NCBI GenBank assembly: GCA_021803085.1
Contig: JAJZMD010000146.1
Coordinates: 1-64,000 of the forward strand
Length of the DNA stretch: 64,000 nt
Origin: Actinomycetes bacterium
GTDB lineage: Bacteria > Actinomycetota > Acidimicrobiia > Acidimicrobiales > RAAP-2
Direction of reading: 5' to 3'
This document shows positions 1 to 64,000 of this stretch, piece by piece; position 1 is the first letter of the stretch; each line of letters starts with the position of its first letter. Made by a program: the position numbers and the translations under genes. The notes under the pieces are model-generated. The model had not been told where the DNA came from, did no database searches, and saw nothing but the letters and a program-made list of their open reading frames with translations.

Positions 1-416
1 CCCACGCGGCGAGCTTCACGCACTCTAGCGTACATACGTTCGCTCACGTCTGTGAGGATACCGGCGAAAGGTTCGTAACCCTCGTCCCAGATCGTGACCT
101 CGCCCGCGCCGTACTCGCCTGCCGGGATGGTGCCCTCGAACGAGCCGTACTCGAGCGGGTGGTCTTCGACGCGCACTGCGAGGTGGTTGGTGGCCCGGTC
201 GGCGGGGAGGCCCCTGGGCACCGCCCACGACACGTAGACGCCGTCACGCTCGAGCCTCAGGTCCCAGTGGAGCCGGCGTGCGCGGTGCTGTTGGATCACG
301 AAGGTCGGTGGCCCGCTCCGGCGCTCACGGACCGCTGCACCGACGGGCGGCACCGGCTCGGGAGTGCGCGCCGGATCACGCTTGGAGCGGTACGAGTCGA
401 GTGGCGTCCGCCCAGG
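1..416 (-). CDS. LigD-type 3'-phosphoesterase domain protein, partial and without a clear start
   Basis: This frame encodes the phosphoesterase domain that trims 3' ends in bacterial non-homologous end joining. The metal and phosphate-binding pattern is visible: FVIQQHRARRLHWDLRLERD gives the H-x5-H-W-D-x-R signature, and VEDHPLEYGSFEGTIPAGEY carries the later His and Tyr. The typical leader LDSYRSKRDPARTPEP lies upstream, but an in-frame TAG at 417-419 precedes it and no ATG, GTG or TTG lies between. The first usable start is GTG at 353, which would remove the conserved leader. After the IWDEG motif the sequence departs from the family and becomes less GC-rich, and the frame runs off the window edge. 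It could be a truncated or decaying gene, or a functional gene continuing outside. No polymerase, ligase or Ku domain is visible. Confidence 0.55.
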
Positions 417-887
417 CTAGGCGAGCCGTGCGGCCGCGGCCTCGGCGACATCATCGGGCGCGGCGGCACACGCTCGCGCCGCTCTGAAGAGGAGGCCCCG
501 CAGGTGCTCGGCGAGCCCGAGCGCGGCCGGGCGGGGATCGCCGGCCACCAGCGGGACGGGCTCGCTGCGCGGGTCGAGGCCGGACACCGCGAGGACTGCA
601 CGGCGGAGCGACTGCATCGCCGCGATCAGCCCGTTCGTCCCTGCCTCGTGGCGCGCCATGCAGACCGAGAGCGCCAACGGCAACGCAAGGGGCGCCGAGG
701 CGAGCACGTCGTCGGTCGCCCCTGCCAACGCCGCCGCGACCTCCTCGGCGACCAGCCCTTCGGAGACCCCATCCTCCTCGGCCTCCGCAGTGGCGTCCGC
801 GAGCCCGTCGACCCGCTCGGTGGCGCAGCACGTTCCGCCGCGTGCGCCCACGACGAGGGTCAGGTGGCGTACCTCGGTCCGTCCCAC
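417..887 (-). CDS. Hypothetical protein, about 156 aa
   Basis: I do not recognise this protein. The frame is open upstream to 1121. I placed the start at the GTG at 887 because the most protein-like stretch begins there (VRHLTLVVGARGGTCCATER), but no convincing ribosome-binding site supports it. The product is acidic and Ala-rich, with two adjacent cysteines near residue 20 and probable amphipathic helices. Its stop (TAG 417-419) is in frame with the phosphoesterase fragment that follows, so the two could once have been one reading frame. High GC makes spurious open frames common here, so coding status is uncertain. Confidence 0.35.
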   Translation of the reverse strand: MGRTEVRHLTLVVGARGGTCCATERVDGLADATAEAEEDGVSEGLVAEEVAAALAGATDDVLASAPLALPLALSVCMARHEAGTNGLIAAMQSLRRAVLAVSGLDPRSEPVPLVAGDPRPAALGLAEHLRGLLFRAARACAAAPDDVAEAAAARLA

Positions 888-1159
888 GCCCCAAGCATCG
901 CAAGCGGATGTGACGCTGTGGTGGATGGGGGCCGCCGACGGGTCCTGGACGGCGCCGTCGCGGCCACCCGCCCTCGCGGGCGTGACTCCCGCCACTGGCC
1001 CCGAGTGCCGGTTCGCTGCTTCAAATGCCCGGGTCGCGCGGGGACGGCACCGGCCGGGGAGCAATCGAAGAAGGCTGCGCGCAAGCAATCGGCGAGCAAC
1101 CGCCGCAAGGCCGGCTAGCAAAACCGTCCGTCAGCTCTTTCCCCGTGACGCTCCGCCCG

Positions 1160-1939
1160 TCAGGCCGGCGGGGTACGCACCTTGAACCGGGCACCCGCCG
1201 GGTCGGCGACGTCCGCCACCGTGCCGAAAGGCGTGGCCTGCGCGGGCATGAGGATCGAGCCGCCCAGCCGCTCGACGGTCGCGACGGCGCCGGCCGCGTC
1301 GTCGACCTGCCAGTACGCAGTCCAGCTTCCCCCGACGCCTTCCGGGAGGTACCCGGACGCGTCCGCGATCCCGGCGACGGGCCGCCCACCGCCCGCCGTG
1401 CGGAGCAGGGAGTAGGTCGTCTGTGCGTTCTTCACCTGCCGGTCGACCTCCCAACCGAGCACGGCGCGGTAGAAGGCGACCGCACGGTCGTGATCTCGGG
1501 TCGCCAGATCGAACCAGCAGGGCGTGCCAGGCTCGTCGAGCACGGTGAAGCCGTTGAAGGTTCCAGGCTGCCAGGTTCCGAAGTCGACACCGGTCGGGTC
1601 GACGAGCACCGCCTGCACTCCGAGGTCGGCGACCGCCATCGGGCCCGCCACGACCTGCGCACCCTCCTTCGATGCCCGCTCAAGCGCCGCATCGGCGTCA
1701 TCGGTGGCGAAATAGACCTTCCAGCGGTTGTTGGCCTTCATCTCACCCATGTCCCCCATCGCGCCCGCGACCTGCACGCCGTCGCGGGAGAAGACGAAGT
1801 AGCCGCCGAACTCGGGCTGTGGATCGCTCGACTCCCATCCGAAGAGCTCGCCGTAGAAGCGGCGGGCGCCGTCCACGTCGGACGTCCAGAGGTCCGCCCA
1901 GCAAGGAGCGCCGTTCGAAGGAGCGTCTCGGATAGGCAT
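1160..1939 (-). CDS. VOC (glyoxalase/bleomycin resistance-like) family protein with two domains
   Basis: This 259-aa protein has two tandem vicinal-oxygen-chelate modules, roughly residues 8-122 and 133-256, each starting with the typical pattern (CWADLWTSDVDGARRFYGEL; CWFDLATRDHDRAVAFYRAV). Such two-module VOC proteins are common in actinobacteria, and most have no assigned substrate, so enzyme or binding roles are both possible. The ATG at 1939 is preceded by AAAGGAGAG, a good ribosome-binding site. It lies downstream of the sigma factor gene on the same strand, separated by 133 bp holding a four-unit 11-bp repeat. Co-expression with the sigma factor is plausible but not shown. Confidence 0.8.
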   Translation of the reverse strand: MPIRDAPSNGAPCWADLWTSDVDGARRFYGELFGWESSDPQPEFGGYFVFSRDGVQVAGAMGDMGEMKANNRWKVYFATDDADAALERASKEGAQVVAGPMAVADLGVQAVLVDPTGVDFGTWQPGTFNGFTVLDEPGTPCWFDLATRDHDRAVAFYRAVLGWEVDRQVKNAQTTYSLLRTAGGGRPVAGIADASGYLPEGVGGSWTAYWQVDDAAGAVATVERLGGSILMPAQATPFGTVADVADPAGARFKVRTPPA

Positions 1940-1952
1940 GGTGCTCTCCTTT

Positions 1953-1993
1953 TCCCGGTCTCTTCCCGGTCTCTTTCCGGTCTCTTCCTGGTC
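1953..1993. repeat. 11-bp tandem repeat, four units
   Basis: The unit TCCCGGTCTCT occurs twice exactly and then twice with substitutions. It sits between the sigma factor stop and the VOC gene start, immediately upstream of the VOC ribosome-binding site, so copy-number change would alter the leader length. Confidence 0.85.
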
Positions 1994-2072
1994 ACGGTCG
2001 GCGTCGGTCACGTGGCGCGCCCCTGTCAGCCCCGCGGCCGAGATCCGAGGGTGGCTCTCCTGCCCGGCCCGC

Positions 2073-3053
2073 TCAGGCATCCAGGTGGAGCGGAAGCCCG
2101 AACGCCGGGAACAGCCGCTCGGGGTCCAAGAACGAGAGAAAGATCGCCATCTCCACGATCTTCCCCCCAGAGATCTCGAGCACCTGCAGCGCCCACGGCG
2201 CGTAGCCGCCGTCGGGGTCGACGCGGTACTGGCCGAAGGCCGGGCACCCGTTGGCCGAGGTGGCGACGAGCCGCGATCCACGGCAGTGGCTCGGCTCGGG
2301 CTGCACCATCCATGCGCCGATGTGCTCCGCGCCTTGGAGCCACAGCGCGAAGGGGGGCATCGACTGGACGGCGTCTTCGTGCAGCAACCCGACGAGCGCG
2401 TCGATGTCGTAGCGCTCGAAGGCGTCGACGTAGCGCGAGAGGAGCTCGGGTTCCACCTCGTCCAGCGGCCCCGACGGAGGTGGCCCCGGTGCCGCGGCCA
2501 GCGTCGCACGTGCGCGCTGGAGCGCGCTGTTGACCGCCGCGACCGTCGTGGCGAGCAGCTCGGCTGCCTCGGCCGCGGACCACCGCAGCACCTCGCAGAG
2601 GATGAGCGCAGCGCGCTGGCGCGGCGGAAGGTGCTGGAGCGCGGTGACGAACGCCAGCCGGATCGACTCGCGATACTCGGCGAGCTCCGCCGGGTCGCCG
2701 TACGCACCACCGGCACGGTCGTCGGCGATCGGCGTGACCCAGACGGCTTCCCCCAGCGGCGGCCCCAGCATCGTCTCGTCCGGAGGCGAGGAAGGTCCCA
2801 TCTCCATCGGCCGGGCGCGCCGCTGGACCTGGCGGCTCATGTCGATGCAGACGTTGGTTGCGATCTTGTAGAGCCACGACCGCACACTCGAACGACCTTC
2901 GAAGTCGCCCGCATGCCGCCACGCGCGCACCAGAGTCTCTTGGACTGCGTCCTCTGCCTCGAATCCGGACCCGAGCATCCGGTAGCAGTAGCCAGTGAGC
3001 TCCCGCCTGTACGGCTCGAGATCCGCTGCGAGCGCGGCTGTGCTGACCGCCAC
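2073..3053 (-). CDS. ECF sigma-70 factor with C-terminal SnoaL-like domain (SigG type)
   Basis: This 326-aa protein has sigma region 2 at about residues 10-75 (YRMLGSGFEAEDAVQETLVR, then RSWLYKIATNVCIDMSR), region 4 at about 128-178 (LQHLPPRQRAALILCEVLRW with a helix-turn-helix after it), and a SnoaL-like domain from about 185 to the end. This is the layout of the SigG/TIGR02960-like ECF group, where the C-terminal domain replaces or adds to anti-sigma control. The GTG at 3053 was chosen because the frame upstream runs through the neighbouring gene; no strong ribosome-binding site is visible. It follows the SRPBCC gene by 41 bp and precedes the VOC gene, forming a likely three-gene transcription unit. 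I see no separate anti-sigma gene. Confidence 0.88.
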   Translation of the reverse strand: MAVSTAALAADLEPYRRELTGYCYRMLGSGFEAEDAVQETLVRAWRHAGDFEGRSSVRSWLYKIATNVCIDMSRQVQRRARPMEMGPSSPPDETMLGPPLGEAVWVTPIADDRAGGAYGDPAELAEYRESIRLAFVTALQHLPPRQRAALILCEVLRWSAAEAAELLATTVAAVNSALQRARATLAAAPGPPPSGPLDEVEPELLSRYVDAFERYDIDALVGLLHEDAVQSMPPFALWLQGAEHIGAWMVQPEPSHCRGSRLVATSANGCPAFGQYRVDPDGGYAPWALQVLEISGGKIVEMAIFLSFLDPERLFPAFGLPLHLDA

Positions 3054-3094
3054 GACCGCGAATGCTACCGAGCGCCGCCGCGGGGCGGCGGACG

Positions 3095-3598
3095 TCAGGG
3101 CTCGTCGGCTGGAGCGGCGACCGCCGCGAGCTTCTCGAGCGTGGCCGCCATCGCGTCGACCCACCGCGTCCCGCCACGGACCGCATGCTGGAGCCACTCG
3201 GGAGACTCGGTGCAGTCGAACGTCTCGGTGACGACCGTGAGATCCGCACCCTCTGGGACGAGCGTAAAGCCCCAACGGTGATGAGCGGGAACGCCCACGT
3301 CGGCGACGTCTTCTTCTCGTGACGCAGCGGACATCACCGGCTCCCACGCGATCTCGCGGTCCTCTTCGTACGCCACGACGTGGTTCGTCATCTCGTAGTC
3401 GCCCATCTCGTCGTTGTGCATCGCCATCACGAAGGAGCCGCCGACCTCACGCACGGGCTCGGCGGAGAGCGCGGCGCGCACCATCCCGGACCCGTCGATC
3501 TCCGGGTGGCGGGCCGGGTCGGCGAGCACGGCGAAGAGCCGCTTCGCTGTCGCAGGGATCCTTCGGGTCACGGAGACGGCGTTCGTGGTCTCGGTCAT
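3095..3598 (-). CDS. SRPBCC (START/polyketide cyclase-like) family protein
   Basis: This 167-aa protein has the helix-grip pattern of the SRPBCC superfamily: an N-terminal strand (AVSVTRRIPATAKRLFAVLA), the DPARHPEIDGSG loop, central strands, and a long C-terminal helix (TRWVDAMAATLEKLAAV). Members bind hydrophobic ligands or act as stress-related proteins, and no catalytic residues can be assigned. The ATG at 3598 is preceded by AGGGGGAGTCGCC. It is the first gene of the SRPBCC / sigma factor / VOC cluster, so a stress-linked role under the sigma factor is plausible. Confidence 0.75.
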   Translation of the reverse strand: MTETTNAVSVTRRIPATAKRLFAVLADPARHPEIDGSGMVRAALSAEPVREVGGSFVMAMHNDEMGDYEMTNHVVAYEEDREIAWEPVMSAASREEDVADVGVPAHHRWGFTLVPEGADLTVVTETFDCTESPEWLQHAVRGGTRWVDAMAATLEKLAAVAAPADEP

Positions 3599-3689
3599 GG
3601 CGACTCCCCCTGGTGCTCGGATCGGACATCTCTCCGACGGATCGCGGCCGCCGGGATCATCGCCCCGACGGGCCCGACTGCGCCGGCGG

Positions 3690-3737
3690 GGTCACCTGCC
3701 GGCGAGGTCACCTGCCGGCGAGGTCACCTGCCGGCGA
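3690..3737. repeat. 16-bp tandem repeat, three units, overlapping a stop codon
   Basis: GGTCACCTGCCGGCGA is repeated three times without change. The third unit contains the TGA stop (3724-3726, minus strand) and last codons of the HAD phosphatase gene; the other two repeat that gene end beyond the stop. Confidence 0.9.
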
Positions 3738-4425
3738 GGATCTCGAGGACGAGGCCCGTGTCCGAGAGGTCCTCCACGACCGCGTCGGCTTCGAGCGTGC
3801 GGACCGTGTCGAAGCCGTCGTGCCCGGTGCCGACGATCAGGCAGCGCACGCCGCCCGCCCTCGCGCAGCTCAAGTCTCGAACCGTGTCACCGACCACCCA
3901 CACCTCGTCGGGATCGTAGGTCTCTCCCCGTCGCTCCTTCGCCCGCCCGAGCGCGATGGGGACGAGGCCGTCGCGCTCGCGGTGGTCTGTCCCGTATGCG
4001 CCGACCTCGGGGTCGAGATGGCGCTGGAGCCCGAACACGCCCACTTTCAGCAGGGCATTCGCCGCGATGTTGCCGGTGAGGAGGCTCTGGCGGATCCCGC
4101 CCATGCCCGAGAGCTCCTGGAGCAGCTCACGCACGCCGGGGTTGACCGCGCCTTCGTCGCGGATCCTGCCGGCCTCCGCGGCGAGATAGCGCTCGGCCTC
4201 GCGGAGCGCGAGAGGCAGCACGCGGTCGATCTCTCGGGACGAGAGACCGGCTCCGCCGAGGAGCTCCCGGACGATCTGGGGGTCGGTCTTGCCGCCCATG
4301 TCGACCTGTGGAACGTGCTCGAGGGCGGCGGCCCGGCACGCACCGATCTCGAGCGCGAGGCGTCCGACGGGGCCGGTCCTGAGGAGCGTGCCGTCGATGT
4401 CCCACAGGACGAGCCGCCGTGGCAT
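3724..4425 (-). CDS. HAD superfamily phosphatase (phosphoglycolate phosphatase-like)
   Basis: This 233-aa protein carries HAD motif I near residues 9-13 (DIDGT), motif II in LLTGNIAANA, and motif IV at about 179-184 (GDTVRD). The alpha-helical cap lies between motifs I and II, as in subclass I HAD hydrolases. It probably hydrolyses a small phosphate ester; the substrate cannot be read from sequence. I chose the ATG at 4425 because GGCGAGG lies 8 bp upstream; a GTG at 4431 is the alternative. The stop codon lies inside a 16-bp repeat. It is 59 bp downstream of the malic enzyme gene on the same strand. Confidence 0.82.
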   Translation of the reverse strand: MPRRLVLWDIDGTLLRTGPVGRLALEIGACRAAALEHVPQVDMGGKTDPQIVRELLGGAGLSSREIDRVLPLALREAERYLAAEAGRIRDEGAVNPGVRELLQELSGMGGIRQSLLTGNIAANALLKVGVFGLQRHLDPEVGAYGTDHRERDGLVPIALGRAKERRGETYDPDEVWVVGDTVRDLSCARAGGVRCLIVGTGHDGFDTVRTLEADAVVEDLSDTGLVLEILAGR

Positions 4426-4484
4426 CGCCACAGCCTCGCCGAGCTGGTCCCGAGCCGCAACGACCTCACCGCGGCGATGCCGGA

Positions 4485-5885
<1,401 letters not shown>

Positions 5886-5915
5886 CGCGTCGACGACCTC
5901 GCCGGTGCGGCGCGT

Positions 5916-7283
5916 CTACTCGGCATCACGCTCACGGACGAGGACCGTACCTGTCGGCTGGTCGTCAGCTGTCAATCGGGCGTCCACCACTTCGGGTGCG
6001 GGCGGCGGGACGGCGGCGCCGGCGTCTTGCGCCGCTGCAGGGCGTGGCGGACGCAGCGAGAAGAGCAACCCGTACAAGACGGCGTTCACCACCTGGAGCG
6101 CACCCGCCAGCTCGAACGGCGCGGAGAGGCTCACCTCGTCGAAGAGGTAGCCGGCGAGCGCCTGGCCGCCCGCCATGGTCGCTTGGGCGGGCAGGTTCGA
6201 GAGAGCCGCGACGCTCGCCCGCTCCTCTGGGTGCGCCATGTCCTGGGTGAACGACTGTCGAAGCGGGAGACCGATCCGCTGGACGAGCATGCGGACGAGG
6301 TAGACGGCCCCGGCAATCCAGAAGGTCGGGGCGAGCACCATCGGCACGACCAAGGCTCCGCTCACCGCACGAATGATGGCGATGGCGCGAACCGTGCCGA
6401 GAAGCCGGGCGACGTGCGCCGCCGCGAGGGTCGACGCCAGCGTCCCAAGGTTGACGACGGCGAACATCAGTCCGATCTCCCCGGGAGTCGACCCGTAGCG
6501 ACGGTAGAGCCAGTAGCTCACGAACGGGCCGAACATGCCGATCGCAGCCCCGTTGGCCGCGTTGGTCACCCAGAACCTCCACAGCGCGGACCACGATCGA
6601 CGGGGCCACACGAGCCTCGGGCGGCGAGCCCCGTCCCGGGCGGGTGGGCGGGCGGGCTCCTGCAGCAGGAGTGCGAGCATTCCGGCGACGACGGCCAGGC
6701 CGGAGGCGACCAGGAACGCGGGTCGGTACGCGGCGGTCGCGTCGGCAGCAGTCATGTGGGGCGAGGTGCGCACGACCTCGGCGGCGAGCCCTCCGACGAG
6801 CGCGCCGAGACTGGAGGCGAAGGCGACCCGGCCGAAGGCGTCGGCGCGCCGACCGGCGCTGACGCCGTCGGCCACCATCGCGGCCTCCGCCGGTTGGTAG
6901 GGGCCGACGTTGCCGGCCCCGGCGCCCGCTCCCCGTCCGAACGATCCGAGGGCGGCCGAGGCGAACAGCAGTCCCGTCACCCGCACCTCGGCGAAGACGA
7001 CGGCTGCGACGGCGGCGGCAAGGGGCATGGCGACGAGGAAGGGTTTGCGGCCCCAGCGGTCGGCAAGCAATCCGACGGCCGTGCTCATGAAGGCCGAGGC
7101 CACCGTGACGGCGACGAAGAGCGCGCCGATCTCGATGGCGGAGAACCCGATCGCTGCCAGGTAGAGGGCGGTCACGACCGAGGCGATCGACCGTCCGACG
7201 CTCATCGCCACGCGTGCGGCAAGGATCAACCGGAGGTTGCGGTCTGCCCATGCGGGCACGATGACCAGCCAGACCCTGCGCAC
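5916..7283 (-). CDS. Major facilitator superfamily transporter
   Basis: This 455-aa integral membrane protein has about 12 hydrophobic segments in two halves. The MFS loop motif between the second and third segments is present (GLLADRWGRKPFLVAM). A charged central loop (about residues 210-235) separates the halves, and the C-terminal tail (about 425-455) is hydrophilic. It is probably an exporter or uptake permease of small molecules; the substrate cannot be inferred. The GTG at 7283 is the first start, with only a weak GGGC upstream, so a start a few codons later is possible. A pair of direct repeats lies just upstream, between it and the divergent hydrolase gene. Confidence 0.82.
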   Translation of the reverse strand: MRRVWLVIVPAWADRNLRLILAARVAMSVGRSIASVVTALYLAAIGFSAIEIGALFVAVTVASAFMSTAVGLLADRWGRKPFLVAMPLAAAVAAVVFAEVRVTGLLFASAALGSFGRGAGAGAGNVGPYQPAEAAMVADGVSAGRRADAFGRVAFASSLGALVGGLAAEVVRTSPHMTAADATAAYRPAFLVASGLAVVAGMLALLLQEPARPPARDGARRPRLVWPRRSWSALWRFWVTNAANGAAIGMFGPFVSYWLYRRYGSTPGEIGLMFAVVNLGTLASTLAAAHVARLLGTVRAIAIIRAVSGALVVPMVLAPTFWIAGAVYLVRMLVQRIGLPLRQSFTQDMAHPEERASVAALSNLPAQATMAGGQALAGYLFDEVSLSAPFELAGALQVVNAVLYGLLFSLRPPRPAAAQDAGAAVPPPAPEVVDARLTADDQPTGTVLVRERDAE

Positions 7284-7292
7284 AGTGCCCTT

Positions 7293-7315
7293 TTGTACCC
7301 GCGGTTGTACCCGCG
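7293..7315. promoter_or_regulatory. Direct repeat in a divergent promoter region
   Basis: TTGTACCCGCG occurs at 7293-7303 and again at 7305-7315, a 12-bp period close to one helical turn. It lies 10 bp upstream of the MFS start and about 110 bp upstream of the divergent hydrolase gene, so it may be a regulator-binding site. No regulator gene is adjacent. Confidence 0.4.
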
Positions 7316-7423
7316 TCCCGCACGCCGGTGGAGTCCGGCCTCGGCGGCAGCGCTCCGCACCGTCTGGATCGGCGCCGACTTCACTCGGTAGGGTCGACCC
7401 ACAAGAGCGCGAAGGGAGTCACG

Positions 7424-8164
7424 ATGGCGCAGCGCACGGTGGACATCGAGACCGCAGACGGCATCTGCCCGGCTGCGCTCAGCATTCCCGAGGGAGAGGG
7501 CCCCTGGCCCGCGGTGGTCATGTTCCAAGACGCCGGAGGGATGCGCGACACCATGCGGCAGATGGGAGAGCGGCTGTCGCATCTCGGTTACGTGGTCCTG
7601 GTACCCGACTTCTACTACCGCACAGGACCGTACGACCCCATCGACTTGCGCACGGCGTTCTCCACAAAGGCGTCGGCGGAAAGGATCATGGGCATGATGC
7701 AGGGCTACACCGTGGACTTCGTGGTGCGCGACGCCAACGCCTTCGTCGACTACCTCGACTCGCTGCCGGAGAAGGAGGAGGGTGGCGTCGGCACCACCGG
7801 CTACTGCATGGGCGGGCGGCTCTCGCTCGTGACTGCTGCGAACTTGGGCGCTCGTATCGCCGCGGCTGCATCCTTCCACGGCGGGAACCTCGCCAAGGCC
7901 GACGACCCCGACAGCCCCCACCACAAGGCTCGCGACATCAAGGCCGCGGTGTACGTCGCCGGGGCGATCGAGGACCAGTCGTTCCCCGACGAGCAGAAGG
8001 ACCTGCTCGAGAAGTCGCTGCGCGAGGCTGGCGTCGTCCACACCATCGAGACCTATCAGGGCCGCCACGGCTTCGCCGTCCCTGACAACCCGAGCTACGA
8101 CGAAGCTGCAGACGATCGGCACTGGAAGGCCACGGAGCAGTTCTTCGGATCCGCTCTCGGCTGA
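7424..8164 (+). CDS. Dienelactone hydrolase family protein
   Basis: This 246-aa alpha/beta-hydrolase has the dienelactone hydrolase catalytic set: the nucleophile Cys at 128 in GYCMGGR, an acidic residue near 184 (GAIEDQ) and His near 215 (QGRHGF). Family members hydrolyse dienelactones in chloroaromatic degradation, but many homologues act on other esters or lactones. The ATG at 7424 has GAAGGGAG nine bases upstream; the frame stays open to 7328 but that extension is not protein-like. The gene is monocistronic and divergent from the MFS gene. Confidence 0.88.
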   Translation: MAQRTVDIETADGICPAALSIPEGEGPWPAVVMFQDAGGMRDTMRQMGERLSHLGYVVLVPDFYYRTGPYDPIDLRTAFSTKASAERIMGMMQGYTVDFVVRDANAFVDYLDSLPEKEEGGVGTTGYCMGGRLSLVTAANLGARIAAAASFHGGNLAKADDPDSPHHKARDIKAAVYVAGAIEDQSFPDEQKDLLEKSLREAGVVHTIETYQGRHGFAVPDNPSYDEAADDRHWKATEQFFGSALG

Positions 8165-8328
8165 GGGCGGCGTGCCCGGCTGAAGGGGCGGTGCTGCACC
8201 ATGGCGTGTTTGGTCGTCCGCTGCCCCGATCGCGAGCCGTCGGCGAGTCGACCGCTTGGCTGCACGGACAGGTCCACGCCGCAGTCGGGCGAGAATTCGA
8301 GGTCATGGTCGGGATCATGGTCGGGGTC

Positions 8329-8670
8329 ATGATCGACGTGACCGAGGACCGATTCGAGGAGATGGTGTCGGAGGCACTCGACTCGCTGCCTCGAGAGCTC
8401 AGCAGCCGCATCGACAACGTGGCCGTCGCGATCGAGGACGGCACCCCTGAGAGCCCGCTCCTCGGGCTCTACGAAGGCATCCCGCTCACCAGACGGACGC
8501 TCGGATACACGGGGGTGACGCCGGACCGGATCACGATCTTCCGCCTGCCGATCCTCGCCCGCAGCACGAGCGAGGAGGACGTGAGACAACAAGTCCGCCG
8601 GACCGTTCTCCACGAGGTCGGTCACTACTTCGGAATCGGGGATTGCCGGCTGCGGGAGCTCGGCTGGTGA
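8329..8670 (+). CDS. Small zinc metallopeptidase family protein (zincin-like)
   Basis: This protein of about 113 aa ends with the zincin motif HEVGHYFGIGD, giving two zinc-binding His, the catalytic Glu and a third ligand. The upstream part (VTEDRFEEMVSEALDSLPRE and GLYEGIPLTRR) matches the small actinobacterial metallopeptidase family related to minimal zincins; physiological substrates are not established. The start is ambiguous: three ATG codons lie at 8305, 8317 and 8329 in a 12-bp repetitive stretch, and the last fits the usual protein length best. The stop codon is the first of several copies of a 13-14 bp repeat. Confidence 0.78.
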   Translation: MIDVTEDRFEEMVSEALDSLPRELSSRIDNVAVAIEDGTPESPLLGLYEGIPLTRRTLGYTGVTPDRITIFRLPILARSTSEEDVRQQVRRTVLHEVGHYFGIGDCRLRELGW

Positions 8671-8715
8671 GCTCGGCTGCATGAGCTCGGCTGCATGAGC
8701 TCGGCTGGTGAGCGG
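8656..8715. repeat. 13-14 bp tandem repeat, four units, at a gene end
   Basis: Units start with GAGCTCGGCTG and end GT or CAT. The first unit encodes the last residues ELGW of the metallopeptidase and abuts its TGA (8668-8670); the following copies extend past the stop codon. Confidence 0.88.
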
Positions 8716-8914
8716 AAGCGGCTCTCCGGGCATGTCCCAGCGAGGACGCCCACTACCATGTGCTCGTGAGGCGTGCCTGCGGAGTCGCTCACAGCCAGCT
8801 CGCGAGCCCGGCACCGGAACGCCCCCAGGTAGACGTGCACGTGGCACGCATCGCTCGCTTCGGATCGAGCACGGTGTACTGCTGCCCGCACTCGGACACC
8901 TAGCGTCGCCGGCC

Positions 8915-9361
8915 ATGGCCTTCTCGCCGTCTCTCCACGACGCGATAAGCCTGCGCCTGGCGGCGTCGGACCAGCGCTACACGCGGCTGCGACGGATCCT
9001 GGTCGAGACCCTGGCGGCTTCGGCGCGGCCGCTCACCGTCCCAGAGATCCTTCAGGCCGCGCGCGGGCTGCCCCAGTCGAGCGCCTACCGGAACGTGACC
9101 GCCCTCATCGAGGCCGGGGTGGTCCGGCGGATCGCGGGCCCCGACGACCACGGGTTGTTCGAGCTCTCCGAGGAGTTCTCCGGGCACCACCACCATCTGG
9201 TCTGCGCCTCGTGCGGCAAGGTCGAGGATGTCGAGCCGTCAGAGAGGCTGGAGCGGGCGCTGAGCGAGGCGGTGCGCGCGATCGGGGACGCCCAGGGTTA
9301 CCGGGTCACCGAGCACCGCGTGGAGCTGCTGGGCCTCTGCCCGGACTGCAAGTCGGCCTGA
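8915..9361 (+). CDS. zur: Fur-family zinc uptake regulator (Zur)
   Basis: This 148-aa Fur-family repressor has the winged-helix recognition stretch LTVPEILQAA...SSAYRNVTALIEAGVV, the His-rich metal site GHHHHLVCASCGKVEDVEP, and the structural zinc Cys pairs CASC and CPDC (the latter at the extreme C-terminus). Its position directly upstream of znuABC-type genes points to zinc rather than iron: it would repress zinc uptake when zinc is bound. The ATG at 8915 was chosen because the family N-terminus begins there; the open frame to 8708 is not conserved-looking. A Fur/Zur-type palindrome lies at 9460-9474, downstream of zur and upstream of znuA. Confidence 0.88.
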   Translation: MAFSPSLHDAISLRLAASDQRYTRLRRILVETLAASARPLTVPEILQAARGLPQSSAYRNVTALIEAGVVRRIAGPDDHGLFELSEEFSGHHHHLVCASCGKVEDVEPSERLERALSEAVRAIGDAQGYRVTEHRVELLGLCPDCKSA

Positions 9362-9459
9362 ACCGCCCTACACCGCGACCGGCGCCGAGCGTCTGCCGGT
9401 GCGCGTACGCGGCTCGGCGGGACGCCGGCCTCGGGCTTTCCGACTGCCGGTTAGCATAA

Positions 9460-9474
9460 GAGTGATTATCATTC
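9460..9474. promoter_or_regulatory. Putative Zur operator
   Basis: GAGTGATTATCATTC is an imperfect 15-bp palindrome (arms match at six of seven positions) centred on TGATTATCA, the core of Fur/Zur boxes. It is an AT-rich island in very GC-rich DNA, about 100 bp upstream of znuA and just after zur. Confidence 0.65.
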
Positions 9475-9480
9475 CGTTGC

Positions 9481-9552
9481 CGGGCCAGGAGAGGTCGTCC
9501 CGGGCCAGGAGAGGTCGTCCCGGGCCTGAGAGGTCGTCCGGGCCAGGAGAGA
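9481..9552. repeat. About 20-bp tandem repeat, three full units and a partial, in the znuA leader
   Basis: CGGGCCAGGAGAGGTCGTCC is present twice exactly, once with a one-base deletion and change, and once partly. Each copy carries AGGAGAGG, which resembles a ribosome-binding site. It lies between the Zur operator and the znuA start and would be transcribed as leader RNA. Confidence 0.88.
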
Positions 9553-9576
9553 GAGGAGGAGCGAGAAGGAGTGTCC

Positions 9577-10521
9577 ATGCGGATTCGAGCCAAGCCACGC
9601 CCCTCGAGGACCGTCGTCGTCGCCCTCGCCGCCCTCCTCGGAGCGGCCTGCGCCTGTGCCCCCCTCGCTGGCGCTGCACCGAGCGGCAGGCCCAAGACCG
9701 TCGTGGCGGTGGCCGCGGAGAACGAGTACGCCGACGTCATCTCACAGATCGGGGGACGCTACGTGACGGTGACGGCGATCATGAGCAACCCGAACACCGA
9801 TCCCCACACCTTCGAGTCGAGCGCGCGGGTCTCCCGGGAGGTGAGCGCGGCTCGCCTGGTCGTTCAGAACGGGCTCGGGTACGACTCGTTCATGACAAGG
9901 ATCGAGCAGGCGGCACCGAGCTCGTCGCGCAAGGTGATCGACGTCCAGCGCCTCCTGGGTCTTCCTGATTCGACCGCGAATCCCCACCTCTGGTACGAGC
10001 CGACCACCATGCCCGCCGTGGCCAAGGCCGTCGCCAAGGAGCTCACGCACCTTCAACCCGCTCATGCGGCGTACTTCCACCGGGACCTGCAGGTCTTCGA
10101 CGCCTCGCTCGCGCCCTACGACCGGGAGCTCGCCAGGATCAAGGCGGCCTTCCCCCACGCAAGGGTGGCCACCACCGAGCCCGTGGCCGACTACATGCTG
10201 CAGTCGGCAGGCATCGACGTCATGACGCCGTGGACCCTGCAGGCCGACATCATGAACACAGTCGACCCGTCGCCACAAGACGTCTCCGTCCAAGACGCCT
10301 TGCTCACGGGGAAGAAGGTGCGGGCGCTCGTCTACAACGAGCAGGTGACCAGCTCGGTGACCGACGCGTTCTTGAAGCTCGCGCGAGCGGGCAAGATCCC
10401 GGTGGTCGGCGTCTTCGAGACCATGCCCGCCCCCGGCTACCACTACCAGACCTGGATGCTGGCCGAGGCCGGCGCTTTGTACGACGCCCTCGCGCACCGC
10501 ACGTCGTCGCCGAGGTTGTGA
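9577..10521 (+). CDS. znuA: Zinc/manganese ABC transporter substrate-binding protein
   Basis: This 314-aa cluster 9 (A-I type) metal-binding protein has an N-terminal signal peptide (basic start, hydrophobic core VVVALAALLGAACACAPL) and then the mature fold. Metal-ligand motifs are visible: NTDPHTFE, ANPHLWYEP and the later acidic residues in ATTEPVADYML. There is no long acidic/His loop. The Cys pair in the signal region might allow lipidation, but the lipobox is imperfect. ATG 9577 has GAAGGAG five bases upstream. The following ATPase overlaps its stop by four bases, so the genes are translationally coupled. Regulation by Zur through 9460-9474 is likely. Confidence 0.9.
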   Translation: MRIRAKPRPSRTVVVALAALLGAACACAPLAGAAPSGRPKTVVAVAAENEYADVISQIGGRYVTVTAIMSNPNTDPHTFESSARVSREVSAARLVVQNGLGYDSFMTRIEQAAPSSSRKVIDVQRLLGLPDSTANPHLWYEPTTMPAVAKAVAKELTHLQPAHAAYFHRDLQVFDASLAPYDRELARIKAAFPHARVATTEPVADYMLQSAGIDVMTPWTLQADIMNTVDPSPQDVSVQDALLTGKKVRALVYNEQVTSSVTDAFLKLARAGKIPVVGVFETMPAPGYHYQTWMLAEAGALYDALAHRTSSPRL

Positions 10522-11444
10522 GAGAAGACGTGGCCGATCCCACGTCCGGCAGGGCGGTCGAGAGCAGTCCTTTCCTCTTGGAGCTCGACGGGATCGGGGT
10601 CTGGCTGTCGGGCCGCGAGATCCTCCGCGACGTGAGGTTCGGGATCGGACCCGGCGAGGTCGTCGGCCTCATCGGCGCCAATGGTGCGGGGAAGACCACG
10701 ATCTTCCGGCTCGTATTGGGCCTCCTCTCCCCAACGTCCGGAAGGGTGCTGATCGAGGGCCAGCCGCGACCTCGCAGAAACCGGTCGGTGGGGTACGTGC
10801 CGCAGAAGATCTCTCTCGACCCCGAGATGCCGTTGCGGTCGCGCGACCTCGTCGCGTTGGGTCTGGACGGGCACCGGCTCGGAGTGCCGCTCCCGTCCCG
10901 GCACCGCCGTGAGCTGGTCGACGAGATGCTCCAAGCCGTCGGCGCCACACACTTCGCCGACGCGCGGGTTGGCAGCCTCTCGGGCGGCGAGCAGCAGCGG
11001 GTGATGATCGCCCACGCGCTCATCAGCCGGCCGAAGCTCCTGCTGCTCGACGAGCCCTTGGCCAACCTGGACCTCCGCAGCGAGCAGGAGGTGGTGGAGC
11101 TGGTCGCCCGGGTCGCCAAGGATCAGGGACTTGCGGTCTTGATCTCGGCGCACGACCTGAACCCGCTGCTCCCAGTGGTGGACCGGGTCGTGTACGTGGC
11201 AAACGGTCACGTCGCCAGCGGAACCACCGGCGAGGTGGTGACGAGCGAAGTGCTGACCAAGCTGTACGGGCACCACGTGGACGTCATCCGGCTCCACGGC
11301 CGGATCCTGGTCGCTGCCAGCCCGGGGCTGAGCGCCGAGCGCGGAGAGCTGGAGGATTCGATCGACGGCACCACGGCGGACGGCACCACGGCGGACGGCA
11401 CCACGGCGGACGGCACCACGGCGGACCGCACCACGGCGGTCTGA
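10518..11444 (+). CDS. znuC: Zinc/manganese ABC transporter ATP-binding protein
   Basis: This 308-aa ABC ATPase has Walker A GANGAGKTT, the Q-loop in GYVPQK, the signature LSGGEQQ, Walker B LLLLDEP and the H-loop in ISAHDL. It energises the metal importer with the two permeases downstream. The GTG at 10518 overlaps the znuA stop (GTGA); a second GTG at 10530 is possible. The last 25 residues are a low-complexity tail of repeated DGTTA units from a 15-bp repeat, beyond the family's normal end. The permease gene starts 2 bp after the stop. Confidence 0.9.
   Translation: MREDVADPTSGRAVESSPFLLELDGIGVWLSGREILRDVRFGIGPGEVVGLIGANGAGKTTIFRLVLGLLSPTSGRVLIEGQPRPRRNRSVGYVPQKISLDPEMPLRSRDLVALGLDGHRLGVPLPSRHRRELVDEMLQAVGATHFADARVGSLSGGEQQRVMIAHALISRPKLLLLDEPLANLDLRSEQEVVELVARVAKDQGLAVLISAHDLNPLLPVVDRVVYVANGHVASGTTGEVVTSEVLTKLYGHHVDVIRLHGRILVAASPGLSAERGELEDSIDGTTADGTTADGTTADGTTADRTTAV
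11364..11438. repeat. 15-bp tandem repeat, five units, encoding the ATPase tail
   Basis: GACGGCACCACGGCG is repeated five times (the last with one change), in frame, giving five DGTTA/DRTTA units just before the stop. The unit is a multiple of three, so gain or loss keeps the frame. Confidence 0.92.
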
Positions 11445-11446
11445 GA

Positions 11447-12439
11447 GTGGGCGGCTTCTGGTCGTACGTCGTGGAACCCGGCTTCTTCGAGAGCCAGACC
11501 GTGCAGGTCGCCCTGCTCGTCGGTGGCGTCGTCGCCGCGATCTCGGGCGTCGTGGGGGTGTTCGCGGTACTGCGCGGCCAGTCGTTCGCCGGGCACGCGT
11601 TCGGCGACATCAGCGCCGCTGGCGGGGCGGGGGCTTTTCTCCTGAACATCAGCCCGCTCTTCGGGTTCCTCGGCATGAGCCTGGTCGCCGCCGGGTGCAT
11701 GGAGGCTATCGGCGTCCGGCGCGTGCGCGGCCGGGACGTCGCGACCGGCGTCGTGCTCGGGGCGGGCCTGGGGACCTCGGCGCTCTTCCTCTACTTCAAC
11801 ACCACGCTCCACAGCACCTCGGGCGCGGCGATCTCCGTGCTCTTCGGCTCGCTGTTCGCGATCAGCACGTCCACCGTGCCCGCTGTCGTGGCGAGCGCGA
11901 CCGGGGCGCTGGCCGTCGTCCTCTTGCTCTACCGTCCGCTGCTCCTGAGCTCGGTGGGCGACGACATCGCGGCATCGCGGGGTGTCGCAGTGCGCGTCAC
12001 GGGCGCCGTCTTCCTGCTGGCCATGGCGGCGACCGTCGCCCTCGCAGCGATCACGATCGGAGCCATCTTGAGCACGGCGCTCCTCGTCGGGCCCGCCGCG
12101 ACCGCGCTACGGATGACCAGACGACCGAGCACGGCTGCCGTGACCGCCGCGGCCATCGGCGCGGCAGCCACGTGGCTCGGCTGCCTCCTCGCTTACGACA
12201 GCTACTACTGGCCACCGGTCGACCACGGATGGCCGGTCAGCTTCTGCATCGTGGCGGTCATCGTGATCTCGTACCTGGGGGTCGAAGGCGCCCGGTCGCA
12301 CCGGCTTCGCAATGCGAGCGGGCGCGCCGGCTCGGAGAACCGAACGACCGCCGTGGCCCCGCGCGCCGTCGCCGCGTCACACGGCGGCCACGAAGCTCAC
12401 GACGGCCACGACGCTCTCGACGCATCTCGGACGGATTGA
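11447..12439 (+). CDS. znuB: Metal ABC transporter permease (first)
   Basis: This 330-aa ABC-3 family permease has about eight or nine hydrophobic segments and the family motif VFAVLRGQSFAGHAFGDISA, which contacts the ATPase. The C-terminus has a His/Asp-rich cytoplasmic or extracellular tail (SHGGHEAHDGHDALDA) that could bind zinc. The GTG at 11447 follows the ATPase stop by 2 bp, and its own stop overlaps the next start (TGATG). With the second permease it probably forms a heterodimeric channel. Confidence 0.86.
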   Translation: MGGFWSYVVEPGFFESQTVQVALLVGGVVAAISGVVGVFAVLRGQSFAGHAFGDISAAGGAGAFLLNISPLFGFLGMSLVAAGCMEAIGVRRVRGRDVATGVVLGAGLGTSALFLYFNTTLHSTSGAAISVLFGSLFAISTSTVPAVVASATGALAVVLLLYRPLLLSSVGDDIAASRGVAVRVTGAVFLLAMAATVALAAITIGAILSTALLVGPAATALRMTRRPSTAAVTAAAIGAAATWLGCLLAYDSYYWPPVDHGWPVSFCIVAVIVISYLGVEGARSHRLRNASGRAGSENRTTAVAPRAVAASHGGHEAHDGHDALDASRTD

Positions 12440-13296
12440 TGTTCACCGGATTCATGGTCAACACTTGGATCGTCGCCACCGTCGTGGCGATCGTCGCAGG
12501 AGTCGTAGGGTTCTTCGTGGTCCTGCGCGGATCCTCGTTCGCCGCCCACGCCGTCCCCAACGCCGCGTTCGCCGGAGCCGCGGGGGCCAACCTCATCGGA
12601 GCCAGCTCCGTCGGCGGGCTGCTGGTGTTCGCGATCGCCGGCGCCCTGGGCATCAGCTTTCTCTCCAGGCGCGGCAGCCGCGACGTGGCGACGGCCTTGG
12701 CCATGGTGGTGATGCTGGCCCTGGGCGCGCTCTTCTTGAGCTTCAGCAATGAGTACGCCTCGGAGACGTACTCCCTCCTTTTCGGCGAGGTGCTCGGCGT
12801 CTCGAGCAGCGAGCTCCTGCCCACCGCCGTGCTCGCGGTCGTGGCCGTGGTGGCCGTGGTGCTCTTCTGGCGGCTCCTCCTTCTCACGTCGATCGATCCC
12901 GAGCTGGCCGACGCGCGCGGCGTGCGCACGAGCCGTGTCGAGCTGGCGTTCCTCGTGATCATGGCGGTGATCACCTCCATGAGCGTGCCGGTGGTCGGGG
13001 CGCTCTTGATCTTCAGCCTGATGATCGGCCCCCCGGCCGCGGCGCGCTCGTTCGCCGCCGATCCCTTCGTGGCCGTCCTCCTCGCCGTGTGCCTCTCGCT
13101 GGTCACCGTCTGGACCGCGATCGCCGTGTCGTACCTGACCACATTGCCGATCGGGTTCTTCGTCGGCGCGCTAGGGGCGGCCTTCTACCTCGCCGGTCGA
13201 GCTCACGCCGGGTGGAGCAGGAAGCGCGTCGGTGCATCCGGCGCCGGAGCTTCGCGGGTCGTCGCTCCCTTGGACGATCAGGGCGCTGTTCGCTGA
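12439..13296 (+). CDS. Metal ABC transporter permease (second)
   Basis: This 285-aa ABC-3 family permease is related to the preceding one, with the equivalent motif FFVVLRGSSFAAHAVPNAAF and about eight membrane segments. The two permeases are divergent in sequence, which suggests a heteromeric channel, as in several cluster 9 importers, rather than a recent duplication. ATG 12439 overlaps the previous stop. The C-terminal 30 residues are basic and probably cytosolic. It is the last gene of the zur-znu cluster; convergent genes follow. Confidence 0.85.
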   Translation: MFTGFMVNTWIVATVVAIVAGVVGFFVVLRGSSFAAHAVPNAAFAGAAGANLIGASSVGGLLVFAIAGALGISFLSRRGSRDVATALAMVVMLALGALFLSFSNEYASETYSLLFGEVLGVSSSELLPTAVLAVVAVVAVVLFWRLLLLTSIDPELADARGVRTSRVELAFLVIMAVITSMSVPVVGALLIFSLMIGPPAAARSFAADPFVAVLLAVCLSLVTVWTAIAVSYLTTLPIGFFVGALGAAFYLAGRAHAGWSRKRVGASGAGASRVVAPLDDQGAVR

Positions 13297-13430
13297 GCGT
13301 CCACGGTCTTCACGCTGCGACCGCGCGCCGCCGCCGCGGCGCGGCGCTGCCGTTCGTCACGTCTGAGCGCACGAGATGGACGGCGAGGGATCGGCAAGTC
13401 AGGGAAAAGGGGGGCCGGGCAACGCGTCGT

Positions 13431-14549
13431 TCACCGCTCGCTCACGTCTCCGGGCCGGGGAAAGACCTCCCCGTCGAAGAGCTTGCGAGCGGTGCGGATG
13501 ATGCCGGCTCGGGTGACGATCGGGTCGGCGCCGCTCCGATCCAGCTCCACCACCGCGTCGAAGGTCCCGGTGGGGTGCTCTACGACGACCGTCGGGGCGG
13601 CCTCCGACGGCTCCGAGCCCCCCCACTCGGCGACTTCGGCGGCGGGCGTGCCCGGCAGGAGCGCAGCCGTCGCGACCGAGACGGCGGCCAGCACCCCGAT
13701 CGCGTCGTGCGCCCGGTGGGGAATGAAGCTCCGCGTGCAAAGGGTCCCGCCCGCCGCCGGCGCGGACACGAGGGTCATCTTGGGGATCGTCGCCGGGCCG
13801 ACGTCGCCGAGGCCCATGGCCGTACCGGCCTCCAATCGCAGCTTCTCGACGACGGCACGCAGATCGGCGTCGGCCTCGAGCTCCGCCACCGTCTCGTGCC
13901 CCGTGACACCGACGTCCGTGGCTCGCACGACGACGACCGGCATCCCGTTGTCGACGCAGGTCACCTCCAGCCCGGCGAGCCGGTCAACGACCGAACCGGT
14001 CGGCAGCAGACGTCCGCAGGTGGAGCCGGCGGTCCCCTCGAAGTCGAGCCGGATCTCCGCCGCCGTGCCGGGCACCCCCGAGATGGCCTGCCGGCCGCTG
14101 TAGACGGGTCGGCCACGCTCCACGGGGAACGTCGCGATCGCCGTCCCGCCGCCCGTGTTCAGCAGCCGGATCCGCACGGCCGCCTCGGTCCCGGAAGCGG
14201 TCACGATGCCGCGCTCCACTGCGAAGGGACCCACCCCTGCGAGCAGGTTGCCGCAATTCTGCTGGTCGGTGACGAACGCCCGGTCCACGCCGACTTGGAG
14301 GAAGAGGTAATCGACGTCCATCCCTGGGTCAGCAGAGGGACCGACGACCGCCACCTTGCTCGTGAGCGGATGGGCCCCTCCGATGCCGTCGATCTGACGA
14401 GGGTCGGGCGACCCCATGACGCGCAGCAAGAGGTCGTCCCGGGTTGCCGGGTCAGCCGGCAGGTCGTCAGCGAGGAAGTATGCGCCCTTGGAGGTGCCGC
14501 CCCTCATGAGCATGCACCGCAGGCCCCGCGTCTCGCCGTCCGTGGTCAT
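13431..14549 (-). CDS. PrpF/4-oxalomesaconate tautomerase family protein (GalD/LigU-like)
   Basis: This 372-aa protein belongs to the PrpF isomerase family, with the N-terminal LMRGGTSKGAYF motif, the Lys/Cys region near QIDGIGG, DQQNCGNLLAGVGPFAVERG and the second-domain VDNGMPVV. Family members isomerise aconitate-type acids: PrpF (methylaconitate) and GalD/LigU (4-oxalomesaconate, in gallate and protocatechuate 4,5-cleavage). The aromatic context favours the latter. The stop of the upstream amidohydrolase overlaps an ATG at 14555 (TGATG), but I prefer ATG 14549 because GGGGGAGG lies 8 bp upstream; GTG 14558 is a third option. Confidence 0.8.
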   Translation of the reverse strand: MTTDGETRGLRCMLMRGGTSKGAYFLADDLPADPATRDDLLLRVMGSPDPRQIDGIGGAHPLTSKVAVVGPSADPGMDVDYLFLQVGVDRAFVTDQQNCGNLLAGVGPFAVERGIVTASGTEAAVRIRLLNTGGGTAIATFPVERGRPVYSGRQAISGVPGTAAEIRLDFEGTAGSTCGRLLPTGSVVDRLAGLEVTCVDNGMPVVVVRATDVGVTGHETVAELEADADLRAVVEKLRLEAGTAMGLGDVGPATIPKMTLVSAPAAGGTLCTRSFIPHRAHDAIGVLAAVSVATAALLPGTPAAEVAEWGGSEPSEAAPTVVVEHPTGTFDAVVELDRSGADPIVTRAGIIRTARKLFDGEVFPRPGDVSER

Positions 14550-14554
14550 CGGCA

Positions 14555-15490
14555 TCACCTCCCCCGGTCGGTCGTCCGGCTCGCCACGCTAGCGGCAGCA
14601 CCCCCGAGCTTCAGCAACGCCAAGGCGTTCTCCTTCAAGATGAGCGGACGGACCTCGTCGCGGATCGCGGTCTTCTCGAAGTCTGCGAGCCAGCGGTCGG
14701 GCGTGAGAACGGGGAAGTCCGATCCGAACAGCATCTTGTGACGGAGCAGAGTGTTCGCATACTGGATGAGAATCGGTGGGAAGTATTTCGGCGACCAGCC
14801 GGAAAGATCGATGTAGACCGACGGCTTGTGCAGGCACACCGACAGCGCCTCGTCCTGCCAAGGGAACGACGGGTGGGCGAGGATGATCGCAAGGTCCGGG
14901 AAGTCCGCCGCGACGTCGTCGACGAACATCGGATTCGAGTACTTGAGCCGGACGCCGCCGCCGCCACGCACCCCGGCGCCGACACCGGTGTGACCCGTGT
15001 GGAACAGCACCGGCACCTGCAGCTCCTCGATCGCGGCATACAGCGCGTACAGCGAGCGCTCGTTGGGATAGAACGCCTGGGTGTTCGGATGGAACTTGAA
15101 CCCTCGCGCCCCGTGCTCGGTGACGAGACGCTTGGCGGCCTTCACCGCGGCCAGGCCCGCGTGAGGGTCGACGCTGGCAAAGGGGATGACCACGTCGGAG
15201 TGCTCCCTTGCGAGCGCCGCGATCTCCTCGTTCGTCACCGCCGGCGGCTCGCCCGTGGCGCTGGTCGAGTCGACCGTGAAGACCACGCAAGCCATCTTGC
15301 GCTCGCGGTAGTACGCCGCCATCTGGGGAACCGTGGCCGCGACCACGTCGGTTCGGAAGTAGCGCGCCATCGCCTCGGCACCTTCCGATCCGTGCTCCAC
15401 GCGGTCGCCTTCGGAGCCGGCCGGGACGTCCACCGACGCCCACACGTGGGTGTGCACGTCCAACGCCACGATCTCGTCCACGTTGATCAC
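14555..15490 (-). CDS. Amidohydrolase family 2 metal-dependent hydrolase or hydratase
   Basis: This 311-aa TIM-barrel amidohydrolase starts with the metal-binding strand VALDVHTHVW, and continues with RGFKFHPNTQAFYP, LFHTGHTG, IILAHPSFPW and GSDFPVL, which supply the usual His/Asp ligands. Two functions fit. Coupled with the PrpF-like gene it may be a 4-oxalomesaconate hydratase (LigJ/GalB-type step). Alternatively it resembles amidohydrolases that cleave aryl beta-ketoacyl-CoA thioesters during side-chain removal. I cannot separate these by sequence alone. GTG 15490 has GAGAGG seven bases upstream. It is divergent from the O-demethylase gene. Confidence 0.75.
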   Translation of the reverse strand: MINVDEIVALDVHTHVWASVDVPAGSEGDRVEHGSEGAEAMARYFRTDVVAATVPQMAAYYRERKMACVVFTVDSTSATGEPPAVTNEEIAALAREHSDVVIPFASVDPHAGLAAVKAAKRLVTEHGARGFKFHPNTQAFYPNERSLYALYAAIEELQVPVLFHTGHTGVGAGVRGGGGVRLKYSNPMFVDDVAADFPDLAIILAHPSFPWQDEALSVCLHKPSVYIDLSGWSPKYFPPILIQYANTLLRHKMLFGSDFPVLTPDRWLADFEKTAIRDEVRPLILKENALALLKLGGAAASVASRTTDRGR

Positions 15491-17228
<1,738 letters not shown>

Positions 17229-17247
17229 CGGTCACCCGTCGACGCTG

Positions 17248-18087
17248 ATGGGACCGCGCGAAGACCTCGAAGCGAGGATCGCGGCGCTGGCGCGCACCGG
17301 GGACATCGAGGTGATCCCCATGAAGAGCGTGCAGGAGCAGCTGGCGTTGATCCCGAAGGAGACCACGATCGCCGTCACCTGCTCGGCCAAGTTCGGGATC
17401 CAGCGGACGCTCGACTACGCCGAGTCGCTCACGCAGGCCGGTCACCGGGTCCGTCCCCACCTCGCCGCACGCCAGGTGCCGGACAAGGCGTACCTTGCTG
17501 AGGTCGTCGAGAAGCTCCAGCGGATCGGCGTGAAGGACCTGTACGTGATCGGGGGTGACGCAGAGGAGCCCGAGGGGAGCTACACGTCTGCCGCGGAGCT
17601 CATCGAGGACCTCTCGACGATGGACCACGGGTTCACCCTCAGCGTCGGCTGCTACCCCGAGGGTCACCCGAAGATCTCCGACGAGGCGCTGTTCGAGGCG
17701 CTGCAGCAGAAGCAGCCGCACGCGAGCTTCATGGTCAACCAACTCTGCTTCGACCCGAAGGTGCTCGTCTCCTGGCTCTCGTCGATGCGGGAAGCGGGGA
17801 TCACGCTGCCGCTCCGCATGGGGCTCGCACCGCCGATCAGCCCGGCCAAGCTCCTCGATCTCTCGCTGAGGATCGGCGTGGGGACCTCGGTCCGGTACCT
17901 GTCCAAGCAGCACGGCGTCGTCGGAAGCCTCCTGCGGGGGAGGTTCTACAAGCCCGAGAAGCTCCTCGGTCAGCTGGGCGAGGCGCTCGTCTCACCTGGG
18001 ATGCACATCGACGGGCTCCACATCTTCTCCTTCAACCAGGTCCAGGCGACCGTGGAATGGCAGCGGAGGGTCGGCGGCTCGCGCTGA
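17248..18087 (+). CDS. metF: Methylenetetrahydrofolate reductase family protein
   Basis: This protein of about 279 aa belongs to the MTHFR TIM-barrel family; VIGGDAEEPEG carries the conserved Asp that contacts flavin/folate, and IEVIP near residue 18 aligns with the catalytic Glu strand. Next to the O-demethylase it would run from 5-methyl- to 5,10-methylene-tetrahydrofolate, the pairing known for LigM systems. The protein is shorter and more divergent at the N-terminus than Escherichia coli MetF. Start choice is uncertain: ATG 17248 gives the family N-terminus but lacks a ribosome-binding site; TTG 17209 would overlap the upstream gene. Confidence 0.78.
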   Translation: MGPREDLEARIAALARTGDIEVIPMKSVQEQLALIPKETTIAVTCSAKFGIQRTLDYAESLTQAGHRVRPHLAARQVPDKAYLAEVVEKLQRIGVKDLYVIGGDAEEPEGSYTSAAELIEDLSTMDHGFTLSVGCYPEGHPKISDEALFEALQQKQPHASFMVNQLCFDPKVLVSWLSSMREAGITLPLRMGLAPPISPAKLLDLSLRIGVGTSVRYLSKQHGVVGSLLRGRFYKPEKLLGQLGEALVSPGMHIDGLHIFSFNQVQATVEWQRRVGGSR

Positions 18088-18114
18088 GCCGGGACGCAGA
18101 GAAGCACCGCGGGC

Positions 18115-18141
18115 GCCGGCTGAGGCGGCGCCTCAGCCGGC
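18115..18141. terminator. Perfect hairpin between convergent genes, probable bidirectional terminator
   Basis: Two perfect 12-base arms (GCCGGCTGAGGC and its complement) flank a three-base loop. It lies between the metF stop (18087) and the convergent SDR stop (18148). There is no T-run, as is common for high-GC actinobacteria. A further copy of GGCGCCTCAGC follows and contains the SDR stop codon. Confidence 0.65.
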
Positions 18142-18147
18142 GGCGCC

Positions 18148-19002
18148 TCAGCGAACGAAGCCGCCGGCTGGTCTGGAGAAGGCGCTGATCGGGGGCCCGA
18201 CGAGCGTCCCGCCGTCGACCGGGATGATCGCACCCGTGAGGAACGTGGACGCACGCGGGGCCGCGAGCAGGAGGACCAGCCCCTGCAGCTCCGAGGGGTC
18301 GGCCATCCGGCCGAGCGGCACGGTGCTCGCCCAGTACTCCTCGACGTCCGGGTCGCCGCCGCTCGGTCCCCCGATCCTCGTGTGGAACGGCCCAGGGGCG
18401 ATCCCGTTCACGAGCACGTTGTCCCGGGCCAGATCGAGAGCGGCTTGGCGCACGAGGTTCACGACCCCGCCCTTGGCGGCGATGTAGCCGTAGCCGCAGA
18501 ATGCCTCCGTCGAGAGGCCGGCGGTGGAGGCGGTGACGACGATCCGGCCGTGGCGCTGCGGCCGCATCACCCTGGCAGCCGCCTGCACGGTCCACACGAC
18601 GCCGTCGAGGTTCACCTCGATCACCTGCCGGTAGGCGCTGCGATCGGCGTGCTCGATCTGGCCTTCCTCGACGATGACGCCCGCGCCCCGAGAGATCCCG
18701 GCGTTGGCGAACACGGCGTCGAGGCCTCCCTCGCGCTCGGCGATGGCCCCGAAGACCGAGTCGACCGCGTCCGGGTCGGACACGTCGCACAGCTCGCCGC
18801 TCACCGTGGCGCCTTCGTCGGCGAGCTCCTTCACGGCCGCCTCGAGGAGGTCCCCGTCCGAGTCGAGCAGGCTCACTCTCGCCCCGTTCAGGGCGAGCAC
18901 CTCCGCCATGGCAAAGCCGAGGCCGCTCGCTGCGCCGGTGACCACCGCCCGCACTCCTTCGACGTCGAAGATCACCGCTGCCCGCTTGCTCGGCCCTTGC
19001 AT
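18148..19002 (-). CDS. SDR family NAD(P)-dependent oxidoreductase
   Basis: This 284-aa classical short-chain dehydrogenase has the cofactor motif TGAASGLGFA, the NAG motif (FANAGISRG), the catalytic Ser in VTAST and Y-x3-K in GYIAAKGG, and a C-terminal GAIIPVDGGT. It probably interconverts an alcohol and ketone in the aromatic side-chain pathway; the substrate is unknown. ATG 19002 is supported by AAAGGAG six bases upstream, rather than the earlier ATG at 19047. It follows the zinc alcohol dehydrogenase gene by 47 bp on the same strand. Confidence 0.87.
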   Translation of the reverse strand: MQGPSKRAAVIFDVEGVRAVVTGAASGLGFAMAEVLALNGARVSLLDSDGDLLEAAVKELADEGATVSGELCDVSDPDAVDSVFGAIAEREGGLDAVFANAGISRGAGVIVEEGQIEHADRSAYRQVIEVNLDGVVWTVQAAARVMRPQRHGRIVVTASTAGLSTEAFCGYGYIAAKGGVVNLVRQAALDLARDNVLVNGIAPGPFHTRIGGPSGGDPDVEEYWASTVPLGRMADPSELQGLVLLLAAPRASTFLTGAIIPVDGGTLVGPPISAFSRPAGGFVR

Positions 19003-19049
19003 CACGTCTCCTTTCCCTTCCATCGCCTCGGTCGTGGCCGGCCCCACCG

Positions 19050-20093
19050 TCAGCCGGTGACCCGTACGAGCACCTTCGTCGCTCGCTCGGGGTGGGCCCC
19101 CGCGAACGCGAAGGCCTCGGCGGCGTCCTCGAGCGCGTACTCCGGTCCGAGCGTGCCGCCGAGCGTGGCCGCAGCGGCGCGGACGACGTCGACGGCGGCC
19201 TCGACGTCACCCCGCTCGTGGCAGCTCGAGCCGAGCAGGTCGAATTCCTTCTCGGTGAACCGCCCGAGCGGCACAGGCGCCTCGTCTCCTGAGATTCCGA
19301 CGACGACGACCCGCCCCGCCGACGCCACCATCTCGATGCCGCTCCGCAGCGCCGCCGGGGCGCCGGTCGTGTCGACGACGACGCTGACGCCGCCGCCTGC
19401 GAAGGCTCGGGCTCGGCCCACGAGATCTCCTGCAGCCGGGTCCGCGACCTCGTCGGCTCCGAGGGCGAGCGCCCAGTCCCTTCGCGCGGCGACCGGCTCG
19501 CTGACGAGCACCCGAGCGCCCCGCGCCTTGGCGGCGAGCAGGCTCGCCTGACCGATCGCGCCGCCGCCGAGCACCACCACCGCCTCGCCAGCATCCACCC
19601 GGCCGCGTTCGGCGGCGTGGACCGCGACGGCCATCGGCTCGACGAAGGCGCCGAGGGACGCCGAGAGGTCCCCGATCCGAAAGACGTGGTCGGCCGCCAC
19701 GACGAGCTGCTCGGCCAGCCCGCCGTCGACGTGCACGCCGAGGAGCTGGAAGGCGTCGCAGACCGAGGCGCGACCGACCCGGCAGGGGTAGCAGGAGCCG
19801 CAGGACGTGAGCGGCCAGACCGCCACCCGGTCGCCGATCGACAGCCCGGTCGGCGCCGTCGCCTCTCCGAGCGCCTCGACGACCGCGCAGATCTCATGGC
19901 CCTGGATGACCGGGTAGGGCGAGCCTCCCCGCTTCGGCGAGACCGGGAGGTGCCCGTCGAACAGGTGCAGGTCGGACCCGCAGACCCCGACGAGCTCCGG
20001 TCGCAGCGTCACCTCGCCCGGCCCCGGGGTCGAGGGGTCGGCGACGGAGGACACCTCGACCACACCCGGCGCCTTCGTCACCGCTGCACGCAT
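19050..20093 (-). CDS. Zinc-dependent alcohol dehydrogenase (MDR, sorbitol/threonine dehydrogenase-like)
   Basis: This 347-aa medium-chain dehydrogenase has the catalytic zinc motif VCGSDLHLFDG, the GHE motif, the structural zinc lobe CGSCYPCRVGRASVC, and a Rossmann motif VVLGGGAIGQA. It oxidises a secondary or primary alcohol with NAD(P). ATG 20093 has GGAAGGGG about eight bases upstream. It is the first gene of a two-gene unit with the SDR and is divergent from the ABC importer operon across a 605-bp gap. Confidence 0.85.
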   Translation of the reverse strand: MRAAVTKAPGVVEVSSVADPSTPGPGEVTLRPELVGVCGSDLHLFDGHLPVSPKRGGSPYPVIQGHEICAVVEALGEATAPTGLSIGDRVAVWPLTSCGSCYPCRVGRASVCDAFQLLGVHVDGGLAEQLVVAADHVFRIGDLSASLGAFVEPMAVAVHAAERGRVDAGEAVVVLGGGAIGQASLLAAKARGARVLVSEPVAARRDWALALGADEVADPAAGDLVGRARAFAGGGVSVVVDTTGAPAALRSGIEMVASAGRVVVVGISGDEAPVPLGRFTEKEFDLLGSSCHERGDVEAAVDVVRAAAATLGGTLGPEYALEDAAEAFAFAGAHPERATKVLVRVTG

Positions 20094-20698
20094 CGCGCGA
20101 CCCCTTCCTCAGCAGGAGCGGGCCTGTGGTCGAGCCCGGTCGCCCGCTGCCGAACCCGCACCTTATGGCATCGTCGAGCCGCCAGAGATCGCCGGCGCCC
20201 CCCGTCACCGAGCTACCAGATGAGCTGCCGTCGCAGGCCCATGGGGCACCCGACCGTCGTGGCCACCTTGTACACTGCGGCGGGTCGCGGAGCAGGCTCC
20301 GCCAGGTTGGTCGAGGAGGGTCCGCGATGTTGGCTGCAGCCTCGAAGGCGCGCACCTGCTCGCACGTGCTCCCCGGGCACCTCGTTCCCGAGGAGCGCGC
20401 GACGCTGCGGCCGACGCCTTGCCGGAGCCAGGTCCGGCGAGAGCACCGGCTGCGTTGCAGGATCTTGACAGCTCGGATACCGAACGGCAACGATCGTACA
20501 CTGTGCGGGTGGACGTTCGACGGCCGAGCTTCCTTCGCGTCCGACGCACCCCGCAGAGACGCGCAGCACCCAGGCAGGACCGGACTTCGGGTCGTGAACG
20601 ACGCCGCTGACTACCCTCGAGCGGACGGCTGCACGCGTCCCGCTCGGCCGGCCCCCACACCGAACCCGCGCCGCCCCGGCGTCTGAGCCTGCACCGGG
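20094..20698. other. 605-bp intergenic region between divergent operons
   Basis: No open frame here looks like a real protein: reading frames are Arg/Pro-rich and overlap on both strands. It must carry promoters for the dehydrogenase pair and the ABC importer. GTACACTG occurs twice (20270-20277 and 20496-20503), followed by G-rich sequence, a possible shared -10 or operator element. A perfect TTGACA at 20465-20470 is 26 bp from the nearest TACACT, too far for a standard promoter. Confidence 0.5.
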
Positions 20699-22765
20699 AT
20701 GGCGTCACAGATCTTCGCCTACGCGATCATCGGGCTCGGATCCGGAGCCCTGATCTCAGGTGTCGGGCTCGGCGTAGTCCTCAGCTACCGCGGCTCGGGC
20801 GTCATCAACCTGTCCACCGGCGCGATCGCCATGCTGGCCGGCTACTGCTACTGGGCGCTCGCAACCGGCGAGTTCGGGGTCACGTTCGCCACGGGATGGG
20901 CGATCGTCCTCACGCTTCTTTTCAGCGCCGTCGTCGGGATCGTCTTCGAGCTCGGGGTGGTCCGCCCCCTCCGGCGACAGCCCCCGCTCGCCAAGCTGGT
21001 CGCGACCTTGGGCATCCTCCTGTCCGCCCAGGCGGCGATCGTGCTCGCGTTCGGCGATACAGCGCATCCGCAGCCCTCCATCCTGCCGGGCGGCAACGTG
21101 ACACTGTTCGGGGTGACCGTCCCTGACTACAACCTCTGGATGGCCGCGATCATCCTCGCCGCCGCCCTCGTCGTCGTCGCCGTCTACCGTTGGACCCGGT
21201 TCGGAATCGGGACCCGGGCAGCAGCCGAGAACGAGGCGTACGCCACGCTGTTCGGCCTCTCCCCGAACCGCTACTCGATGGGCAACACCGTGGCGATGGC
21301 GCTGGTCATGGGGCTGGTCGGCATGCTGGCGGCCTCGATCGCCGAGGTGGACCCGACGACGCTCGTCCTGCTGATCGTCCCGGGCCTCGCCGCCGCGATG
21401 TTCGGACGGCTCACGGCGTTCACGACGACCTACGTCGCCGGCATCGTCATCGGGATGGCGGAGTCGGTGCTCTTGTACCTGTCCACCCAGAGCTGGTTCC
21501 CGACGAGCAACGGGGGTCCGTTGCCGGGCGTCGACGAGCTCCTCGTGCTCCTCGTGCTCGTCGTCGCCACCTTCTTCCGTGCCGGCAAGATCCCGTCCCG
21601 GGGGGACATCGTGGAGAGCCGGCTTCCCCGTGCCCCGCGCCCCGTCGCTCCGCTGCGCACGGCCGCGGTCTTCGTGCCGATCGCAGCGCTCGCGATGTGG
21701 GTCCTCCCGTTCGGCTTCAGAGAGGGGCTCATCACCTCGTGCATCTTCGCCGTCTCCTTGCTGTCGCTCGTCGTGGTCACGGGCTACCTCGGCCAGCTCT
21801 CCTTGGTGCAGCTCGGACTCGCCGGCGTGGCGGGCTTCCTCGTGTCGCACCTCTCGACGAACTTCGGGATCGGCTTCCCGTGGGCGGCGATCGTCGGCGT
21901 CGTCGCCGCGGCCGTGCTCGGAGTCGGCTTCGGGTTCCCCGCGCTGCGGGTGAGGGGGGTGCAGCTCGCGGTGGTGACCTTGGCGGCGACGGTGGCCCTC
22001 GAGACATTCTGGTTCAGCAACGGGAGCTGGGGCGCGGGCGTGCTCGGCGCATCCGTTCCCGCGCCGTCCCTGTTCGGCTTCGACTTCGGCACGAACGCCT
22101 CGTTCCACGGGCTGGGCGGCGGCGAGCCGAGCCCGCTGTTCGGCTGGTTCTGCCTCATCGTGCTCGTCGTGGTGGCGCTGCTCGTGGCGAACTTGCGGCG
22201 ATCCAGGCTCGGCCAGCAGATGCTGGCGGTGCGCGCCAACGAGCGCGCAGCGGCAGCGACCGGCGTGAACGTGCGCAACGTGAAGCTGACCGGCTTCGGC
22301 ATCGCGGCCGGGATCGCGGGAGTGAGCGGGGTGCTCCTGTCCTACAGCTACGGCTCGATCACCGCGTCGAGCTTCTCCGCGCTCATCGCAGTCGCGCTCG
22401 TCGCCTTCGTCTACATCACCGGCATCACCTCGGTCCCCGGCGGCGTCTTCGGGGGCATCATCTACTCGGGAGGCATCTTCGCATTCGCCCTCTTGGACTG
22501 GTTCGGTCTGCAGGGCAACTGGCTGAACCTGATCGTGGGCTTCTTGGTCGTCCTCTCGCTCATCAGCCGGCCCGAGGGCGGCGCCACCTTCCTCTTCTAC
22601 GGCAAGCACCCAAGCCTCTGGGCACGTGCCCCGAAAAAGGCGCAGTCGACGCTGCCTCCTTCCGGCACAGCGCACGGCGGCACAGCGCACGGCGCCACAG
22701 CGCACGGCGCCCATGAGGGGAACCAGCACGGCCTCGCGCCGGTCGAGGCCGAGGTGACCTCGTGA
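20699..22765 (+). CDS. Branched-chain-type ABC transporter permease, LivH-LivM fusion
   Basis: This 688-aa membrane protein joins both permeases of a branched-chain amino acid-type (HAAT) importer. The LivH-like half is about residues 1-300 (GLGSGALISGVGLGVVLSYR, with VVRPLRRQPPLAKLVATLGI) and the LivM-like half about 320-645 (TGYLGQLSLVQLGLAGVAGF, then RSRLGQQMLAVRANERAAAA). Each half has about eight to ten hydrophobic segments. The C-terminal 40 residues are hydrophilic and contain GTAHG repeats. In this context the importer may carry aromatic acids or ketones, as several HAAT systems do (inference). The ATPase genes overlap downstream. Confidence 0.88.
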   Translation: MASQIFAYAIIGLGSGALISGVGLGVVLSYRGSGVINLSTGAIAMLAGYCYWALATGEFGVTFATGWAIVLTLLFSAVVGIVFELGVVRPLRRQPPLAKLVATLGILLSAQAAIVLAFGDTAHPQPSILPGGNVTLFGVTVPDYNLWMAAIILAAALVVVAVYRWTRFGIGTRAAAENEAYATLFGLSPNRYSMGNTVAMALVMGLVGMLAASIAEVDPTTLVLLIVPGLAAAMFGRLTAFTTTYVAGIVIGMAESVLLYLSTQSWFPTSNGGPLPGVDELLVLLVLVVATFFRAGKIPSRGDIVESRLPRAPRPVAPLRTAAVFVPIAALAMWVLPFGFREGLITSCIFAVSLLSLVVVTGYLGQLSLVQLGLAGVAGFLVSHLSTNFGIGFPWAAIVGVVAAAVLGVGFGFPALRVRGVQLAVVTLAATVALETFWFSNGSWGAGVLGASVPAPSLFGFDFGTNASFHGLGGGEPSPLFGWFCLIVLVVVALLVANLRRSRLGQQMLAVRANERAAAATGVNVRNVKLTGFGIAAGIAGVSGVLLSYSYGSITASSFSALIAVALVAFVYITGITSVPGGVFGGIIYSGGIFAFALLDWFGLQGNWLNLIVGFLVVLSLISRPEGGATFLFYGKHPSLWARAPKKAQSTLPPSGTAHGGTAHGATAHGAHEGNQHGLAPVEAEVTS
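22664..22708. repeat. 15-bp tandem repeat, three units, encoding a His-containing permease tail
   Basis: GGCACAGCGCACGGC occurs three times (third with one change), in frame, encoding three GTAHG/ATAHG units near the C-terminus of the fused permease. Confidence 0.9.
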
Positions 22766-23562
22766 CCGCGGCGCTCGAGGCGGCAGGCATCTCGGTGAGC
22801 TTCGGGGCCGTCCGCGCGCTCCAGGGAGTGGACCTCGTCGTCGGCGCGGGCAAGCTCGTCGGCCTCATCGGGCCTAACGGCGCGGGCAAGACCACGTTCG
22901 TCGATGCCATCACCGGCTTCGTACAGTCCTCCGGCAGCGTGCACCTCCAAGGCCAGGACATCTCGAAGCTGCCACCGCATCGGCGGGCGCACCTGGGCCT
23001 CGTACGGACCTGGCAGACGATCGAGCTCTTCGACGACCTCACGGTCCAAGAGAACCTCGCCGTCGCCGGGGGCCGCCCGTCGCTCGTCTCCACCGTGGCC
23101 GACGTCGTCTTCGGGCGAGAGCCACGCGCGGAGCAGACGGCGGAGGAGGTGCTCGGTCTCTTCGACCTCCAAGAGGTAGCCCCCGAGATGCCGAGCAACC
23201 TGTCGCAGGGCCGCAGGAAGCTGGTGGGCATCGCCAGGGCGCTCGCCGCGGGCCCCAGCCTTCTCCTGCTCGACGAGCCGGCGGCAGGCCTCGACACCCA
23301 GGAGAGCGGGGACCTCGGCCGGAAGCTCCGGAGGCTCGTCGACAACGGGCTCCCGACGCTGCTGATCGACCACGACATGGGGCTCGTGCTCGGCATCTGC
23401 GACGAGATCTACGTGCTCGACTTCGGAAAGGTCATCGCGCACGGCACGCCCGACGAGGTGCGGAGCAATCCCGACGTGCTCGCCGCCTACTTGGGGAAGA
23501 GCGGTCAGGCGCAAGCCGGTGCGACGTGGCCTGCCGTCGCGGAGGGGACGAGAGAGCGGTGA
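22762..23562 (+). CDS. ABC transporter ATP-binding protein (LivG-like)
   Basis: This 266-aa ATPase has Walker A GPNGAGKTT, a signature region NLSQGRRKLVGIARAL and Walker B LLLLDEP, with the LivG-type segment LGLVRTWQTIELFDDLTVQENL. The signature LSQGRRK in place of LSGGQ is usual for LivG. GTG 22762 overlaps the permease stop by four bases, and its stop overlaps the next start (GTGA). It drives the importer together with the LivF-like partner. Confidence 0.9.
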   Translation: MTAALEAAGISVSFGAVRALQGVDLVVGAGKLVGLIGPNGAGKTTFVDAITGFVQSSGSVHLQGQDISKLPPHRRAHLGLVRTWQTIELFDDLTVQENLAVAGGRPSLVSTVADVVFGREPRAEQTAEEVLGLFDLQEVAPEMPSNLSQGRRKLVGIARALAAGPSLLLLDEPAAGLDTQESGDLGRKLRRLVDNGLPTLLIDHDMGLVLGICDEIYVLDFGKVIAHGTPDEVRSNPDVLAAYLGKSGQAQAGATWPAVAEGTRER

Positions 23563-24290
23563 GCGATCCCGTGCTCTCCCTCGAGAAGGTGTCGGCCGGC
23601 TACGGGCAGTCAGACGTCATCCGCGACATCGACCTCGAGGTGCGACCCGGCGAGATCGTGACGCTCCTCGGCCCGAACGGGGCGGGGAAGACCACGACGC
23701 TCCGGGTCATCTCGGGCCACGTGAAGCAGTCCCGGGGAACCGTCCGGCTGAAAGGGCACGACCTCGCGCACCTCTCGCCGACGCAGCGTGCCCGAGCCGG
23801 AATCGCGCACGTTCCCGAGGGTCGCGGCATCTTCTTCGGGCTGACCGTCGCCGAGCACCTGCGGCTCGGCTATCGCGGCGAGACCATCGACCCGAAGGTC
23901 GTCTACACGTACTTCCCGGCGTTGCGCGAGCTGCGAGACCGGCCCGCGGGGCTTTTGTCGGGAGGCGAGCAGCAGATGCTCGCCGTCGCGCGAAATCTGG
24001 CACGGAGCCCCGAGCTCCTGCTCTTGGACGAGCTGAGCCTCGGGCTCGCCCCGCTCCTCGTCGAGGGGCTGCTCCCCGTCGTGCGCGACTACTCGCGCGA
24101 GCGCAACTGCGGGGTCCTGCTCGTCGAACAGCACGTCCCGCTCGCCCTCGAGGTCGCCGACCACTGCTACGTGCTCTCCCACGGCGACGTCGTGCTCCAC
24201 GAGCCCGCCGAGCGCCTGCGGGACGACCCCGAGCTGCTCGTCGAGAGCTACCTCGGCGGGTCCGCAGCGAAAGAGACCCTGGCCACCTGA
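23559..24290 (+). CDS. ABC transporter ATP-binding protein (LivF-like)
   Basis: This 243-aa ATPase has Walker A GPNGAGKTT, the LivF segment GIAHVPEGRGIFFGLTVAEH, the signature LLSGGEQQ and Walker B LLLLDELSLGLAP. GTG 23559 overlaps the LivG-like stop; the same frame is open to 23526 but the family N-terminus starts here. The substrate-binding protein gene begins 31 bp downstream with its own ribosome-binding site. Confidence 0.9.
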   Translation: MSDPVLSLEKVSAGYGQSDVIRDIDLEVRPGEIVTLLGPNGAGKTTTLRVISGHVKQSRGTVRLKGHDLAHLSPTQRARAGIAHVPEGRGIFFGLTVAEHLRLGYRGETIDPKVVYTYFPALRELRDRPAGLLSGGEQQMLAVARNLARSPELLLLDELSLGLAPLLVEGLLPVVRDYSRERNCGVLLVEQHVPLALEVADHCYVLSHGDVVLHEPAERLRDDPELLVESYLGGSAAKETLAT

Positions 24291-24321
24291 CGAAACACCG
24301 AACGGAGGGGGAAGTGGAACC

Positions 24322-25680
24322 ATGAGAGATAGGGCGGCACACGTGAAGAGCAACATGAGAAGAAAAGGAGAGATGCACATGCTTCATCGTTGGTCGAGGG
24401 CGGGGAGACCCGCAGCCCTCGTCGCAGCTGCGCTCGGGCTCGTGCTCGGGCTCCTCGGAGGGAGCGCGGGGATCGCCGGGGCTGCGTTCAAGTCCCCGAG
24501 CACATACCCGGCCTACGTGGGCGGTCACGGCAAGGCGAACCCGAAGCTCTCGCCCATCACCATCGGCGTGGTGAACCAGCAGACAGCGCCCGCCGCCCCG
24601 GCCCCCGCGTGGACGACAGGTGCCAAGATCGGCGTGACATACGTCAACCAGCACACGGGAGGCATCGACGGGCACCCCTTGAAAGCCGTCTACTGCACCA
24701 TCCCGACAACAGTGGGGGCCGCCACGAGGTGCGGGCAGGAGTTCGCCGACAACCACGCGATCTCCGCGGTCCTGGTCGGCGCGGTCGACGACGGCAACCA
24801 GCCGCTCGAGTCCGCGCTCGCGCCCGCGAAGAAGCCGACGTTCTTCGCCGTGTCGCTCAGCTCGGTGGACGAGCACGACCCCTACGGGTTCATCCTCTAC
24901 AACACAGCCACCCAGGTCGAGGCCCCGATGGCGAGCGTCGCCAGGAACCTGCACATGAAGAGCATCTCGCTCGTCTACCCGTCCAACATCGCGGGCAACG
25001 TGTACCAGGCGGGCGTGGTGTACGCCGGGCTGAAGTACGTCGGCATCAAGACGATCTACAAGGTGGGCGTCACATCGGCCGAGACGAACCTCTCCGCGCC
25101 CTTCGAGGCAGCTCACGTGGGCCACACGACACTGCTCATCCTGGTGAACAGCGGTGGCCCGCTCTGCTCGGACACCTACCTCACCCTCAAGTCCCTCGGC
25201 GTCGCCACAAGCCAGAGGGTCCTCGTCAACGTGCCCTGCGACACGCCGACAGTCGCCAAGGCCGACGGCGGCAAGCTGCCGCACGACTGGTACTACCTGA
25301 CCGCCAACCCGCTGCCCGGCTCGCCGACACCGGCCGTCCCGGCAATGGAGAAGGTGTTCAGCCTGTACGGCAAGGGCCCGGTCGCGTTCAACGCCTGGGC
25401 AGCCGACGCGTTCGGTCAGGTGGTGACGGTGGCCAAGCTCGACACCGAGCTGCTGAAGGCCCACAAGAAGGTCGACTCGGCGACCGTGTTCGCCAAGGCC
25501 AGGGCGTTCAAGGGCCCCGTGGTGCAGGGAGCGCCGCACGTCTCCTGCGGAAGGTTCAAGGGAACGCCGGCGACGTGCAATGACCTGGACCGGTTCTTCC
25601 AGAACACCGCGCCCACAGTGATGAGGCCGCTCGGCACATGGATCGGCCCGCCGAAGGGCTTCAAGCCGCCGCTGTCATAG
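24322..25680 (+). CDS. ABC transporter substrate-binding protein (branched-chain amino acid type)
   Basis: This periplasmic-binding-type protein of about 452 aa has a signal peptide (RPAALVAAALGLVLGLLGGS) ending near AGAA and no clear lipobox. The mature part has the type I fold of LivJ-like proteins: ITIGVVNQQTAPAAPAPAW, GVTYVNQHTGGIDGHPLKAV, and a later VSLSSVDEHDPYG. Two starts compete: ATG 24322 (GGAGGGGG upstream) and ATG 24373 or 24379 (AAGGAG at 24364-24369). Thr is encoded by ACA about 14 times, rare in neighbouring genes, so its codon use differs. It probably sets the importer's specificity; aromatic ligands are possible. Confidence 0.85.
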   Translation: MRDRAAHVKSNMRRKGEMHMLHRWSRAGRPAALVAAALGLVLGLLGGSAGIAGAAFKSPSTYPAYVGGHGKANPKLSPITIGVVNQQTAPAAPAPAWTTGAKIGVTYVNQHTGGIDGHPLKAVYCTIPTTVGAATRCGQEFADNHAISAVLVGAVDDGNQPLESALAPAKKPTFFAVSLSSVDEHDPYGFILYNTATQVEAPMASVARNLHMKSISLVYPSNIAGNVYQAGVVYAGLKYVGIKTIYKVGVTSAETNLSAPFEAAHVGHTTLLILVNSGGPLCSDTYLTLKSLGVATSQRVLVNVPCDTPTVAKADGGKLPHDWYYLTANPLPGSPTPAVPAMEKVFSLYGKGPVAFNAWAADAFGQVVTVAKLDTELLKAHKKVDSATVFAKARAFKGPVVQGAPHVSCGRFKGTPATCNDLDRFFQNTAPTVMRPLGTWIGPPKGFKPPLS

Positions 25681-25703
25681 CGCGACGGCCTCTTTCCTCC
25701 CGC

Positions 25704-25743
25704 CGCCGCAGCGGCCCCGGTCCGCCCGGGGTCGGCTGCGGCG
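25704..25743. terminator. Long GC-rich hairpin downstream of the substrate-binding protein gene
   Basis: Arms 25704-25712 and 25735-25743 pair perfectly over nine bases (CGCCGCAGC with GCTGCGGCG). An inner pair (25715-25720 with 25726-25731) extends the stem. It starts 24 bp after the stop codon and is likely the importer operon terminator; no T-run is seen. Confidence 0.6.
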
Positions 25744-25760
25744 CCGGGGGGGGTCGCCCA

Positions 25761-25786
25761 CATCGCGACCTGACATCGCGACCTGA
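25761..25786. repeat. 13-bp tandem repeat, two units
   Basis: CATCGCGACCTGA occurs twice back to back in the gap between the hairpin and the first E1 alpha gene. Confidence 0.8.
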
Positions 25787-25838
25787 CCCAGACCCGCGCT
25801 CTCCGGGTGGAGAGCCTCTCGAGGAGGGAGTCTCAGCA

Positions 25839-26894
25839 GTGGCAAATGCCAACCCGACGGACGGGAGCGCACCCGCGGCGCTCGGCGCCGAGCGTCTCGC
25901 GTGGATGTACACCCAGATGTACCGCATCCGTGAGTTCGAAGAGCGCGTGAAGTCGACCTTCACCGAGCATCCCGGCATCCTCCGGGGCCACACCCACCTC
26001 GCCGACGGCGCCGAGGCGTCGATCGTCGGGTCGGTCGCAGCGTTGGCACCGGACGACCAGATCGTCACGACCTACCGGTGCCACGGCTACCCGATCGCCC
26101 TCGGGACCGACATGAAGCTCATGATGGCCGAGATCTACGGCAAGGCCACGGGGCTGTGCGGCGGCCTCGGCGGGTCGATGCACCTCTACGACGTCGCCCG
26201 CGGCTTCCTCGGGGGCTCGGGGATCGTCGCCCAGGCCATCCCGCACGCGACCGGGGCCGCCTGGGCTGCCCAGATCCGCCGCCGCGGCCAGGTGGTCGTC
26301 TGCTTCTTCGGTGACGGCGCGAGCAAGCAGGGGGCATTCCACGAGTCGCTCAACATCGCGTCCGTCTGGAAGCTGCCGATCGTGTACGTGATGGAGAACA
26401 ACCACTACCAGGCCTCCACCCGCACCGACCAGGAGGACGCCAACGCCGCCCATGGCGAGCCCCTGTCGACGAAGGCCAAGGCCTACTCGATGGAGGGGGT
26501 CACGGTGGACGGCGCCGACCCCGTGGCCGTGCACGCGACGCTGGCCGACGCGCTCGCACGTGCACGCTCCGGCACGGGCCCGACGCTCGTCGAGTCGCTC
26601 GTCTACCGCCTTTCCGCCCACGGCAACCTGATCGCCCCGCCCGGGGTGCCCCTCAACTACCCCGAGCACGAGGCGATCGCCATCTTCGGCAACCGGGACG
26701 AGTACGAGGCCGCCCTGCGGGGCGACCCGGTCCCGCGCTTCCGCCACCAGCTCGTCACCGAAGGGACCCTGTCCGCCGCGGACGCCGACGCGATCGAGCA
26801 GGCGGCCCGTGAAGAGGTCGACGAGGCGCAGCGCTTCGCCCTCGACAGCCCGTGGCCGGCCCCCGACAGCGGCCTCGACTACGTCTACGCATGA
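25839..26894 (+). CDS. TPP-dependent 2-oxoacid/acetoin dehydrogenase E1 alpha subunit (first pair)
   Basis: This 351-aa protein is an E1 alpha (AcoA/PdhA type). The thiamine pyrophosphate motif runs from GDGASKQGAFHESLN to the closing NN of VMENN. Other family stretches are RIREFEERV at the start and GGLGGSMHLYDVARGFLGG. It would work with the beta subunit gene that follows 64 bp later. GTG 25839 has GAGGAGGGAG eight bases upstream. No E2 or E3 gene is in the window, so the acyl acceptor chain must be elsewhere, or the enzyme acts differently. Substrate unknown. Confidence 0.87.
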   Translation: MANANPTDGSAPAALGAERLAWMYTQMYRIREFEERVKSTFTEHPGILRGHTHLADGAEASIVGSVAALAPDDQIVTTYRCHGYPIALGTDMKLMMAEIYGKATGLCGGLGGSMHLYDVARGFLGGSGIVAQAIPHATGAAWAAQIRRRGQVVVCFFGDGASKQGAFHESLNIASVWKLPIVYVMENNHYQASTRTDQEDANAAHGEPLSTKAKAYSMEGVTVDGADPVAVHATLADALARARSGTGPTLVESLVYRLSAHGNLIAPPGVPLNYPEHEAIAIFGNRDEYEAALRGDPVPRFRHQLVTEGTLSAADADAIEQAAREEVDEAQRFALDSPWPAPDSGLDYVYA

Positions 26895-26917
26895 GCGGCC
26901 GTCTACGCATGAGCGGC
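26882..26917. repeat. 18-bp tandem duplication containing a stop codon
   Basis: CGTCTACGCATGAGCGGC occurs twice. The first copy holds the last codons (VYA) and TGA stop of the first E1 alpha gene; the second repeats them in the untranslated gap before the E1 beta gene. Confidence 0.9.
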
Positions 26918-26958
26918 GCCCAGCTCTCGGTCCAGCTCTTCAGCAGGGAGGAAAGCCA

Positions 26959-27939
26959 ATGTCGCACGTGATCCCGTACATCGCGGCCATCCAGGAAGCC
27001 ATCAGAGAGGAGATGGAGCGCGACGATCGCGTCCTGTACTTCGGGCAGAACATGGCGACGTCGCCCGAGGACCCGTTCCTGAAGCAGTTCGGTCCGGACC
27101 GGGTCCGGGTCACGCCGATCTCCGAGACGGCCGAGATCGGTATTGCGACGGGCGCGGCCGTGGCCGGCTACCGGCCGGTCGTCGAGCTCTACATGGCCGA
27201 GTTCCTCTTGGTGGCGACCGACCAGGTCGTGAACGAGGGCACGCGGTTCCACTTCATGTCCAAGGGGCAGGTGTCGGTCCCGATGGTGATGGTGGCGGGC
27301 TACGGCTTCACCGCAGGGTGGGCGGGCCAGCACACCGGGTCGATCTACGGGATGTTCATGGGAGTGCCGGGCTTGAAGGTCGCCCTGCCCTCGACGCCGG
27401 CCGACGCCAAGGGGCTCATGACGACGGCGATCCGAGACGACAACCCGGTCCTCTTCTTCCAGAACTACCTCCTGCTCCTCGACGAGGGCGAGGTGCCCGA
27501 CGGCGAGCACGCCGTCCCCTTCGGCGTGGCGGACGTGAAGCGGGCGGGCAGCGACCTCACGCTCGTGGCAACCGGGTACGCCGTCCGCACCGCGCTCGGA
27601 GCCGCCGAGTCGCTCGCTCGCCGAGGGGTGAGCGTGGAGGTGATCGACCCCCGTACGATCGCCCCCCTCGACGTCGACACGATCCTCTCCTCGGTCGCCC
27701 GCACCGGCCACCTCGTCTTGGTCGACCAGGCGACCCGGCACTCCTCGGTGGCGGCCGTCATCGCGGCCGAGGTCGCAGAGCTGGGTTTCTCTTCGCTCGA
27801 GGCTCCGATCTCGTTGGTCACCGCGCTCGACTCCTCCATCGCCTACAGCAAGCCGGTCGAGGAGTTCGTCCTGCCCGACGAGCACAAGGTCGTAAAGGCC
27901 GTGGAGGAGTCGCTCGGGCTGGCCCCGGCCTCGGCCTGA
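26959..27939 (+). CDS. TPP-dependent dehydrogenase E1 beta subunit (first pair)
   Basis: This 326-aa transketolase-like protein has the beta-subunit features RVTPISETAEIGIATGAAVAG, GQHTGSIYGMFMGVPGLKV and a C-terminal transketolase domain (VIDPRTIAPLDVDTI). It pairs with the alpha subunit upstream. ATG 26959 follows GGGAGGAAAG. The next gene, a second alpha subunit, starts 1 bp after its stop, so both pairs are likely on one transcript. Confidence 0.88.
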   Translation: MSHVIPYIAAIQEAIREEMERDDRVLYFGQNMATSPEDPFLKQFGPDRVRVTPISETAEIGIATGAAVAGYRPVVELYMAEFLLVATDQVVNEGTRFHFMSKGQVSVPMVMVAGYGFTAGWAGQHTGSIYGMFMGVPGLKVALPSTPADAKGLMTTAIRDDNPVLFFQNYLLLLDEGEVPDGEHAVPFGVADVKRAGSDLTLVATGYAVRTALGAAESLARRGVSVEVIDPRTIAPLDVDTILSSVARTGHLVLVDQATRHSSVAAVIAAEVAELGFSSLEAPISLVTALDSSIAYSKPVEEFVLPDEHKVVKAVEESLGLAPASA

Positions 27940-27940
27940 G

Positions 27941-28939
27941 GTGGCCGGCGGCGCGGCGGGGGACCCCGGGAGCGGCGGGGGGCTCGACGCCGCCGTCGCC
28001 GAGCGTCTGCTCGAGACGATGTGGCGGATCCGCGCCTTCGAGGAGCGCCTCGAGCCGCTGAAACGCTCGAGCATGGTCCTCGGGCTCACCCACCTGAGCA
28101 TCGGCCAGGAGGCCGTGGCAGCAGGGGTGTGCACCCAGTTGCGAGACGACGAGCCCGTCTACTCCAACCACCGGGCGAACGGCCATGCCCTCGCCAAGGG
28201 CGTCGACATGGGCAGGCTCTTGGCCGAGCTCATGGGGCGCGCGGAGGGGTGCTGCCGAGGGCTCGGCGGCTCGATGCACGTGGTGGACGTCGCCCACGGC
28301 TTCCTCGGCGCGACGGGGGTGGTCGGGGGCAACCTCCCCTTCGCCGTCGGCTCCGCCCTGGCGGGCCGCCTCCTCGGGCAAGACCGGCCGGCCGTCGTCT
28401 TCTTCGGCGACGGCGCCGCCCAGACCGGGATCTTCGCCGAGACCCTGAACCTGGCCAGCCTGTGGCAGGTCCCGGTGGTGCTCGTCTGCGAGAACAACGG
28501 CTTCGCCGAGTTCACCCCCCGCTCGGCCCACACCCGGGTGGAGCGGGTGAGCGACCTCGCGGCGCCGTTCCGTGTCCCCGCGGCGACCGTCGACGGCAAC
28601 GACGTCGCCCAGGTGCACGCCGCCTTCGCCCACGCGCTCGCCCTGGCCCGCGCGGGCAGCGGCCCCTTCCTCCTCGAGTGCCTCACCCACCGGCTCTCGG
28701 GACACTACGTCGGCGACCCCGGCGGCTACCGAGCCGCCGTGGAGGACGAAGCGTGGCGGGCCAGGGACCCCATCGAGCGCCTCGTCCGGCAGGCTGCCGC
28801 AGCCGGCTGGTTCGACGCGGAGCGTTCGCGCGCCGCCGAGGCGGCGGCGCGAGACGAGGTGGAGGCGGCGGTCGCCTTCGCGGCCTCGAGCCCGTTCCCC
28901 GACCTGGGCCTTCCCGCCGAGCTCACCTACGCGCGCTGA
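27941..28939 (+). CDS. TPP-dependent dehydrogenase E1 alpha subunit (second pair)
   Basis: This 332-aa protein is another E1 alpha: RIRAFEERLEPL, GGSMHVVDVAHGFLGATG, and the TPP motif from GDGAAQTGIFAETLN to ENN. It differs clearly from the first alpha subunit, so this is not a recent duplication; the two pairs probably act on different substrates. GTG 27941 lies 1 bp after the beta stop. Its own stop overlaps the next start (TGATG). Confidence 0.88.
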   Translation: MAGGAAGDPGSGGGLDAAVAERLLETMWRIRAFEERLEPLKRSSMVLGLTHLSIGQEAVAAGVCTQLRDDEPVYSNHRANGHALAKGVDMGRLLAELMGRAEGCCRGLGGSMHVVDVAHGFLGATGVVGGNLPFAVGSALAGRLLGQDRPAVVFFGDGAAQTGIFAETLNLASLWQVPVVLVCENNGFAEFTPRSAHTRVERVSDLAAPFRVPAATVDGNDVAQVHAAFAHALALARAGSGPFLLECLTHRLSGHYVGDPGGYRAAVEDEAWRARDPIERLVRQAAAAGWFDAERSRAAEAAARDEVEAAVAFAASSPFPDLGLPAELTYAR

Positions 28940-29913
28940 TGGCCGAGACGACCTACGCCGCCACCATCGCCGCCACCCTCGCGGCGGCGATGCGCGCGGA
29001 CGAGCGCGTCGTGGTCCTGGGCGAGGACGTGGCGCTCGGCGGCCCCTACCTCACGACGAAGGGGCTCGCCGAGGAGTTCGGAACTGCCCGCGTCGTGAAC
29101 ACCCCCATCAGCGAAGCGGCGATCTGCGGGGTCGCCATCGGCGCGGCGCAGTCCGGCCTGCGCCCGGTCGTGGAGATCATGTTCATCGACTTCATCGGGC
29201 TTGCCCTCGACCAGCTCGTGAACGGCGCCGCGAAAGCCCACTTCATGTCGGGAGGGCAGCTCGACGTGCCGATGGTCCTGCGTACCCAGGGAGGGGCGGG
29301 CCAGCGCGGCGCCGCGCAGCACTCCCAGAGCCTCGAGAGCTGGCTGACCCACGTGCCAGGGCTGAAGGTCGTCGTCCCCTCGAGCGCCCGAGAGGTGGCC
29401 GCGCTCCTGCCGAGCGCCATCGCCGACCCGAACCCCGTCGTCGTCGTCGAGTCCAAGACCCTGTACTTCCGGCACGAGACGCTGCCCGACGAAGGCGTCT
29501 CCCCCGAGCCGCTCGGGCGGGCGCGGGTGGTACGGCGAGGAGACGACGTGACCATCGTCGCCACCTCGAAGATGGTGAACGAGGCGATCGAGGCCGCCGC
29601 CCACCTCTCCGAACACGGCGTCGAAGCCGAGGTGATCGATCCGCGCACGCTGGTCCCCCTCGACCTCCCGACGATCGCCGCCTCGGTCGCCCGTACGGGA
29701 CGGCTGGTCGTCGCCCATGAGGCCGTGCAGCACGGCGGCTTCGGGGCGGAGATCGCTGCGGAGGTCCAGGAGGCGTGCTTCTACGACCTCGACGCCCCGA
29801 TCGTCCGCGTCGGCGCGCCGTTCACCCCGGTGCCGCTCAGCCCGCCGCTCGAGGACGCCTACGTGCCCGGCGCCGCCGAGATCCTCGACGCCGTCCGCCG
29901 GGTGCTCGGTTGA
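28939..29913 (+). CDS. TPP-dependent dehydrogenase E1 beta subunit (second pair)
   Basis: This 324-aa beta subunit has VVVLGEDVALGGPYLTTKGL, RVVNTPISEAAICGVAIGAA, QRGAAQHSQSLESWLTHVPG and VIDPRTLVPLDLPTI, closer to pyruvate/acetoin dehydrogenase beta chains than the first pair. ATG 28939 overlaps the alpha stop. About 200 bp without a convincing gene follow before the cupin gene. Confidence 0.88.
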   Translation: MAETTYAATIAATLAAAMRADERVVVLGEDVALGGPYLTTKGLAEEFGTARVVNTPISEAAICGVAIGAAQSGLRPVVEIMFIDFIGLALDQLVNGAAKAHFMSGGQLDVPMVLRTQGGAGQRGAAQHSQSLESWLTHVPGLKVVVPSSAREVAALLPSAIADPNPVVVVESKTLYFRHETLPDEGVSPEPLGRARVVRRGDDVTIVATSKMVNEAIEAAAHLSEHGVEAEVIDPRTLVPLDLPTIAASVARTGRLVVAHEAVQHGGFGAEIAAEVQEACFYDLDAPIVRVGAPFTPVPLSPPLEDAYVPGAAEILDAVRRVLG

Positions 29914-30110
29914 CGCGACGGAGAGGCGTCACCTCGACATCCCCTTGAACTTCGGGCCGACACTGGCGAGAATCTGCGCCGGTGGCGACCAGGGGGCGCG
30001 CCGCCCGGGGCAGAGGCGGGGGCTGCACGTCCGCCGACTTTGCGCTGCCGGCGTCAGGAATGCGCCACGTCAGGCCCCACGCGAAGCCGCACATCGAGGA
30101 GGAGCGCCAC

Positions 30111-30626
30111 ATGACGGTGAACGAGGTCGAGTCGCACGCGATGGCTGTCGAGGCTCGCGTCGACAGGATGCGAGACAAGTACGCCATGGTCGAGGGGTTC
30201 GTCGGTGCGACCGACGAGGTCTCCCCGTGGGTCCCCTTCGTCGAGAACGTCTGGATCCGGCACCTCACGTTCGACGTCCGCTCCAGCTCGGCCGCCAACG
30301 TGCTGTGGTGCGCGGCCGGCGGGAAGCTCGGCAGGCACCGTCACCGTGGACCGGTGTCGGGGTTCACGATCGAGGGCAGCTGGCGCTACCTCGAGTACGA
30401 CTGGGTGGCGACGCCGGGTTGCTTCGTCAGAGAGAGCCCGGGGCGGACGCACACCCTCTACTCGGAGAAGGGCATGAAGACCTTCTTCTGGCTGAACGGC
30501 CCCCTCGAGTTCCTCGACGACGAGGACCGGGTGGTGGAGACCGTGGACGTGTTCTGGTTCATCGACCACTACGAGCGCTACTGCGAGGAGCACGGCATCC
30601 CGATCAACCCCACCCTCTACCTTTGA
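30111..30626 (+). CDS. Cupin protein resembling 2,4'-dihydroxyacetophenone dioxygenase
   Basis: This 171-aa protein has one cupin domain with PWVPFVENVWIRHLTFDVRS, the metal-binding stretch GGKLGRHRHRGPVSGF, GSWRYLEYDWVATPG and ESPGRTHTL. This is the pattern of the ChrR-like cupins that include 2,4'-dihydroxyacetophenone dioxygenase, an iron enzyme that cleaves an aryl alpha-hydroxyketone to an aromatic acid and formate. Substrate is inferred from family and context only. ATG 30111 follows GAGGAGGAG. A convergent pair encoding FolD-like and formate-tetrahydrofolate ligase proteins lies next door, which would handle released formate. Confidence 0.72.
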   Translation: MTVNEVESHAMAVEARVDRMRDKYAMVEGFVGATDEVSPWVPFVENVWIRHLTFDVRSSSAANVLWCAAGGKLGRHRHRGPVSGFTIEGSWRYLEYDWVATPGCFVRESPGRTHTLYSEKGMKTFFWLNGPLEFLDDEDRVVETVDVFWFIDHYERYCEEHGIPINPTLYL

Positions 30627-30747
30627 GGCCGACCGTCTGAGCGGGGACGGGACCCGCCGCGCCGCCGGCCTCCTGCCGGTCCCGCCCGAGGGATCCCTTG
30701 CACGAGCGGTAGAAGCCGGCACCCAGCGCGGCGTCGAGAGCGCGGCG

Positions 30748-31674
30748 TCAGAACAGCGGCCAGGGTCCGATCGACAGCGTCGTGTGCTGCATGACCCCGG
30801 CGAGCACGGCGTTGCGCACCAGCCATACGTCGGTGACTGGCCCGACGCCGCCGGGTACCGGGGTGAGCGCCTCGGCTCGCTGCGCCACGCTGTCGAAATC
30901 GAGGTCCCCGACGAGGTGGACCCGGCCGTCCTCTCCCTCGACGGGGTTGATCCCGACGTCGATCGCGATCACGCCCTCCTTCACCATGTCGCCGGTGACG
31001 AGCCCCGGCGAGCCGGCGGCAACGATCAGCACGTCCGCCTGGCGGGTGAACTCGGCCAGCCTCCCCGCCTCTGAGGCGTGCTCGTCGCAGCTCACGACGA
31101 TGGCTCCCCGGTCCAAGGCGAGCCAGACGGCGGGCTTGCCGACGTTGTGGCTCCTTCCGACGATCACGACCGTCTTGCCCCTCAAGGCCGTGCTGGGGTC
31201 ACGACCCGTCTGGCGGAAGTAGTCGTCGAGCAGCCAGAAGCAGCTGGCCGGCGTGGAGGGGACGAACCGGGGGGTGCCGCGTGCCATCAGCCCGGCATTG
31301 GCGGGATGGACCGCCTCGACGTCCTTCAGCGGGTCGAGCGTCGGGTACAGCTCCACCTCGGAGAGCTGGGCGGGAAGGGGGCGGAGCACGAGGATCCCAC
31401 TGATCCTCGGGTCCGCGTTCAGCTTGCCGATGGTCGCAAGCGCTTCGGCGAGCTCCGCGTCGTGCGGCAGGCGCTCGGGCTGGAACCGGCACCCCACGTT
31501 CTCCGCCAGCCGGCGAAGCCGGCGCTCGTAGGCGTGGGCGGCGTAATCCTCGCCCACCAGCACGCTCGCCAGCCCGGGGTCGACCTTCGACGAGCGGACG
31601 GCGGCGAGCTCGCCGAGCAGCCGGGCACGAAGGTCCCTCGACACGGCTGTTCCGTCGATGATCGTCGCTTCCAT
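30748..31674 (-). CDS. FolD-like methylenetetrahydrofolate dehydrogenase, catalytic residues replaced
   Basis: This 308-aa protein has the FolD fold signatures: KTVVIVGRSHNVGKPAVWL, VIAIDVGINPVEGE and TPVPGGVGPVTDVWL. The catalytic set of bifunctional FolD is altered. After Tyr49 the expected Lys is Leu53 (YERRL), the Gln of VQLPLP is Leu97 (ILVLRPLP), and the KDVDG Asp is Glu120 (KDVEA). In characterised FolD these residues are needed for cyclohydrolase, and Lys also for normal dehydrogenase activity. This may be a dehydrogenase-only or repurposed enzyme. It is downstream of fhs on the same strand, 71 bp away. ATG 31674 follows TTGAGG. Confidence 0.82.
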   Translation of the reverse strand: MEATIIDGTAVSRDLRARLLGELAAVRSSKVDPGLASVLVGEDYAAHAYERRLRRLAENVGCRFQPERLPHDAELAEALATIGKLNADPRISGILVLRPLPAQLSEVELYPTLDPLKDVEAVHPANAGLMARGTPRFVPSTPASCFWLLDDYFRQTGRDPSTALRGKTVVIVGRSHNVGKPAVWLALDRGAIVVSCDEHASEAGRLAEFTRQADVLIVAAGSPGLVTGDMVKEGVIAIDVGINPVEGEDGRVHLVGDLDFDSVAQRAEALTPVPGGVGPVTDVWLVRNAVLAGVMQHTTLSIGPWPLF

Positions 31675-31745
31675 GACCTCAACCTTCCTCAGCCTTCCGC
31701 GCCCCGCGACGACGGCGCGACGGCGGGCTCGGACACGCCGCCGAG

Positions 31746-33443
31746 CTAGGACAGCCCGACGATCTGGCCGTCGGCGTCGAGATCGATGGAGAAGGCAGCG
31801 GGGTTGCTCCCGAGCCCCGGCATGGTGCGCATGTCCCCGCAGATCGGGTACACGAAGCCCGCCCCGACCGAGGCGCGCACTTCCCGGACCGGCAGGGTCC
31901 ACCCCGTCGGGGCGCCCTTCAACGCGGGGTCGGACGAGATCGACAGGTGGGTCTTCGCGATGCACACCGGCAGGTTCCCGAACCCGGCGGCCTCGTAGCG
32001 GTCGAGGGCACGGGCCGCCGCCGGGGCGTACGACACGTCAGCGGCGCCGTACACCTTGGTCGCCACCGTGCGGATCTTGTCCCGGAGCGGCATGTCGTCG
32101 GGGTAGAGCATGTGGAACTGGGAGGGTTCGTCTGCCGCCTCGACGACCGCCTCGGCCAGCTCGGTGGCACCGGCGCCGCCCTTGGCGAAGTGATGGCAGA
32201 CGGCGCTCCTCGCCCCGCTCGACGCCGCGATCTCTGCGACGGCGTCCCACTCGGAGGGGTGGTCGGTCGGGAAGGCGTTGATGGCGACGACCGGGGTGAC
32301 CCCGTGGATCTTGATGTTCTCGATCTGCTTCCGAAGGTTGGACCCGCCCGCGTGCACCTCGTCGGGGTTCTCGGCGAGGAGGGCCTCGGGGAGGGGTCTT
32401 CCTGCGACGACGCGGTGGTTGCCCGTGTGGGTCTTCAACGCCCGGACGGTCGCCACGACGACGGCGGCGTCGGGGATGAGGCCCGAGTACCGGCACTTGA
32501 TGTTGAAGAAGCGCTCGGCCCCCATGTCGGCACCGAAGCCGGCCTCGGTGATGAGGAAGTCCCCGCTCCTTATGCCGATCTGGTCGGCCAGGATCGAGCT
32601 GTTGCCGTGGGCGATGTTGCCGAACGGACCGGCGTGGACCAGGACCGGGGTGTTCTCCAAGGTCTGGAGGAGGTTCGGCTTGAGGGCGTCGCGCATCAAG
32701 ACCGCCATCGCGCCCGCCGCCTTCAGCTCCTCCGCGGTGACCGGGGCGCCCTCGCCCGTGTATCCGACGACGATGCGCCCGAGGCGGGACCGGAGGTCCG
32801 AGAGCGAGGTGGCGAGGGCGAAGATCGCCATCACCTCGGACGCCGCGGTGATGTCGAACCCGGTCTGGCGCGTGACGCCGTCTTCATGCGGGCCGAGGCC
32901 GATCACGATGTTGCGGAGGGAGCGGTCGTTCACGTCGAGGACGCGCCGCCAGGTGATGTCGTCCAGCGCGAGCCCGAGGGCATTGCCCTGGAACAGGTGG
33001 TTGTCGATGATCGCGGACAGGAGGTTGTGGGCCTCGGTGACGGCGTGGAAGTCGCCGGTGAGGTGGAGGTTCAGGATCTCCATCGGCACGACCTGGCTGT
33101 ACCCCCCGCCCGCCGCCCCTCCTTTGATCCCGAAGGTCGGTCCCATCGACGGCTGGCGAATCGCGACCGTCGCTTGCCTCCCGATGTGGCGCATCGCCTG
33201 GCCCAGCCCCACGGTCGTGGTCGTCTTCCCCTCGCCGAGCGGCGTCGGGGTGATCGCCGACACCACCACGTACTTCGCCTTCGGGCGCTCCGAGAGCTCT
33301 TCGACCGCCTCGAGCTTGATCTTGGCGACCGCAGATCCATAGGGCTCCAAGAGGTGCTCACCGATCCCCATCGACGCTGCGATCTCGTTCAACGGCTTCA
33401 AGGAGGCGGCGCGTGCGATGCCCAGGTCGGATGGGAAGGCCAT
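31746..33443 (-). CDS. fhs: Formate-tetrahydrofolate ligase
   Basis: This 565-aa enzyme interconverts formate + ATP + tetrahydrofolate with 10-formyl-tetrahydrofolate. The P-loop-like TPTPLGEGKTTTTVGL and the family stretches TGDFHAVTEAHNLLSA, TEAGFGADMGAERFFNIKC and HTGNHRVVAGRPLP are intact, and the length is normal. Catabolically it can run backwards, making ATP and formate from methyl groups delivered by the O-demethylase. ATG 33443 gives the usual N-terminus, but no ribosome-binding site is evident. It is divergent from the molybdenum hydroxylase gene. Confidence 0.93.
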   Translation of the reverse strand: MAFPSDLGIARAASLKPLNEIAASMGIGEHLLEPYGSAVAKIKLEAVEELSERPKAKYVVVSAITPTPLGEGKTTTTVGLGQAMRHIGRQATVAIRQPSMGPTFGIKGGAAGGGYSQVVPMEILNLHLTGDFHAVTEAHNLLSAIIDNHLFQGNALGLALDDITWRRVLDVNDRSLRNIVIGLGPHEDGVTRQTGFDITAASEVMAIFALATSLSDLRSRLGRIVVGYTGEGAPVTAEELKAAGAMAVLMRDALKPNLLQTLENTPVLVHAGPFGNIAHGNSSILADQIGIRSGDFLITEAGFGADMGAERFFNIKCRYSGLIPDAAVVVATVRALKTHTGNHRVVAGRPLPEALLAENPDEVHAGGSNLRKQIENIKIHGVTPVVAINAFPTDHPSEWDAVAEIAASSGARSAVCHHFAKGGAGATELAEAVVEAADEPSQFHMLYPDDMPLRDKIRTVATKVYGAADVSYAPAAARALDRYEAAGFGNLPVCIAKTHLSISSDPALKGAPTGWTLPVREVRASVGAGFVYPICGDMRTMPGLGSNPAAFSIDLDADGQIVGLS

Positions 33444-33616
33444 CGCGAAAGGGTAGCGCGCGGGTCGAACCGCAACGGGTGGCGCACGACGGCCGCCCTC
33501 CCGCGCCGGTGCCGCGACGAGGGGCAAACGTCGAGGTCGGGCGCTGCGCAGCAGGAGACCCGGCGGAGGTGGATGGCTATGCTCGGTTCGAACTTCGACC
33601 GCAGGAGACCCGAGCC

Positions 33617-35890
33617 GTGAGCTTTCTTGGCAATCGCGTCCTCCGCAAGGAGGACGCGAAGTTCCTCACCGTCGGCGGCTCGTACGTCGACGACCTCCAC
33701 CTTCCGTCCGCGCTGTGGGTCGGCTTCCTGCACTCCCCCGTCGCGCACGCCCGCGTCACCCGGCTCGACGTCTCCGCGGCCCGTTCCGCGGCCGGAGTGG
33801 TGGACGTGCTGACGGGCGCCGACCTCGGCCTCCCGCCGCTCCCTCCCGACCTCCCCATGATCAACCCGCAGATGCCGCGCCCTCTTCTCTGCGAGGGGAA
33901 GGTCCGGTTCGTCGGTGACCTCGTCGCGGCAGTCGTGGCCGAGTCGCGCCCTGCGGCGGTCGACGCGCTCGAGCTGATCGAGGTCGACTACGACGCGCTG
34001 CCAGCCGTGGTCGACCCCGAGGAGTCGCTCGCGGGCACGACGTTGCTCTTCGAAGAGGCGGGGACGAACGTGGCCTTCGAAGCGTCGTTCGGGCACGACG
34101 AGTCGCTCTTCGGCGATTGCGAGGTCGTCGTGAGCCAGCGCATCGTCAACCAGCGGCTGGCGCCCTGCCCGCTCGAGGTGCGCGCGGCGGCCGCTTGGGT
34201 CGAAGGGGACGGGCGGCTCACCGTCTTCGCCTCGAGCCAGGCTCCGTTCGGGCTGCGAGACGCGATCGCCCGCGAGCTCGGCCTCGAGACCGGGGCCGTG
34301 CACGTCGTGTCGCCCGACGTCGGCGGCGGCTTCGGCTCGAAGGCTCCCGCGTACCCCGAGGAGCTGCTCGTCGCGGCGCTCGGCTGGCGGCTGCGCCGTC
34401 CGGTGCGCTGGGTGGAGACGCGCTCGGAGAGCATGGTGAGCCTCGGCCACGGGCGGGCTCAAGTCCAGCAGGTGACGATCGGCGGGTCGCGCGCCGGGCG
34501 CGTCCAGGCGTACCGGCTGGAGATCGTCCAGGACGCGGGGGCGTACCCCGCCATCGGCGCGTTCCTGCCGATGTTCACGCGCATGATGCTCACCGGCACC
34601 TACGACATCGCAAAGGTCGAGTGCAACTTCACCTCGGTCGTCACGAACACCACCCAGCTCGTGCCCTACCGCGGCGCGGGCAGGCCCGAGGCGACCGCTG
34701 CCGTCGAGCGGGCGATGGACCTGTTCGCAGCAGAGGTCGGGCTCGACCCCGCCGAGGTGCGCCGGGCCAACGTCGTGGCGGGGACCGATCGCTTCCCGTT
34801 CACCACCCCGACCGGCACGGAGTACGACATCGGCAACTACGACGTCGCGCTGGCGCGGCTGCTCGAGGTGTCCGGGTACGCGGAGCTCCGTGCCGAGCAA
34901 CGGGCGCGCCGCGAGGCGGGCGATCCCGTCCAGCTCGGATTGGGGCTCTCGGTCTACGTCGAGATCACCAACGGCCTCCCAGGGAGCGAGTTCTCCTCGG
35001 TGGAGATCCGCCCCGACGGCAAGGTCGTCGTGAAGACGGGGACCTCGCCCCATGGCCAGGGCCACGACACCGCGTGGTCGATGCTCGTGGCCGACGAGCT
35101 CGGGATCCCGCTGGAGGACGTCGAGTTCGTCCACTCCGACACCGACCTCGTGGCGCGAGGGGTCGGCACCTTCGGCTCCCGCTCGCTGCAGACGGGGGGC
35201 GTGGCAGCCAAGCAGGCGGCGGTGCAGGTGGTGGCCGCGGCCAAGGAGCTCGCCGCGGAGCTCCTCGAGGCCTCGCCGGACGACCTCGTCGTGGCCGAGG
35301 GCGGCGGCGGCCTTCACGTCGCGGGCTCGCCAGCCGCCGGGCGCAGCTGGGCCGAGCTCGCCGCCGCAGCGATGGAGAAGGGCGGCCCGCTCCTGGCCGA
35401 AGTGGACTTCAGCGCGCCAGGACCGACCTTCCCCTTCGGAGCCCACCTGGCGGTCGTCGAGGTGGAGCTCGAGACCGGGCGCGTGGCGCTCCGCCGGATG
35501 GTGGCGCTCGACGACGCCGGCCGCATCGTCAACCCGCTCCTCGCCGAGGGGCAGATCCACGGGGGCCTCGCCCAAGGTGCGGCGCAGGCGCTGATCGAGG
35601 AGTTCCGCTACGACGAGCTGGGCAACCCGCTCACCTCCAACCTGGCGGACTACCTGTTCATCAGCGCCACCGAGCTCCCGAGCTTCGAGACCGTGACGAT
35701 GGAGACGCCGACGCCGCGCAACGAGCTCGGCGCGAAGGGGATCGGGGAGTCCGGCACCATCGGCTCGACCCCTGCGGTCCACAACGCCGTCGTGGACGCC
35801 GTCTCGCACCTCGGCGTGCGCCACATCGACATGCCTGCGACCCCCGAGAAGGTGTGGCGGGCGATCTCCGACGCGCACCGGACGGCCTGA
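33617..35890 (+). CDS. Xanthine dehydrogenase/CODH-family molybdopterin-binding large subunit
   Basis: This 757-aa protein matches the molybdenum hydroxylase large subunit: FLGNRVLRKEDAKFLTVGGS, SPDVGGGFGSKAPAYPEELL, LVPYRGAGRPEATAAVERAMD, GTSPHGQGHDTAWSMLVADE and the C-terminal NELGAKGIGESGTIGSTPAV with the conserved Glu near the active site. The PYRGAGR loop is the form II type, so it is not a form I CO dehydrogenase. It would hydroxylate an aldehyde, aromatic or heterocyclic substrate. No FAD or 2Fe-2S subunit is adjacent, which is unusual. GTG 33617 follows GCAGGAG. Confidence 0.87.
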   Translation: MSFLGNRVLRKEDAKFLTVGGSYVDDLHLPSALWVGFLHSPVAHARVTRLDVSAARSAAGVVDVLTGADLGLPPLPPDLPMINPQMPRPLLCEGKVRFVGDLVAAVVAESRPAAVDALELIEVDYDALPAVVDPEESLAGTTLLFEEAGTNVAFEASFGHDESLFGDCEVVVSQRIVNQRLAPCPLEVRAAAAWVEGDGRLTVFASSQAPFGLRDAIARELGLETGAVHVVSPDVGGGFGSKAPAYPEELLVAALGWRLRRPVRWVETRSESMVSLGHGRAQVQQVTIGGSRAGRVQAYRLEIVQDAGAYPAIGAFLPMFTRMMLTGTYDIAKVECNFTSVVTNTTQLVPYRGAGRPEATAAVERAMDLFAAEVGLDPAEVRRANVVAGTDRFPFTTPTGTEYDIGNYDVALARLLEVSGYAELRAEQRARREAGDPVQLGLGLSVYVEITNGLPGSEFSSVEIRPDGKVVVKTGTSPHGQGHDTAWSMLVADELGIPLEDVEFVHSDTDLVARGVGTFGSRSLQTGGVAAKQAAVQVVAAAKELAAELLEASPDDLVVAEGGGGLHVAGSPAAGRSWAELAAAAMEKGGPLLAEVDFSAPGPTFPFGAHLAVVEVELETGRVALRRMVALDDAGRIVNPLLAEGQIHGGLAQGAAQALIEEFRYDELGNPLTSNLADYLFISATELPSFETVTMETPTPRNELGAKGIGESGTIGSTPAVHNAVVDAVSHLGVRHIDMPATPEKVWRAISDAHRTA

Positions 35891-35929
35891 GCCGCTCGCC
35901 GAGGGCCTGCGTGGAGAAGCGGGGACCCG

Positions 35930-36868
35930 TCAGGGGAAGACGATCACGTTCCTGCCGCGCACGCCTCCCGCCTCGAGAGCGCGGTGCGCGTCGGGCGCCT
36001 CCTCCGGCAGGAAGGTCCTGGCGACCCGAAGCGTGAGCTTTCCCTCTCCCGCCAGCCTGCTGAGCTCGGCGAGCGCCTCGGAGTCCCTGGCGTGGTTCGC
36101 CACCAGCACCAGGTGCACGGTGATGCCGCGCTCGGTGTCGCCCTGGAACGGGCGGACGGCGGCGACGGCGCCTCCGTCACGGACGGCTGGGAGGATCCTG
36201 CGGTTCAGCAAGGCGGCGTCGACGAGCCCGTCGACGCCCTCCGGGCAGACGTCGCGGATGGCAGACGCCACGTCGTCGCCCCTCGACACCACGACGTCGG
36301 CACCGAGCCGGGAGACGAGGTCCCGGTCCTCCTCCGAGGCGTCACCGATGACGCGAAGCCCTTCGAGCTTGGCCAGCTCCATCACGTAGCCCCCCACCGC
36401 ACCTGCAGCGCCGGTGACCGCCAACGTCTGCCCGGGCCGCAGGCCGAGCAGGTCCAGCGCGATCCGGGCGGAGAGCCCGTTCATGGGCAGGGTGGCACCT
36501 TCGGCGAAGCTCGCACCGGCGGGCAGCCGTGCGGCCGAGGCGGCCGGCACCACCACCTCCTCGGCTTGGGCTCCGCGACCTCGTGGCCCTGGGACGACGA
36601 CCGCTACCACCTCGTCGCCGACGTTCCAGCGCGCACCGGGCCCGACCGCGTCCACGACGCCGGCAAGCTCCATCCCAGGGACCAACGGCCGCTCGACCCC
36701 TTGGTACATCTCGCTCCGCAGGCCCGCGCGCAGCGCGGTGTCGGTGGGGTTGACCGCCGCGGCAGCGACCCGCACCCGCACCTCGCCTTCACCCGGCTCC
36801 TCCACCGGGAGCTCGACGACCTCCAGGACCTCTGGGCCCCCGAACCGATTGATGCCCACCGCTCGCAC
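35930..36868 (-). CDS. Zinc-free MDR family oxidoreductase (quinone oxidoreductase-like)
   Basis: This 312-aa medium-chain reductase starts RAVGINRFGGPEVLEVVELP and has the NADPH motif VTGAAGAVGGYVMELAK, as in quinone/enone reductases. The zinc ligands of alcohol dehydrogenases are absent. It may reduce an activated double bond or quinone. GTG 36868 has GAGGAGG five bases upstream. It lies 66 bp downstream of the NDMA-type alcohol dehydrogenase and ends 39 bp from the convergent molybdenum hydroxylase gene. Confidence 0.84.
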   Translation of the reverse strand: MRAVGINRFGGPEVLEVVELPVEEPGEGEVRVRVAAAAVNPTDTALRAGLRSEMYQGVERPLVPGMELAGVVDAVGPGARWNVGDEVVAVVVPGPRGRGAQAEEVVVPAASAARLPAGASFAEGATLPMNGLSARIALDLLGLRPGQTLAVTGAAGAVGGYVMELAKLEGLRVIGDASEEDRDLVSRLGADVVVSRGDDVASAIRDVCPEGVDGLVDAALLNRRILPAVRDGGAVAAVRPFQGDTERGITVHLVLVANHARDSEALAELSRLAGEGKLTLRVARTFLPEEAPDAHRALEAGGVRGRNVIVFP

Positions 36869-36934
36869 GCACGCCTCCTCGTCGCTCCTCTCACCGCGTC
36901 GGCGGCTCGCTGGCCGGCGACGTGGTGGGGAGGC

Positions 36935-38047
36935 TCAGTTGTAGACGATCAGGCCGCGGACGTTCTTCCCGTCGCGCAGGTCCTGGTAGCCCTGGTTCAC
37001 GTCCTCGAGCTTGTAGGTGCGCGTCACCAGCTCGTCCAGCTTGAGCTGGCCGTCACGGTAGAGCGAGAGCAGCTTCGGGATGTCGGCCCGCGGGTTGGCC
37101 GACCCGAAGAGCGCGCCGTGGAGCTGCTTCTGGAAGAGGGTGAGCAGATGGAGGTTGAGCTTCACATCCATCTGCGAGATCGGCGCGATGGCCGTGACCA
37201 CGGCGCGACCGTCCTTGGAGAGCAGGTCGAGCATCGGGGCGATCAGCTCTCCCTCTGCCGTGCCGACGGTGAGGATCGCCTTGTCCGCCATCTGCCCCCA
37301 GGTGAGCTGCTCGACGAGGGTCTTCGCGGCATCCATGTCCGCAGCGGCATGCGTGGCGCCGAACGCCATCGCCTGCTCCCTCTTGAAAGGGACCGGGTCG
37401 ACCGCCACGATGTGCCTGGCCCCTGCGAGGCGTGCGCCCTGCACGGCGTTCACGCCCACGCCGCCGGTGCCGACGACCACCACCGTCTCGCCCGCGTGCA
37501 CCTCTGCGGAGTACACCGCCGAGCCCCATCCGGTCGTCACCCCGCAGCCGACGAGCGCGGCGACCTCGAGCGGCATCGCCTCGTCGATCTTCACGACGGA
37601 GGACTCGTGCACCACCGTGTACGGACAGAAGGTGCCGAGGAGGCACATCGTCCCGATCCCACGTCCCTTCGAGGTGAAACGGGGCACCCCGTCGGCGATC
37701 GGCATGCCGGCGAGAAGGTGGGCGCCGAGATCGCAGAGGTTCTGGCGCCCCGTCGAGCAGTAGTGGCAGCGTCCGCAGGCCGGGATGAAGCTGAGCACGA
37801 CGTGGTCGCCTTCCGAGACGCTCGTCACACCGGGGCCGACGGCCTCCACCACTCCTGCCCCCTCGTGCCCGCCGATCACCGGGAGCGTGATGGGGATGTC
37901 GCCCGTCACGAGGTGCTCGTCCGAGTGACAGAGGCCGGATGCGGCGAGCTTCACCCTGACTTCCCCGGCGACCGGCTCCGCGAGCTCGACCTCCTCGACG
38001 CTCCAGGGCTCACCCACGTTCCAGAGCACGGCGGCTTGCGTCTTCAC
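36935..38047 (-). CDS. NDMA-dependent-type zinc alcohol dehydrogenase
   Basis: This 370-aa class III-like alcohol dehydrogenase has the catalytic zinc motif GLCHSDEHLVTGD, GGHEGAGVVE and the structural zinc lobe CGRCHYCSTGRQNLC. The Rossmann motif is VVVGTGGVGVNAVQGARLAG. The layout matches actinobacterial NDMA-dependent alcohol dehydrogenases with tightly bound cofactor. It could oxidise aromatic alcohols. GTG 38047 has AGGAGAGG upstream. It shares an orientation with the neighbouring MDR and phosphotransferase-subunit genes and may be co-transcribed with them. Confidence 0.85.
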   Translation of the reverse strand: MKTQAAVLWNVGEPWSVEEVELAEPVAGEVRVKLAASGLCHSDEHLVTGDIPITLPVIGGHEGAGVVEAVGPGVTSVSEGDHVVLSFIPACGRCHYCSTGRQNLCDLGAHLLAGMPIADGVPRFTSKGRGIGTMCLLGTFCPYTVVHESSVVKIDEAMPLEVAALVGCGVTTGWGSAVYSAEVHAGETVVVVGTGGVGVNAVQGARLAGARHIVAVDPVPFKREQAMAFGATHAAADMDAAKTLVEQLTWGQMADKAILTVGTAEGELIAPMLDLLSKDGRAVVTAIAPISQMDVKLNLHLLTLFQKQLHGALFGSANPRADIPKLLSLYRDGQLKLDELVTRTYKLEDVNQGYQDLRDGKNVRGLIVYN

Positions 38048-38176
38048 GGTCCTCTCCTGCTCACGCGCGTGTGCGGACCGGGCACGCCAAGGACCGCTGC
38101 CATGGTGCGACGCCGCCCGCGGGACGGCCGCAACTTACCACCGGGGCGTCGGCGACAGGTCATGAGGACACGTCGG

Positions 38177-40015
38177 TCACGAGCTCCCCGCCGCCCGTTC
38201 GAGGACGATCACGAGTCCCTCGTCGCCGTCGACGCGGACGAGGTCCCCGGTCCGGATCTTCTGGGTAGCAGTCCCGGTCCCGACGACCGCAGGCATGCCG
38301 TACTCTCGGGCCACGATCGCCGCGTGCGACATGATGCCGCCGATGTCGGAGACGGCGGCCTTGATCTTCCCGAACACCGGCCCCCAGCTCGGGGCGGTCA
38401 CTGGACAGACGAGGATCTCGCCGGCCTGGATCTGGCCGACCTCGTTCACGCTCATGAGCACTCGGGCCCGGCCCTCGACGACGCCGCCCGAGGCGGCGAA
38501 GCCCTCGACGCGGTCGTCGGGCGTCTCTGAGGCCCGCGCCCACCCTCTGATGGTCTCGCCGGTGATCCCCCAGAGCATCTTGACGGCAGGGTCGTTGAGC
38601 GCTTCGGGCTCGGGCCCCAGCGCAGGCGGCGCGGGCCACCGCGCCAGCACCTCGAGCATCGCCTTGCGCTCGGCGACGAGCGGCTTCAGGTGCGTCGCCC
38701 CCGTGGGCGGCGCGCCGGCTGCCCAGGCGAGCATCACGTCGGCGAGTGCCTGATCGACCTCGTAGTGCTGGAGATGGAACACGTCCTCTACGTCGTCGAG
38801 AACGCCGAAGCGGAGGAGGAGCTGTCCGAACTCGCGGATCTTGGCGAAGAACTGGGTCGTGAACCAGTGCTCGCAGTAGAACTTGTGCCCTTCGACGAAG
38901 GGGAAGACGAGCCTGCACAGCCCGAGCATCTGGTCGAAGGCGCCCTTCTCCTGCTCGCTGGCGAGCAGCTCGCGGTAGCGCTGCGCCACCTGCTCACGCT
39001 CGACTTGCAGCTTCTCGATCGGGCGACCGAGGTCCTCACCGCTGCGCACCTGCCGGACGTAGCGGGCCAGGGCGGAGAAAGGTACCGCAGGGTCGTCCTT
39101 CCAGCTCCGGTGGTGATGGTAGAAGCCGTCCCCGGTGGACACGTAGAACCAGGGGACCGAGGCACGCTCGTACTCGGCCAGCCACTTCCTCCCGGCCTCG
39201 CCGGAGCGCTCGAGCGCCGCCAGCACGGCGGAGGGGGCGTCGCCCTCGGCGAATGCGCCGTCCACCCCGAGGGAGACCGCGACCTTCGCCAGCTGCTTCA
39301 GCTGCTCGTCGGGCTGGTACATGATGACGTCGATGCCGGCGACCATCCGGGCGACCGCCTGCACGGGGATCTCAGGGAACGCCTTCTGGAGGAACTCGAA
39401 GAAGACGACGTACGCGCCGAAGCCGAGCATGAGCAGCTCGGTGTGGTGGTTCCACATCTTGGAGAAGAGGTCGATGCAGCGGTGATAGCGCTCGCGAACG
39501 AGATGGTTCGAGGCGTAGCCCCTCGAGCCGGTCACGACGGACGCGTCCTCGAACTCCCCGAGCTCGGGCACCTCGATCGCCTCGATCTCGTCGATGAGGC
39601 TCTTCACCCGGTCCGTCCACTCGTCGTAGAGCCTGTCCCAGTTCTCGTAGTAGAAGCCTGCACGCTCCTGGAAGAGGGCGAGCCGCCGGCTCACCTCCTC
39701 TGGATCGGAGACCGGGTTGGCCGTGATGTAGACCCTTCCGTTCACGATCCGGTGCTCGATGCCGAGGGTCGTCGGGAAGACGAAGATCCTGGCGGTGTTG
39801 GCCCCGATCGCCGTATAGGGGATCTCGGCGGTGATGGCGTCGAACGCGGGCATCGGCTCGGGGAAGTGCATGGAGTTGTAGAACCAGAACCGCTCGTCGT
39901 CGCCCGGCTGGAACCTCGTGAAGAAGGGGTACATGGAGCGCCAGTTCTCCGCGCCGGGGACGTCTTTCACATCCGAGGGAAGGGGGAACGGGCCCTCTCT
40001 CTCGCTCGCTGCCAT
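38177..40015 (-). CDS. PEP-synthase-like phosphotransferase large subunit (first copy; AcvA/HpeH/phenylphosphate synthase type)
   Basis: This 612-aa protein has a long novel N-terminal region (about 1-500) and a C-terminal PEP-utilising mobile domain with the phosphohistidine motif GGIMSHAAIVAREYGMPAVV, His near 564. This is the architecture of the phosphohistidine subunit of phenylphosphate synthase and of the kinases that phosphorylate 4-hydroxyaryl ketones. It has no ATP-grasp domain, so it needs a partner such as the gene at 43878. It is a clear paralogue of the gene at 42008 (shared GPFPLPS..DVPGAE and KFYCEHWFTTQFFAK). ATG 40015 follows AAAGGAG. The second copy may widen substrate range (inference). 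Confidence 0.8.
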   Translation of the reverse strand: MAASEREGPFPLPSDVKDVPGAENWRSMYPFFTRFQPGDDERFWFYNSMHFPEPMPAFDAITAEIPYTAIGANTARIFVFPTTLGIEHRIVNGRVYITANPVSDPEEVSRRLALFQERAGFYYENWDRLYDEWTDRVKSLIDEIEAIEVPELGEFEDASVVTGSRGYASNHLVRERYHRCIDLFSKMWNHHTELLMLGFGAYVVFFEFLQKAFPEIPVQAVARMVAGIDVIMYQPDEQLKQLAKVAVSLGVDGAFAEGDAPSAVLAALERSGEAGRKWLAEYERASVPWFYVSTGDGFYHHHRSWKDDPAVPFSALARYVRQVRSGEDLGRPIEKLQVEREQVAQRYRELLASEQEKGAFDQMLGLCRLVFPFVEGHKFYCEHWFTTQFFAKIREFGQLLLRFGVLDDVEDVFHLQHYEVDQALADVMLAWAAGAPPTGATHLKPLVAERKAMLEVLARWPAPPALGPEPEALNDPAVKMLWGITGETIRGWARASETPDDRVEGFAASGGVVEGRARVLMSVNEVGQIQAGEILVCPVTAPSWGPVFGKIKAAVSDIGGIMSHAAIVAREYGMPAVVGTGTATQKIRTGDLVRVDGDEGLVIVLERAAGSS

Positions 40016-40133
40016 CGCCGGCTCCTTTGTCTCGCTCGACTCGAGCTCTCCGCGTGACGTCTCCTCGCGCCCGCCGCTCGCGAAAGATCGCCGTCAGCCT
40101 TGCACACATCGACCGCCCGGAGTCAGGCTGGCA

Positions 40134-40169
40134 CCGGGCGCGCCGGACGGACCGGGCGCGCCGGACGGA
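40134..40169. repeat. 18-bp tandem repeat, two units, in a divergent promoter region
   Basis: CCGGGCGCGCCGGACGGA occurs twice back to back between the divergent phosphotransferase subunit and SnoaL-like genes; a shorter repeat of GGCTGCACCC follows. Confidence 0.85.
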
Positions 40170-40239
40170 CCGCACCCGGCAGCGAGCCGGCTGCACCCGG
40201 CTGCACCCGACGGAAAGACCGAGGAGACGAGGAGACGGC

Positions 40240-40848
40240 GTGCAGCAAGATGAAGACCGCGCCGTCGTCCGGGACCTGGTCGAGGAGTGGGCGATCTGGC
40301 GCGACGCGATGGACTGGGACCGCTTCCGGCAGGTGTGGCACCAGCCGGGCCGCATGAACGCCACGTGGTTCCAGGGCTCTGCGGACGATTTCATCGCGGT
40401 GAGCCGGGAGGCCGCCGCCCGCGGCGTGAGCATCCTCCATTTCCTCGGAGGCAGCGCGGTCGACGTCGCAGGTGCGCACGCCCTCGCCCAGACGAAGATG
40501 ACGATCTCCCAGCGTGCGTCCGTCGACGGGGTGGAGTGCGACGTGGTCTGCACCGGCCGGTTCTACGATTTCTTCGCCGTGCGGGAAGGCCGGTGGGGCC
40601 TCGTGGAGCGCCAGCCCATCTACGAGAAGGACCGGATCGACCCGGTCGACTCGTCGGCGAGCCTCGAGCTCGACCGCGAGCTCCTCGACGCCTTTCCCCA
40701 GGGCTATCGGCACCTCGCCTATCTTCAGACCAGGATCGGCTACGCGGTGAAGCCGGACATGCCCGGCCTCATCGGCCCGGCAGTCGAGAGCCTCTACGAG
40801 CGGGGGGCGAGATGGCTCGCCGGTGACGAGTCCGCCGCGGACGGCTGA
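40240..40848 (+). CDS. SnoaL/NTF2-like family protein
   Basis: This 202-aa protein has the N-terminal helix pattern DRAVVRDLVEEWAIWRDAMD, then WHQPGRMNATWFQGSADDFI and the beta strands expected for a SnoaL-like cone fold. Such proteins include dehydratases, hydroxylases and accessory proteins; no catalytic set can be assigned. GTG 40240 has a GGAGACG ribosome-binding site. The alcohol dehydrogenase gene starts 1 bp after its stop, so the two are probably co-translated. It is divergent from the first phosphotransferase subunit. Confidence 0.72.
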   Translation: MQQDEDRAVVRDLVEEWAIWRDAMDWDRFRQVWHQPGRMNATWFQGSADDFIAVSREAAARGVSILHFLGGSAVDVAGAHALAQTKMTISQRASVDGVECDVVCTGRFYDFFAVREGRWGLVERQPIYEKDRIDPVDSSASLELDRELLDAFPQGYRHLAYLQTRIGYAVKPDMPGLIGPAVESLYERGARWLAGDESAADG

Positions 40849-40849
40849 G

Positions 40850-41872
40850 ATGCGCGCTGCGTTGCTCGCGAGCTACCACAGCCCGCTCGAGCTCACCGAG
40901 CTCCCCGAGCCCCAGCCGGAGCGGGCCGGCGACGTCGTGGTCCGGGTCGGCGGCGCCGGCGTGTGCGCGACCGACCTCCACTCGATCGACGGGTGGATGG
41001 AAGAGGCCGGCGTGCGGCCTCCGCGCGTGCTCGGTCACGAGAACGCCGGTTGGGTCGAGGCGGTCGGCGAGGGCGTCTCGTCCGTGCGCGTGGGAGACCC
41101 GGTCGTCGTCTACCCCGCCTACAGCTGCGGACTGTGCCTCCCCTGCCGCCGCGGCGACGACATGCGGTGCGTGAACGGGCGGTTCACCGGACTGTCGGCG
41201 GACGGCGGGTTCGCCGAGCACCTGCTCACGACCGAGCGCTCCCTGGTCAAGCTCGCCCCCGGGATCGACCCTGCCGACGTGGCCCCCCACGCCGACGCCG
41301 GCATCACCGCCTACCACGCCGTGCGCAAGGTCTGTCACCTCGCACGCCCCGGCTCTGTCTCGGTGGTGATCGGGATCGGCGGGCTCGGCCACATCGGGCT
41401 CCAGCTCCTGCGAGAGCTGGGCTCCGGCACCGTCGTCGCGATCGACGCCGACGAGCGGTGCCGCAGGCTTGCCGACGAGCTCGGAGCCGACCACGTCGCC
41501 GGAGCCGGGCAGGTCGTCGAGGCGGCACGCGACCTCACCGGCGGGCGGGGTGCCGACGTCGTCATCGATTTCGTCGGCTCGAGCTCGACGCACGCCGACT
41601 CGCTCGCCGCCCTGGCCCGGGGAGGCACGTACTCGGTCGTCGGCTACGGCGGGACGTTGAGCGCCCCTTCCATCTCCCTGGTCGCCAACGAGCAGTCGGT
41701 CGTCGCCAACCTCGTGGGCACCTGGCCAGACCTGTACGAGCTGCTGGAGCTCCACTCGGCCGGCAAGGTGGTCCTGCGCACGGAGCGTCACCACCTCGAG
41801 GAGGTGAACGACGTGCTCGAGATGCTCCGCCGAGGGGAGGTCTTCGGGCGCGCCGTCCTCGTCCCGGGCTGA
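40850..41872 (+). CDS. Zinc-dependent NAD(P) alcohol dehydrogenase (MDR family)
   Basis: This 340-aa protein has the catalytic zinc motif VCATDLHSIDG, GHENAGWV, the structural zinc lobe CGLCLPCRRGDDMRC, and the Rossmann motif VIGIGGLGHIGLQLL. It probably oxidises an alcohol on an aromatic side chain. ATG 40850 lies 2 bp after the preceding stop; GTG 40823, inside the preceding gene, is an alternative. It precedes the core phosphotransferase/carboxylase operon by 135 bp and may belong to it. Confidence 0.84.
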   Translation: MRAALLASYHSPLELTELPEPQPERAGDVVVRVGGAGVCATDLHSIDGWMEEAGVRPPRVLGHENAGWVEAVGEGVSSVRVGDPVVVYPAYSCGLCLPCRRGDDMRCVNGRFTGLSADGGFAEHLLTTERSLVKLAPGIDPADVAPHADAGITAYHAVRKVCHLARPGSVSVVIGIGGLGHIGLQLLRELGSGTVVAIDADERCRRLADELGADHVAGAGQVVEAARDLTGGRGADVVIDFVGSSSTHADSLAALARGGTYSVVGYGGTLSAPSISLVANEQSVVANLVGTWPDLYELLELHSAGKVVLRTERHHLEEVNDVLEMLRRGEVFGRAVLVPG

Positions 41873-42007
41873 GGGCGCCCCGAGAGGTCGCTCGGCCGCC
41901 CCCCCGGTCCGAGCCGGTCCACATCGCGCGTGGTTGCGCCCCGCGCGGCACCATGCGATGATCCGGACGGCCGGGGTCGGGTGAGCCCATGGCCAGGGGG
42001 AGCACTC

Positions 42008-43822
42008 GTGTCGGAGCGTCGAGGTCCGTTCCCGTTGCCGTCGGAGATCACCGACGTGCCCGGAGCCGAGGGATGGGCGTCGATGTACGCCCCCTTCACT
42101 CGCTTCGGACCGCAAGACGACGCGAAGTTCTGGTTCTACAACGCCACGCACTTCCCCGAGCCCCTGCCCGCCTTCGACGGGATCAGCTCCGAGGTCGCGT
42201 ACAGCGCGATCGGCGCGAACACCGCGCGCATCTTCGTCTTCCCCGCCACGCTCGGCATCGAGCACCGGATCGTGAACGGCCGCGTGTACCTGGCGGCGAA
42301 CCCGGTCACCGATCCCGAGGAGGTCGGACGGCGCCTCGAGATCTTCCAGCGTCGGGCCGGCTACTACTACGAGCACTGGGACCGCCTCTACGGAGAGTGG
42401 AAGCAGCGGATGCAGGCAGCCATCGACGAGCTCGAGTCGATCGACGTCCCCGAGCTCGGCGACGTCGACGACGAGGAGGTCGTGACCACGGCGCGGGGGT
42501 ACGCCTCGAACCACCTCGTGCGCGAACGGTTCCACCGCTGCGTCGACCTGTACTCGATCGTCTGGAACCACCACATCGAATTCGTCATGCTCGCGTTCGG
42601 CGCCTACGTCGTGTTCTCAGAGTTCTTGACGAAGGCATTCCCCGAGATCCCCGAGCAGTCGATCGCCCGGATGGTCGCCGGGATCGATGTGATCATGTAC
42701 CGACCCGACGAGGAGCTGAAGCGCCTCGCGCGCCTCGCCGTCTCCCTCGGCGTCGACGACCTGCTGACCGACGGCGCCGAGCCCCGGACCGTGTTCGAGG
42801 GGCTCGCCCTGCGAGGCGAGGCCGGAGCCACCTGGCTTGCGGAGTGGGAGAGGAGCTCGGTCCCGTGGTTCCACGTCTCCACCGGCGACGGCCTGTACCA
42901 CCACCACCGGAGCTGGCGAGACGACCCCCGAGTCCCCCTCGCGGGGCTCTCTCGCTACGTCTCGCAGGTGCGCGCAGGCGACGACCTGCGCCGCCCGACC
43001 GAGCGGCTGAAGGAAGAGCGCGAGGAGGTCGCGAGGCGCTACCGCGCGCTGCTCGACGCCGACGAGGAGCGTGCCGCCTTCGACCAGATGCTCGGCCTCT
43101 GCCGGACGACGTTCCCCTACATCGAGGAGCACAAGTTCTACTGCGAGCACTGGTTCACGACCCAGTTCTTCGCCAAGATGCGCGAATTCGGGCAGCTTCT
43201 CACCCGCTTCGGCGTGCTCGACGAGGCCGAGGACGTCTTCCAGCTGCAGCACTACGAGATCGACCAGCAGCTCGCCAACGTGATGCTCGCCTGGTCTGCG
43301 GGTTCGTCGCCGGTCGGGACCGACGAGGTCAAGGCGATCGTGGCCGACCGCAAGGCGATGCTCGCAGTGCTCGCCACCTGGTCTCCCCCGCCCGCGCTCG
43401 GGCCAGAGCCCGAGGCGCTCAACGACCCGGCCGTGAAGCTCTTGTGGGGCATCACCGCCAAGACGATCCGCACCTGGGCCGAGGCAGCGGACCCCAGCTC
43501 GGCACGGATCCAGGGCTTCGCCGCCTCGCCGGGCGTCGTCGAGGGCGTCGCCCGCGTGCTTGCGAGCGTGAACGAGATCGACCAGATCCTGAGCGGCGAG
43601 ATCCTCGTCTGCCCGGTCACCTCGCCCAGCTGGGGGCCCGTGTTCGGCAAGATCAAGGCGGCAGTGTCGGACAGCGGCGGGATGATGTCCCACGCGGCGA
43701 TCGTGGCGCGCGAGTACGGGATGCCGGCCGTCGTCGGCACCGGCACGGCCACCCGTCGCATCAAGACCGGGGACCGGCTCCGGGTGGACGGCGATCAAGG
43801 CGTCGTGGTTATCCTGTCCTGA
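42008..43822 (+). CDS. PEP-synthase-like phosphotransferase large subunit (second copy; AcvA/HpeH/phenylphosphate synthase type)
   Basis: This 604-aa protein starts RGPFPLPSEITDVPGAEGW and ends with the PEP-utilising mobile domain GGMMSHAAIVAREYGMPAVV, phosphohistidine near 562. In the related kinases this subunit receives the beta phosphoryl group of ATP from the ATP-grasp subunit and passes it to the phenolic hydroxyl of the substrate. The ATP-grasp partner lies 55 bp downstream, followed by biotin carboxylase genes and a phosphatase, which supports an aryl ketone kinase over anaerobic phenol activation. GTG 42008 has GGGGGAG six bases upstream. Confidence 0.84.
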   Translation: MSERRGPFPLPSEITDVPGAEGWASMYAPFTRFGPQDDAKFWFYNATHFPEPLPAFDGISSEVAYSAIGANTARIFVFPATLGIEHRIVNGRVYLAANPVTDPEEVGRRLEIFQRRAGYYYEHWDRLYGEWKQRMQAAIDELESIDVPELGDVDDEEVVTTARGYASNHLVRERFHRCVDLYSIVWNHHIEFVMLAFGAYVVFSEFLTKAFPEIPEQSIARMVAGIDVIMYRPDEELKRLARLAVSLGVDDLLTDGAEPRTVFEGLALRGEAGATWLAEWERSSVPWFHVSTGDGLYHHHRSWRDDPRVPLAGLSRYVSQVRAGDDLRRPTERLKEEREEVARRYRALLDADEERAAFDQMLGLCRTTFPYIEEHKFYCEHWFTTQFFAKMREFGQLLTRFGVLDEAEDVFQLQHYEIDQQLANVMLAWSAGSSPVGTDEVKAIVADRKAMLAVLATWSPPPALGPEPEALNDPAVKLLWGITAKTIRTWAEAADPSSARIQGFAASPGVVEGVARVLASVNEIDQILSGEILVCPVTSPSWGPVFGKIKAAVSDSGGMMSHAAIVAREYGMPAVVGTGTATRRIKTGDRLRVDGDQGVVVILS

Positions 43823-43863
43823 CGGCGCCAGCGGGGGACCGGGGCAGAGGGAGAGCAGCCGCG

Positions 43864-43881
43864 ATGCGTGTGCTGTCATGA
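43864..43881 (+). promoter_or_regulatory. Leader mini-cistron (MRVLS) coupled to the next gene
   Basis: ATG CGT GTG CTG TCA TGA encodes five residues, and its stop overlaps the ATG of the ATP-grasp gene (ATGA). The best ribosome-binding site, AGAGGGAGAG at about 43845-43854, is spaced for this mini-cistron and is too far from the real gene start, so reinitiation may be used. Confidence 0.4.
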
Positions 43882-44936
43882 GCGATCTCGTCGTGCCGAT
43901 CGGGGACGTGGGGTTGCTCGACGTGCAGCTCGTCGGCGGCAAGGGCGCCAGCCTCGGCGAGATGGTGCGCCTCGGCCTCCCAGTCCCTCCCGCCTACGTC
44001 GTGACGACGACGGCTTTCCGTCGAGCCCTTCTCGCGCTCGATCCCGCGGGTGCCAGGTCGGCGACCCTCGTCGGGCTCGACCCCGACGACCGGGCTGGCT
44101 TGGAGGAGGCCACGGCGCCGCTGCGCGAGGCGATCGGCGCGTGCCCGCTCGAGTCCGCGCTCCAAGAGGACGTCGTTCGCCACTTCCGGAGCCTGGGCAC
44201 CGGGGGCAGCACGGTGCCGGTCGCCGTGCGATCGAGCGCCACGGGCGAGGACTCGCTCGACGCGAGCTTCGCAGGGCTCCAGGACACGTTCTTGTGGGTC
44301 CGGGACGAGGCGACGCTGCTCGACCACCTGCGCGCGTGCTGGGCAAGCCTGTACTCGGTCGAGTCGGTCAGCTACCGCCTCAAGCGAGGCATCCCAGAGG
44401 AGGGCGCGGCGATGGCCGTCGTCGTCCAGGAGATGGTGCAGGCGCGCAGCTCAGGGGTCATGTTCACCCGCTCGCCGAGCACGGGGGACCGCTCGGTCGT
44501 CGCGGTCGAGTCGGCCTGGGGACTCGGCTCCGCCGTCGTCGGCGGCGAGGTGACGCCCGACTCGTTCACGGTGAGCAAGGTCACCGGCGAGGTGCTCCGC
44601 AGGCAGATCTCCGAGAAGCTCCGTCGCCATGTGCCCGACGGCTCGGGAGATGCCGGCGTCCTCGACGAGGAGGTCCCCTCGCAGCTCCGCTCGGTGCCGA
44701 GCGTCTCCGACGAGGAGCTCGCGCTGCTCGTCGCGCTCGCTCAGACGGTGGAGGCGCACTACGGCGTCTCCCAGGACGTCGAGTGGGCGATCGCGGACGA
44801 CCGCCCGCCGGGAGAGAACCTCTACCTGCTCCAGAGCCGGCCCGAGACGGCGTGGTCCAACCGGTCGACCGAGCCGCTCGCGGCCCCGAAGGCACGGGCC
44901 TTCGACCACGTCATCGAGGCATTGGGCCGCGCGTGA
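43878..44936 (+). CDS. PEP/pyruvate-binding ATP-grasp subunit of the phosphotransferase (AcvB/HpeI/phenylphosphate synthase type)
   Basis: This 352-aa protein equals the N-terminal ATP-grasp domain of PEP synthase: VGGKGASLGEMVRLGLPVPP, VAVRSSATGEDSLDASFAGL, GVMFTRSPSTGD and the domain end NLYLLQSRPET. It lacks the phosphohistidine and PEP-binding domains, which are replaced by the separate 604-aa subunit. It would pyrophosphorylate or phosphorylate that subunit's His with ATP. Translation probably starts by coupling to the MRVLS mini-cistron. Its stop overlaps the biotin carrier start (GTGA). It may also serve the paralogous large subunit at 38177. Confidence 0.86.
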   Translation: MSDLVVPIGDVGLLDVQLVGGKGASLGEMVRLGLPVPPAYVVTTTAFRRALLALDPAGARSATLVGLDPDDRAGLEEATAPLREAIGACPLESALQEDVVRHFRSLGTGGSTVPVAVRSSATGEDSLDASFAGLQDTFLWVRDEATLLDHLRACWASLYSVESVSYRLKRGIPEEGAAMAVVVQEMVQARSSGVMFTRSPSTGDRSVVAVESAWGLGSAVVGGEVTPDSFTVSKVTGEVLRRQISEKLRRHVPDGSGDAGVLDEEVPSQLRSVPSVSDEELALLVALAQTVEAHYGVSQDVEWAIADDRPPGENLYLLQSRPETAWSNRSTEPLAAPKARAFDHVIEALGRA

Positions 44937-45466
44937 TCCTCTCCCGAGAGGACGTCTCGGACATCTTGAGGGTCCTCGACGCGACCGACTACGACGAGCT
45001 CCACCTCGAGACGGACCGCTTCGTGCTCCGCCTCCGGCGGACGCCGGGGGGCTGGACCGAGGAGCATGAGGTGCGCGGCGAGGCGCGCCTCCTCGCCGCC
45101 CCGGCCGCAGCCGAGCTGCAGAGCCACGACCAACGGGACTCCGGCGACGCAGGCGAGGACGGACGGCGGGAGCGCCTGCATCCTGTGCGGGCACCGCTCC
45201 CAGGTGTCTTCTACCGCGCCCCGAAGCCGGGCGCGCCGCCGTTCGTGGACGTCGGCGACCACGTCGAGGCCGACACGGTCGTCGCCATCTTGGAGACGAT
45301 GAAGCTCATGAACCCCGTACGAGCGGGCACCGCCGGCACCGTCGCCGACTTCGCCGTCGCCGACAGCGCGCCCGCCGTGCAGGGCGCCGTGCTGCTGTGG
45401 CTGGAGCCGGGCGGGCTCGGGCCGGGCGAGCTCGGGCCGGGCGAGCTCGGGCCGGGCGAGCCGTGA
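44933..45466 (+). CDS. Biotin carboxyl carrier protein
   Basis: This 177-aa protein has an N-terminal acetyl-CoA-carboxylase-type carrier segment (DVSDILRVLDATDYDELHLE), a variable linker, and a biotinyl domain with the target Lys at 124 in ETMKLMN. Two glycine/proline-rich stretches flank the domain. The C-terminus is extended by three GELGP repeats encoded by a 15-bp repeat. GTG 44933 overlaps the preceding stop and its stop overlaps the biotin carboxylase start. It carries CO2 from the biotin carboxylase to the carboxyltransferase. Confidence 0.87.
   Translation: MILSREDVSDILRVLDATDYDELHLETDRFVLRLRRTPGGWTEEHEVRGEARLLAAPAAAELQSHDQRDSGDAGEDGRRERLHPVRAPLPGVFYRAPKPGAPPFVDVGDHVEADTVVAILETMKLMNPVRAGTAGTVADFAVADSAPAVQGAVLLWLEPGGLGPGELGPGELGPGEP
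45416..45460. repeat. 15-bp tandem repeat, three units, encoding the biotin carrier tail
   Basis: CTCGGGCCGGGCGAG is repeated three times exactly, in frame (LGPGE units), ending directly at the GTGA junction with the biotin carboxylase gene. Confidence 0.92.
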
Positions 45467-46929
45467 GGATCCGCCGGATCCTCGTCGCCAACCGGGGGGA
45501 GATCGCTCTGCGGATCCTGCGCACCTGCGAGCGCCTCGGCATCGAGGCCGTGCTCGCCGCCTCCGACGCGGACCTCGACTCGCCTGCCGCGCGCGCTGCG
45601 GACCGGGTGGTGCGTCTCGGGCCGGCCCCTCCCGAGCGGAGCTACCTGTCGGTGGACGCCGTCGTGAGAGCCGCGCTCACGTCGGGGGCGACCGCGGTCC
45701 ATCCCGGGTACGGCTTCCTCGCGGAGAACCCGGCCCTCGCGGACGCCTGCGCGGACACGGGCCTCCTCTTCGTCGGGCCGGCGGCCGCCCACCTGCGGGC
45801 GCTCGGCGACAAGCTCGAGGCCCGAGCCGCTGCGGTCGCCGCCGGCTTGCCGGTGCTCCCCGGCGGCGAGGTCGGCAACCCTGCCGAGGCCGAGGCGATG
45901 CTCGAGCGCACCGGCTTGCCGGTGCTCGTGAAGGCGGTCGGCGGGGGCGGCGGGCGCGGCATGCGGCTCGTCTGCCATGCCAGCGAGCTCGCCGGCGCCC
46001 TCGAGCTGTCGATGGCGGAAGCGGGAGGCGCCTTCGGGAACAGCCGCGTCTACCTGGAGCGCTACGTGGCCCGAGGCCGGCACGTCGAGGTCCAGCTCCT
46101 CGCGGACGGAGAGCGGGTCCTGCACCTCGGCGAGCGGGACTGCTCGGTCCAGCGCCGCTACCAGAAGCTCCTCGAGGAGGCCCCCGCCCCGGAGCTCCCC
46201 GAACGGCTGCGCTCGGCGATGCACGAGGCGGCGCGTCGGCTCGGCCGACATCTCGGTTACCGGAGCCTCGGGACCGTCGAGTTCCTCGTCGACGTCGACA
46301 GGGAAACGTTCTCCTTCCTCGAGGTCAACCCGAGGATCCAGGTCGAGCACCCCGTCACGGAGGCGACGACCGGGCTCGACCTCGTCGCAGAGCAGCTCTA
46401 CGTCGCCGAGGGCCGCCCGCTCACCCTCCGCCAGGAAGACGTCCACCTGTCCGGCCATGCCGTCGAGTGCCGGATCAACGCCGAGGATCCCGATCGCGGT
46501 TTCGCTCCCGGGCCCGGCACGGTGACGGGCATCCGGCTACCCGCCGGCGAGGGCGTCCGGGTCGACGCGGCGGTCCAGAACGGATCGGCAGTGCCGCCCT
46601 ACTATGACTCGCTCGTGGCCAAGCTCGTGGTCTGGGGGTCGGACCGGGCCACGGCGCTCGGGCGGCTCGCCGGAGCCCTCGACCGCTTCACCGTCGAGGG
46701 AATTCCGACGACGATCCCGCTCCACCGCCGCCTCGTCGCCCACCCCGAGCTCCGCCGGGGCGCTGTCGACACCGGCTGGCTCGGCCGCGTCCTGGCGGCG
46801 GCCGGCACAGCCGGCACAGGCGGCACAGCCGGCACAGGCGGCACAGCCGGCACAGGCGGCACAGCCGGCGCGGCGAGCCCGGACCGCCGTGGTGCGTCCT
46901 GGGCCGCAGGGGTGACCACGCATGGCTGA
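45463..46929 (+). CDS. Biotin carboxylase subunit
   Basis: This 488-aa ATP-grasp enzyme carboxylates biotin with bicarbonate. It has RRILVANRGEIALRILR at the start, the glycine-rich ATP loop KAVGGGGGRGMRLV, SVQRRYQKLLEEAPA, and the metal/active-site stretch EVNPRIQVEHPVTEATTG. The core ends near residue 440; the remaining residues include seven repeated GTAG/GTGG-type units from a 9-bp repeat and a short tail. GTG 45463 overlaps the previous stop. The carboxyltransferase gene starts 8 bp before its stop. Confidence 0.92.
   Translation: MRIRRILVANRGEIALRILRTCERLGIEAVLAASDADLDSPAARAADRVVRLGPAPPERSYLSVDAVVRAALTSGATAVHPGYGFLAENPALADACADTGLLFVGPAAAHLRALGDKLEARAAAVAAGLPVLPGGEVGNPAEAEAMLERTGLPVLVKAVGGGGGRGMRLVCHASELAGALELSMAEAGGAFGNSRVYLERYVARGRHVEVQLLADGERVLHLGERDCSVQRRYQKLLEEAPAPELPERLRSAMHEAARRLGRHLGYRSLGTVEFLVDVDRETFSFLEVNPRIQVEHPVTEATTGLDLVAEQLYVAEGRPLTLRQEDVHLSGHAVECRINAEDPDRGFAPGPGTVTGIRLPAGEGVRVDAAVQNGSAVPPYYDSLVAKLVVWGSDRATALGRLAGALDRFTVEGIPTTIPLHRRLVAHPELRRGAVDTGWLGRVLAAAGTAGTGGTAGTGGTAGTGGTAGAASPDRRGASWAAGVTTHG
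46801..46863. repeat. 9/18-bp tandem repeat encoding the biotin carboxylase tail
   Basis: GCCGGCACA and GGCGGCACA alternate over seven 9-bp units, in frame, giving a Gly/Thr/Ala tail (AGTGGT type). The 18-bp composite unit is repeated three times exactly. Confidence 0.92.
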
Positions 46930-48421
46930 GGTCCGCCTCGTCGACGTCTCGATCCGGGACGGCAACCAGTGCCTGTGGAGCGCGACCGGGTTGGCGACCC
47001 CGCAGATCGTGCAGGTGGCGCCGCTGCTCGAGCGCGTCGGGTACCACGCGCTCGACTACATCTCCAGCACGTTCATGGGGGTCGCCGTCCGCACGCACCA
47101 GGAGGACCCCTGGGAGCGGATCCGCCGGACCCGCTCGGCCGCGCCGACGACGCACCTCCAGTTCATCGGGACCGGGTTCCGCTTCATCTCCTGGGAGGAG
47201 GCGAGCCAGGACCTGATGCAGCTCATCTACGACCGTCTCGTGATGGCCGGCATCTCGCGGTTCATCGTCCTCGACCCGATGCACGACGTGGCGGCGATGC
47301 GGAGGTCGGCTGCCATGGTGCGACGGGCGGGCGCGCCCGAGGTCATGGGTGCGCTCACGTTCACGCTGAGCCCTGTCCACGACGACGCGTTCTACGCGGG
47401 CATCGCCCGGACGATCGGCGAGGACCCGAACTTCGACCGTGCCTACATCAAGGACCCGACGGGCATGCTCGACCCCGAGCGCGCCCGGACCCTCATCCCT
47501 GCGGTGAAGACGGCGCTCGGCGGCAAGCCGCTCGAGCTCCACTCGCACTGCACCATCGGGCTGTCCCAGATCACCTACCCGAGGGCTCCCGAGCTCGGCG
47601 TCGACGTCCTGCACGTCGCGCCCGGGCCGCTCGCCAACGGCTCGTCGCTCCCGGACGCCCAGAGGGTGGTGGCCAACCTACGCGAGCTGGGGCACACGGT
47701 CGACATCGACGATCGCGCGCTCGGGCTGGTCGCGGACTACTTCTGCGACCTGGCCGCCGCCGAAGGGCTCCCGGTCGGGACCCCCCAGGACTACGACGCG
47801 GCGTTCTTGCGTCACCAGGTCGCCGGCGGCGTCCTCACGACGACCCGACGCCAGCTGCGCGAGGTGGGTCTCGAGGACCGGTTCGCCCAGGTGATCGAGG
47901 AGGTGCCCCGCGTGCGCGCCGAGCTCGGGTACCCGATCATGGTGACGCCCTTCCCGCAGATGGTGTGCACCCAGGCCCTCTACAACGTCTTGGGCGCCGA
48001 GCGCTACGAGAACGTGCCCGACGAGGTGATCCGCTACGTGCTCGCTCGATTCGGCCGTCCCACCTCGCCGGTCGACCCGGAGGTGCAGGACAAGATCCTC
48101 TCTCGCCCCCGAGCGCGGGAGCTCGAAGCCGAGCCACCCCCGCCGACGGTCGCACAGCTGCGCCGGCGGTTCCCCGGGGCCGGCGACGAGGAGCTCATCT
48201 TGCGCGCCACGATGCCGGGCAACCAGGTGGACGCCATGCGTGCCGCGGGGCCAGCCCGCAGCCACTACAACCCGAAGCTCCGCCCGGTCCTCGGGCTCCT
48301 CGAAGAGCTGAGCCGCCGACCCGCGCTCTTCGATCTCGACGTGGAGCGCTCCGGGATGCGGCTCCGGCTCCGCCGCCGCGGCGCGGAGGGCGACGACGCA
48401 GAGGAGGCCAGTGCGGTCTGA
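46922..48421 (+). CDS. Biotin-dependent carboxyltransferase subunit (HMGL-like / pyruvate carboxylase CT type)
   Basis: This 499-aa TIM-barrel protein belongs to the HMGL-like carboxyltransferases: VDVSIRDGNQCLWSA with the metal Asp and Arg, the Lys in AYIKDPTGML and the HxH metal site in ELHSHCTIGLSQ. Known relatives include pyruvate carboxylase CT and oxaloacetate decarboxylase alpha, but operon context points to carboxylation of a phosphorylated aryl ketone methyl group. The C-terminal FDLDVERSGMRLRLRRRG resembles the N-terminal segment of the biotin carrier. ATG 46922 overlaps the biotin carboxylase end, and its own end overlaps the phosphatase start by 11 bp. Confidence 0.86.
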   Translation: MAEVRLVDVSIRDGNQCLWSATGLATPQIVQVAPLLERVGYHALDYISSTFMGVAVRTHQEDPWERIRRTRSAAPTTHLQFIGTGFRFISWEEASQDLMQLIYDRLVMAGISRFIVLDPMHDVAAMRRSAAMVRRAGAPEVMGALTFTLSPVHDDAFYAGIARTIGEDPNFDRAYIKDPTGMLDPERARTLIPAVKTALGGKPLELHSHCTIGLSQITYPRAPELGVDVLHVAPGPLANGSSLPDAQRVVANLRELGHTVDIDDRALGLVADYFCDLAAAEGLPVGTPQDYDAAFLRHQVAGGVLTTTRRQLREVGLEDRFAQVIEEVPRVRAELGYPIMVTPFPQMVCTQALYNVLGAERYENVPDEVIRYVLARFGRPTSPVDPEVQDKILSRPRARELEAEPPPPTVAQLRRRFPGAGDEELILRATMPGNQVDAMRAAGPARSHYNPKLRPVLGLLEELSRRPALFDLDVERSGMRLRLRRRGAEGDDAEEASAV

Positions 48422-49334
48422 ACCGACCGGCGAGCGCCCCGACCCGGTCCGCGGCCCCGACCCGGTCCGCGGCCACGACCCTGTCCGCGGCCACGACCCT
48501 GGCGCGGTCGCCCGCTTGCGCGAGGTGCGCGCGTTCCTTCTCGACCTCGACGGCACTCTCGTGCTGGGCGACCGCCACAACCACGGCCTGGTGCCGCTGC
48601 CGGGCGCGGTCGAGCTCGTGGACGCCTTGCATCGAGACGGCGTCGGCGTCGGCGTCCTCACCAACGGCACGGCGCGGCGGCCGGACGCGCAAGCCGCAGT
48701 GCTGCGTCGGATCGGCTTCGACCTGGCGGACGAGGCGGTGCTGACGCCGGCTTCGGCAGCGGCCGAGGTGTGCGTCGCCGCCGGCCACCGGCGGGTGATG
48801 GTGCTCGGCGGCGACGGTGTCTCCGGCCCGCTCGCCGCTGCGGGCATCGAGGTGCTCCCGCCAGCAGGCCGGCCGAAGGTCGACGCGGTGCTCGTCGGCT
48901 GGTTCCGCGAGTTCGGCATCGACCATCTCGAGGCGGCTGCCAACGCGGTGTGGGACGGTGCGGCCTTCTACAGCGCGAGCCAGTCGCTGTTCTTCGCCAG
49001 CGCCGAGGGCCGGGCGATCGGCACCTCTCGGGCGATCTGCGCGGTCGTCACGGACCTCACCGGGGTGCGCCCGATCATCGTCGGCAAACCGTCCAAGCAC
49101 GCGCTGCGCACCGCCCTTCACCGCCTCGGCGTGCGCCCGGGAGAGCTCGCCGTCGTCGGGGACGATCCCGAGCTCGAGGTGCCGATGGCGCTCCGTGGCG
49201 GCGCCTTCGCCGTCGCCGTCAACTCGGGCACGGGGCACGCCGGGTCGTTCGACCAGCTCGAGGCTCGCCGCCGTCCCCACCTCGTCGTCGACGGCGCAGA
49301 CGAGCTGCTGGACCTGTACCTCTCGGGGGCCTGA
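48411..49334 (+). CDS. HAD superfamily phosphatase (subclass IIA)
   Basis: This protein of up to 307 aa has motif I in FLLDLDGTLVLGD, the threonine/asparagine of motif II in GVLTNGTARRP, Lys in VGKPSKHALRTAL, and motif IV GDDPELEVPMAL. HAD-IIA members such as NagD remove phosphate from small esters. As the last gene of the phosphotransferase/carboxylase operon it is the obvious candidate for removing the aryl phosphate after carboxylation. The N-terminal 30 residues are DPVRG/H repeats from an 18-bp repeat, so the true start could be the later GTG in EVRAFLL; I kept the GTG at 48411, which overlaps the upstream gene. Confidence 0.82.
   Translation: MRSEPTGERPDPVRGPDPVRGHDPVRGHDPGAVARLREVRAFLLDLDGTLVLGDRHNHGLVPLPGAVELVDALHRDGVGVGVLTNGTARRPDAQAAVLRRIGFDLADEAVLTPASAAAEVCVAAGHRRVMVLGGDGVSGPLAAAGIEVLPPAGRPKVDAVLVGWFREFGIDHLEAAANAVWDGAAFYSASQSLFFASAEGRAIGTSRAICAVVTDLTGVRPIIVGKPSKHALRTALHRLGVRPGELAVVGDDPELEVPMALRGGAFAVAVNSGTGHAGSFDQLEARRRPHLVVDGADELLDLYLSGA
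48438..48491. repeat. 18-bp tandem repeat, three units, at the phosphatase N-terminus
   Basis: CCCGACCCGGTCCGCGGC occurs twice exactly and then with a few changes, with a partial fourth copy. If translated it encodes repeated PDPVRG/HDPVRG units ahead of the HAD domain. Confidence 0.9.
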
Positions 49335-49524
49335 CGCCGGGCCGCGCCCGCCGGCACGCGGGCGGATCGTCCGGCACCTGTGCGCCGAGGGGCTCCCGTC
49401 GAACCCGAGACCTCCTTCGGCTGGCGGTAGGCCGGGCGGCGTCGGCCAGCTCGTCCCACCCCGCGTGCCGCGTGTGCTAGTCGTAGCGCAGCGCCCGAGA
49501 GGCGACATCGAGGAGGGGGACCCA

Positions 49525-51081
49525 ATGGCACGCCCGGCGTTCTTCGGCTACGACCGCCCCCCGCGCCACGGCGCGCGGTGCAGGACCGTCGCGGTGCCGC
49601 TGCGCAACGGGATGCACCTCGTCGCCGACCTCACCCTGCCAGCGCCAGGTGACGAGCCCGGCCCGGGACGCCACGGCCAGGGGTACCCCGGCCTGGTCGC
49701 CCACTACACCCCCTACGGCCGCACGCAGCGGCGGCCCGAGGCGGCCTGGTGGGCGGCGCGGGGCTACGCCGTGCTCGTGTGCGACATCCGCGGCACCGGC
49801 GACTCGCCCGGGATGTTCCCGGGCTGCCTGTCGGCAGGTGAGAACGAGGACAACGAGGACGTCATCGAGTGGCTCGCGGCCCAGCCGTTCTGCACGGGCA
49901 GGGTGGTGCAGTACGGGCAGAGCTACGGGGGCATGGCGGCGCTGCGCGTCGCGTCGCGCCAGCCCCCCCACCTCGTCGCGATCGCACCGCAGGAGACCTA
50001 CTCGAGCTATTACCGGCACACGGCGTTCCCCGGCGGGATCCCCGCGGGCGCGGGGCGCAACTGGGCCGACGGCGTGCCCACCTACACGGCTGGCAGGGTG
50101 AGCGCGAGCTTCCAGAAGGAGCTCTGGGCGGTCCATCCGCTCATCGACGAGTTCTGGCGCCAGGTCGACATCGACACGAAGTACGCCTCGATCACCGTGC
50201 CGGCGCTGTGCTGCGGGGGCTGGCTGGACGTCTTCCGGGAGGGGACGGTCGAGAACCACACCGGGCTCGGCGCGCGCTCGTTCCTCGTCATGGGGCCGTG
50301 GCCCCACGGCCCGCTCGACCGGATGGACCTCGAGCCGCTGCCCCTCGGGGCGGTGCTCGCCTTCTTCGACCGCCACTGCACGGGCGACGGATGGGACGAA
50401 GGGGCGGGTGCCCCCCTGCCCCCGGCGCCGGTCATGTCCTACGAGCTCCCCCGGCCGGCGAGCCGCGGATGGACGGAGCTGGACGGGTTCCCGCCGACCG
50501 ATGCCAGCGAGCTCGACCTCGCCCTCTGCACCCGCGGCAGGCTCGCGGACGAGCCCGGTGAGGGGGCGACCGCGTCGTTCGTGACGGACCCCAACGACGG
50601 CCCGGCCGCCCTCGTCTTCGGGCCTGACGCGACCTTCCCCGACGACGCCGGCGTCGACCAGCACGAGCGGGACGCGCGGCGCCTCGGGTTCGAGACGAGA
50701 CCGCTCGAGGACGACGTCACGGTCGTAGGAGCGGCGCGCCTGCAGCTCCGCGCGTCGCTCAGCCAGCCCGACGCCACCTTCGTGGCGAGGCTCATGGACT
50801 ACTCCCCCGACGGGCGGGCGCAGGAGATCACCGTCGGCTACCTTCGGGCGAGCCACCGCGCGGGACACGACCGTGTCGTGGCGGTCCGGGAGGGCGAGCC
50901 GACCGACTACTCCATGACGCTCCAGCCGGTCCACTGGCGGCTTCGCGCCGGGCACCGCCTGCGGGTGAGCCTTTCCGCGGGGGACGTGCCCGCGCTGATG
51001 CCGGACACGCCAGAAGGCACGGTCACCGTGGCCGTAGGGCAGGGCGGCTCCCGCCTCCAGGTCCCGGTGGTGTTCGGATGA
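49525..51081 (+). CDS. CocE/NonD family alpha/beta-hydrolase
   Basis: This 518-aa protein has the CocE layout: an alpha/beta-hydrolase domain with the nucleophile Ser133 in YGQSYGG, the domain-end MGPWPHG (catalytic His), and a C-terminal beta-sandwich jelly-roll domain (about 370-518, TVVGAARLQLRAS, HWRLRAGHRLRVSLS). Members hydrolyse aryl esters or act as X-Pro peptidases; an aryl ester substrate fits the setting. ATG 49525 follows GAGGAGGGGG. The thioesterase-like gene overlaps its stop by four bases. The 190 bp upstream have no gene that I can support. Confidence 0.86.
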   Translation: MARPAFFGYDRPPRHGARCRTVAVPLRNGMHLVADLTLPAPGDEPGPGRHGQGYPGLVAHYTPYGRTQRRPEAAWWAARGYAVLVCDIRGTGDSPGMFPGCLSAGENEDNEDVIEWLAAQPFCTGRVVQYGQSYGGMAALRVASRQPPHLVAIAPQETYSSYYRHTAFPGGIPAGAGRNWADGVPTYTAGRVSASFQKELWAVHPLIDEFWRQVDIDTKYASITVPALCCGGWLDVFREGTVENHTGLGARSFLVMGPWPHGPLDRMDLEPLPLGAVLAFFDRHCTGDGWDEGAGAPLPPAPVMSYELPRPASRGWTELDGFPPTDASELDLALCTRGRLADEPGEGATASFVTDPNDGPAALVFGPDATFPDDAGVDQHERDARRLGFETRPLEDDVTVVGAARLQLRASLSQPDATFVARLMDYSPDGRAQEITVGYLRASHRAGHDRVVAVREGEPTDYSMTLQPVHWRLRAGHRLRVSLSAGDVPALMPDTPEGTVTVAVGQGGSRLQVPVVFG

Positions 51082-51875
51082 GCGCACTCGCACCCGGGAG
51101 CGACCAGGCGAAGGGAGTGCCGGAGCTCCCCACGGAGGGGCGCCTGTTCGAAGGCCGCCGGAAGGTCCGCATGCCCGACGTCGGCCCGGACCGGCGGGCC
51201 CGCCTGGACGCCCTCGCCCGCTACCTCGCCGACGTGGCCGAGGACGACGCGGCGGCCGCCGCGCTTCCCCCGACGGTCGGGTGGCTCCTCCGCAGCACGC
51301 GCATGGAGATCGAGCGGTTCCCCACCCTCGGCGAGGAGCTCGTCCTGCGCACCTTCTGCTCCGCCGTCGGAAGCCGGTGGGCGGAACGGACGACGCTCGT
51401 GGAGGGGTCTCATGGCGCCGAGTGCCGCGCCGTGTCGATATGGGTGGCCGTGGACACGCAGACCGGCGCGCCCGCGCGGCTCGGCGACAGCTTCTTCGCC
51501 GTCTACGGACCCTCGGCCGGTGGGAGACGAGCGACCGCGCGGCTCGCGCTGGGCGCGCCCACGGAGACGGTGGCGCGCGAGGGTCGGCCCTGGCCGCTTC
51601 GCCGAAGCGATCTGGACGCGTGGGCGCACGTCAACAACGCCGTCGCCTGGGCCGCGGTGGAAGACTCGGTCGACGTCGCACCGGGCAGCTCGTTGCTGGC
51701 GCGCATCGAGCACCACCTGCCCATCGATCCGGCGACGTCGCCCGTCCTGGCCGTCGAACGCACCGGCGACACGTGGCACGTGTGGCTGCTCAGCTCGCCC
51801 CGGCCAGAGGGCGTGCTCGTCGCCGCGGTGCTCGACGCCTCGGCGGGCCGAGCTTCGCCGCGCCCGGCCCAATGA
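51078..51875 (+). CDS. Acyl-ACP thioesterase-like double hotdog protein
   Basis: This 265-aa protein has two hotdog halves. The first contains EGRRKVRMPDVGPDRRARLDALARYLADVAEDD; the second has the acyl-ACP thioesterase catalytic pattern SDLDAWAHVNNAVAW. It may hydrolyse an acyl-CoA or acyl-ACP thioester, here possibly an aryl-CoA. ATG 51078 overlaps the CocE stop (ATGA), so the two are translated together. Confidence 0.75.
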   Translation: MSALAPGSDQAKGVPELPTEGRLFEGRRKVRMPDVGPDRRARLDALARYLADVAEDDAAAAALPPTVGWLLRSTRMEIERFPTLGEELVLRTFCSAVGSRWAERTTLVEGSHGAECRAVSIWVAVDTQTGAPARLGDSFFAVYGPSAGGRRATARLALGAPTETVAREGRPWPLRRSDLDAWAHVNNAVAWAAVEDSVDVAPGSSLLARIEHHLPIDPATSPVLAVERTGDTWHVWLLSSPRPEGVLVAAVLDASAGRASPRPAQ

Positions 51876-51954
51876 CCCACGCGGGCCCGGGCTCCCGGCA
51901 CCCAATAGGCTGACCTCGTCCCGCGCGCGACCGCGAACGCGACAAGGAGGAGCC

Positions 51955-52290
51955 GTGGCCGCAGTCATCGAGTTCCGCACCTATACGGCACACCCGGGTG
52001 AGCGGGGGGCGGTCATCCAGCTCCTCGAGGACCGGTTCTTCCCGGAGATGGAGCGCCTTGGCATGAAGGTGCTCGGCTGCTTCCCCTCACGCGACGACGA
52101 GAACACCTTCGTGTGGCTCCGCGCCTTCCCGGACGCTGCCGACCACGAGCGCCTGACGTCGGCGCTCTACGGCGGGACGCTCTGGAAAGAGGAGCTCCAG
52201 GAGCCGATCGTGTCGCGCATCGCCAGCCTCAACGTGTCGACCGCCGAGGACGCGACCGGCCTGTGGGACGCCTGGCCGGCGAGACGCTGA
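51955..52290 (+). CDS. NIPSNAP family protein
   Basis: This 111-aa protein has one NIPSNAP ferredoxin-like domain: VIEFRTYTAHPGERGAVIQL and the following FVWLRAFPDAADHERL. Such small proteins are common beside aromatic and lignin-fragment catabolic genes and may assist an enzyme or bind a ligand; the role is unknown. GTG 51955 has AAGGAGG four bases upstream. The amidase gene follows 68 bp later. Confidence 0.82.
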   Translation: MAAVIEFRTYTAHPGERGAVIQLLEDRFFPEMERLGMKVLGCFPSRDDENTFVWLRAFPDAADHERLTSALYGGTLWKEELQEPIVSRIASLNVSTAEDATGLWDAWPARR

Positions 52291-52358
52291 CCGGGCGCGT
52301 GCCTGCAGGTGCCGTGGACGGGAACCTCGGGCCCCCTGCGGCCTGAGGACTCGCCAAG

Positions 52359-53840
52359 ATGACGGCCCCTCGCCACGCCGGGCACGCCGGGCACGCCGAT
52401 CTCGGCGTTCACACCGTTCACACCGATCTCGCCGATCCCGCAGATCTCGGCGTTCTCGAGGCTGCCGCGGCGCTGCGGGCCCGGAGGATCAGCTCGCTCG
52501 AGCTCACCGACGCCTGCCTGGCGCGCGTCGGGTCGCGCAACGGCGGGCCGCCGAGCTTCGACGGGGAGCCGGGCGCCGTCAACGCCTGGGTGCGCCTGTA
52601 TCCAGACGAGGCCCGCGCCGAGGCACGGGCGGCCGATCGCCGCCTCGCCGCGCAGGGAGACGACGCTCCCCTCCTGTGCGGGATCCCCCTCGCCGTGAAG
52701 GACCTCTACTCGGTCGCCGGCCGACCCGTGACCGCCTCGAGCCGCGTCCTCGACGACGACCCGGTGCCCGCGGACGCAGCGGTGGTCGCCCGGCTGCGCG
52801 CGGACGGCATGGTCGTCCTGGGCCATACCCATACCCACGAATTCGCCGCAGGTGGGACCACCGACCAGGTGGGCAACCCCTTCGATCTGTCCCTCGCCGC
52901 CGGGGGCTCGAGCGGCGGCAGCGCGGCGGCGCTCGCAGCCAGGATGGTGCCGGCGGCGCTCGGCACCGACACCTGCGGCTCGCTGCGGGTCCCTTCCGCG
53001 TGCTGCGGCACGAGCACGATCAAGCCCACCCACGGAAGGGTCTCGCTCGACGGCATCGTCCCGCTCGCGCCCACCCTCGACCATCCGGGGCCGATGGCGC
53101 GCTCGGTGGCCGACGCAGCTGCGCTGCTGTCGGTGATGGCGACGGTGCCCGAGACCTCCTGCCTGATGCCGCCACCCGCGCCGCTCGGACCGCTGGCGCT
53201 CCGGCCGAGCGCAGGCGACCGTCCGCTCGAGGGCCGCACGGTCGCGCTCGGCGAGCCGCAGCCGGGCGTTCCCTGGGACGCGGCGGTCGTGGCCGGCATG
53301 GAGACGGCGCGCCGCGCCGTGGTCGCGCTCGGGGCGCGCGTCGTGGCCGCGCCGTCGTGGCCGCTCGAGTGGGAGCACCTGAACGCCGTGCTGCTGACCG
53401 AGATGTGGTCGTACCATTCCCGGTTCGCGCCCCGGCGCGACCGCTACCGCCCCGCGATCGCGGAGCTGGTCGATGCGGCGGCGGCCTTCGACGACGGCGC
53501 CGCGTACTTCTCGGCGCAGCTCGCGCGCTGCCGTGCCGCGGGCGCCTACGACGCGTGGTTCGCGGCCAACGACGTCGACCTCCTCTGCGAGCCGACGCTC
53601 GCGGTCCTGCCCCCGCCACGCGGCGAGGGATACGCACGCGGGCACGCCGGAGGGGTCGGCGATCCCCTGATCGCGCTCAGCGCTCGCTGGGACATGACGG
53701 GGATGCCGGTCGTCTCGCTCCCGGTCGCCTGGAACGTCGGGGTGTCCCTCGTGGCCCCACGCGGGGGGGAGGCCATCGCGGTGCAGACCGGGATCGACCT
53801 GCAAGAGCGCGCCCTCGGCCTGCCGGCCTGGCCCGAGTAG
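52359..53840 (+). CDS. Amidase signature family protein
   Basis: This 493-aa enzyme has the amidase-signature Ser-cisSer-Lys machinery: the catalytic Lys in LAVKDLYS, the serine loop GGSSGGSAAA and the strand carrying the nucleophile, here GTDTCGSLRVPSACCG. The usual second Gly of DTGGS is Cys, next to the catalytic Ser region, so substrate specificity may differ. It would hydrolyse an amide or, less often, an ester. The N-terminal 30 residues are repetitive (HAGHAGHAD, VHTVHTD) and probably not part of the fold. It converges with an SDR gene 9 bp away. Confidence 0.84.
   Translation: MTAPRHAGHAGHADLGVHTVHTDLADPADLGVLEAAAALRARRISSLELTDACLARVGSRNGGPPSFDGEPGAVNAWVRLYPDEARAEARAADRRLAAQGDDAPLLCGIPLAVKDLYSVAGRPVTASSRVLDDDPVPADAAVVARLRADGMVVLGHTHTHEFAAGGTTDQVGNPFDLSLAAGGSSGGSAAALAARMVPAALGTDTCGSLRVPSACCGTSTIKPTHGRVSLDGIVPLAPTLDHPGPMARSVADAAALLSVMATVPETSCLMPPPAPLGPLALRPSAGDRPLEGRTVALGEPQPGVPWDAAVVAGMETARRAVVALGARVVAAPSWPLEWEHLNAVLLTEMWSYHSRFAPRRDRYRPAIAELVDAAAAFDDGAAYFSAQLARCRAAGAYDAWFAANDVDLLCEPTLAVLPPPRGEGYARGHAGGVGDPLIALSARWDMTGMPVVSLPVAWNVGVSLVAPRGGEAIAVQTGIDLQERALGLPAWPE
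52374..52454. repeat. Repeats of 9-bp and longer units at the amidase N-terminus
   Basis: CACGCCGGG (three copies, the last changed), then repeated TTCACACCG and GATCTCGGCG segments, encode His/Ala/Asp repeats immediately after the start codon. Confidence 0.85.
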
Positions 53841-53849
53841 CCGGCCGCC

Positions 53850-54746
53850 CTACTCCAAGGGGACGACCGGGAGCGGTCCCAGCAGCTCGCTCATGGGTGC
53901 CGGCATGTAGGAGAAGTTCTTCGCGCGGGCGCCGCCGTCGACGACGAAGTCGCAACCGGTGATGAGCCGTGCGTAGTCCGAGCACAGCCAGGCGACGCAG
54001 TGGCCGATGTCGGTCGGCGTGCCCGTCGTCCCCATCGGCACGAGGGGCGGGCGGTCGCCGCTGAAGCGGGTGGGTCGCCGCCACGGCTCGTCCCCGCCGC
54101 CGCCTCCGATGCGCCCTCCCCTGCCCGACAGGATCGGCGGGACGTTCTTCTGGACCAGGTCGGGGTTGTCCGGGGTCGGGGCGGTCGGGGTGTAGCTGTT
54201 GACCCGGATCCCGTAGGGTGCGAGGTCCATCGCCGCGGCGCGCACGAAGTTGTTGACCCCGCCCTTGTGGAAGGCGTAGGCGACCACTCCGGGCGAGGCG
54301 CTCCATCCGTGCGAGGACGAGATGCACACGATCGAGCCCCGGATCTGGCGCTCGCACATCGACCGCGCGACGTGCTTGGTGTAGAGGAACGTCCCGAGCC
54401 CGCTCACGAGGACCGCGCGCGCGAAATTCTCGGCCGTCTCGTCGAGCACGCCCTTGCCCCCGAGCAGGGCGGCATTGTTGACCAGGATGTCGATCTTGCC
54501 GTAGGTGTCGAGCACCTCCTTCACGTTGGCCGCCACCTCCTCTTCGACCGTCACGTCACCTTGGAGCGCCATGCCCCGGTAGCCGTTGCGCTCCAGACGC
54601 GCGACACAGGCCTCGGCATTGTCCAGGTCGATGTCGTTGCACGCGACGGTCGCCCCGTAGGCGGCGAGCGCGAGGGCGATGCCGCTGCCGATGTTCGGCC
54701 CGGCACCGGTGACGAGCGCGATCCTCTTCTCGAGGAACTGCTCCAT
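53850..54746 (-). CDS. SDR family oxidoreductase with Gly-rich insertion
   Basis: This 298-aa short-chain dehydrogenase has the cofactor motif VTGAGPNIGSGIA, NNAALLG, the catalytic Ser in CISSSHGW and Y-x3-K in YAFHKGG, and the C-terminal TGCDFVVDGGA. Between about residues 205 and 235 it has an unusual Gly/Arg-rich insertion (SGRGGRIGGGGGDEPWRR) where the substrate loop lies. ATG 54746 has AAAGGAG upstream. It is downstream of the LLM oxidoreductase gene on the same strand. Confidence 0.86.
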   Translation of the reverse strand: MEQFLEKRIALVTGAGPNIGSGIALALAAYGATVACNDIDLDNAEACVARLERNGYRGMALQGDVTVEEEVAANVKEVLDTYGKIDILVNNAALLGGKGVLDETAENFARAVLVSGLGTFLYTKHVARSMCERQIRGSIVCISSSHGWSASPGVVAYAFHKGGVNNFVRAAAMDLAPYGIRVNSYTPTAPTPDNPDLVQKNVPPILSGRGGRIGGGGGDEPWRRPTRFSGDRPPLVPMGTTGTPTDIGHCVAWLCSDYARLITGCDFVVDGGARAKNFSYMPAPMSELLGPLPVVPLE

Positions 54747-54835
54747 CGGATCTCCTTTCTCCTCCCTCTTCCACTGCTGTTCCCGTCTCGCAGCGAACGA
54801 CCGCCGTCGGGCGGGTACGGCCCCCGTGCTCGTCC

Positions 54836-55762
54836 TCAGCGAAGCGCGGGGACGACCTCTGCGCCGAGCAGGCGGACGTGCTCGAGGTCCTGGCCGTCGT
54901 AGACGTGGAAATAGATCACGTCGGCTCCGAGCTCCCTCGACGCCTCGGCGCGGGAGACGACGTCCGCGGGCGTGCCGACGACGCCGGCGGAGAGCAGCCT
55001 CCTGCCGGCGTCGCCCAGGCGGTCCCGGCGCGCCTCGGCCTCCTTCTTCGTGCGACCGCAAGAGACAGGGACGACGGTCGAGATGGCGACCGTCGCGGGG
55101 TCGCGCCCTACCTCCTCGCAGGTCCGGCGGAAGTTGTCGATCACGCCCGAGTCCGAGCCGGACAGCGCGGCGTTGAACTCGTCGGCGTAGCGCGCCGCGA
55201 TCCGGGGCGTGCGTCTCGGGCCCGCCCCGCCGACGATGATCCTCGGACGCGCGCGCTGCGCCGGCAGCGGGAAGTTGGCGCAGCCCTCGACGCGCCAGTG
55301 GCGGCCCTCGAAGCTGAACCGCTCGCCAGGCGGGGTCGTCCACAGCCCGGTGATGATCGCGAGCGCCTCCTCCAGGCGGTCGAACCGCTCCTTCCTCGGC
55401 GGGAAGGGGATCCCGAAGTACTGGTGCTCCCGCTCGTACCAGCCGGTCCCGATCCCGAGCTCGACCCGTCCCCCGCTCATGGCGTCGGCGCTCGCGACGA
55501 CGACCGCCAGCTGCCCGGGATGGCGGAAGGTGGCGGCCGTCATGAGCGTCCCGAGGCGCACGCGGCTGGTCTCGCGCGCCAGGCCCGCGATGGTGGTCCA
55601 CGAGTCCGTCGGCACGAGACGCGTGTCGTCGGCGTCGATCCCGAGGTAGTGGTCCGACCGGAAGAAGGCGTCGAAGCCGGCTTCCTCCGCCGTCTTCGCC
55701 ATGGCGGCCAGCTCGTCGTAGGTCGCGCCGTAGCGCGGTTCGAGCAGGATCCGCACCTTCAT
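54836..55762 (-). CDS. LLM class flavin-dependent oxidoreductase (F420-type)
   Basis: This 308-aa luciferase-like TIM barrel has FDAFFRSDHYLGID, the strand RVRLGTLMTAATFRHPGQLA and GRVELGIGTGWYEREH, typical of actinobacterial F420-dependent LLM enzymes. It may reduce or hydroxylate an aromatic intermediate; cofactor preference is by family resemblance only. ATG 55762 follows GGGGGAG. It sits between the ACMSD-like and SDR genes on the same strand. Confidence 0.86.
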   Translation of the reverse strand: MKVRILLEPRYGATYDELAAMAKTAEEAGFDAFFRSDHYLGIDADDTRLVPTDSWTTIAGLARETSRVRLGTLMTAATFRHPGQLAVVVASADAMSGGRVELGIGTGWYEREHQYFGIPFPPRKERFDRLEEALAIITGLWTTPPGERFSFEGRHWRVEGCANFPLPAQRARPRIIVGGAGPRRTPRIAARYADEFNAALSGSDSGVIDNFRRTCEEVGRDPATVAISTVVPVSCGRTKKEAEARRDRLGDAGRRLLSAGVVGTPADVVSRAEASRELGADVIYFHVYDGQDLEHVRLLGAEVVPALR

Positions 55763-55816
55763 CGCTCCCCCGCTTTCCCCGGTGGCCAGACCAGAAGCGT
55801 CAACACCTCGTACCTG

Positions 55817-56818
55817 CTAACCGGGTGGCTCGGTGCCGAGGAAGCGGAAGGCGTTGTGCCAGCAGATGTCCTCGACGACGTGCGCAGGCAGGTCCATCGA
55901 GCGCAGGGTCCTCGCGATCGGCTGCTCCCTCGGCATCGCCGGAAAGTCGGTGCCGACGAGGAGACGGTCGTGACCGAGCACGTCGATCAACAGCGTCAGC
56001 GCGCGGCGGTCGAACACGAGCGAGTCGTAGTAGTACTTCCGGGCGAGCTCGATGGGCGAGGGGCCCTGCGTCTCGCGCTCGGGCGGCAGCTCGTCCCAGG
56101 TCCCTCCCCAGAACCAGTACGCCCGAGGCAGCGTCAGCGGGAAGCCCCCAGCCCCGTGGCTGAAGCACAGGCGGAGGTTCGGGCAGCGCTCGGGGAGGCC
56201 GCCGGTGACGACCGATGCGGCGGTGACGGCGATCTCGGTCATCACCGAGAAGGTCGGCCCCGCCGCGCGCGGCAGGCGCTCGCCGAAGGTCGGGTTCAGG
56301 GCGTGCACGAAGACCGGCAGCTCGAGGCGCTCGGCCTCTTCGAAGAAGGCGAAGAAGTGCTCGTCGCCGAGCGAGAGGCCGCGCGCGTTGGAGGCCACCT
56401 CGACTCCTCTCAGCCCCATCGCCTTCAGCGCTGCAAGCTCGTTCGTGGCGAGGTCGACGTCTTGGAGCGGCACCATCCCCATGCCGCAGATGCGCGTCGG
56501 GGCAGCGGCGCAGAGCCCGGCCACGAAGTCGTTCACGCGCCGTGAGAGCTCGAGGCCCTCCGCTCCGGGAAGGCTGTAGTCGAGGAGCGGCGGCATGGGC
56601 GAGACCACCTCCACGGACACGCCGTTGGCGTCAAGCGCCTCGAGCCGCGCCTCGGAGGCGAAGAAGACGGCCTTGGCCGGAAAGCGCATCGGACCGTTCT
56701 CGAGGAGGCGGGTGGCCGCGTCCTGGCCGGGGCCGACGCTCGGCCCGGGATGCCCCTCGCCCTTCCCCACCGGGGAGAGCTTGTCTGGGATCACGTGCGC
56801 GTGCAGGTCGACGATCAT
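55817..56818 (-). CDS. Amidohydrolase family 2 protein (ACMSD-like decarboxylase)
   Basis: This 333-aa TIM-barrel metal enzyme starts with MIVDLHAHVIP (the HxH metal site) and has the His in LPVFVHALNP, CFSHGAGGFP, and LLVGTDFPAM with the catalytic Asp. The layout matches aminocarboxymuconate semialdehyde decarboxylase relatives, which decarboxylate or hydrolyse aromatic acids such as 2,3-dihydroxybenzoate or resorcylate. ATG 56818 follows GAGGAAGGAA. It lies between an alcohol dehydrogenase gene and the LLM gene. Confidence 0.83.
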   Translation of the reverse strand: MIVDLHAHVIPDKLSPVGKGEGHPGPSVGPGQDAATRLLENGPMRFPAKAVFFASEARLEALDANGVSVEVVSPMPPLLDYSLPGAEGLELSRRVNDFVAGLCAAAPTRICGMGMVPLQDVDLATNELAALKAMGLRGVEVASNARGLSLGDEHFFAFFEEAERLELPVFVHALNPTFGERLPRAAGPTFSVMTEIAVTAASVVTGGLPERCPNLRLCFSHGAGGFPLTLPRAYWFWGGTWDELPPERETQGPSPIELARKYYYDSLVFDRRALTLLIDVLGHDRLLVGTDFPAMPREQPIARTLRSMDLPAHVVEDICWHNAFRFLGTEPPG

Positions 56819-56893
56819 CGATTTCTCGTTCCTTCCTCGGTCCTGCAGAGCCCTGCGCAGGTCGGGTTGCACGGTCGGTTCGGTCGGCAGGCG

Positions 56894-57991
56894 TCAGGGC
56901 TTCGGGCAGACCGCCACGTGCACGGCCTCCTCGCCGTCGACCTCGCCTGCGAGCGTCTCGATCGCCCGGACGGTGTCGGCGAGCTCGAAGGTGTGGGTGT
57001 GCAGCTTGGCGAGGGGAAAGCGCCCGGACTCGATCGTCTCGATGGCTCGGACGTAGGCGGCGGCGTCGACGCCGTAGGCGCCGACCATCGTGATCGCCTT
57101 GTTGATGAGACGGTCGGTGGTGATCTCGATCCCCTTCCCCCCCTTCAGCCCGGCGAGGACGACCCGGCCCCCGTGGCGCACCGACTCGATGGCGTCGAGG
57201 ACCGGTTCGCTCGCGATCGGGGTGAGCTCGAGGACCACGTCGGCACCGACGCCGCCGGTGAGGTCCATCACCTTCTCGACGGCGCTCTCCTCCTCGACGT
57301 TGATGGTGTGGTCTGCGCCGAACTCCTTGGCCAGAGCGAGCTTGGCAGCGTCCCTGGCGAGCCCGGTCACGATCACCGTCCCGGCACCCGCCAGCTTGGA
57401 CGCGATCACTGCGGCGATCCCCCGCTGGCCTGGACCGAGCACGAGCACCGTGTCGCCGATTCCCGTCTTGCCGTAGTCGACGGCCCACCTGAACCCGGCC
57501 CCGAGGGGATTGAACATCACCGCGACCTCCGCGGGGATGTCCTTGCGCATCTTGTGCACGATGGAGTCGGGATGGAGGTAGACGTAGTCGGCGAAGCCGC
57601 CCCACAGCGAGGGCACCTTCTCGATCGGCGTCACGCCGTGGCCGCCGCGGCGGTTGCGGCACGCCTGGTAGCGGCCCGCGAGGCACAGGTCGCAGGTGTG
57701 GCAGGGGATGATGATCTCGATCGCCACCCGGTCGCCGGGTTCGGCCCCCCATCGGGCCGCCGCTCGATCGCCGATCTCCTCGATCACGCCGAGCGGCTCG
57801 TGTCCGGGGATGGAGGGCTTGGACCCCTCCCGCCAGAGGTGGCCCTTGTACTGCTCGACGTCGCTGCCGCAGACCCCGCACGCCTCGACCCTCACGAGGG
57901 CGTCGTCGGCACCGATCGCCGGACGGTCGAACTCGCGCAGCTCCATCTGGCGCGGCCCGGACTGGACCATCGCCCTCACCTTCTCGGTCAA
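56894..57991 (-). CDS. Zinc-dependent alcohol dehydrogenase (MDR family)
   Basis: This 365-aa protein has the catalytic zinc motif ACGVCGSDVEQYKG, GHEPLGVIEE, the structural zinc lobe CHTCDLCLAGRYQAC and the Rossmann motif LVLGPGQRGIAAVIASK. The start is TTG 57991 if the GGAG eight bases upstream is used; GTG 57979 and ATG 57970 are alternatives. It lies 30 bp downstream of the aldehyde dehydrogenase gene, so alcohol-to-acid oxidation may be coupled. Confidence 0.83.
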   Translation of the reverse strand: MTEKVRAMVQSGPRQMELREFDRPAIGADDALVRVEACGVCGSDVEQYKGHLWREGSKPSIPGHEPLGVIEEIGDRAAARWGAEPGDRVAIEIIIPCHTCDLCLAGRYQACRNRRGGHGVTPIEKVPSLWGGFADYVYLHPDSIVHKMRKDIPAEVAVMFNPLGAGFRWAVDYGKTGIGDTVLVLGPGQRGIAAVIASKLAGAGTVIVTGLARDAAKLALAKEFGADHTINVEEESAVEKVMDLTGGVGADVVLELTPIASEPVLDAIESVRHGGRVVLAGLKGGKGIEITTDRLINKAITMVGAYGVDAAAYVRAIETIESGRFPLAKLHTHTFELADTVRAIETLAGEVDGEEAVHVAVCPKP

Positions 57992-58021
57992 CTGGTCAGC
58001 TCCTCTTCACCTCCGGCGCGC

Positions 58022-59509
58022 TCAGACGTCGCCGTTGATCACCACGCTCTTCAGCTGGGTGTAGTCGAGGATCGACTCGGCGCTCATGGTCCGGCCGAAC
58101 CCGCTGTGCTTGTAGCCGCCGTGCGGCGCCCCGATCACCCCGCGAGACCAGGTCGTGTTGATGCCGACCTGGCCGGCCTCGATCCCCTTGGCCAGGCGGA
58201 CCGCGCGGCCCACGTCGCGCGTCCAGATGGACGAGACGAGACCGTAGCGGGTGCCGTTGGCGATCGCGAGGGCCTCCTGCTCGTCCTCGTAGGTCAGCAC
58301 GGACAGCACGGGTCCGAAGATCTCCTCCTGGGCGACGCGCATCTCGGGGGTCACGCCGTCGAAGATGGTCGGCTCGACGAAGAACCCCGAGTCATACGTT
58401 CCCCCGGAGAGCTTGTGGCCGCCGATGACGACCTTGGCGCCCTCCTGCTGCCCGACGTCGAGGTAGCCGAGCACCCGAGCTTCCTGCTTGGCGCTGATCA
58501 GCGGGCCCATGTCCACCTTCTCGTACCACGGTCCGACCGTCACCTTCTCGAAGGCCGACGCCAGCGCTTCCACGACCTGGTCGTGGATCTTCTCGTCGAC
58601 GACGAGGCGCGAGCCGGCCGCGCAGACCTGGCCGGTGTTGAAGGTGATCGCGCGCACGATCGTCGGGATCGCTCGATCGAGCGGGGCGTCGCGCAGCACC
58701 ACCTGAGGCGACTTGCCGCCGAGCTCGACGTGCAGCGGGACGAGGTTCTTGGCACAGGCCTCCATCACCCTGGAGCCCGTCTCCGGCGAGCCGGTGAAGC
58801 TCATCCGGCGGACTCCCGGATGTGCCGGAAGGGCCGCGCCCGCCTCCGGGCCGTAGCCCGTCACGACATTGACCACGCCCGGGGGGATCCCCGCCTCGAG
58901 CGCGAGCTTGCCCAGCAGCAGCGCGGTGAGGGGCGCGTCCTCGGCCGGCTTGACCACGATGGTGTTCCCCGCCGCGACGGCGGGGGCGACGTCGGCGACC
59001 GTGAGTGGACCGGGCGTGTTCCAGGGGATGATGCTGCCGACGACCCCGTACGGCTCGCGCAGCGTCATCCCGAGCATGTTCGGGATCGACGTCGGAAGCG
59101 TCTGTCCCGTGATCTTGTCGGCGAGGCCGGCGACGTAGGTGAGGATGCCCGGAATGCCCGAGGGGCCCCAGAAGGGTCGGCCGACCTCCAGCCGTTCGAG
59201 CAGGTCGATCTCGTGCTCGTGGACGCGGCAGACCTCCGCCCACCGGTAGAGCAGCTGGCCCCGGAGCGTCGGGCTGGTGTCCCGCCAGGAACGCAAGGCT
59301 GCGCCAGCAGCGCCGACCGCAGCGTCGACGTCGTCCGCCGCACCCCGCGCCACGGTGGAGAGCAGCTCCTTGGTGGCCGGGTTGATCACCTCGATGACCT
59401 CGCCGCTGGCGGCAGGAGTCCATTCGCCGCCGATGAGGTGCGACCCGCCAGGCAAGAGCGAGCCGACATCGAGGTACGCGTCCCTCTCCTTCGCCACTGT
59501 GACGGTCAT
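58022..59509 (-). CDS. Aldehyde dehydrogenase family protein
   Basis: This 495-aa NAD(P)-dependent aldehyde dehydrogenase has IIPWNTPGPL, the active-site Glu in HVELGGKSPQVV, the catalytic Cys in FNTGQVCAAGSRL, and the C-terminal EEIFGPVLSVL and HSGFGR motifs. It would oxidise an aromatic or aliphatic aldehyde to the acid (vanillin-type aldehydes are possible). ATG 59509 has AAGGAG six bases upstream. It follows the CoA-transferase gene by 70 bp that contain repeats. Confidence 0.9.
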   Translation of the reverse strand: MTVTVAKERDAYLDVGSLLPGGSHLIGGEWTPAASGEVIEVINPATKELLSTVARGAADDVDAAVGAAGAALRSWRDTSPTLRGQLLYRWAEVCRVHEHEIDLLERLEVGRPFWGPSGIPGILTYVAGLADKITGQTLPTSIPNMLGMTLREPYGVVGSIIPWNTPGPLTVADVAPAVAAGNTIVVKPAEDAPLTALLLGKLALEAGIPPGVVNVVTGYGPEAGAALPAHPGVRRMSFTGSPETGSRVMEACAKNLVPLHVELGGKSPQVVLRDAPLDRAIPTIVRAITFNTGQVCAAGSRLVVDEKIHDQVVEALASAFEKVTVGPWYEKVDMGPLISAKQEARVLGYLDVGQQEGAKVVIGGHKLSGGTYDSGFFVEPTIFDGVTPEMRVAQEEIFGPVLSVLTYEDEQEALAIANGTRYGLVSSIWTRDVGRAVRLAKGIEAGQVGINTTWSRGVIGAPHGGYKHSGFGRTMSAESILDYTQLKSVVINGDV

Positions 59510-59529
59510 CTGCCGCTCCTTCCCGCTAG

Positions 59530-59592
59530 GGGGCGCCGGGGCTCACGGGGTCTCCCGGGGCTCACGGGGGCGCCGGGGCCTACGGGGTCTCG
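59530..59592. repeat. About 23-bp imperfect tandem repeat at a gene end
   Basis: GGCGCCGGGGCTCACGGGG and related segments recur in inexact copies. They repeat the last codons and stop of the CoA-transferase gene (minus strand, stop at 59580-59582) with TGA in place of TAG in the downstream copies. Confidence 0.8.
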
Positions 59593-60992
59593 TAGGCGTC
59601 CTGCATGACGCCGACCTCGGGCCCCACCTCGACGTGCATGCCGGTGAGGGCACGGACCTCGTCGACGCTGAATCCCCGCGCCACCTCGATCACGCGGAAC
59701 GTGCCGTCGACCCGGCGCAGGAGGGCGACGTCGGTCACGACCGTGTCCACGACCCCGACCGCGGTGAGCGGGTACGTGCAGCGCTCCACCAGCTTCGGCC
59801 GTCCTGCGCTGTCGCAGTGCTCCATCGTGATCATCACGCCTCTGGCCCCGACGGCGAGGTCCATCGCCCCGCCGATCCCGCCTCCGGCCATCTCGGGCGT
59901 CGCCCAGTTGGCGAAGTCGCCGTTCGCGGCCACCTGGTACGCGCCGAGCACGACAGTGGAGAGCCTGCCCGAGCGGGCGATCTCGAAGGAGGTGACGCTC
60001 TCGAAGAAGGAGGTCCCGGGCTTGGTCGTGACGAACCAGCCACCCGCGTCGTGCACGTCGGGGTCGAAGTCCTCGGCGTCTGCGAACGACCCGTAGTCGA
60101 GGATCCCGTTCTCGGCGTGGAGGATGATCCCCCGTCCCTCGAGGTAATTCGTGATCAGGTTCGGGATCCCGGCTCCGAGGTTCACGTACGTGCCGCCCTC
60201 GAGCAGCAGCGCGGCGCGACGGGCGATCTCGTTGCGGGCGAGCGCCGGTTTGCCGTTGTAGGTCCGGGCGCTCGTGGCCGCACGGTTCGGGCGCATCGGC
60301 AGCGTCTTGGTGTCCATCGTGTAGGTGCTCTCGACGACCCGGCTCACGAACGCCCCCGGGATGTCGACGAGGTCCGGCGGGATCTCGCCCGGCTCGACGA
60401 TCTCCTCGACTTCGGCGATCGCGATCCGCGCCGCCTTCGCGAAGCTGACGTTGAAGTTGCGCGAGCCGCCGCGCAGCTGGATGTTGCCGAGGCGGTCGCC
60501 TCGATAGCCCCGCAGGAAGGCGAAGTCGGTGGTGATCGCCAGCTCGAGGACGAACGGCTTGCCGTCGAAGTACCGGATCTCCTTGCCCTCGGCGAGGGGC
60601 GTCCCGACGGCCGTCGGCGTGTAGACGGCCGCCAGCCCCGCCCCGCCGGCTCGCATCCGCTCGACGAGGGTGCCCTGCGGGACGACCTCGAAGGCGAGCT
60701 CGCCGGCAGCGATCTGGGTCTCGGCCTCCGACTCGCGCACGCCCGGGCGAGCCGAGAACGAGGCGACGAGCCTGCCGAGCTGGTGGTTCTCCGCCAGCAG
60801 GTGGGCGGTCGGATGGCCTGGTTGACCGAGGCCGTTGCAGTAGACGGTCAGCCGCTTGGAGCCGAGCTCGGCGAGCGCCATGATCAGGCTCGAGGGAAAG
60901 CGGTGCGCCAGTCCGAACCCGGCGATCGCCACGCTCGAGCCGTCGACGACGTCGACGACCGCCTCCGCGGGCGAGCCCACGATCTTGTTCAT
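59580..60992 (-). CDS. 3-oxoacid/acetate-type CoA-transferase, fused subunits
   Basis: This 470-aa family I CoA-transferase has an alpha-like half (NKIVGSPAEAVVDVVDGSSV) and a beta-like half with the catalytic Glu in LHAENGILDYG and GGGIGGAMDLAVGARGV. It moves CoA between carboxylic acids, perhaps activating an aryl beta-keto acid or recovering CoA. ATG 60992 gives the family N-terminus; the frame is open upstream to 61136 but that part is not conserved-looking. The end of the gene lies in a tandem repeat. Confidence 0.84.
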   Translation of the reverse strand: MNKIVGSPAEAVVDVVDGSSVAIAGFGLAHRFPSSLIMALAELGSKRLTVYCNGLGQPGHPTAHLLAENHQLGRLVASFSARPGVRESEAETQIAAGELAFEVVPQGTLVERMRAGGAGLAAVYTPTAVGTPLAEGKEIRYFDGKPFVLELAITTDFAFLRGYRGDRLGNIQLRGGSRNFNVSFAKAARIAIAEVEEIVEPGEIPPDLVDIPGAFVSRVVESTYTMDTKTLPMRPNRAATSARTYNGKPALARNEIARRAALLLEGGTYVNLGAGIPNLITNYLEGRGIILHAENGILDYGSFADAEDFDPDVHDAGGWFVTTKPGTSFFESVTSFEIARSGRLSTVVLGAYQVAANGDFANWATPEMAGGGIGGAMDLAVGARGVMITMEHCDSAGRPKLVERCTYPLTAVGVVDTVVTDVALLRRVDGTFRVIEVARGFSVDEVRALTGMHVEVGPEVGVMQDAYETP

Positions 60993-61205
60993 GCTGCGCT
61001 CACCGGTCGCCACCATGCAACCCCAGGTCGTGCACTCGTGCTCGAGCTCCTCTCCGACTGTGGTGCGATGCGGACCGCGCAGGTCCCGGAGAGCTCCGCT
61101 CGGAGCACCGTAGAGCACTCTCGTCGAATCGTGCAACGCGACCGCCGCAGCAGGGAGCCCCGGGCCGGCGAGGCGACGGCGAGGCGACAGTGCGCCCTCG
61201 GAGCC

Positions 61206-62057
61206 TTACGACGACGGCTCGGGCAGGACGCCGGCGCGTCCCCCGCCGTCCAGCACGAGGTACTGCCCGGTCATGTACTCGGCGTCGTCGCTCGCCAGAT
61301 AGGCGACGGCCCCGGCGATGTCCTCCGGGCGGCCGACGCGGCCGAGCGGGATCCCCTGCCCCCGGCGTTCGAGCTCGACCTCGACGTCGAGGTCGGGGTC
61401 TTCGCTGAGAAACGCCCGGCTCGTGCCGACCGCGCCCGGGGCCACCGCGTTGACGGTGATGCCCCAGCGGGCCACGTCCATCGCCAGCGCCCGCGTGAAG
61501 CCGAGGATCCCGGCCTTGGACGCCGAGTACGCGGTCGAGTACGGCGCGGCGACCACGCCAGCCATCGACGACACGGCGATGATGCGCCCCCATCGCTGCT
61601 CGCGCATGATCGGCACGGCGGCCCGTGACATGAGGAAGGCGCCGCGGAGGTTGATGCGGATCACCTCGTCGAACACCTCGACCGGGACCTGCGCGATCTC
61701 GCGCCGGTCGAGGCCCTGGGGAGCCGCCGCGTTGTTGACGAGGACGTCGAGGCGGCCGTGCGCGTCGACCGCGCCCGCGACCATCGCGTCGGCGTCGGAC
61801 ACGTCGCCGATGTCGCCGAGCACGGCGCTGGCGGTGCCGCCCGCAGCGCCGATCTCCTCGACGAGGCTGTCCAGGCCCTGCCAGCCGTCGTCCGCCACCC
61901 CGACGATCTCCTGGCGCCGGTTCAGCACCCCGGTTGGCATGCGGTCGGCGACGACGACCGTCATGCCCTCCTCCGCCAGCCGGCGGGCGACCGCCCGGCC
62001 GACGCCGTCCCGCTTGCCGCACCCGGTGACGAGAGCGACCCGCCCTTGCGCGCTCAC
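61206..62057 (-). CDS. SDR family NAD(P)-dependent oxidoreductase
   Basis: This 283-aa short-chain dehydrogenase has VALVTGCGKRDGVGRAVA, the NNAAAPQG motif, the catalytic Ser in AVSSMAG and Y-x3-K in YSASKAG, and a C-terminal YLVLDGGG. It starts at GTG 62057, 10 bp after the small gene upstream, and likely belongs to the UGSC operon transcript. Substrate unknown. Confidence 0.86.
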   Translation of the reverse strand: MSAQGRVALVTGCGKRDGVGRAVARRLAEEGMTVVVADRMPTGVLNRRQEIVGVADDGWQGLDSLVEEIGAAGGTASAVLGDIGDVSDADAMVAGAVDAHGRLDVLVNNAAAPQGLDRREIAQVPVEVFDEVIRINLRGAFLMSRAAVPIMREQRWGRIIAVSSMAGVVAAPYSTAYSASKAGILGFTRALAMDVARWGITVNAVAPGAVGTSRAFLSEDPDLDVEVELERRGQGIPLGRVGRPEDIAGAVAYLASDDAEYMTGQYLVLDGGGRAGVLPEPSS

Positions 62058-62067
62058 CGCTCGAGGC

Positions 62068-62295
62068 TCATTGCTCGTGGTCCGCGGGGTAGGTGAGGTC
62101 GATGCGGTCGCCCGGCACCTTCAAGGCGTGCTCGAGCATCGGCACCATCAGGCTCGCGGGCACCAAGCACTCCGCGCACGCGGCGGGCGTCGCCGAGATC
62201 ACGACGGCGACGCGCTCGCCCTCCTCCACGTCGATCTCGTAGCCGTCGGCCTCGAGCGAGGTGCGCAGGGACGCGAGGCCCTCCAGGTCGATCAC
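62068..62295 (-). CDS. Small Cys-containing conserved-looking protein (75 aa)
   Basis: I do not recognise a named family. The protein is acidic and has one C-x2-C pair in ATPAACAECLVP around residues 40-43, which could bind a metal or be redox-active. The GTG at 62295 has GAGGAGGG upstream, supporting translation. It lies between an SDR and the 363-aa UGSC-partner gene with short gaps, suggesting a shared transcript and perhaps a shared thiol or metal function. Confidence 0.65.
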   Translation of the reverse strand: MIDLEGLASLRTSLEADGYEIDVEEGERVAVVISATPAACAECLVPASLMVPMLEHALKVPGDRIDLTYPADHEQ

Positions 62296-62329
62296 CGCTC
62301 TGCCCTCCTCGTCCCACCGTGTCTCGGTC

Positions 62330-63421
62330 TCATGTTCCCCCGGTCCCGTTGCGCCTGCGACGCTCGACCGGGCACGAGGAGTTCGACCACGTGCCGAAGA
62401 CCCTGCACACGAGCGACATGGCAGCGTTCCGGGCGCCCGTCACGGCGATCGGGATCTGCTCTCGGGTCGAGACGACGCGGCTGAGCGTATCCTGGCTCAC
62501 GCGCTCTTCGGCACTGGGACCCCGCCCGCCCAGCCCGCCCTCTGCGACCGCGTCCTTGCCGACCCGTCGAAGGTCCGCCTCGCTGCGCACGCAGTGCGCG
62601 ATGAGCCAGTCCTTCACGTCGTTCTTGGAATAGCCCGCTCCGGCGAGCAGCTGCGCGTGCTCGGGACCGAAGACCACGAAGCAGGACTGGTCCGCGAAGA
62701 TGAGCGAACCGGTCCTCACGATGGTGTCGGCGAAGTCGAAGAGCACCTGCTCGGGGTCCTGGGTGTGGCGGTTGTCGACGAACTCGCAGGTCCGGACCAA
62801 CGTGGCCGACACCGCGCTCTGGCCGTCGAAGAGCCCCATCTCCACCGAAAGCGGCTCCCACGGGCTTTCCTCCTCGTTCTCGCCGAAGCACATCGCGAAG
62901 CGCCCCGGCAGCCCCTGCGTCGCCTGGTCGAGCTCGTGCGGTCTGATGCCGAAGGCGTTCCGGACGATGAGCCCGATCGCTCGCGGCACGGTGGCGTTGG
63001 GGCGGAACCCCGGGCCGAACGCCCCGCCGGAGCTGTTGAACCCGAGCTCTTCTCGAACCGGGCCGTTCACGATGATCAGCGGTGCCGGACCGCTCGTGCT
63101 CTGCCAGGCGCCCCCCTTGGCGGCCCGGTCGCGCATCACCGCTTCCCAGGCGGCCAGCACCACCGGGAAGTACGCCGGCAGGCACCCCGCCATGGCGGCG
63201 TTGACCGCAGCCAGCTCGACGGTGCAGGTGCGCCCCAGGTTGTCCATCCTGCCGATCACCTCGTCGGGCGAGCGGTCGGTCTCGGCGAGGAAGCGGTCGA
63301 CCAGCTCGCGGGTCGCGGGGACGAGAGGGAGCCCGTCCGACCATCCCTGGTGGTAGCAGTGCTCGATCGCCGCCTGGGCGGCATCCGGGTCCAGGTCTGT
63401 CGCAGCCGAGTCGCCGACCAT
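62330..63421 (-). CDS. Conserved hypothetical protein, partner of the UGSC-family gene
   Basis: This 363-aa protein is of unknown function. Visible features are GWSDGLPLVPATRELVDRFL at the start, RTCTVELAAVNAAMAGCLPA with two Cys, and INVAVTGARN-like sequence near residue 335. ATG 63421 overlaps the stop of the UGSC-family gene (TGATG), so the two are translated together. Such pairs recur in actinobacteria beside UGSC-family genes to my recollection; a joint role in an uncharacterised redox or thiol reaction is an inference. Confidence 0.7.
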   Translation of the reverse strand: MVGDSAATDLDPDAAQAAIEHCYHQGWSDGLPLVPATRELVDRFLAETDRSPDEVIGRMDNLGRTCTVELAAVNAAMAGCLPAYFPVVLAAWEAVMRDRAAKGGAWQSTSGPAPLIIVNGPVREELGFNSSGGAFGPGFRPNATVPRAIGLIVRNAFGIRPHELDQATQGLPGRFAMCFGENEEESPWEPLSVEMGLFDGQSAVSATLVRTCEFVDNRHTQDPEQVLFDFADTIVRTGSLIFADQSCFVVFGPEHAQLLAGAGYSKNDVKDWLIAHCVRSEADLRRVGKDAVAEGGLGGRGPSAEERVSQDTLSRVVSTREQIPIAVTGARNAAMSLVCRVFGTWSNSSCPVERRRRNGTGGT

Positions 63422-63975
63422 CAGGCGGCGCCACGACGGACGGTGGCGCCGGTGAGCAGCGACGCCACCTCGTCGGCGACGCCCTCGGCACGCGCTCGCA
63501 CCTTCTCGAACGGCAAGCCGGCCATCGGGTGCGCCACGGTCGCGTGGCGGTACCCCGCCGCGCCGCGTATCACCGCCATGGCGTCGGCGGTCGCGGTGAA
63601 CGACTCGGTGCAGACCACCGCCGTCGGGGTGCCGAGGCGCTCCAAGGCGATCCCGTCAGCTATGGCTGCAGCGCTGCACGAGCCGCAGTCCCCGACACCG
63701 ATGACCACGAGCTCCGCCGCATGGTGCAGGTCGTCGAGGAGCTGAGCCGGCGCGTCCACCGTCGCCACCGGCTTCTTGCGCAGGACCACGCGGCCGACCC
63801 CGTACCGCTCCACCAGCACCTTGCCGAGCTCTTCGACGAAGCGGCCCGCATTCTGCTTGCCGTTGTCGAGCAGGCCCACGGTCATGCCTTTCAAGCTCTC
63901 GGGGCGGATGGCCGGCTGCAGCGCGCCCTCTGCCCGCGTCGTCTGCCCGGTCGGGTCCATGATCGAGCTGCCCAT
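63421..63975 (-). CDS. UGSC family (seleno)protein, cysteine form
   Basis: This 184-aa protein has the family motif as CGSC at residues 97-100 (VGDCGSCSAAAIADG). Selenoprotein members have UGSC, with selenocysteine first; here the codon is TGC and there is no in-frame TGA. The N-terminal GLLDNGKQNAGRFVEELG and C-terminal AHPMAGLPFEK stretches are also family-like. Function is unknown, though the U/C-x2-C arrangement suggests redox catalysis. ATG 63975 follows GGAGGAGG. It is the first gene of a likely four-gene unit reaching to 61206. Confidence 0.75.
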   Translation of the reverse strand: MGSSIMDPTGQTTRAEGALQPAIRPESLKGMTVGLLDNGKQNAGRFVEELGKVLVERYGVGRVVLRKKPVATVDAPAQLLDDLHHAAELVVIGVGDCGSCSAAAIADGIALERLGTPTAVVCTESFTATADAMAVIRGAAGYRHATVAHPMAGLPFEKVRARAEGVADEVASLLTGATVRRGAA

Positions 63976-64000
63976 CGTCGTCCTCCTCCGGTCTTTCGTG

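Follow-up and report, generated by a model that had tools for sequence, protein, structure and literature searches.

FolD is the textbook example of an enzyme that performs two steps, and dehydrogenase-only FolDs that are partnered with the separate cyclohydrolase FchA are already known in clostridia: the FolD of Clostridium perfringens is reportedly (Aluri et al. 2016, cited in PMC7219735) a dehydrogenase only, accompanied by a separate FchA and by Fhs. Within the same superfamily, yeast MTD1 (PDB 1EDZ) is a monofunctional, NAD-dependent methylene-THF dehydrogenase. In the human enzyme, Lys56 and Gln100 have been read as substrate-activating and Asp125 as pterin-binding (PMC3368264, PMC6443876), with Asp125 of MTHFD1 contacting the edge of the pterin (PMC6443876). 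The carolacton-resistance mutants of E. coli FolD have lost the same positions: K54N has about 19% of the dehydrogenase activity left and undetectable cyclohydrolase, Q98H has about 8% and about 1%, respectively, and spontaneous hydrolysis has been proposed to sustain these mutants (PMC5688156).

Here, we describe a FolD variant whose gene follows fhs in the window, i.e. the whole stretch of 64,000 nucleotides that has been analysed; since dehydrogenase-only FolDs with FchA and Fhs are already known, this gene would add a variant of such enzymes.

30748..31674, minus strand: variant folD, 308 amino acids, domains PF00763 and PF02882, proposed from its sequence to encode a dehydrogenase-only methylene-THF dehydrogenase
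31746..33443, minus strand: fhs, formate--tetrahydrofolate ligase (PF01268, 835.6 bits; NF010030 above its cut-off), directly upstream of folD

The open reading frame of the variant runs from the ATG at 31674 to a stop codon that ends at 30748, downstream of fhs and separated from it by 71 nt; the start codon of fhs is inferred, and its open reading frame runs to 33527. Both Pfam domains of the FolD family exceed their gathering scores in the variant (PF00763, 90.9 bits against a cut-off of 32.8; PF02882, 153.1 bits against 27), which places it in the family. Its AlphaFold2 model has a mean pLDDT of about 92 (92.2), and the best 50 matches listed by Foldseek are FolD/MTHFD chains only, with TM scores of 0.78-0.87. 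The variant shares with bifunctional FolD and MTHFD1 (E. coli FolD, human DC301) the two-domain fold, a collinear alignment, and the nucleotide-binding and PVPGGVGP motifs, but it has about 8 additional residues inserted around positions 150-157 and differs from them in the catalytic Lys, Gln and Asp, in the active-site Ser and in the Leu that follows the Gln. It remains below the curated cut-offs of the NCBIfam FolD models (top score 237.6 bits against 396, NF010785), which label relatives of the variant as bifunctional. Yeast MTD1 is a weak match (47.6 bits) and is not closely related, and resembles the variant in the use of NAD that we suspect for the latter.

The replaced positions are the following:

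31516..31518, minus strand: codon 53, Leu for the catalytic Lys (human Lys56, E. coli Lys54)
31384..31386, minus strand: codon 97, Leu for Gln (human Gln100)
31381..31383, minus strand: codon 98, Arg for the Leu that follows the Gln97 position (human Leu101)
31315..31317, minus strand: codon 120, Glu for Asp (human Asp125)
31537..31539, minus strand: codon 46, Ala for an invariant Ser (human Ser49)

The residues by which a bifunctional FolD is recognised are thus replaced in all three motifs: the Lys of YxxxK is Leu53 (YERRL), the Gln of VQLPLP is Leu97 (ILVLRPLP) and the Asp of KDVDG is Glu120 (KDVEA), where a carboxylate is retained at the pterin-binding position. An earlier note on this DNA had claimed these three replacements and had proposed a structural alignment as their check; the profile alignments of the variant to solved FolD/MTHFD chains are gap-free and collinear across all three motifs, so that a shifted register that would restore Lys, Gln and Asp is ruled out, and the replacements stand, being kept across the orthologues as well. 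The equivalent residues of Bombyx MTHFD are numbered identically (Tyr49, Lys53, Gln97, Asp120; PMC6443876). Beyond the three, we have found the changes Ser46→Ala, Leu→Arg98 and Gly121→Ala.

A search of genome contigs has yielded 61 loci, with L052-L092 being orthologues of the variant (41 loci from 40 genomes) at 51-98% identity, under titles that are nearly all Actinomycetota or its subgroups. We have compared these 41 sequences with 62 ordinary FolDs; the latter never vary at Lys, Gln and Asp, and the other positions concerned are invariant or nearly so in them. The Lys53 position is occupied by Leu (27), Val (12) or Ile (2), and by Lys in none; the Gln97 position by Leu (40) or Met (1); the Asp120 position by Glu (40) or X (1); the Ser46 position by Ala (37) or Cys (1), with Ser kept in 3; and the Gly121 position by Ala (33), Ser (4) or Gly (4). 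Arg98 is nearly constant, a few orthologues having Lys or His. Gly173, Gly179, Asp214, Ala219, Gly221, Tyr49, Lys117-Asp118 and the glycines of PVPGGVGP are kept.

A pseudogene or a sequencing error is ruled out by orthologues of 97-98% identity that have the same changes and by the low pairwise dN/dS within the window's subclade (0.10-0.25), which points to strong purifying selection on the variant. With four of seven key active-site residues changed, the variant might instead be a non-catalytic relative of FolD, a scaffold or regulator beside Fhs, as the inactive dehydrogenase/cyclohydrolase domain of human MTHFD1L is retained in a protein that has synthetase activity only (PMC6443876); we consider this very improbable, given that the Rossmann glycine motif and the folate-side glycines are invariant in 40 orthologues, that the purifying selection is strong, and that the variant is the sole FolD found in several genomes.

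The earlier note had also described the nucleotide-binding motifs as intact, which holds for the glycine motifs; the nucleotide-binding half as a whole is retained with some change: the GRSxxVGxP loop that binds NAD(P) is present (GRSHNVGKP), and Gly173 and Gly179 are invariant in the 41 orthologues, but 30 of the 41 have Asp in place of His197, a residue that is invariant across ordinary FolDs. In the window's variant, Asp197-Glu198 stands at the site of the His-Thr/Ser of ordinary FolDs. As Ser197 of MTHFD1 has been reported to hold the 2'-phosphate of NADP (PMC9173628), use of NAD+ by the variant is reasonable to expect from Asp-Glu at position 197, and the variant probably prefers NAD.

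With Lys53, Gln97 and the supporting Ser46 gone, the variant is predicted not to hydrolyse methenyl-THF, and the joint loss of Lys and Gln predicts an enzyme that is a dehydrogenase only. We hold it highly probable that the variant descends from FolD and has a single function, as an NAD(P)-dependent 5,10-methylene-THF dehydrogenase that lacks cyclohydrolase activity and serves catabolic one-carbon oxidation, and whose partner in the window has been deleted; the dehydrogenase-only reading is the one best supported. The elements read from sequence are the conserved loss of residues, the retained nucleotide site, the pairing of genes, the relic described below and the purifying selection; the activities, the direction of the reaction and the performer of the cyclohydrolase step in the window's genome are what we infer. 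Since E. coli mutants at Lys or Gln also lose most of their dehydrogenase activity, some compensation in the variant must be assumed; as a speculation, Arg98 and Glu120, both conserved, may bring the dehydrogenase back to efficiency. The E. coli mutants are laboratory-selected single changes with impaired growth, unlike the variant, in which both changes are fixed across a lineage. Carolacton binds the missing Lys, and the variant is predicted to be naturally insensitive to it.

The main support for the dehydrogenase-only reading is the natural pairing of the variant with FchA or with a second FolD. In our survey of the 40 genomes with the variant, whose counts are uncorrected for phylogeny and many of which are incomplete MAGs, FchA (PF04961) is present in 22 and adjoins a FolD of the variant kind in 11 (G210, G211, G215, G219-G222, G224, G225, G234 and G235; the FchA-adjacent FolD of G225 is a second copy, counted without reading its residues). 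The second FolD of G224, with Lys→Ile, lies beside an FchA of its own. Nine surveyed genomes have no Lys-bearing FolD that we could find, and FchA is present in eight of them, the exception (G209) being a MAG of 1.8 Mb; comparison of these Lys-less-only genomes with the other variant genomes for the presence of FchA gives a Fisher p of 0.023, with relatedness ignored. The pairing is not universal: about nine surveyed genomes, as well as the window's, combine the variant with a canonical FolD and contain neither FchA nor the tandem partner that is described below.

FchA occurs in 117 of 346 genomes of a separately drawn phylum sample, and its presence alone is thus weak evidence; as a proof, it has been dropped (in an order sample, one of the 6 genomes with the variant has FchA, compared with 3 in 192, which is not significant, p 0.12). 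The adjacency of FchA is specific and is the stronger signal: in the same 346 genomes, FchA adjoins 9 of 26 variants and 0 of the 95 other FolDs listed, these being the best-scoring remainder, of which two have been read (Lys present) and the others classed by score.

The earlier note had suggested that an altered enzyme beside fhs would be a new variant, but the loss of Lys and Gln is not peculiar to the window's gene and marks an older, FchA-partnered clade. In a second Lys-less clade of Actinomycetota FolDs (L177-L187), FchA lies next to 27 of the 29 members from the 346 genomes; the changes of this clade are K→V, Q→L and L→R at the next residue, with D kept and G→C (MYRGQVEKF, ILPLRPFPE and KDIDCFHP in the 11 members read). 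The tree unites it with the window's clade (100/98); the two share Arg98, but the second clade has Asp where the window's clade has Glu120. The next branch is possibly formed by three FolDs of other phyla that have Lys→Gln (77/88, not firm). In one of these (L097 7537-8834, an Omnitrophica MAG; Lys→Gln, Gln→His, Asp→Glu), an FchA-like open reading frame lies just upstream; FchA is present in one of the two remaining genomes and absent from the other. The grouping of the FchA-partnered second clade with the variant, together with the FchA-like neighbour in Omnitrophica, indicates that the loss of Lys and Gln in the company of FchA is old. Of the two grouped clades, only the window's has Asp→Glu, which is fixed there; the three Lys→Gln FolDs also carry Glu at this position, which leaves more than one order possible for this change. 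Elsewhere in the tree, on a long branch of its own, is a FolD of Planosporangium flavigriseum (C22; L140 / L147) with Lys→Ile (YVRSIVRA) and with Gln and Asp kept, which lies beside FchA.

These pairings also bear on whether the variant could still be bifunctional, the roles of Lys and Gln in the cyclohydrolase chemistry having passed to Arg98 and Glu120 or to a group in a new position. Arg98, which hardly varies, occupies the position of human Leu101, itself among the seven key residues, and a dedicated partner gene is absent from some genomes, including the window's; on the other side, FchA or a FolD-like cyclohydrolase occurs repeatedly beside the variant, the same Arg is common to the clade in which FchA is almost always adjacent, and single changes of Lys or Gln abolish or nearly abolish the cyclohydrolase of E. 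coli FolD. A bifunctional variant thus seems to us quite improbable.

More unusual than the loss of residues is a FolD-like partner in tandem with the variant, which has been lost in the window. This second gene occurs in eight genomes (G199-G206), between fhs and the variant where the contig includes fhs, and FchA is absent from all eight. Seven of the copies are located as follows:

L053, 7086-7985: tandem partner
L055, 7085-7993: tandem partner
L056, 7088-7966: tandem partner
L057, 2130-3020: tandem partner
L058, 2096-2977: tandem partner
L059, 6858-7730: tandem partner
L060, 1918-2895: tandem partner

The equivalents of Ser46, Tyr49, Lys53, Gln97, Asp120 and Gly121 are retained in all eight partners, and the changes are on the nucleotide side: Gly179→Ala, His197→Asp and Pro142→Ala in 8/8, and Ala219→Asp in 7/8. 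His197→Asp is also found in most variants, so by itself it is no mark of loss. The nucleotide domain is altered at specific residues alone, a full degradation being ruled out by the PF02882 scores of the full-length partners (139-159 bits); these few residues suggest that the partner lacks dehydrogenase function, and an altered use of the cofactor is possible. Its dN/dS of 0.18-0.39 and its seven complete copies free of internal stops indicate purifying selection. In the tree, the partner has a long branch from the ordinary FolDs L025/L029/L136, with which it groups, so that it is a recruited gene; a duplication of the variant is ruled out. The ordinary folD is absent from its place beside purH in G202 (sucC...purH-X-mdh) and in G205, and the variant and the tandem partner are the sole FolDs found in these two genomes.

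Between fhs and folD, the window preserves a trace of this partner:

31696..31728, minus strand: 33-nt relic of a deleted FolD-like partner, 93.9% identical to L053 7548-7580

L053 represents the partner of the window's closest partner-bearing relative. The relic scores 42.8 bits against a maximum of 26.5 in shuffled sequences, and an additional match spans the end of fhs and the start of the tandem gene. In L052, a relative of 98% identity, about 150 nt of the partner are left, with breakpoints that differ from those of the window; the relic and this longer remnant indicate that the partner was deleted recently in the window's lineage.

The bifunctional enzyme may thus have been split between two tandem FolD types after fhs, where the variant would be the dehydrogenase and the recruited partner a cyclohydrolase without dehydrogenase function, which would have replaced FchA and would now be undergoing loss in the window's lineage; on this fuller account, we find ourselves evenly divided. 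In the open-access literature, which was searched for this among other questions, we have come across no account of a pair of FolD-type proteins that share both half-reactions, and the reciprocal split appears to be new. The proposed arrangement, in which a FolD dehydrogenase works with Fhs and a separate cyclohydrolase, is that of Clostridium perfringens, from which the variant differs in its link to demethylation and in one lineage having a FolD-derived partner in place of FchA. A lineage with separated steps, in which the unrelated cyclohydrolase FchA and a second FolD are exchanged as partners, offers a direct way to find out on which residues each half-reaction depends and whether the intermediate needs to be channelled.

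The earlier note had placed the gene in catabolic one-carbon metabolism, which is borne out by fhs and by two further genes of the window, located 13-15 kb from fhs-folD on the opposite strand:

15735..17228, plus strand: ligM, THF-dependent vanillate/3-O-methylgallate O-demethylase (NF047885, 887 bits, above the equivalog cut-off of 580)
17209..18087, plus strand: MetF-like protein (TIGR00676, 64.8 bits, under the equivalog cut-off)

In the proposed route, LigM would transfer the aryl methyl group to THF and be the source of 5-methyl-THF; the MetF-like enzyme would produce methylene-THF, which the variant would convert to methenyl-THF with the formation of NAD(P)H; a separate cyclohydrolase (in relatives, FchA or the FolD-like partner) would yield 10-formyl-THF; and Fhs, in reverse, would release formate and ATP. 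That the flow runs from methylene-THF towards formate, with Fhs yielding ATP, is expected from what is known of the pathway. The oxidation of 5-methyl-THF by the MetF-like protein is proposed by analogy with S6MTHFR of the SYK-6 lignin C1 pathway (PMC12585457), in which LigM and S6MTHFR would feed methylene-THF as the window's LigM and MetF-like protein might; SYK-6 belongs to a different phylum, and the available part of its account (PMC12585457) describes no FolD variant. As for the canonical folD and the separate fchA that the earlier note had suggested looking for, G000, the window's genome, is 93% complete and contains one further FolD, which adjoins purH on another contig and keeps Lys, Gln and Asp; an FchA-type cyclohydrolase (PF04961) is absent from this genome. 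With the partner gone, the canonical FolD or spontaneous hydrolysis probably covers the cyclohydrolase step in this genome.

The common theme of the variant's neighbourhoods is the arrival of methyl groups on THF: L056 has a LigM-like gene that comes after the variant and shares its strand, LigM-like genes lie nearby in L075, L087 and L091, and genes of the sarcosine-oxidase type (soxA/GCV_T type) are found near the variant in L059, L064, L078, L080 and L084; L067, L083 and L085 have what we take to be methylamine-type cluster genes, judging from recognised protein starts and gene order. That the variant acts on another pterin or one-carbon carrier might be read from Asp→Glu, Gly→Ala and Leu→Arg, which line the pterin pocket, and from the change at the pterin-contacting Asp125 position across the whole subclade; we give this hardly any credence, because the neighbours (Fhs, FchA, LigM, MetF-like and GCV_T-type demethylases) are all of the THF type. 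Under the dehydrogenase-only reading, the locus likely belongs to a route that yields ATP and NAD(P)H by burning the methyl groups of lignin aromatics and methylated amines in little-studied Actinomycetota.

Other genes of the window are mentioned here as separate observations. Genes for a PrpF-type isomerase and an amidohydrolase_2 protein (13431-15787) adjoin ligM and are suggestive of the catabolism of aromatic ring-cleavage products. Thiamine-pyrophosphate E1 dehydrogenase subunits are encoded as two successive alpha/beta pairs (25638-29913), which adjoin a branched-chain-type ABC transporter set. Parts resembling PEP synthase occur as separate genes (38177-44936): proteins with the mobile phosphohistidine domain at 38177-40015 on the minus strand and 41930-43822 on the plus strand, and a gene for the ATP-binding PPDK_N domain at 43878-44936 on the plus strand. 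A biotin carboxylase, followed by a PYC_OADA-domain protein with a partial HMGL-like match (45397-48421), forms a pair that resembles a split enzyme of the pyruvate-carboxylase type.
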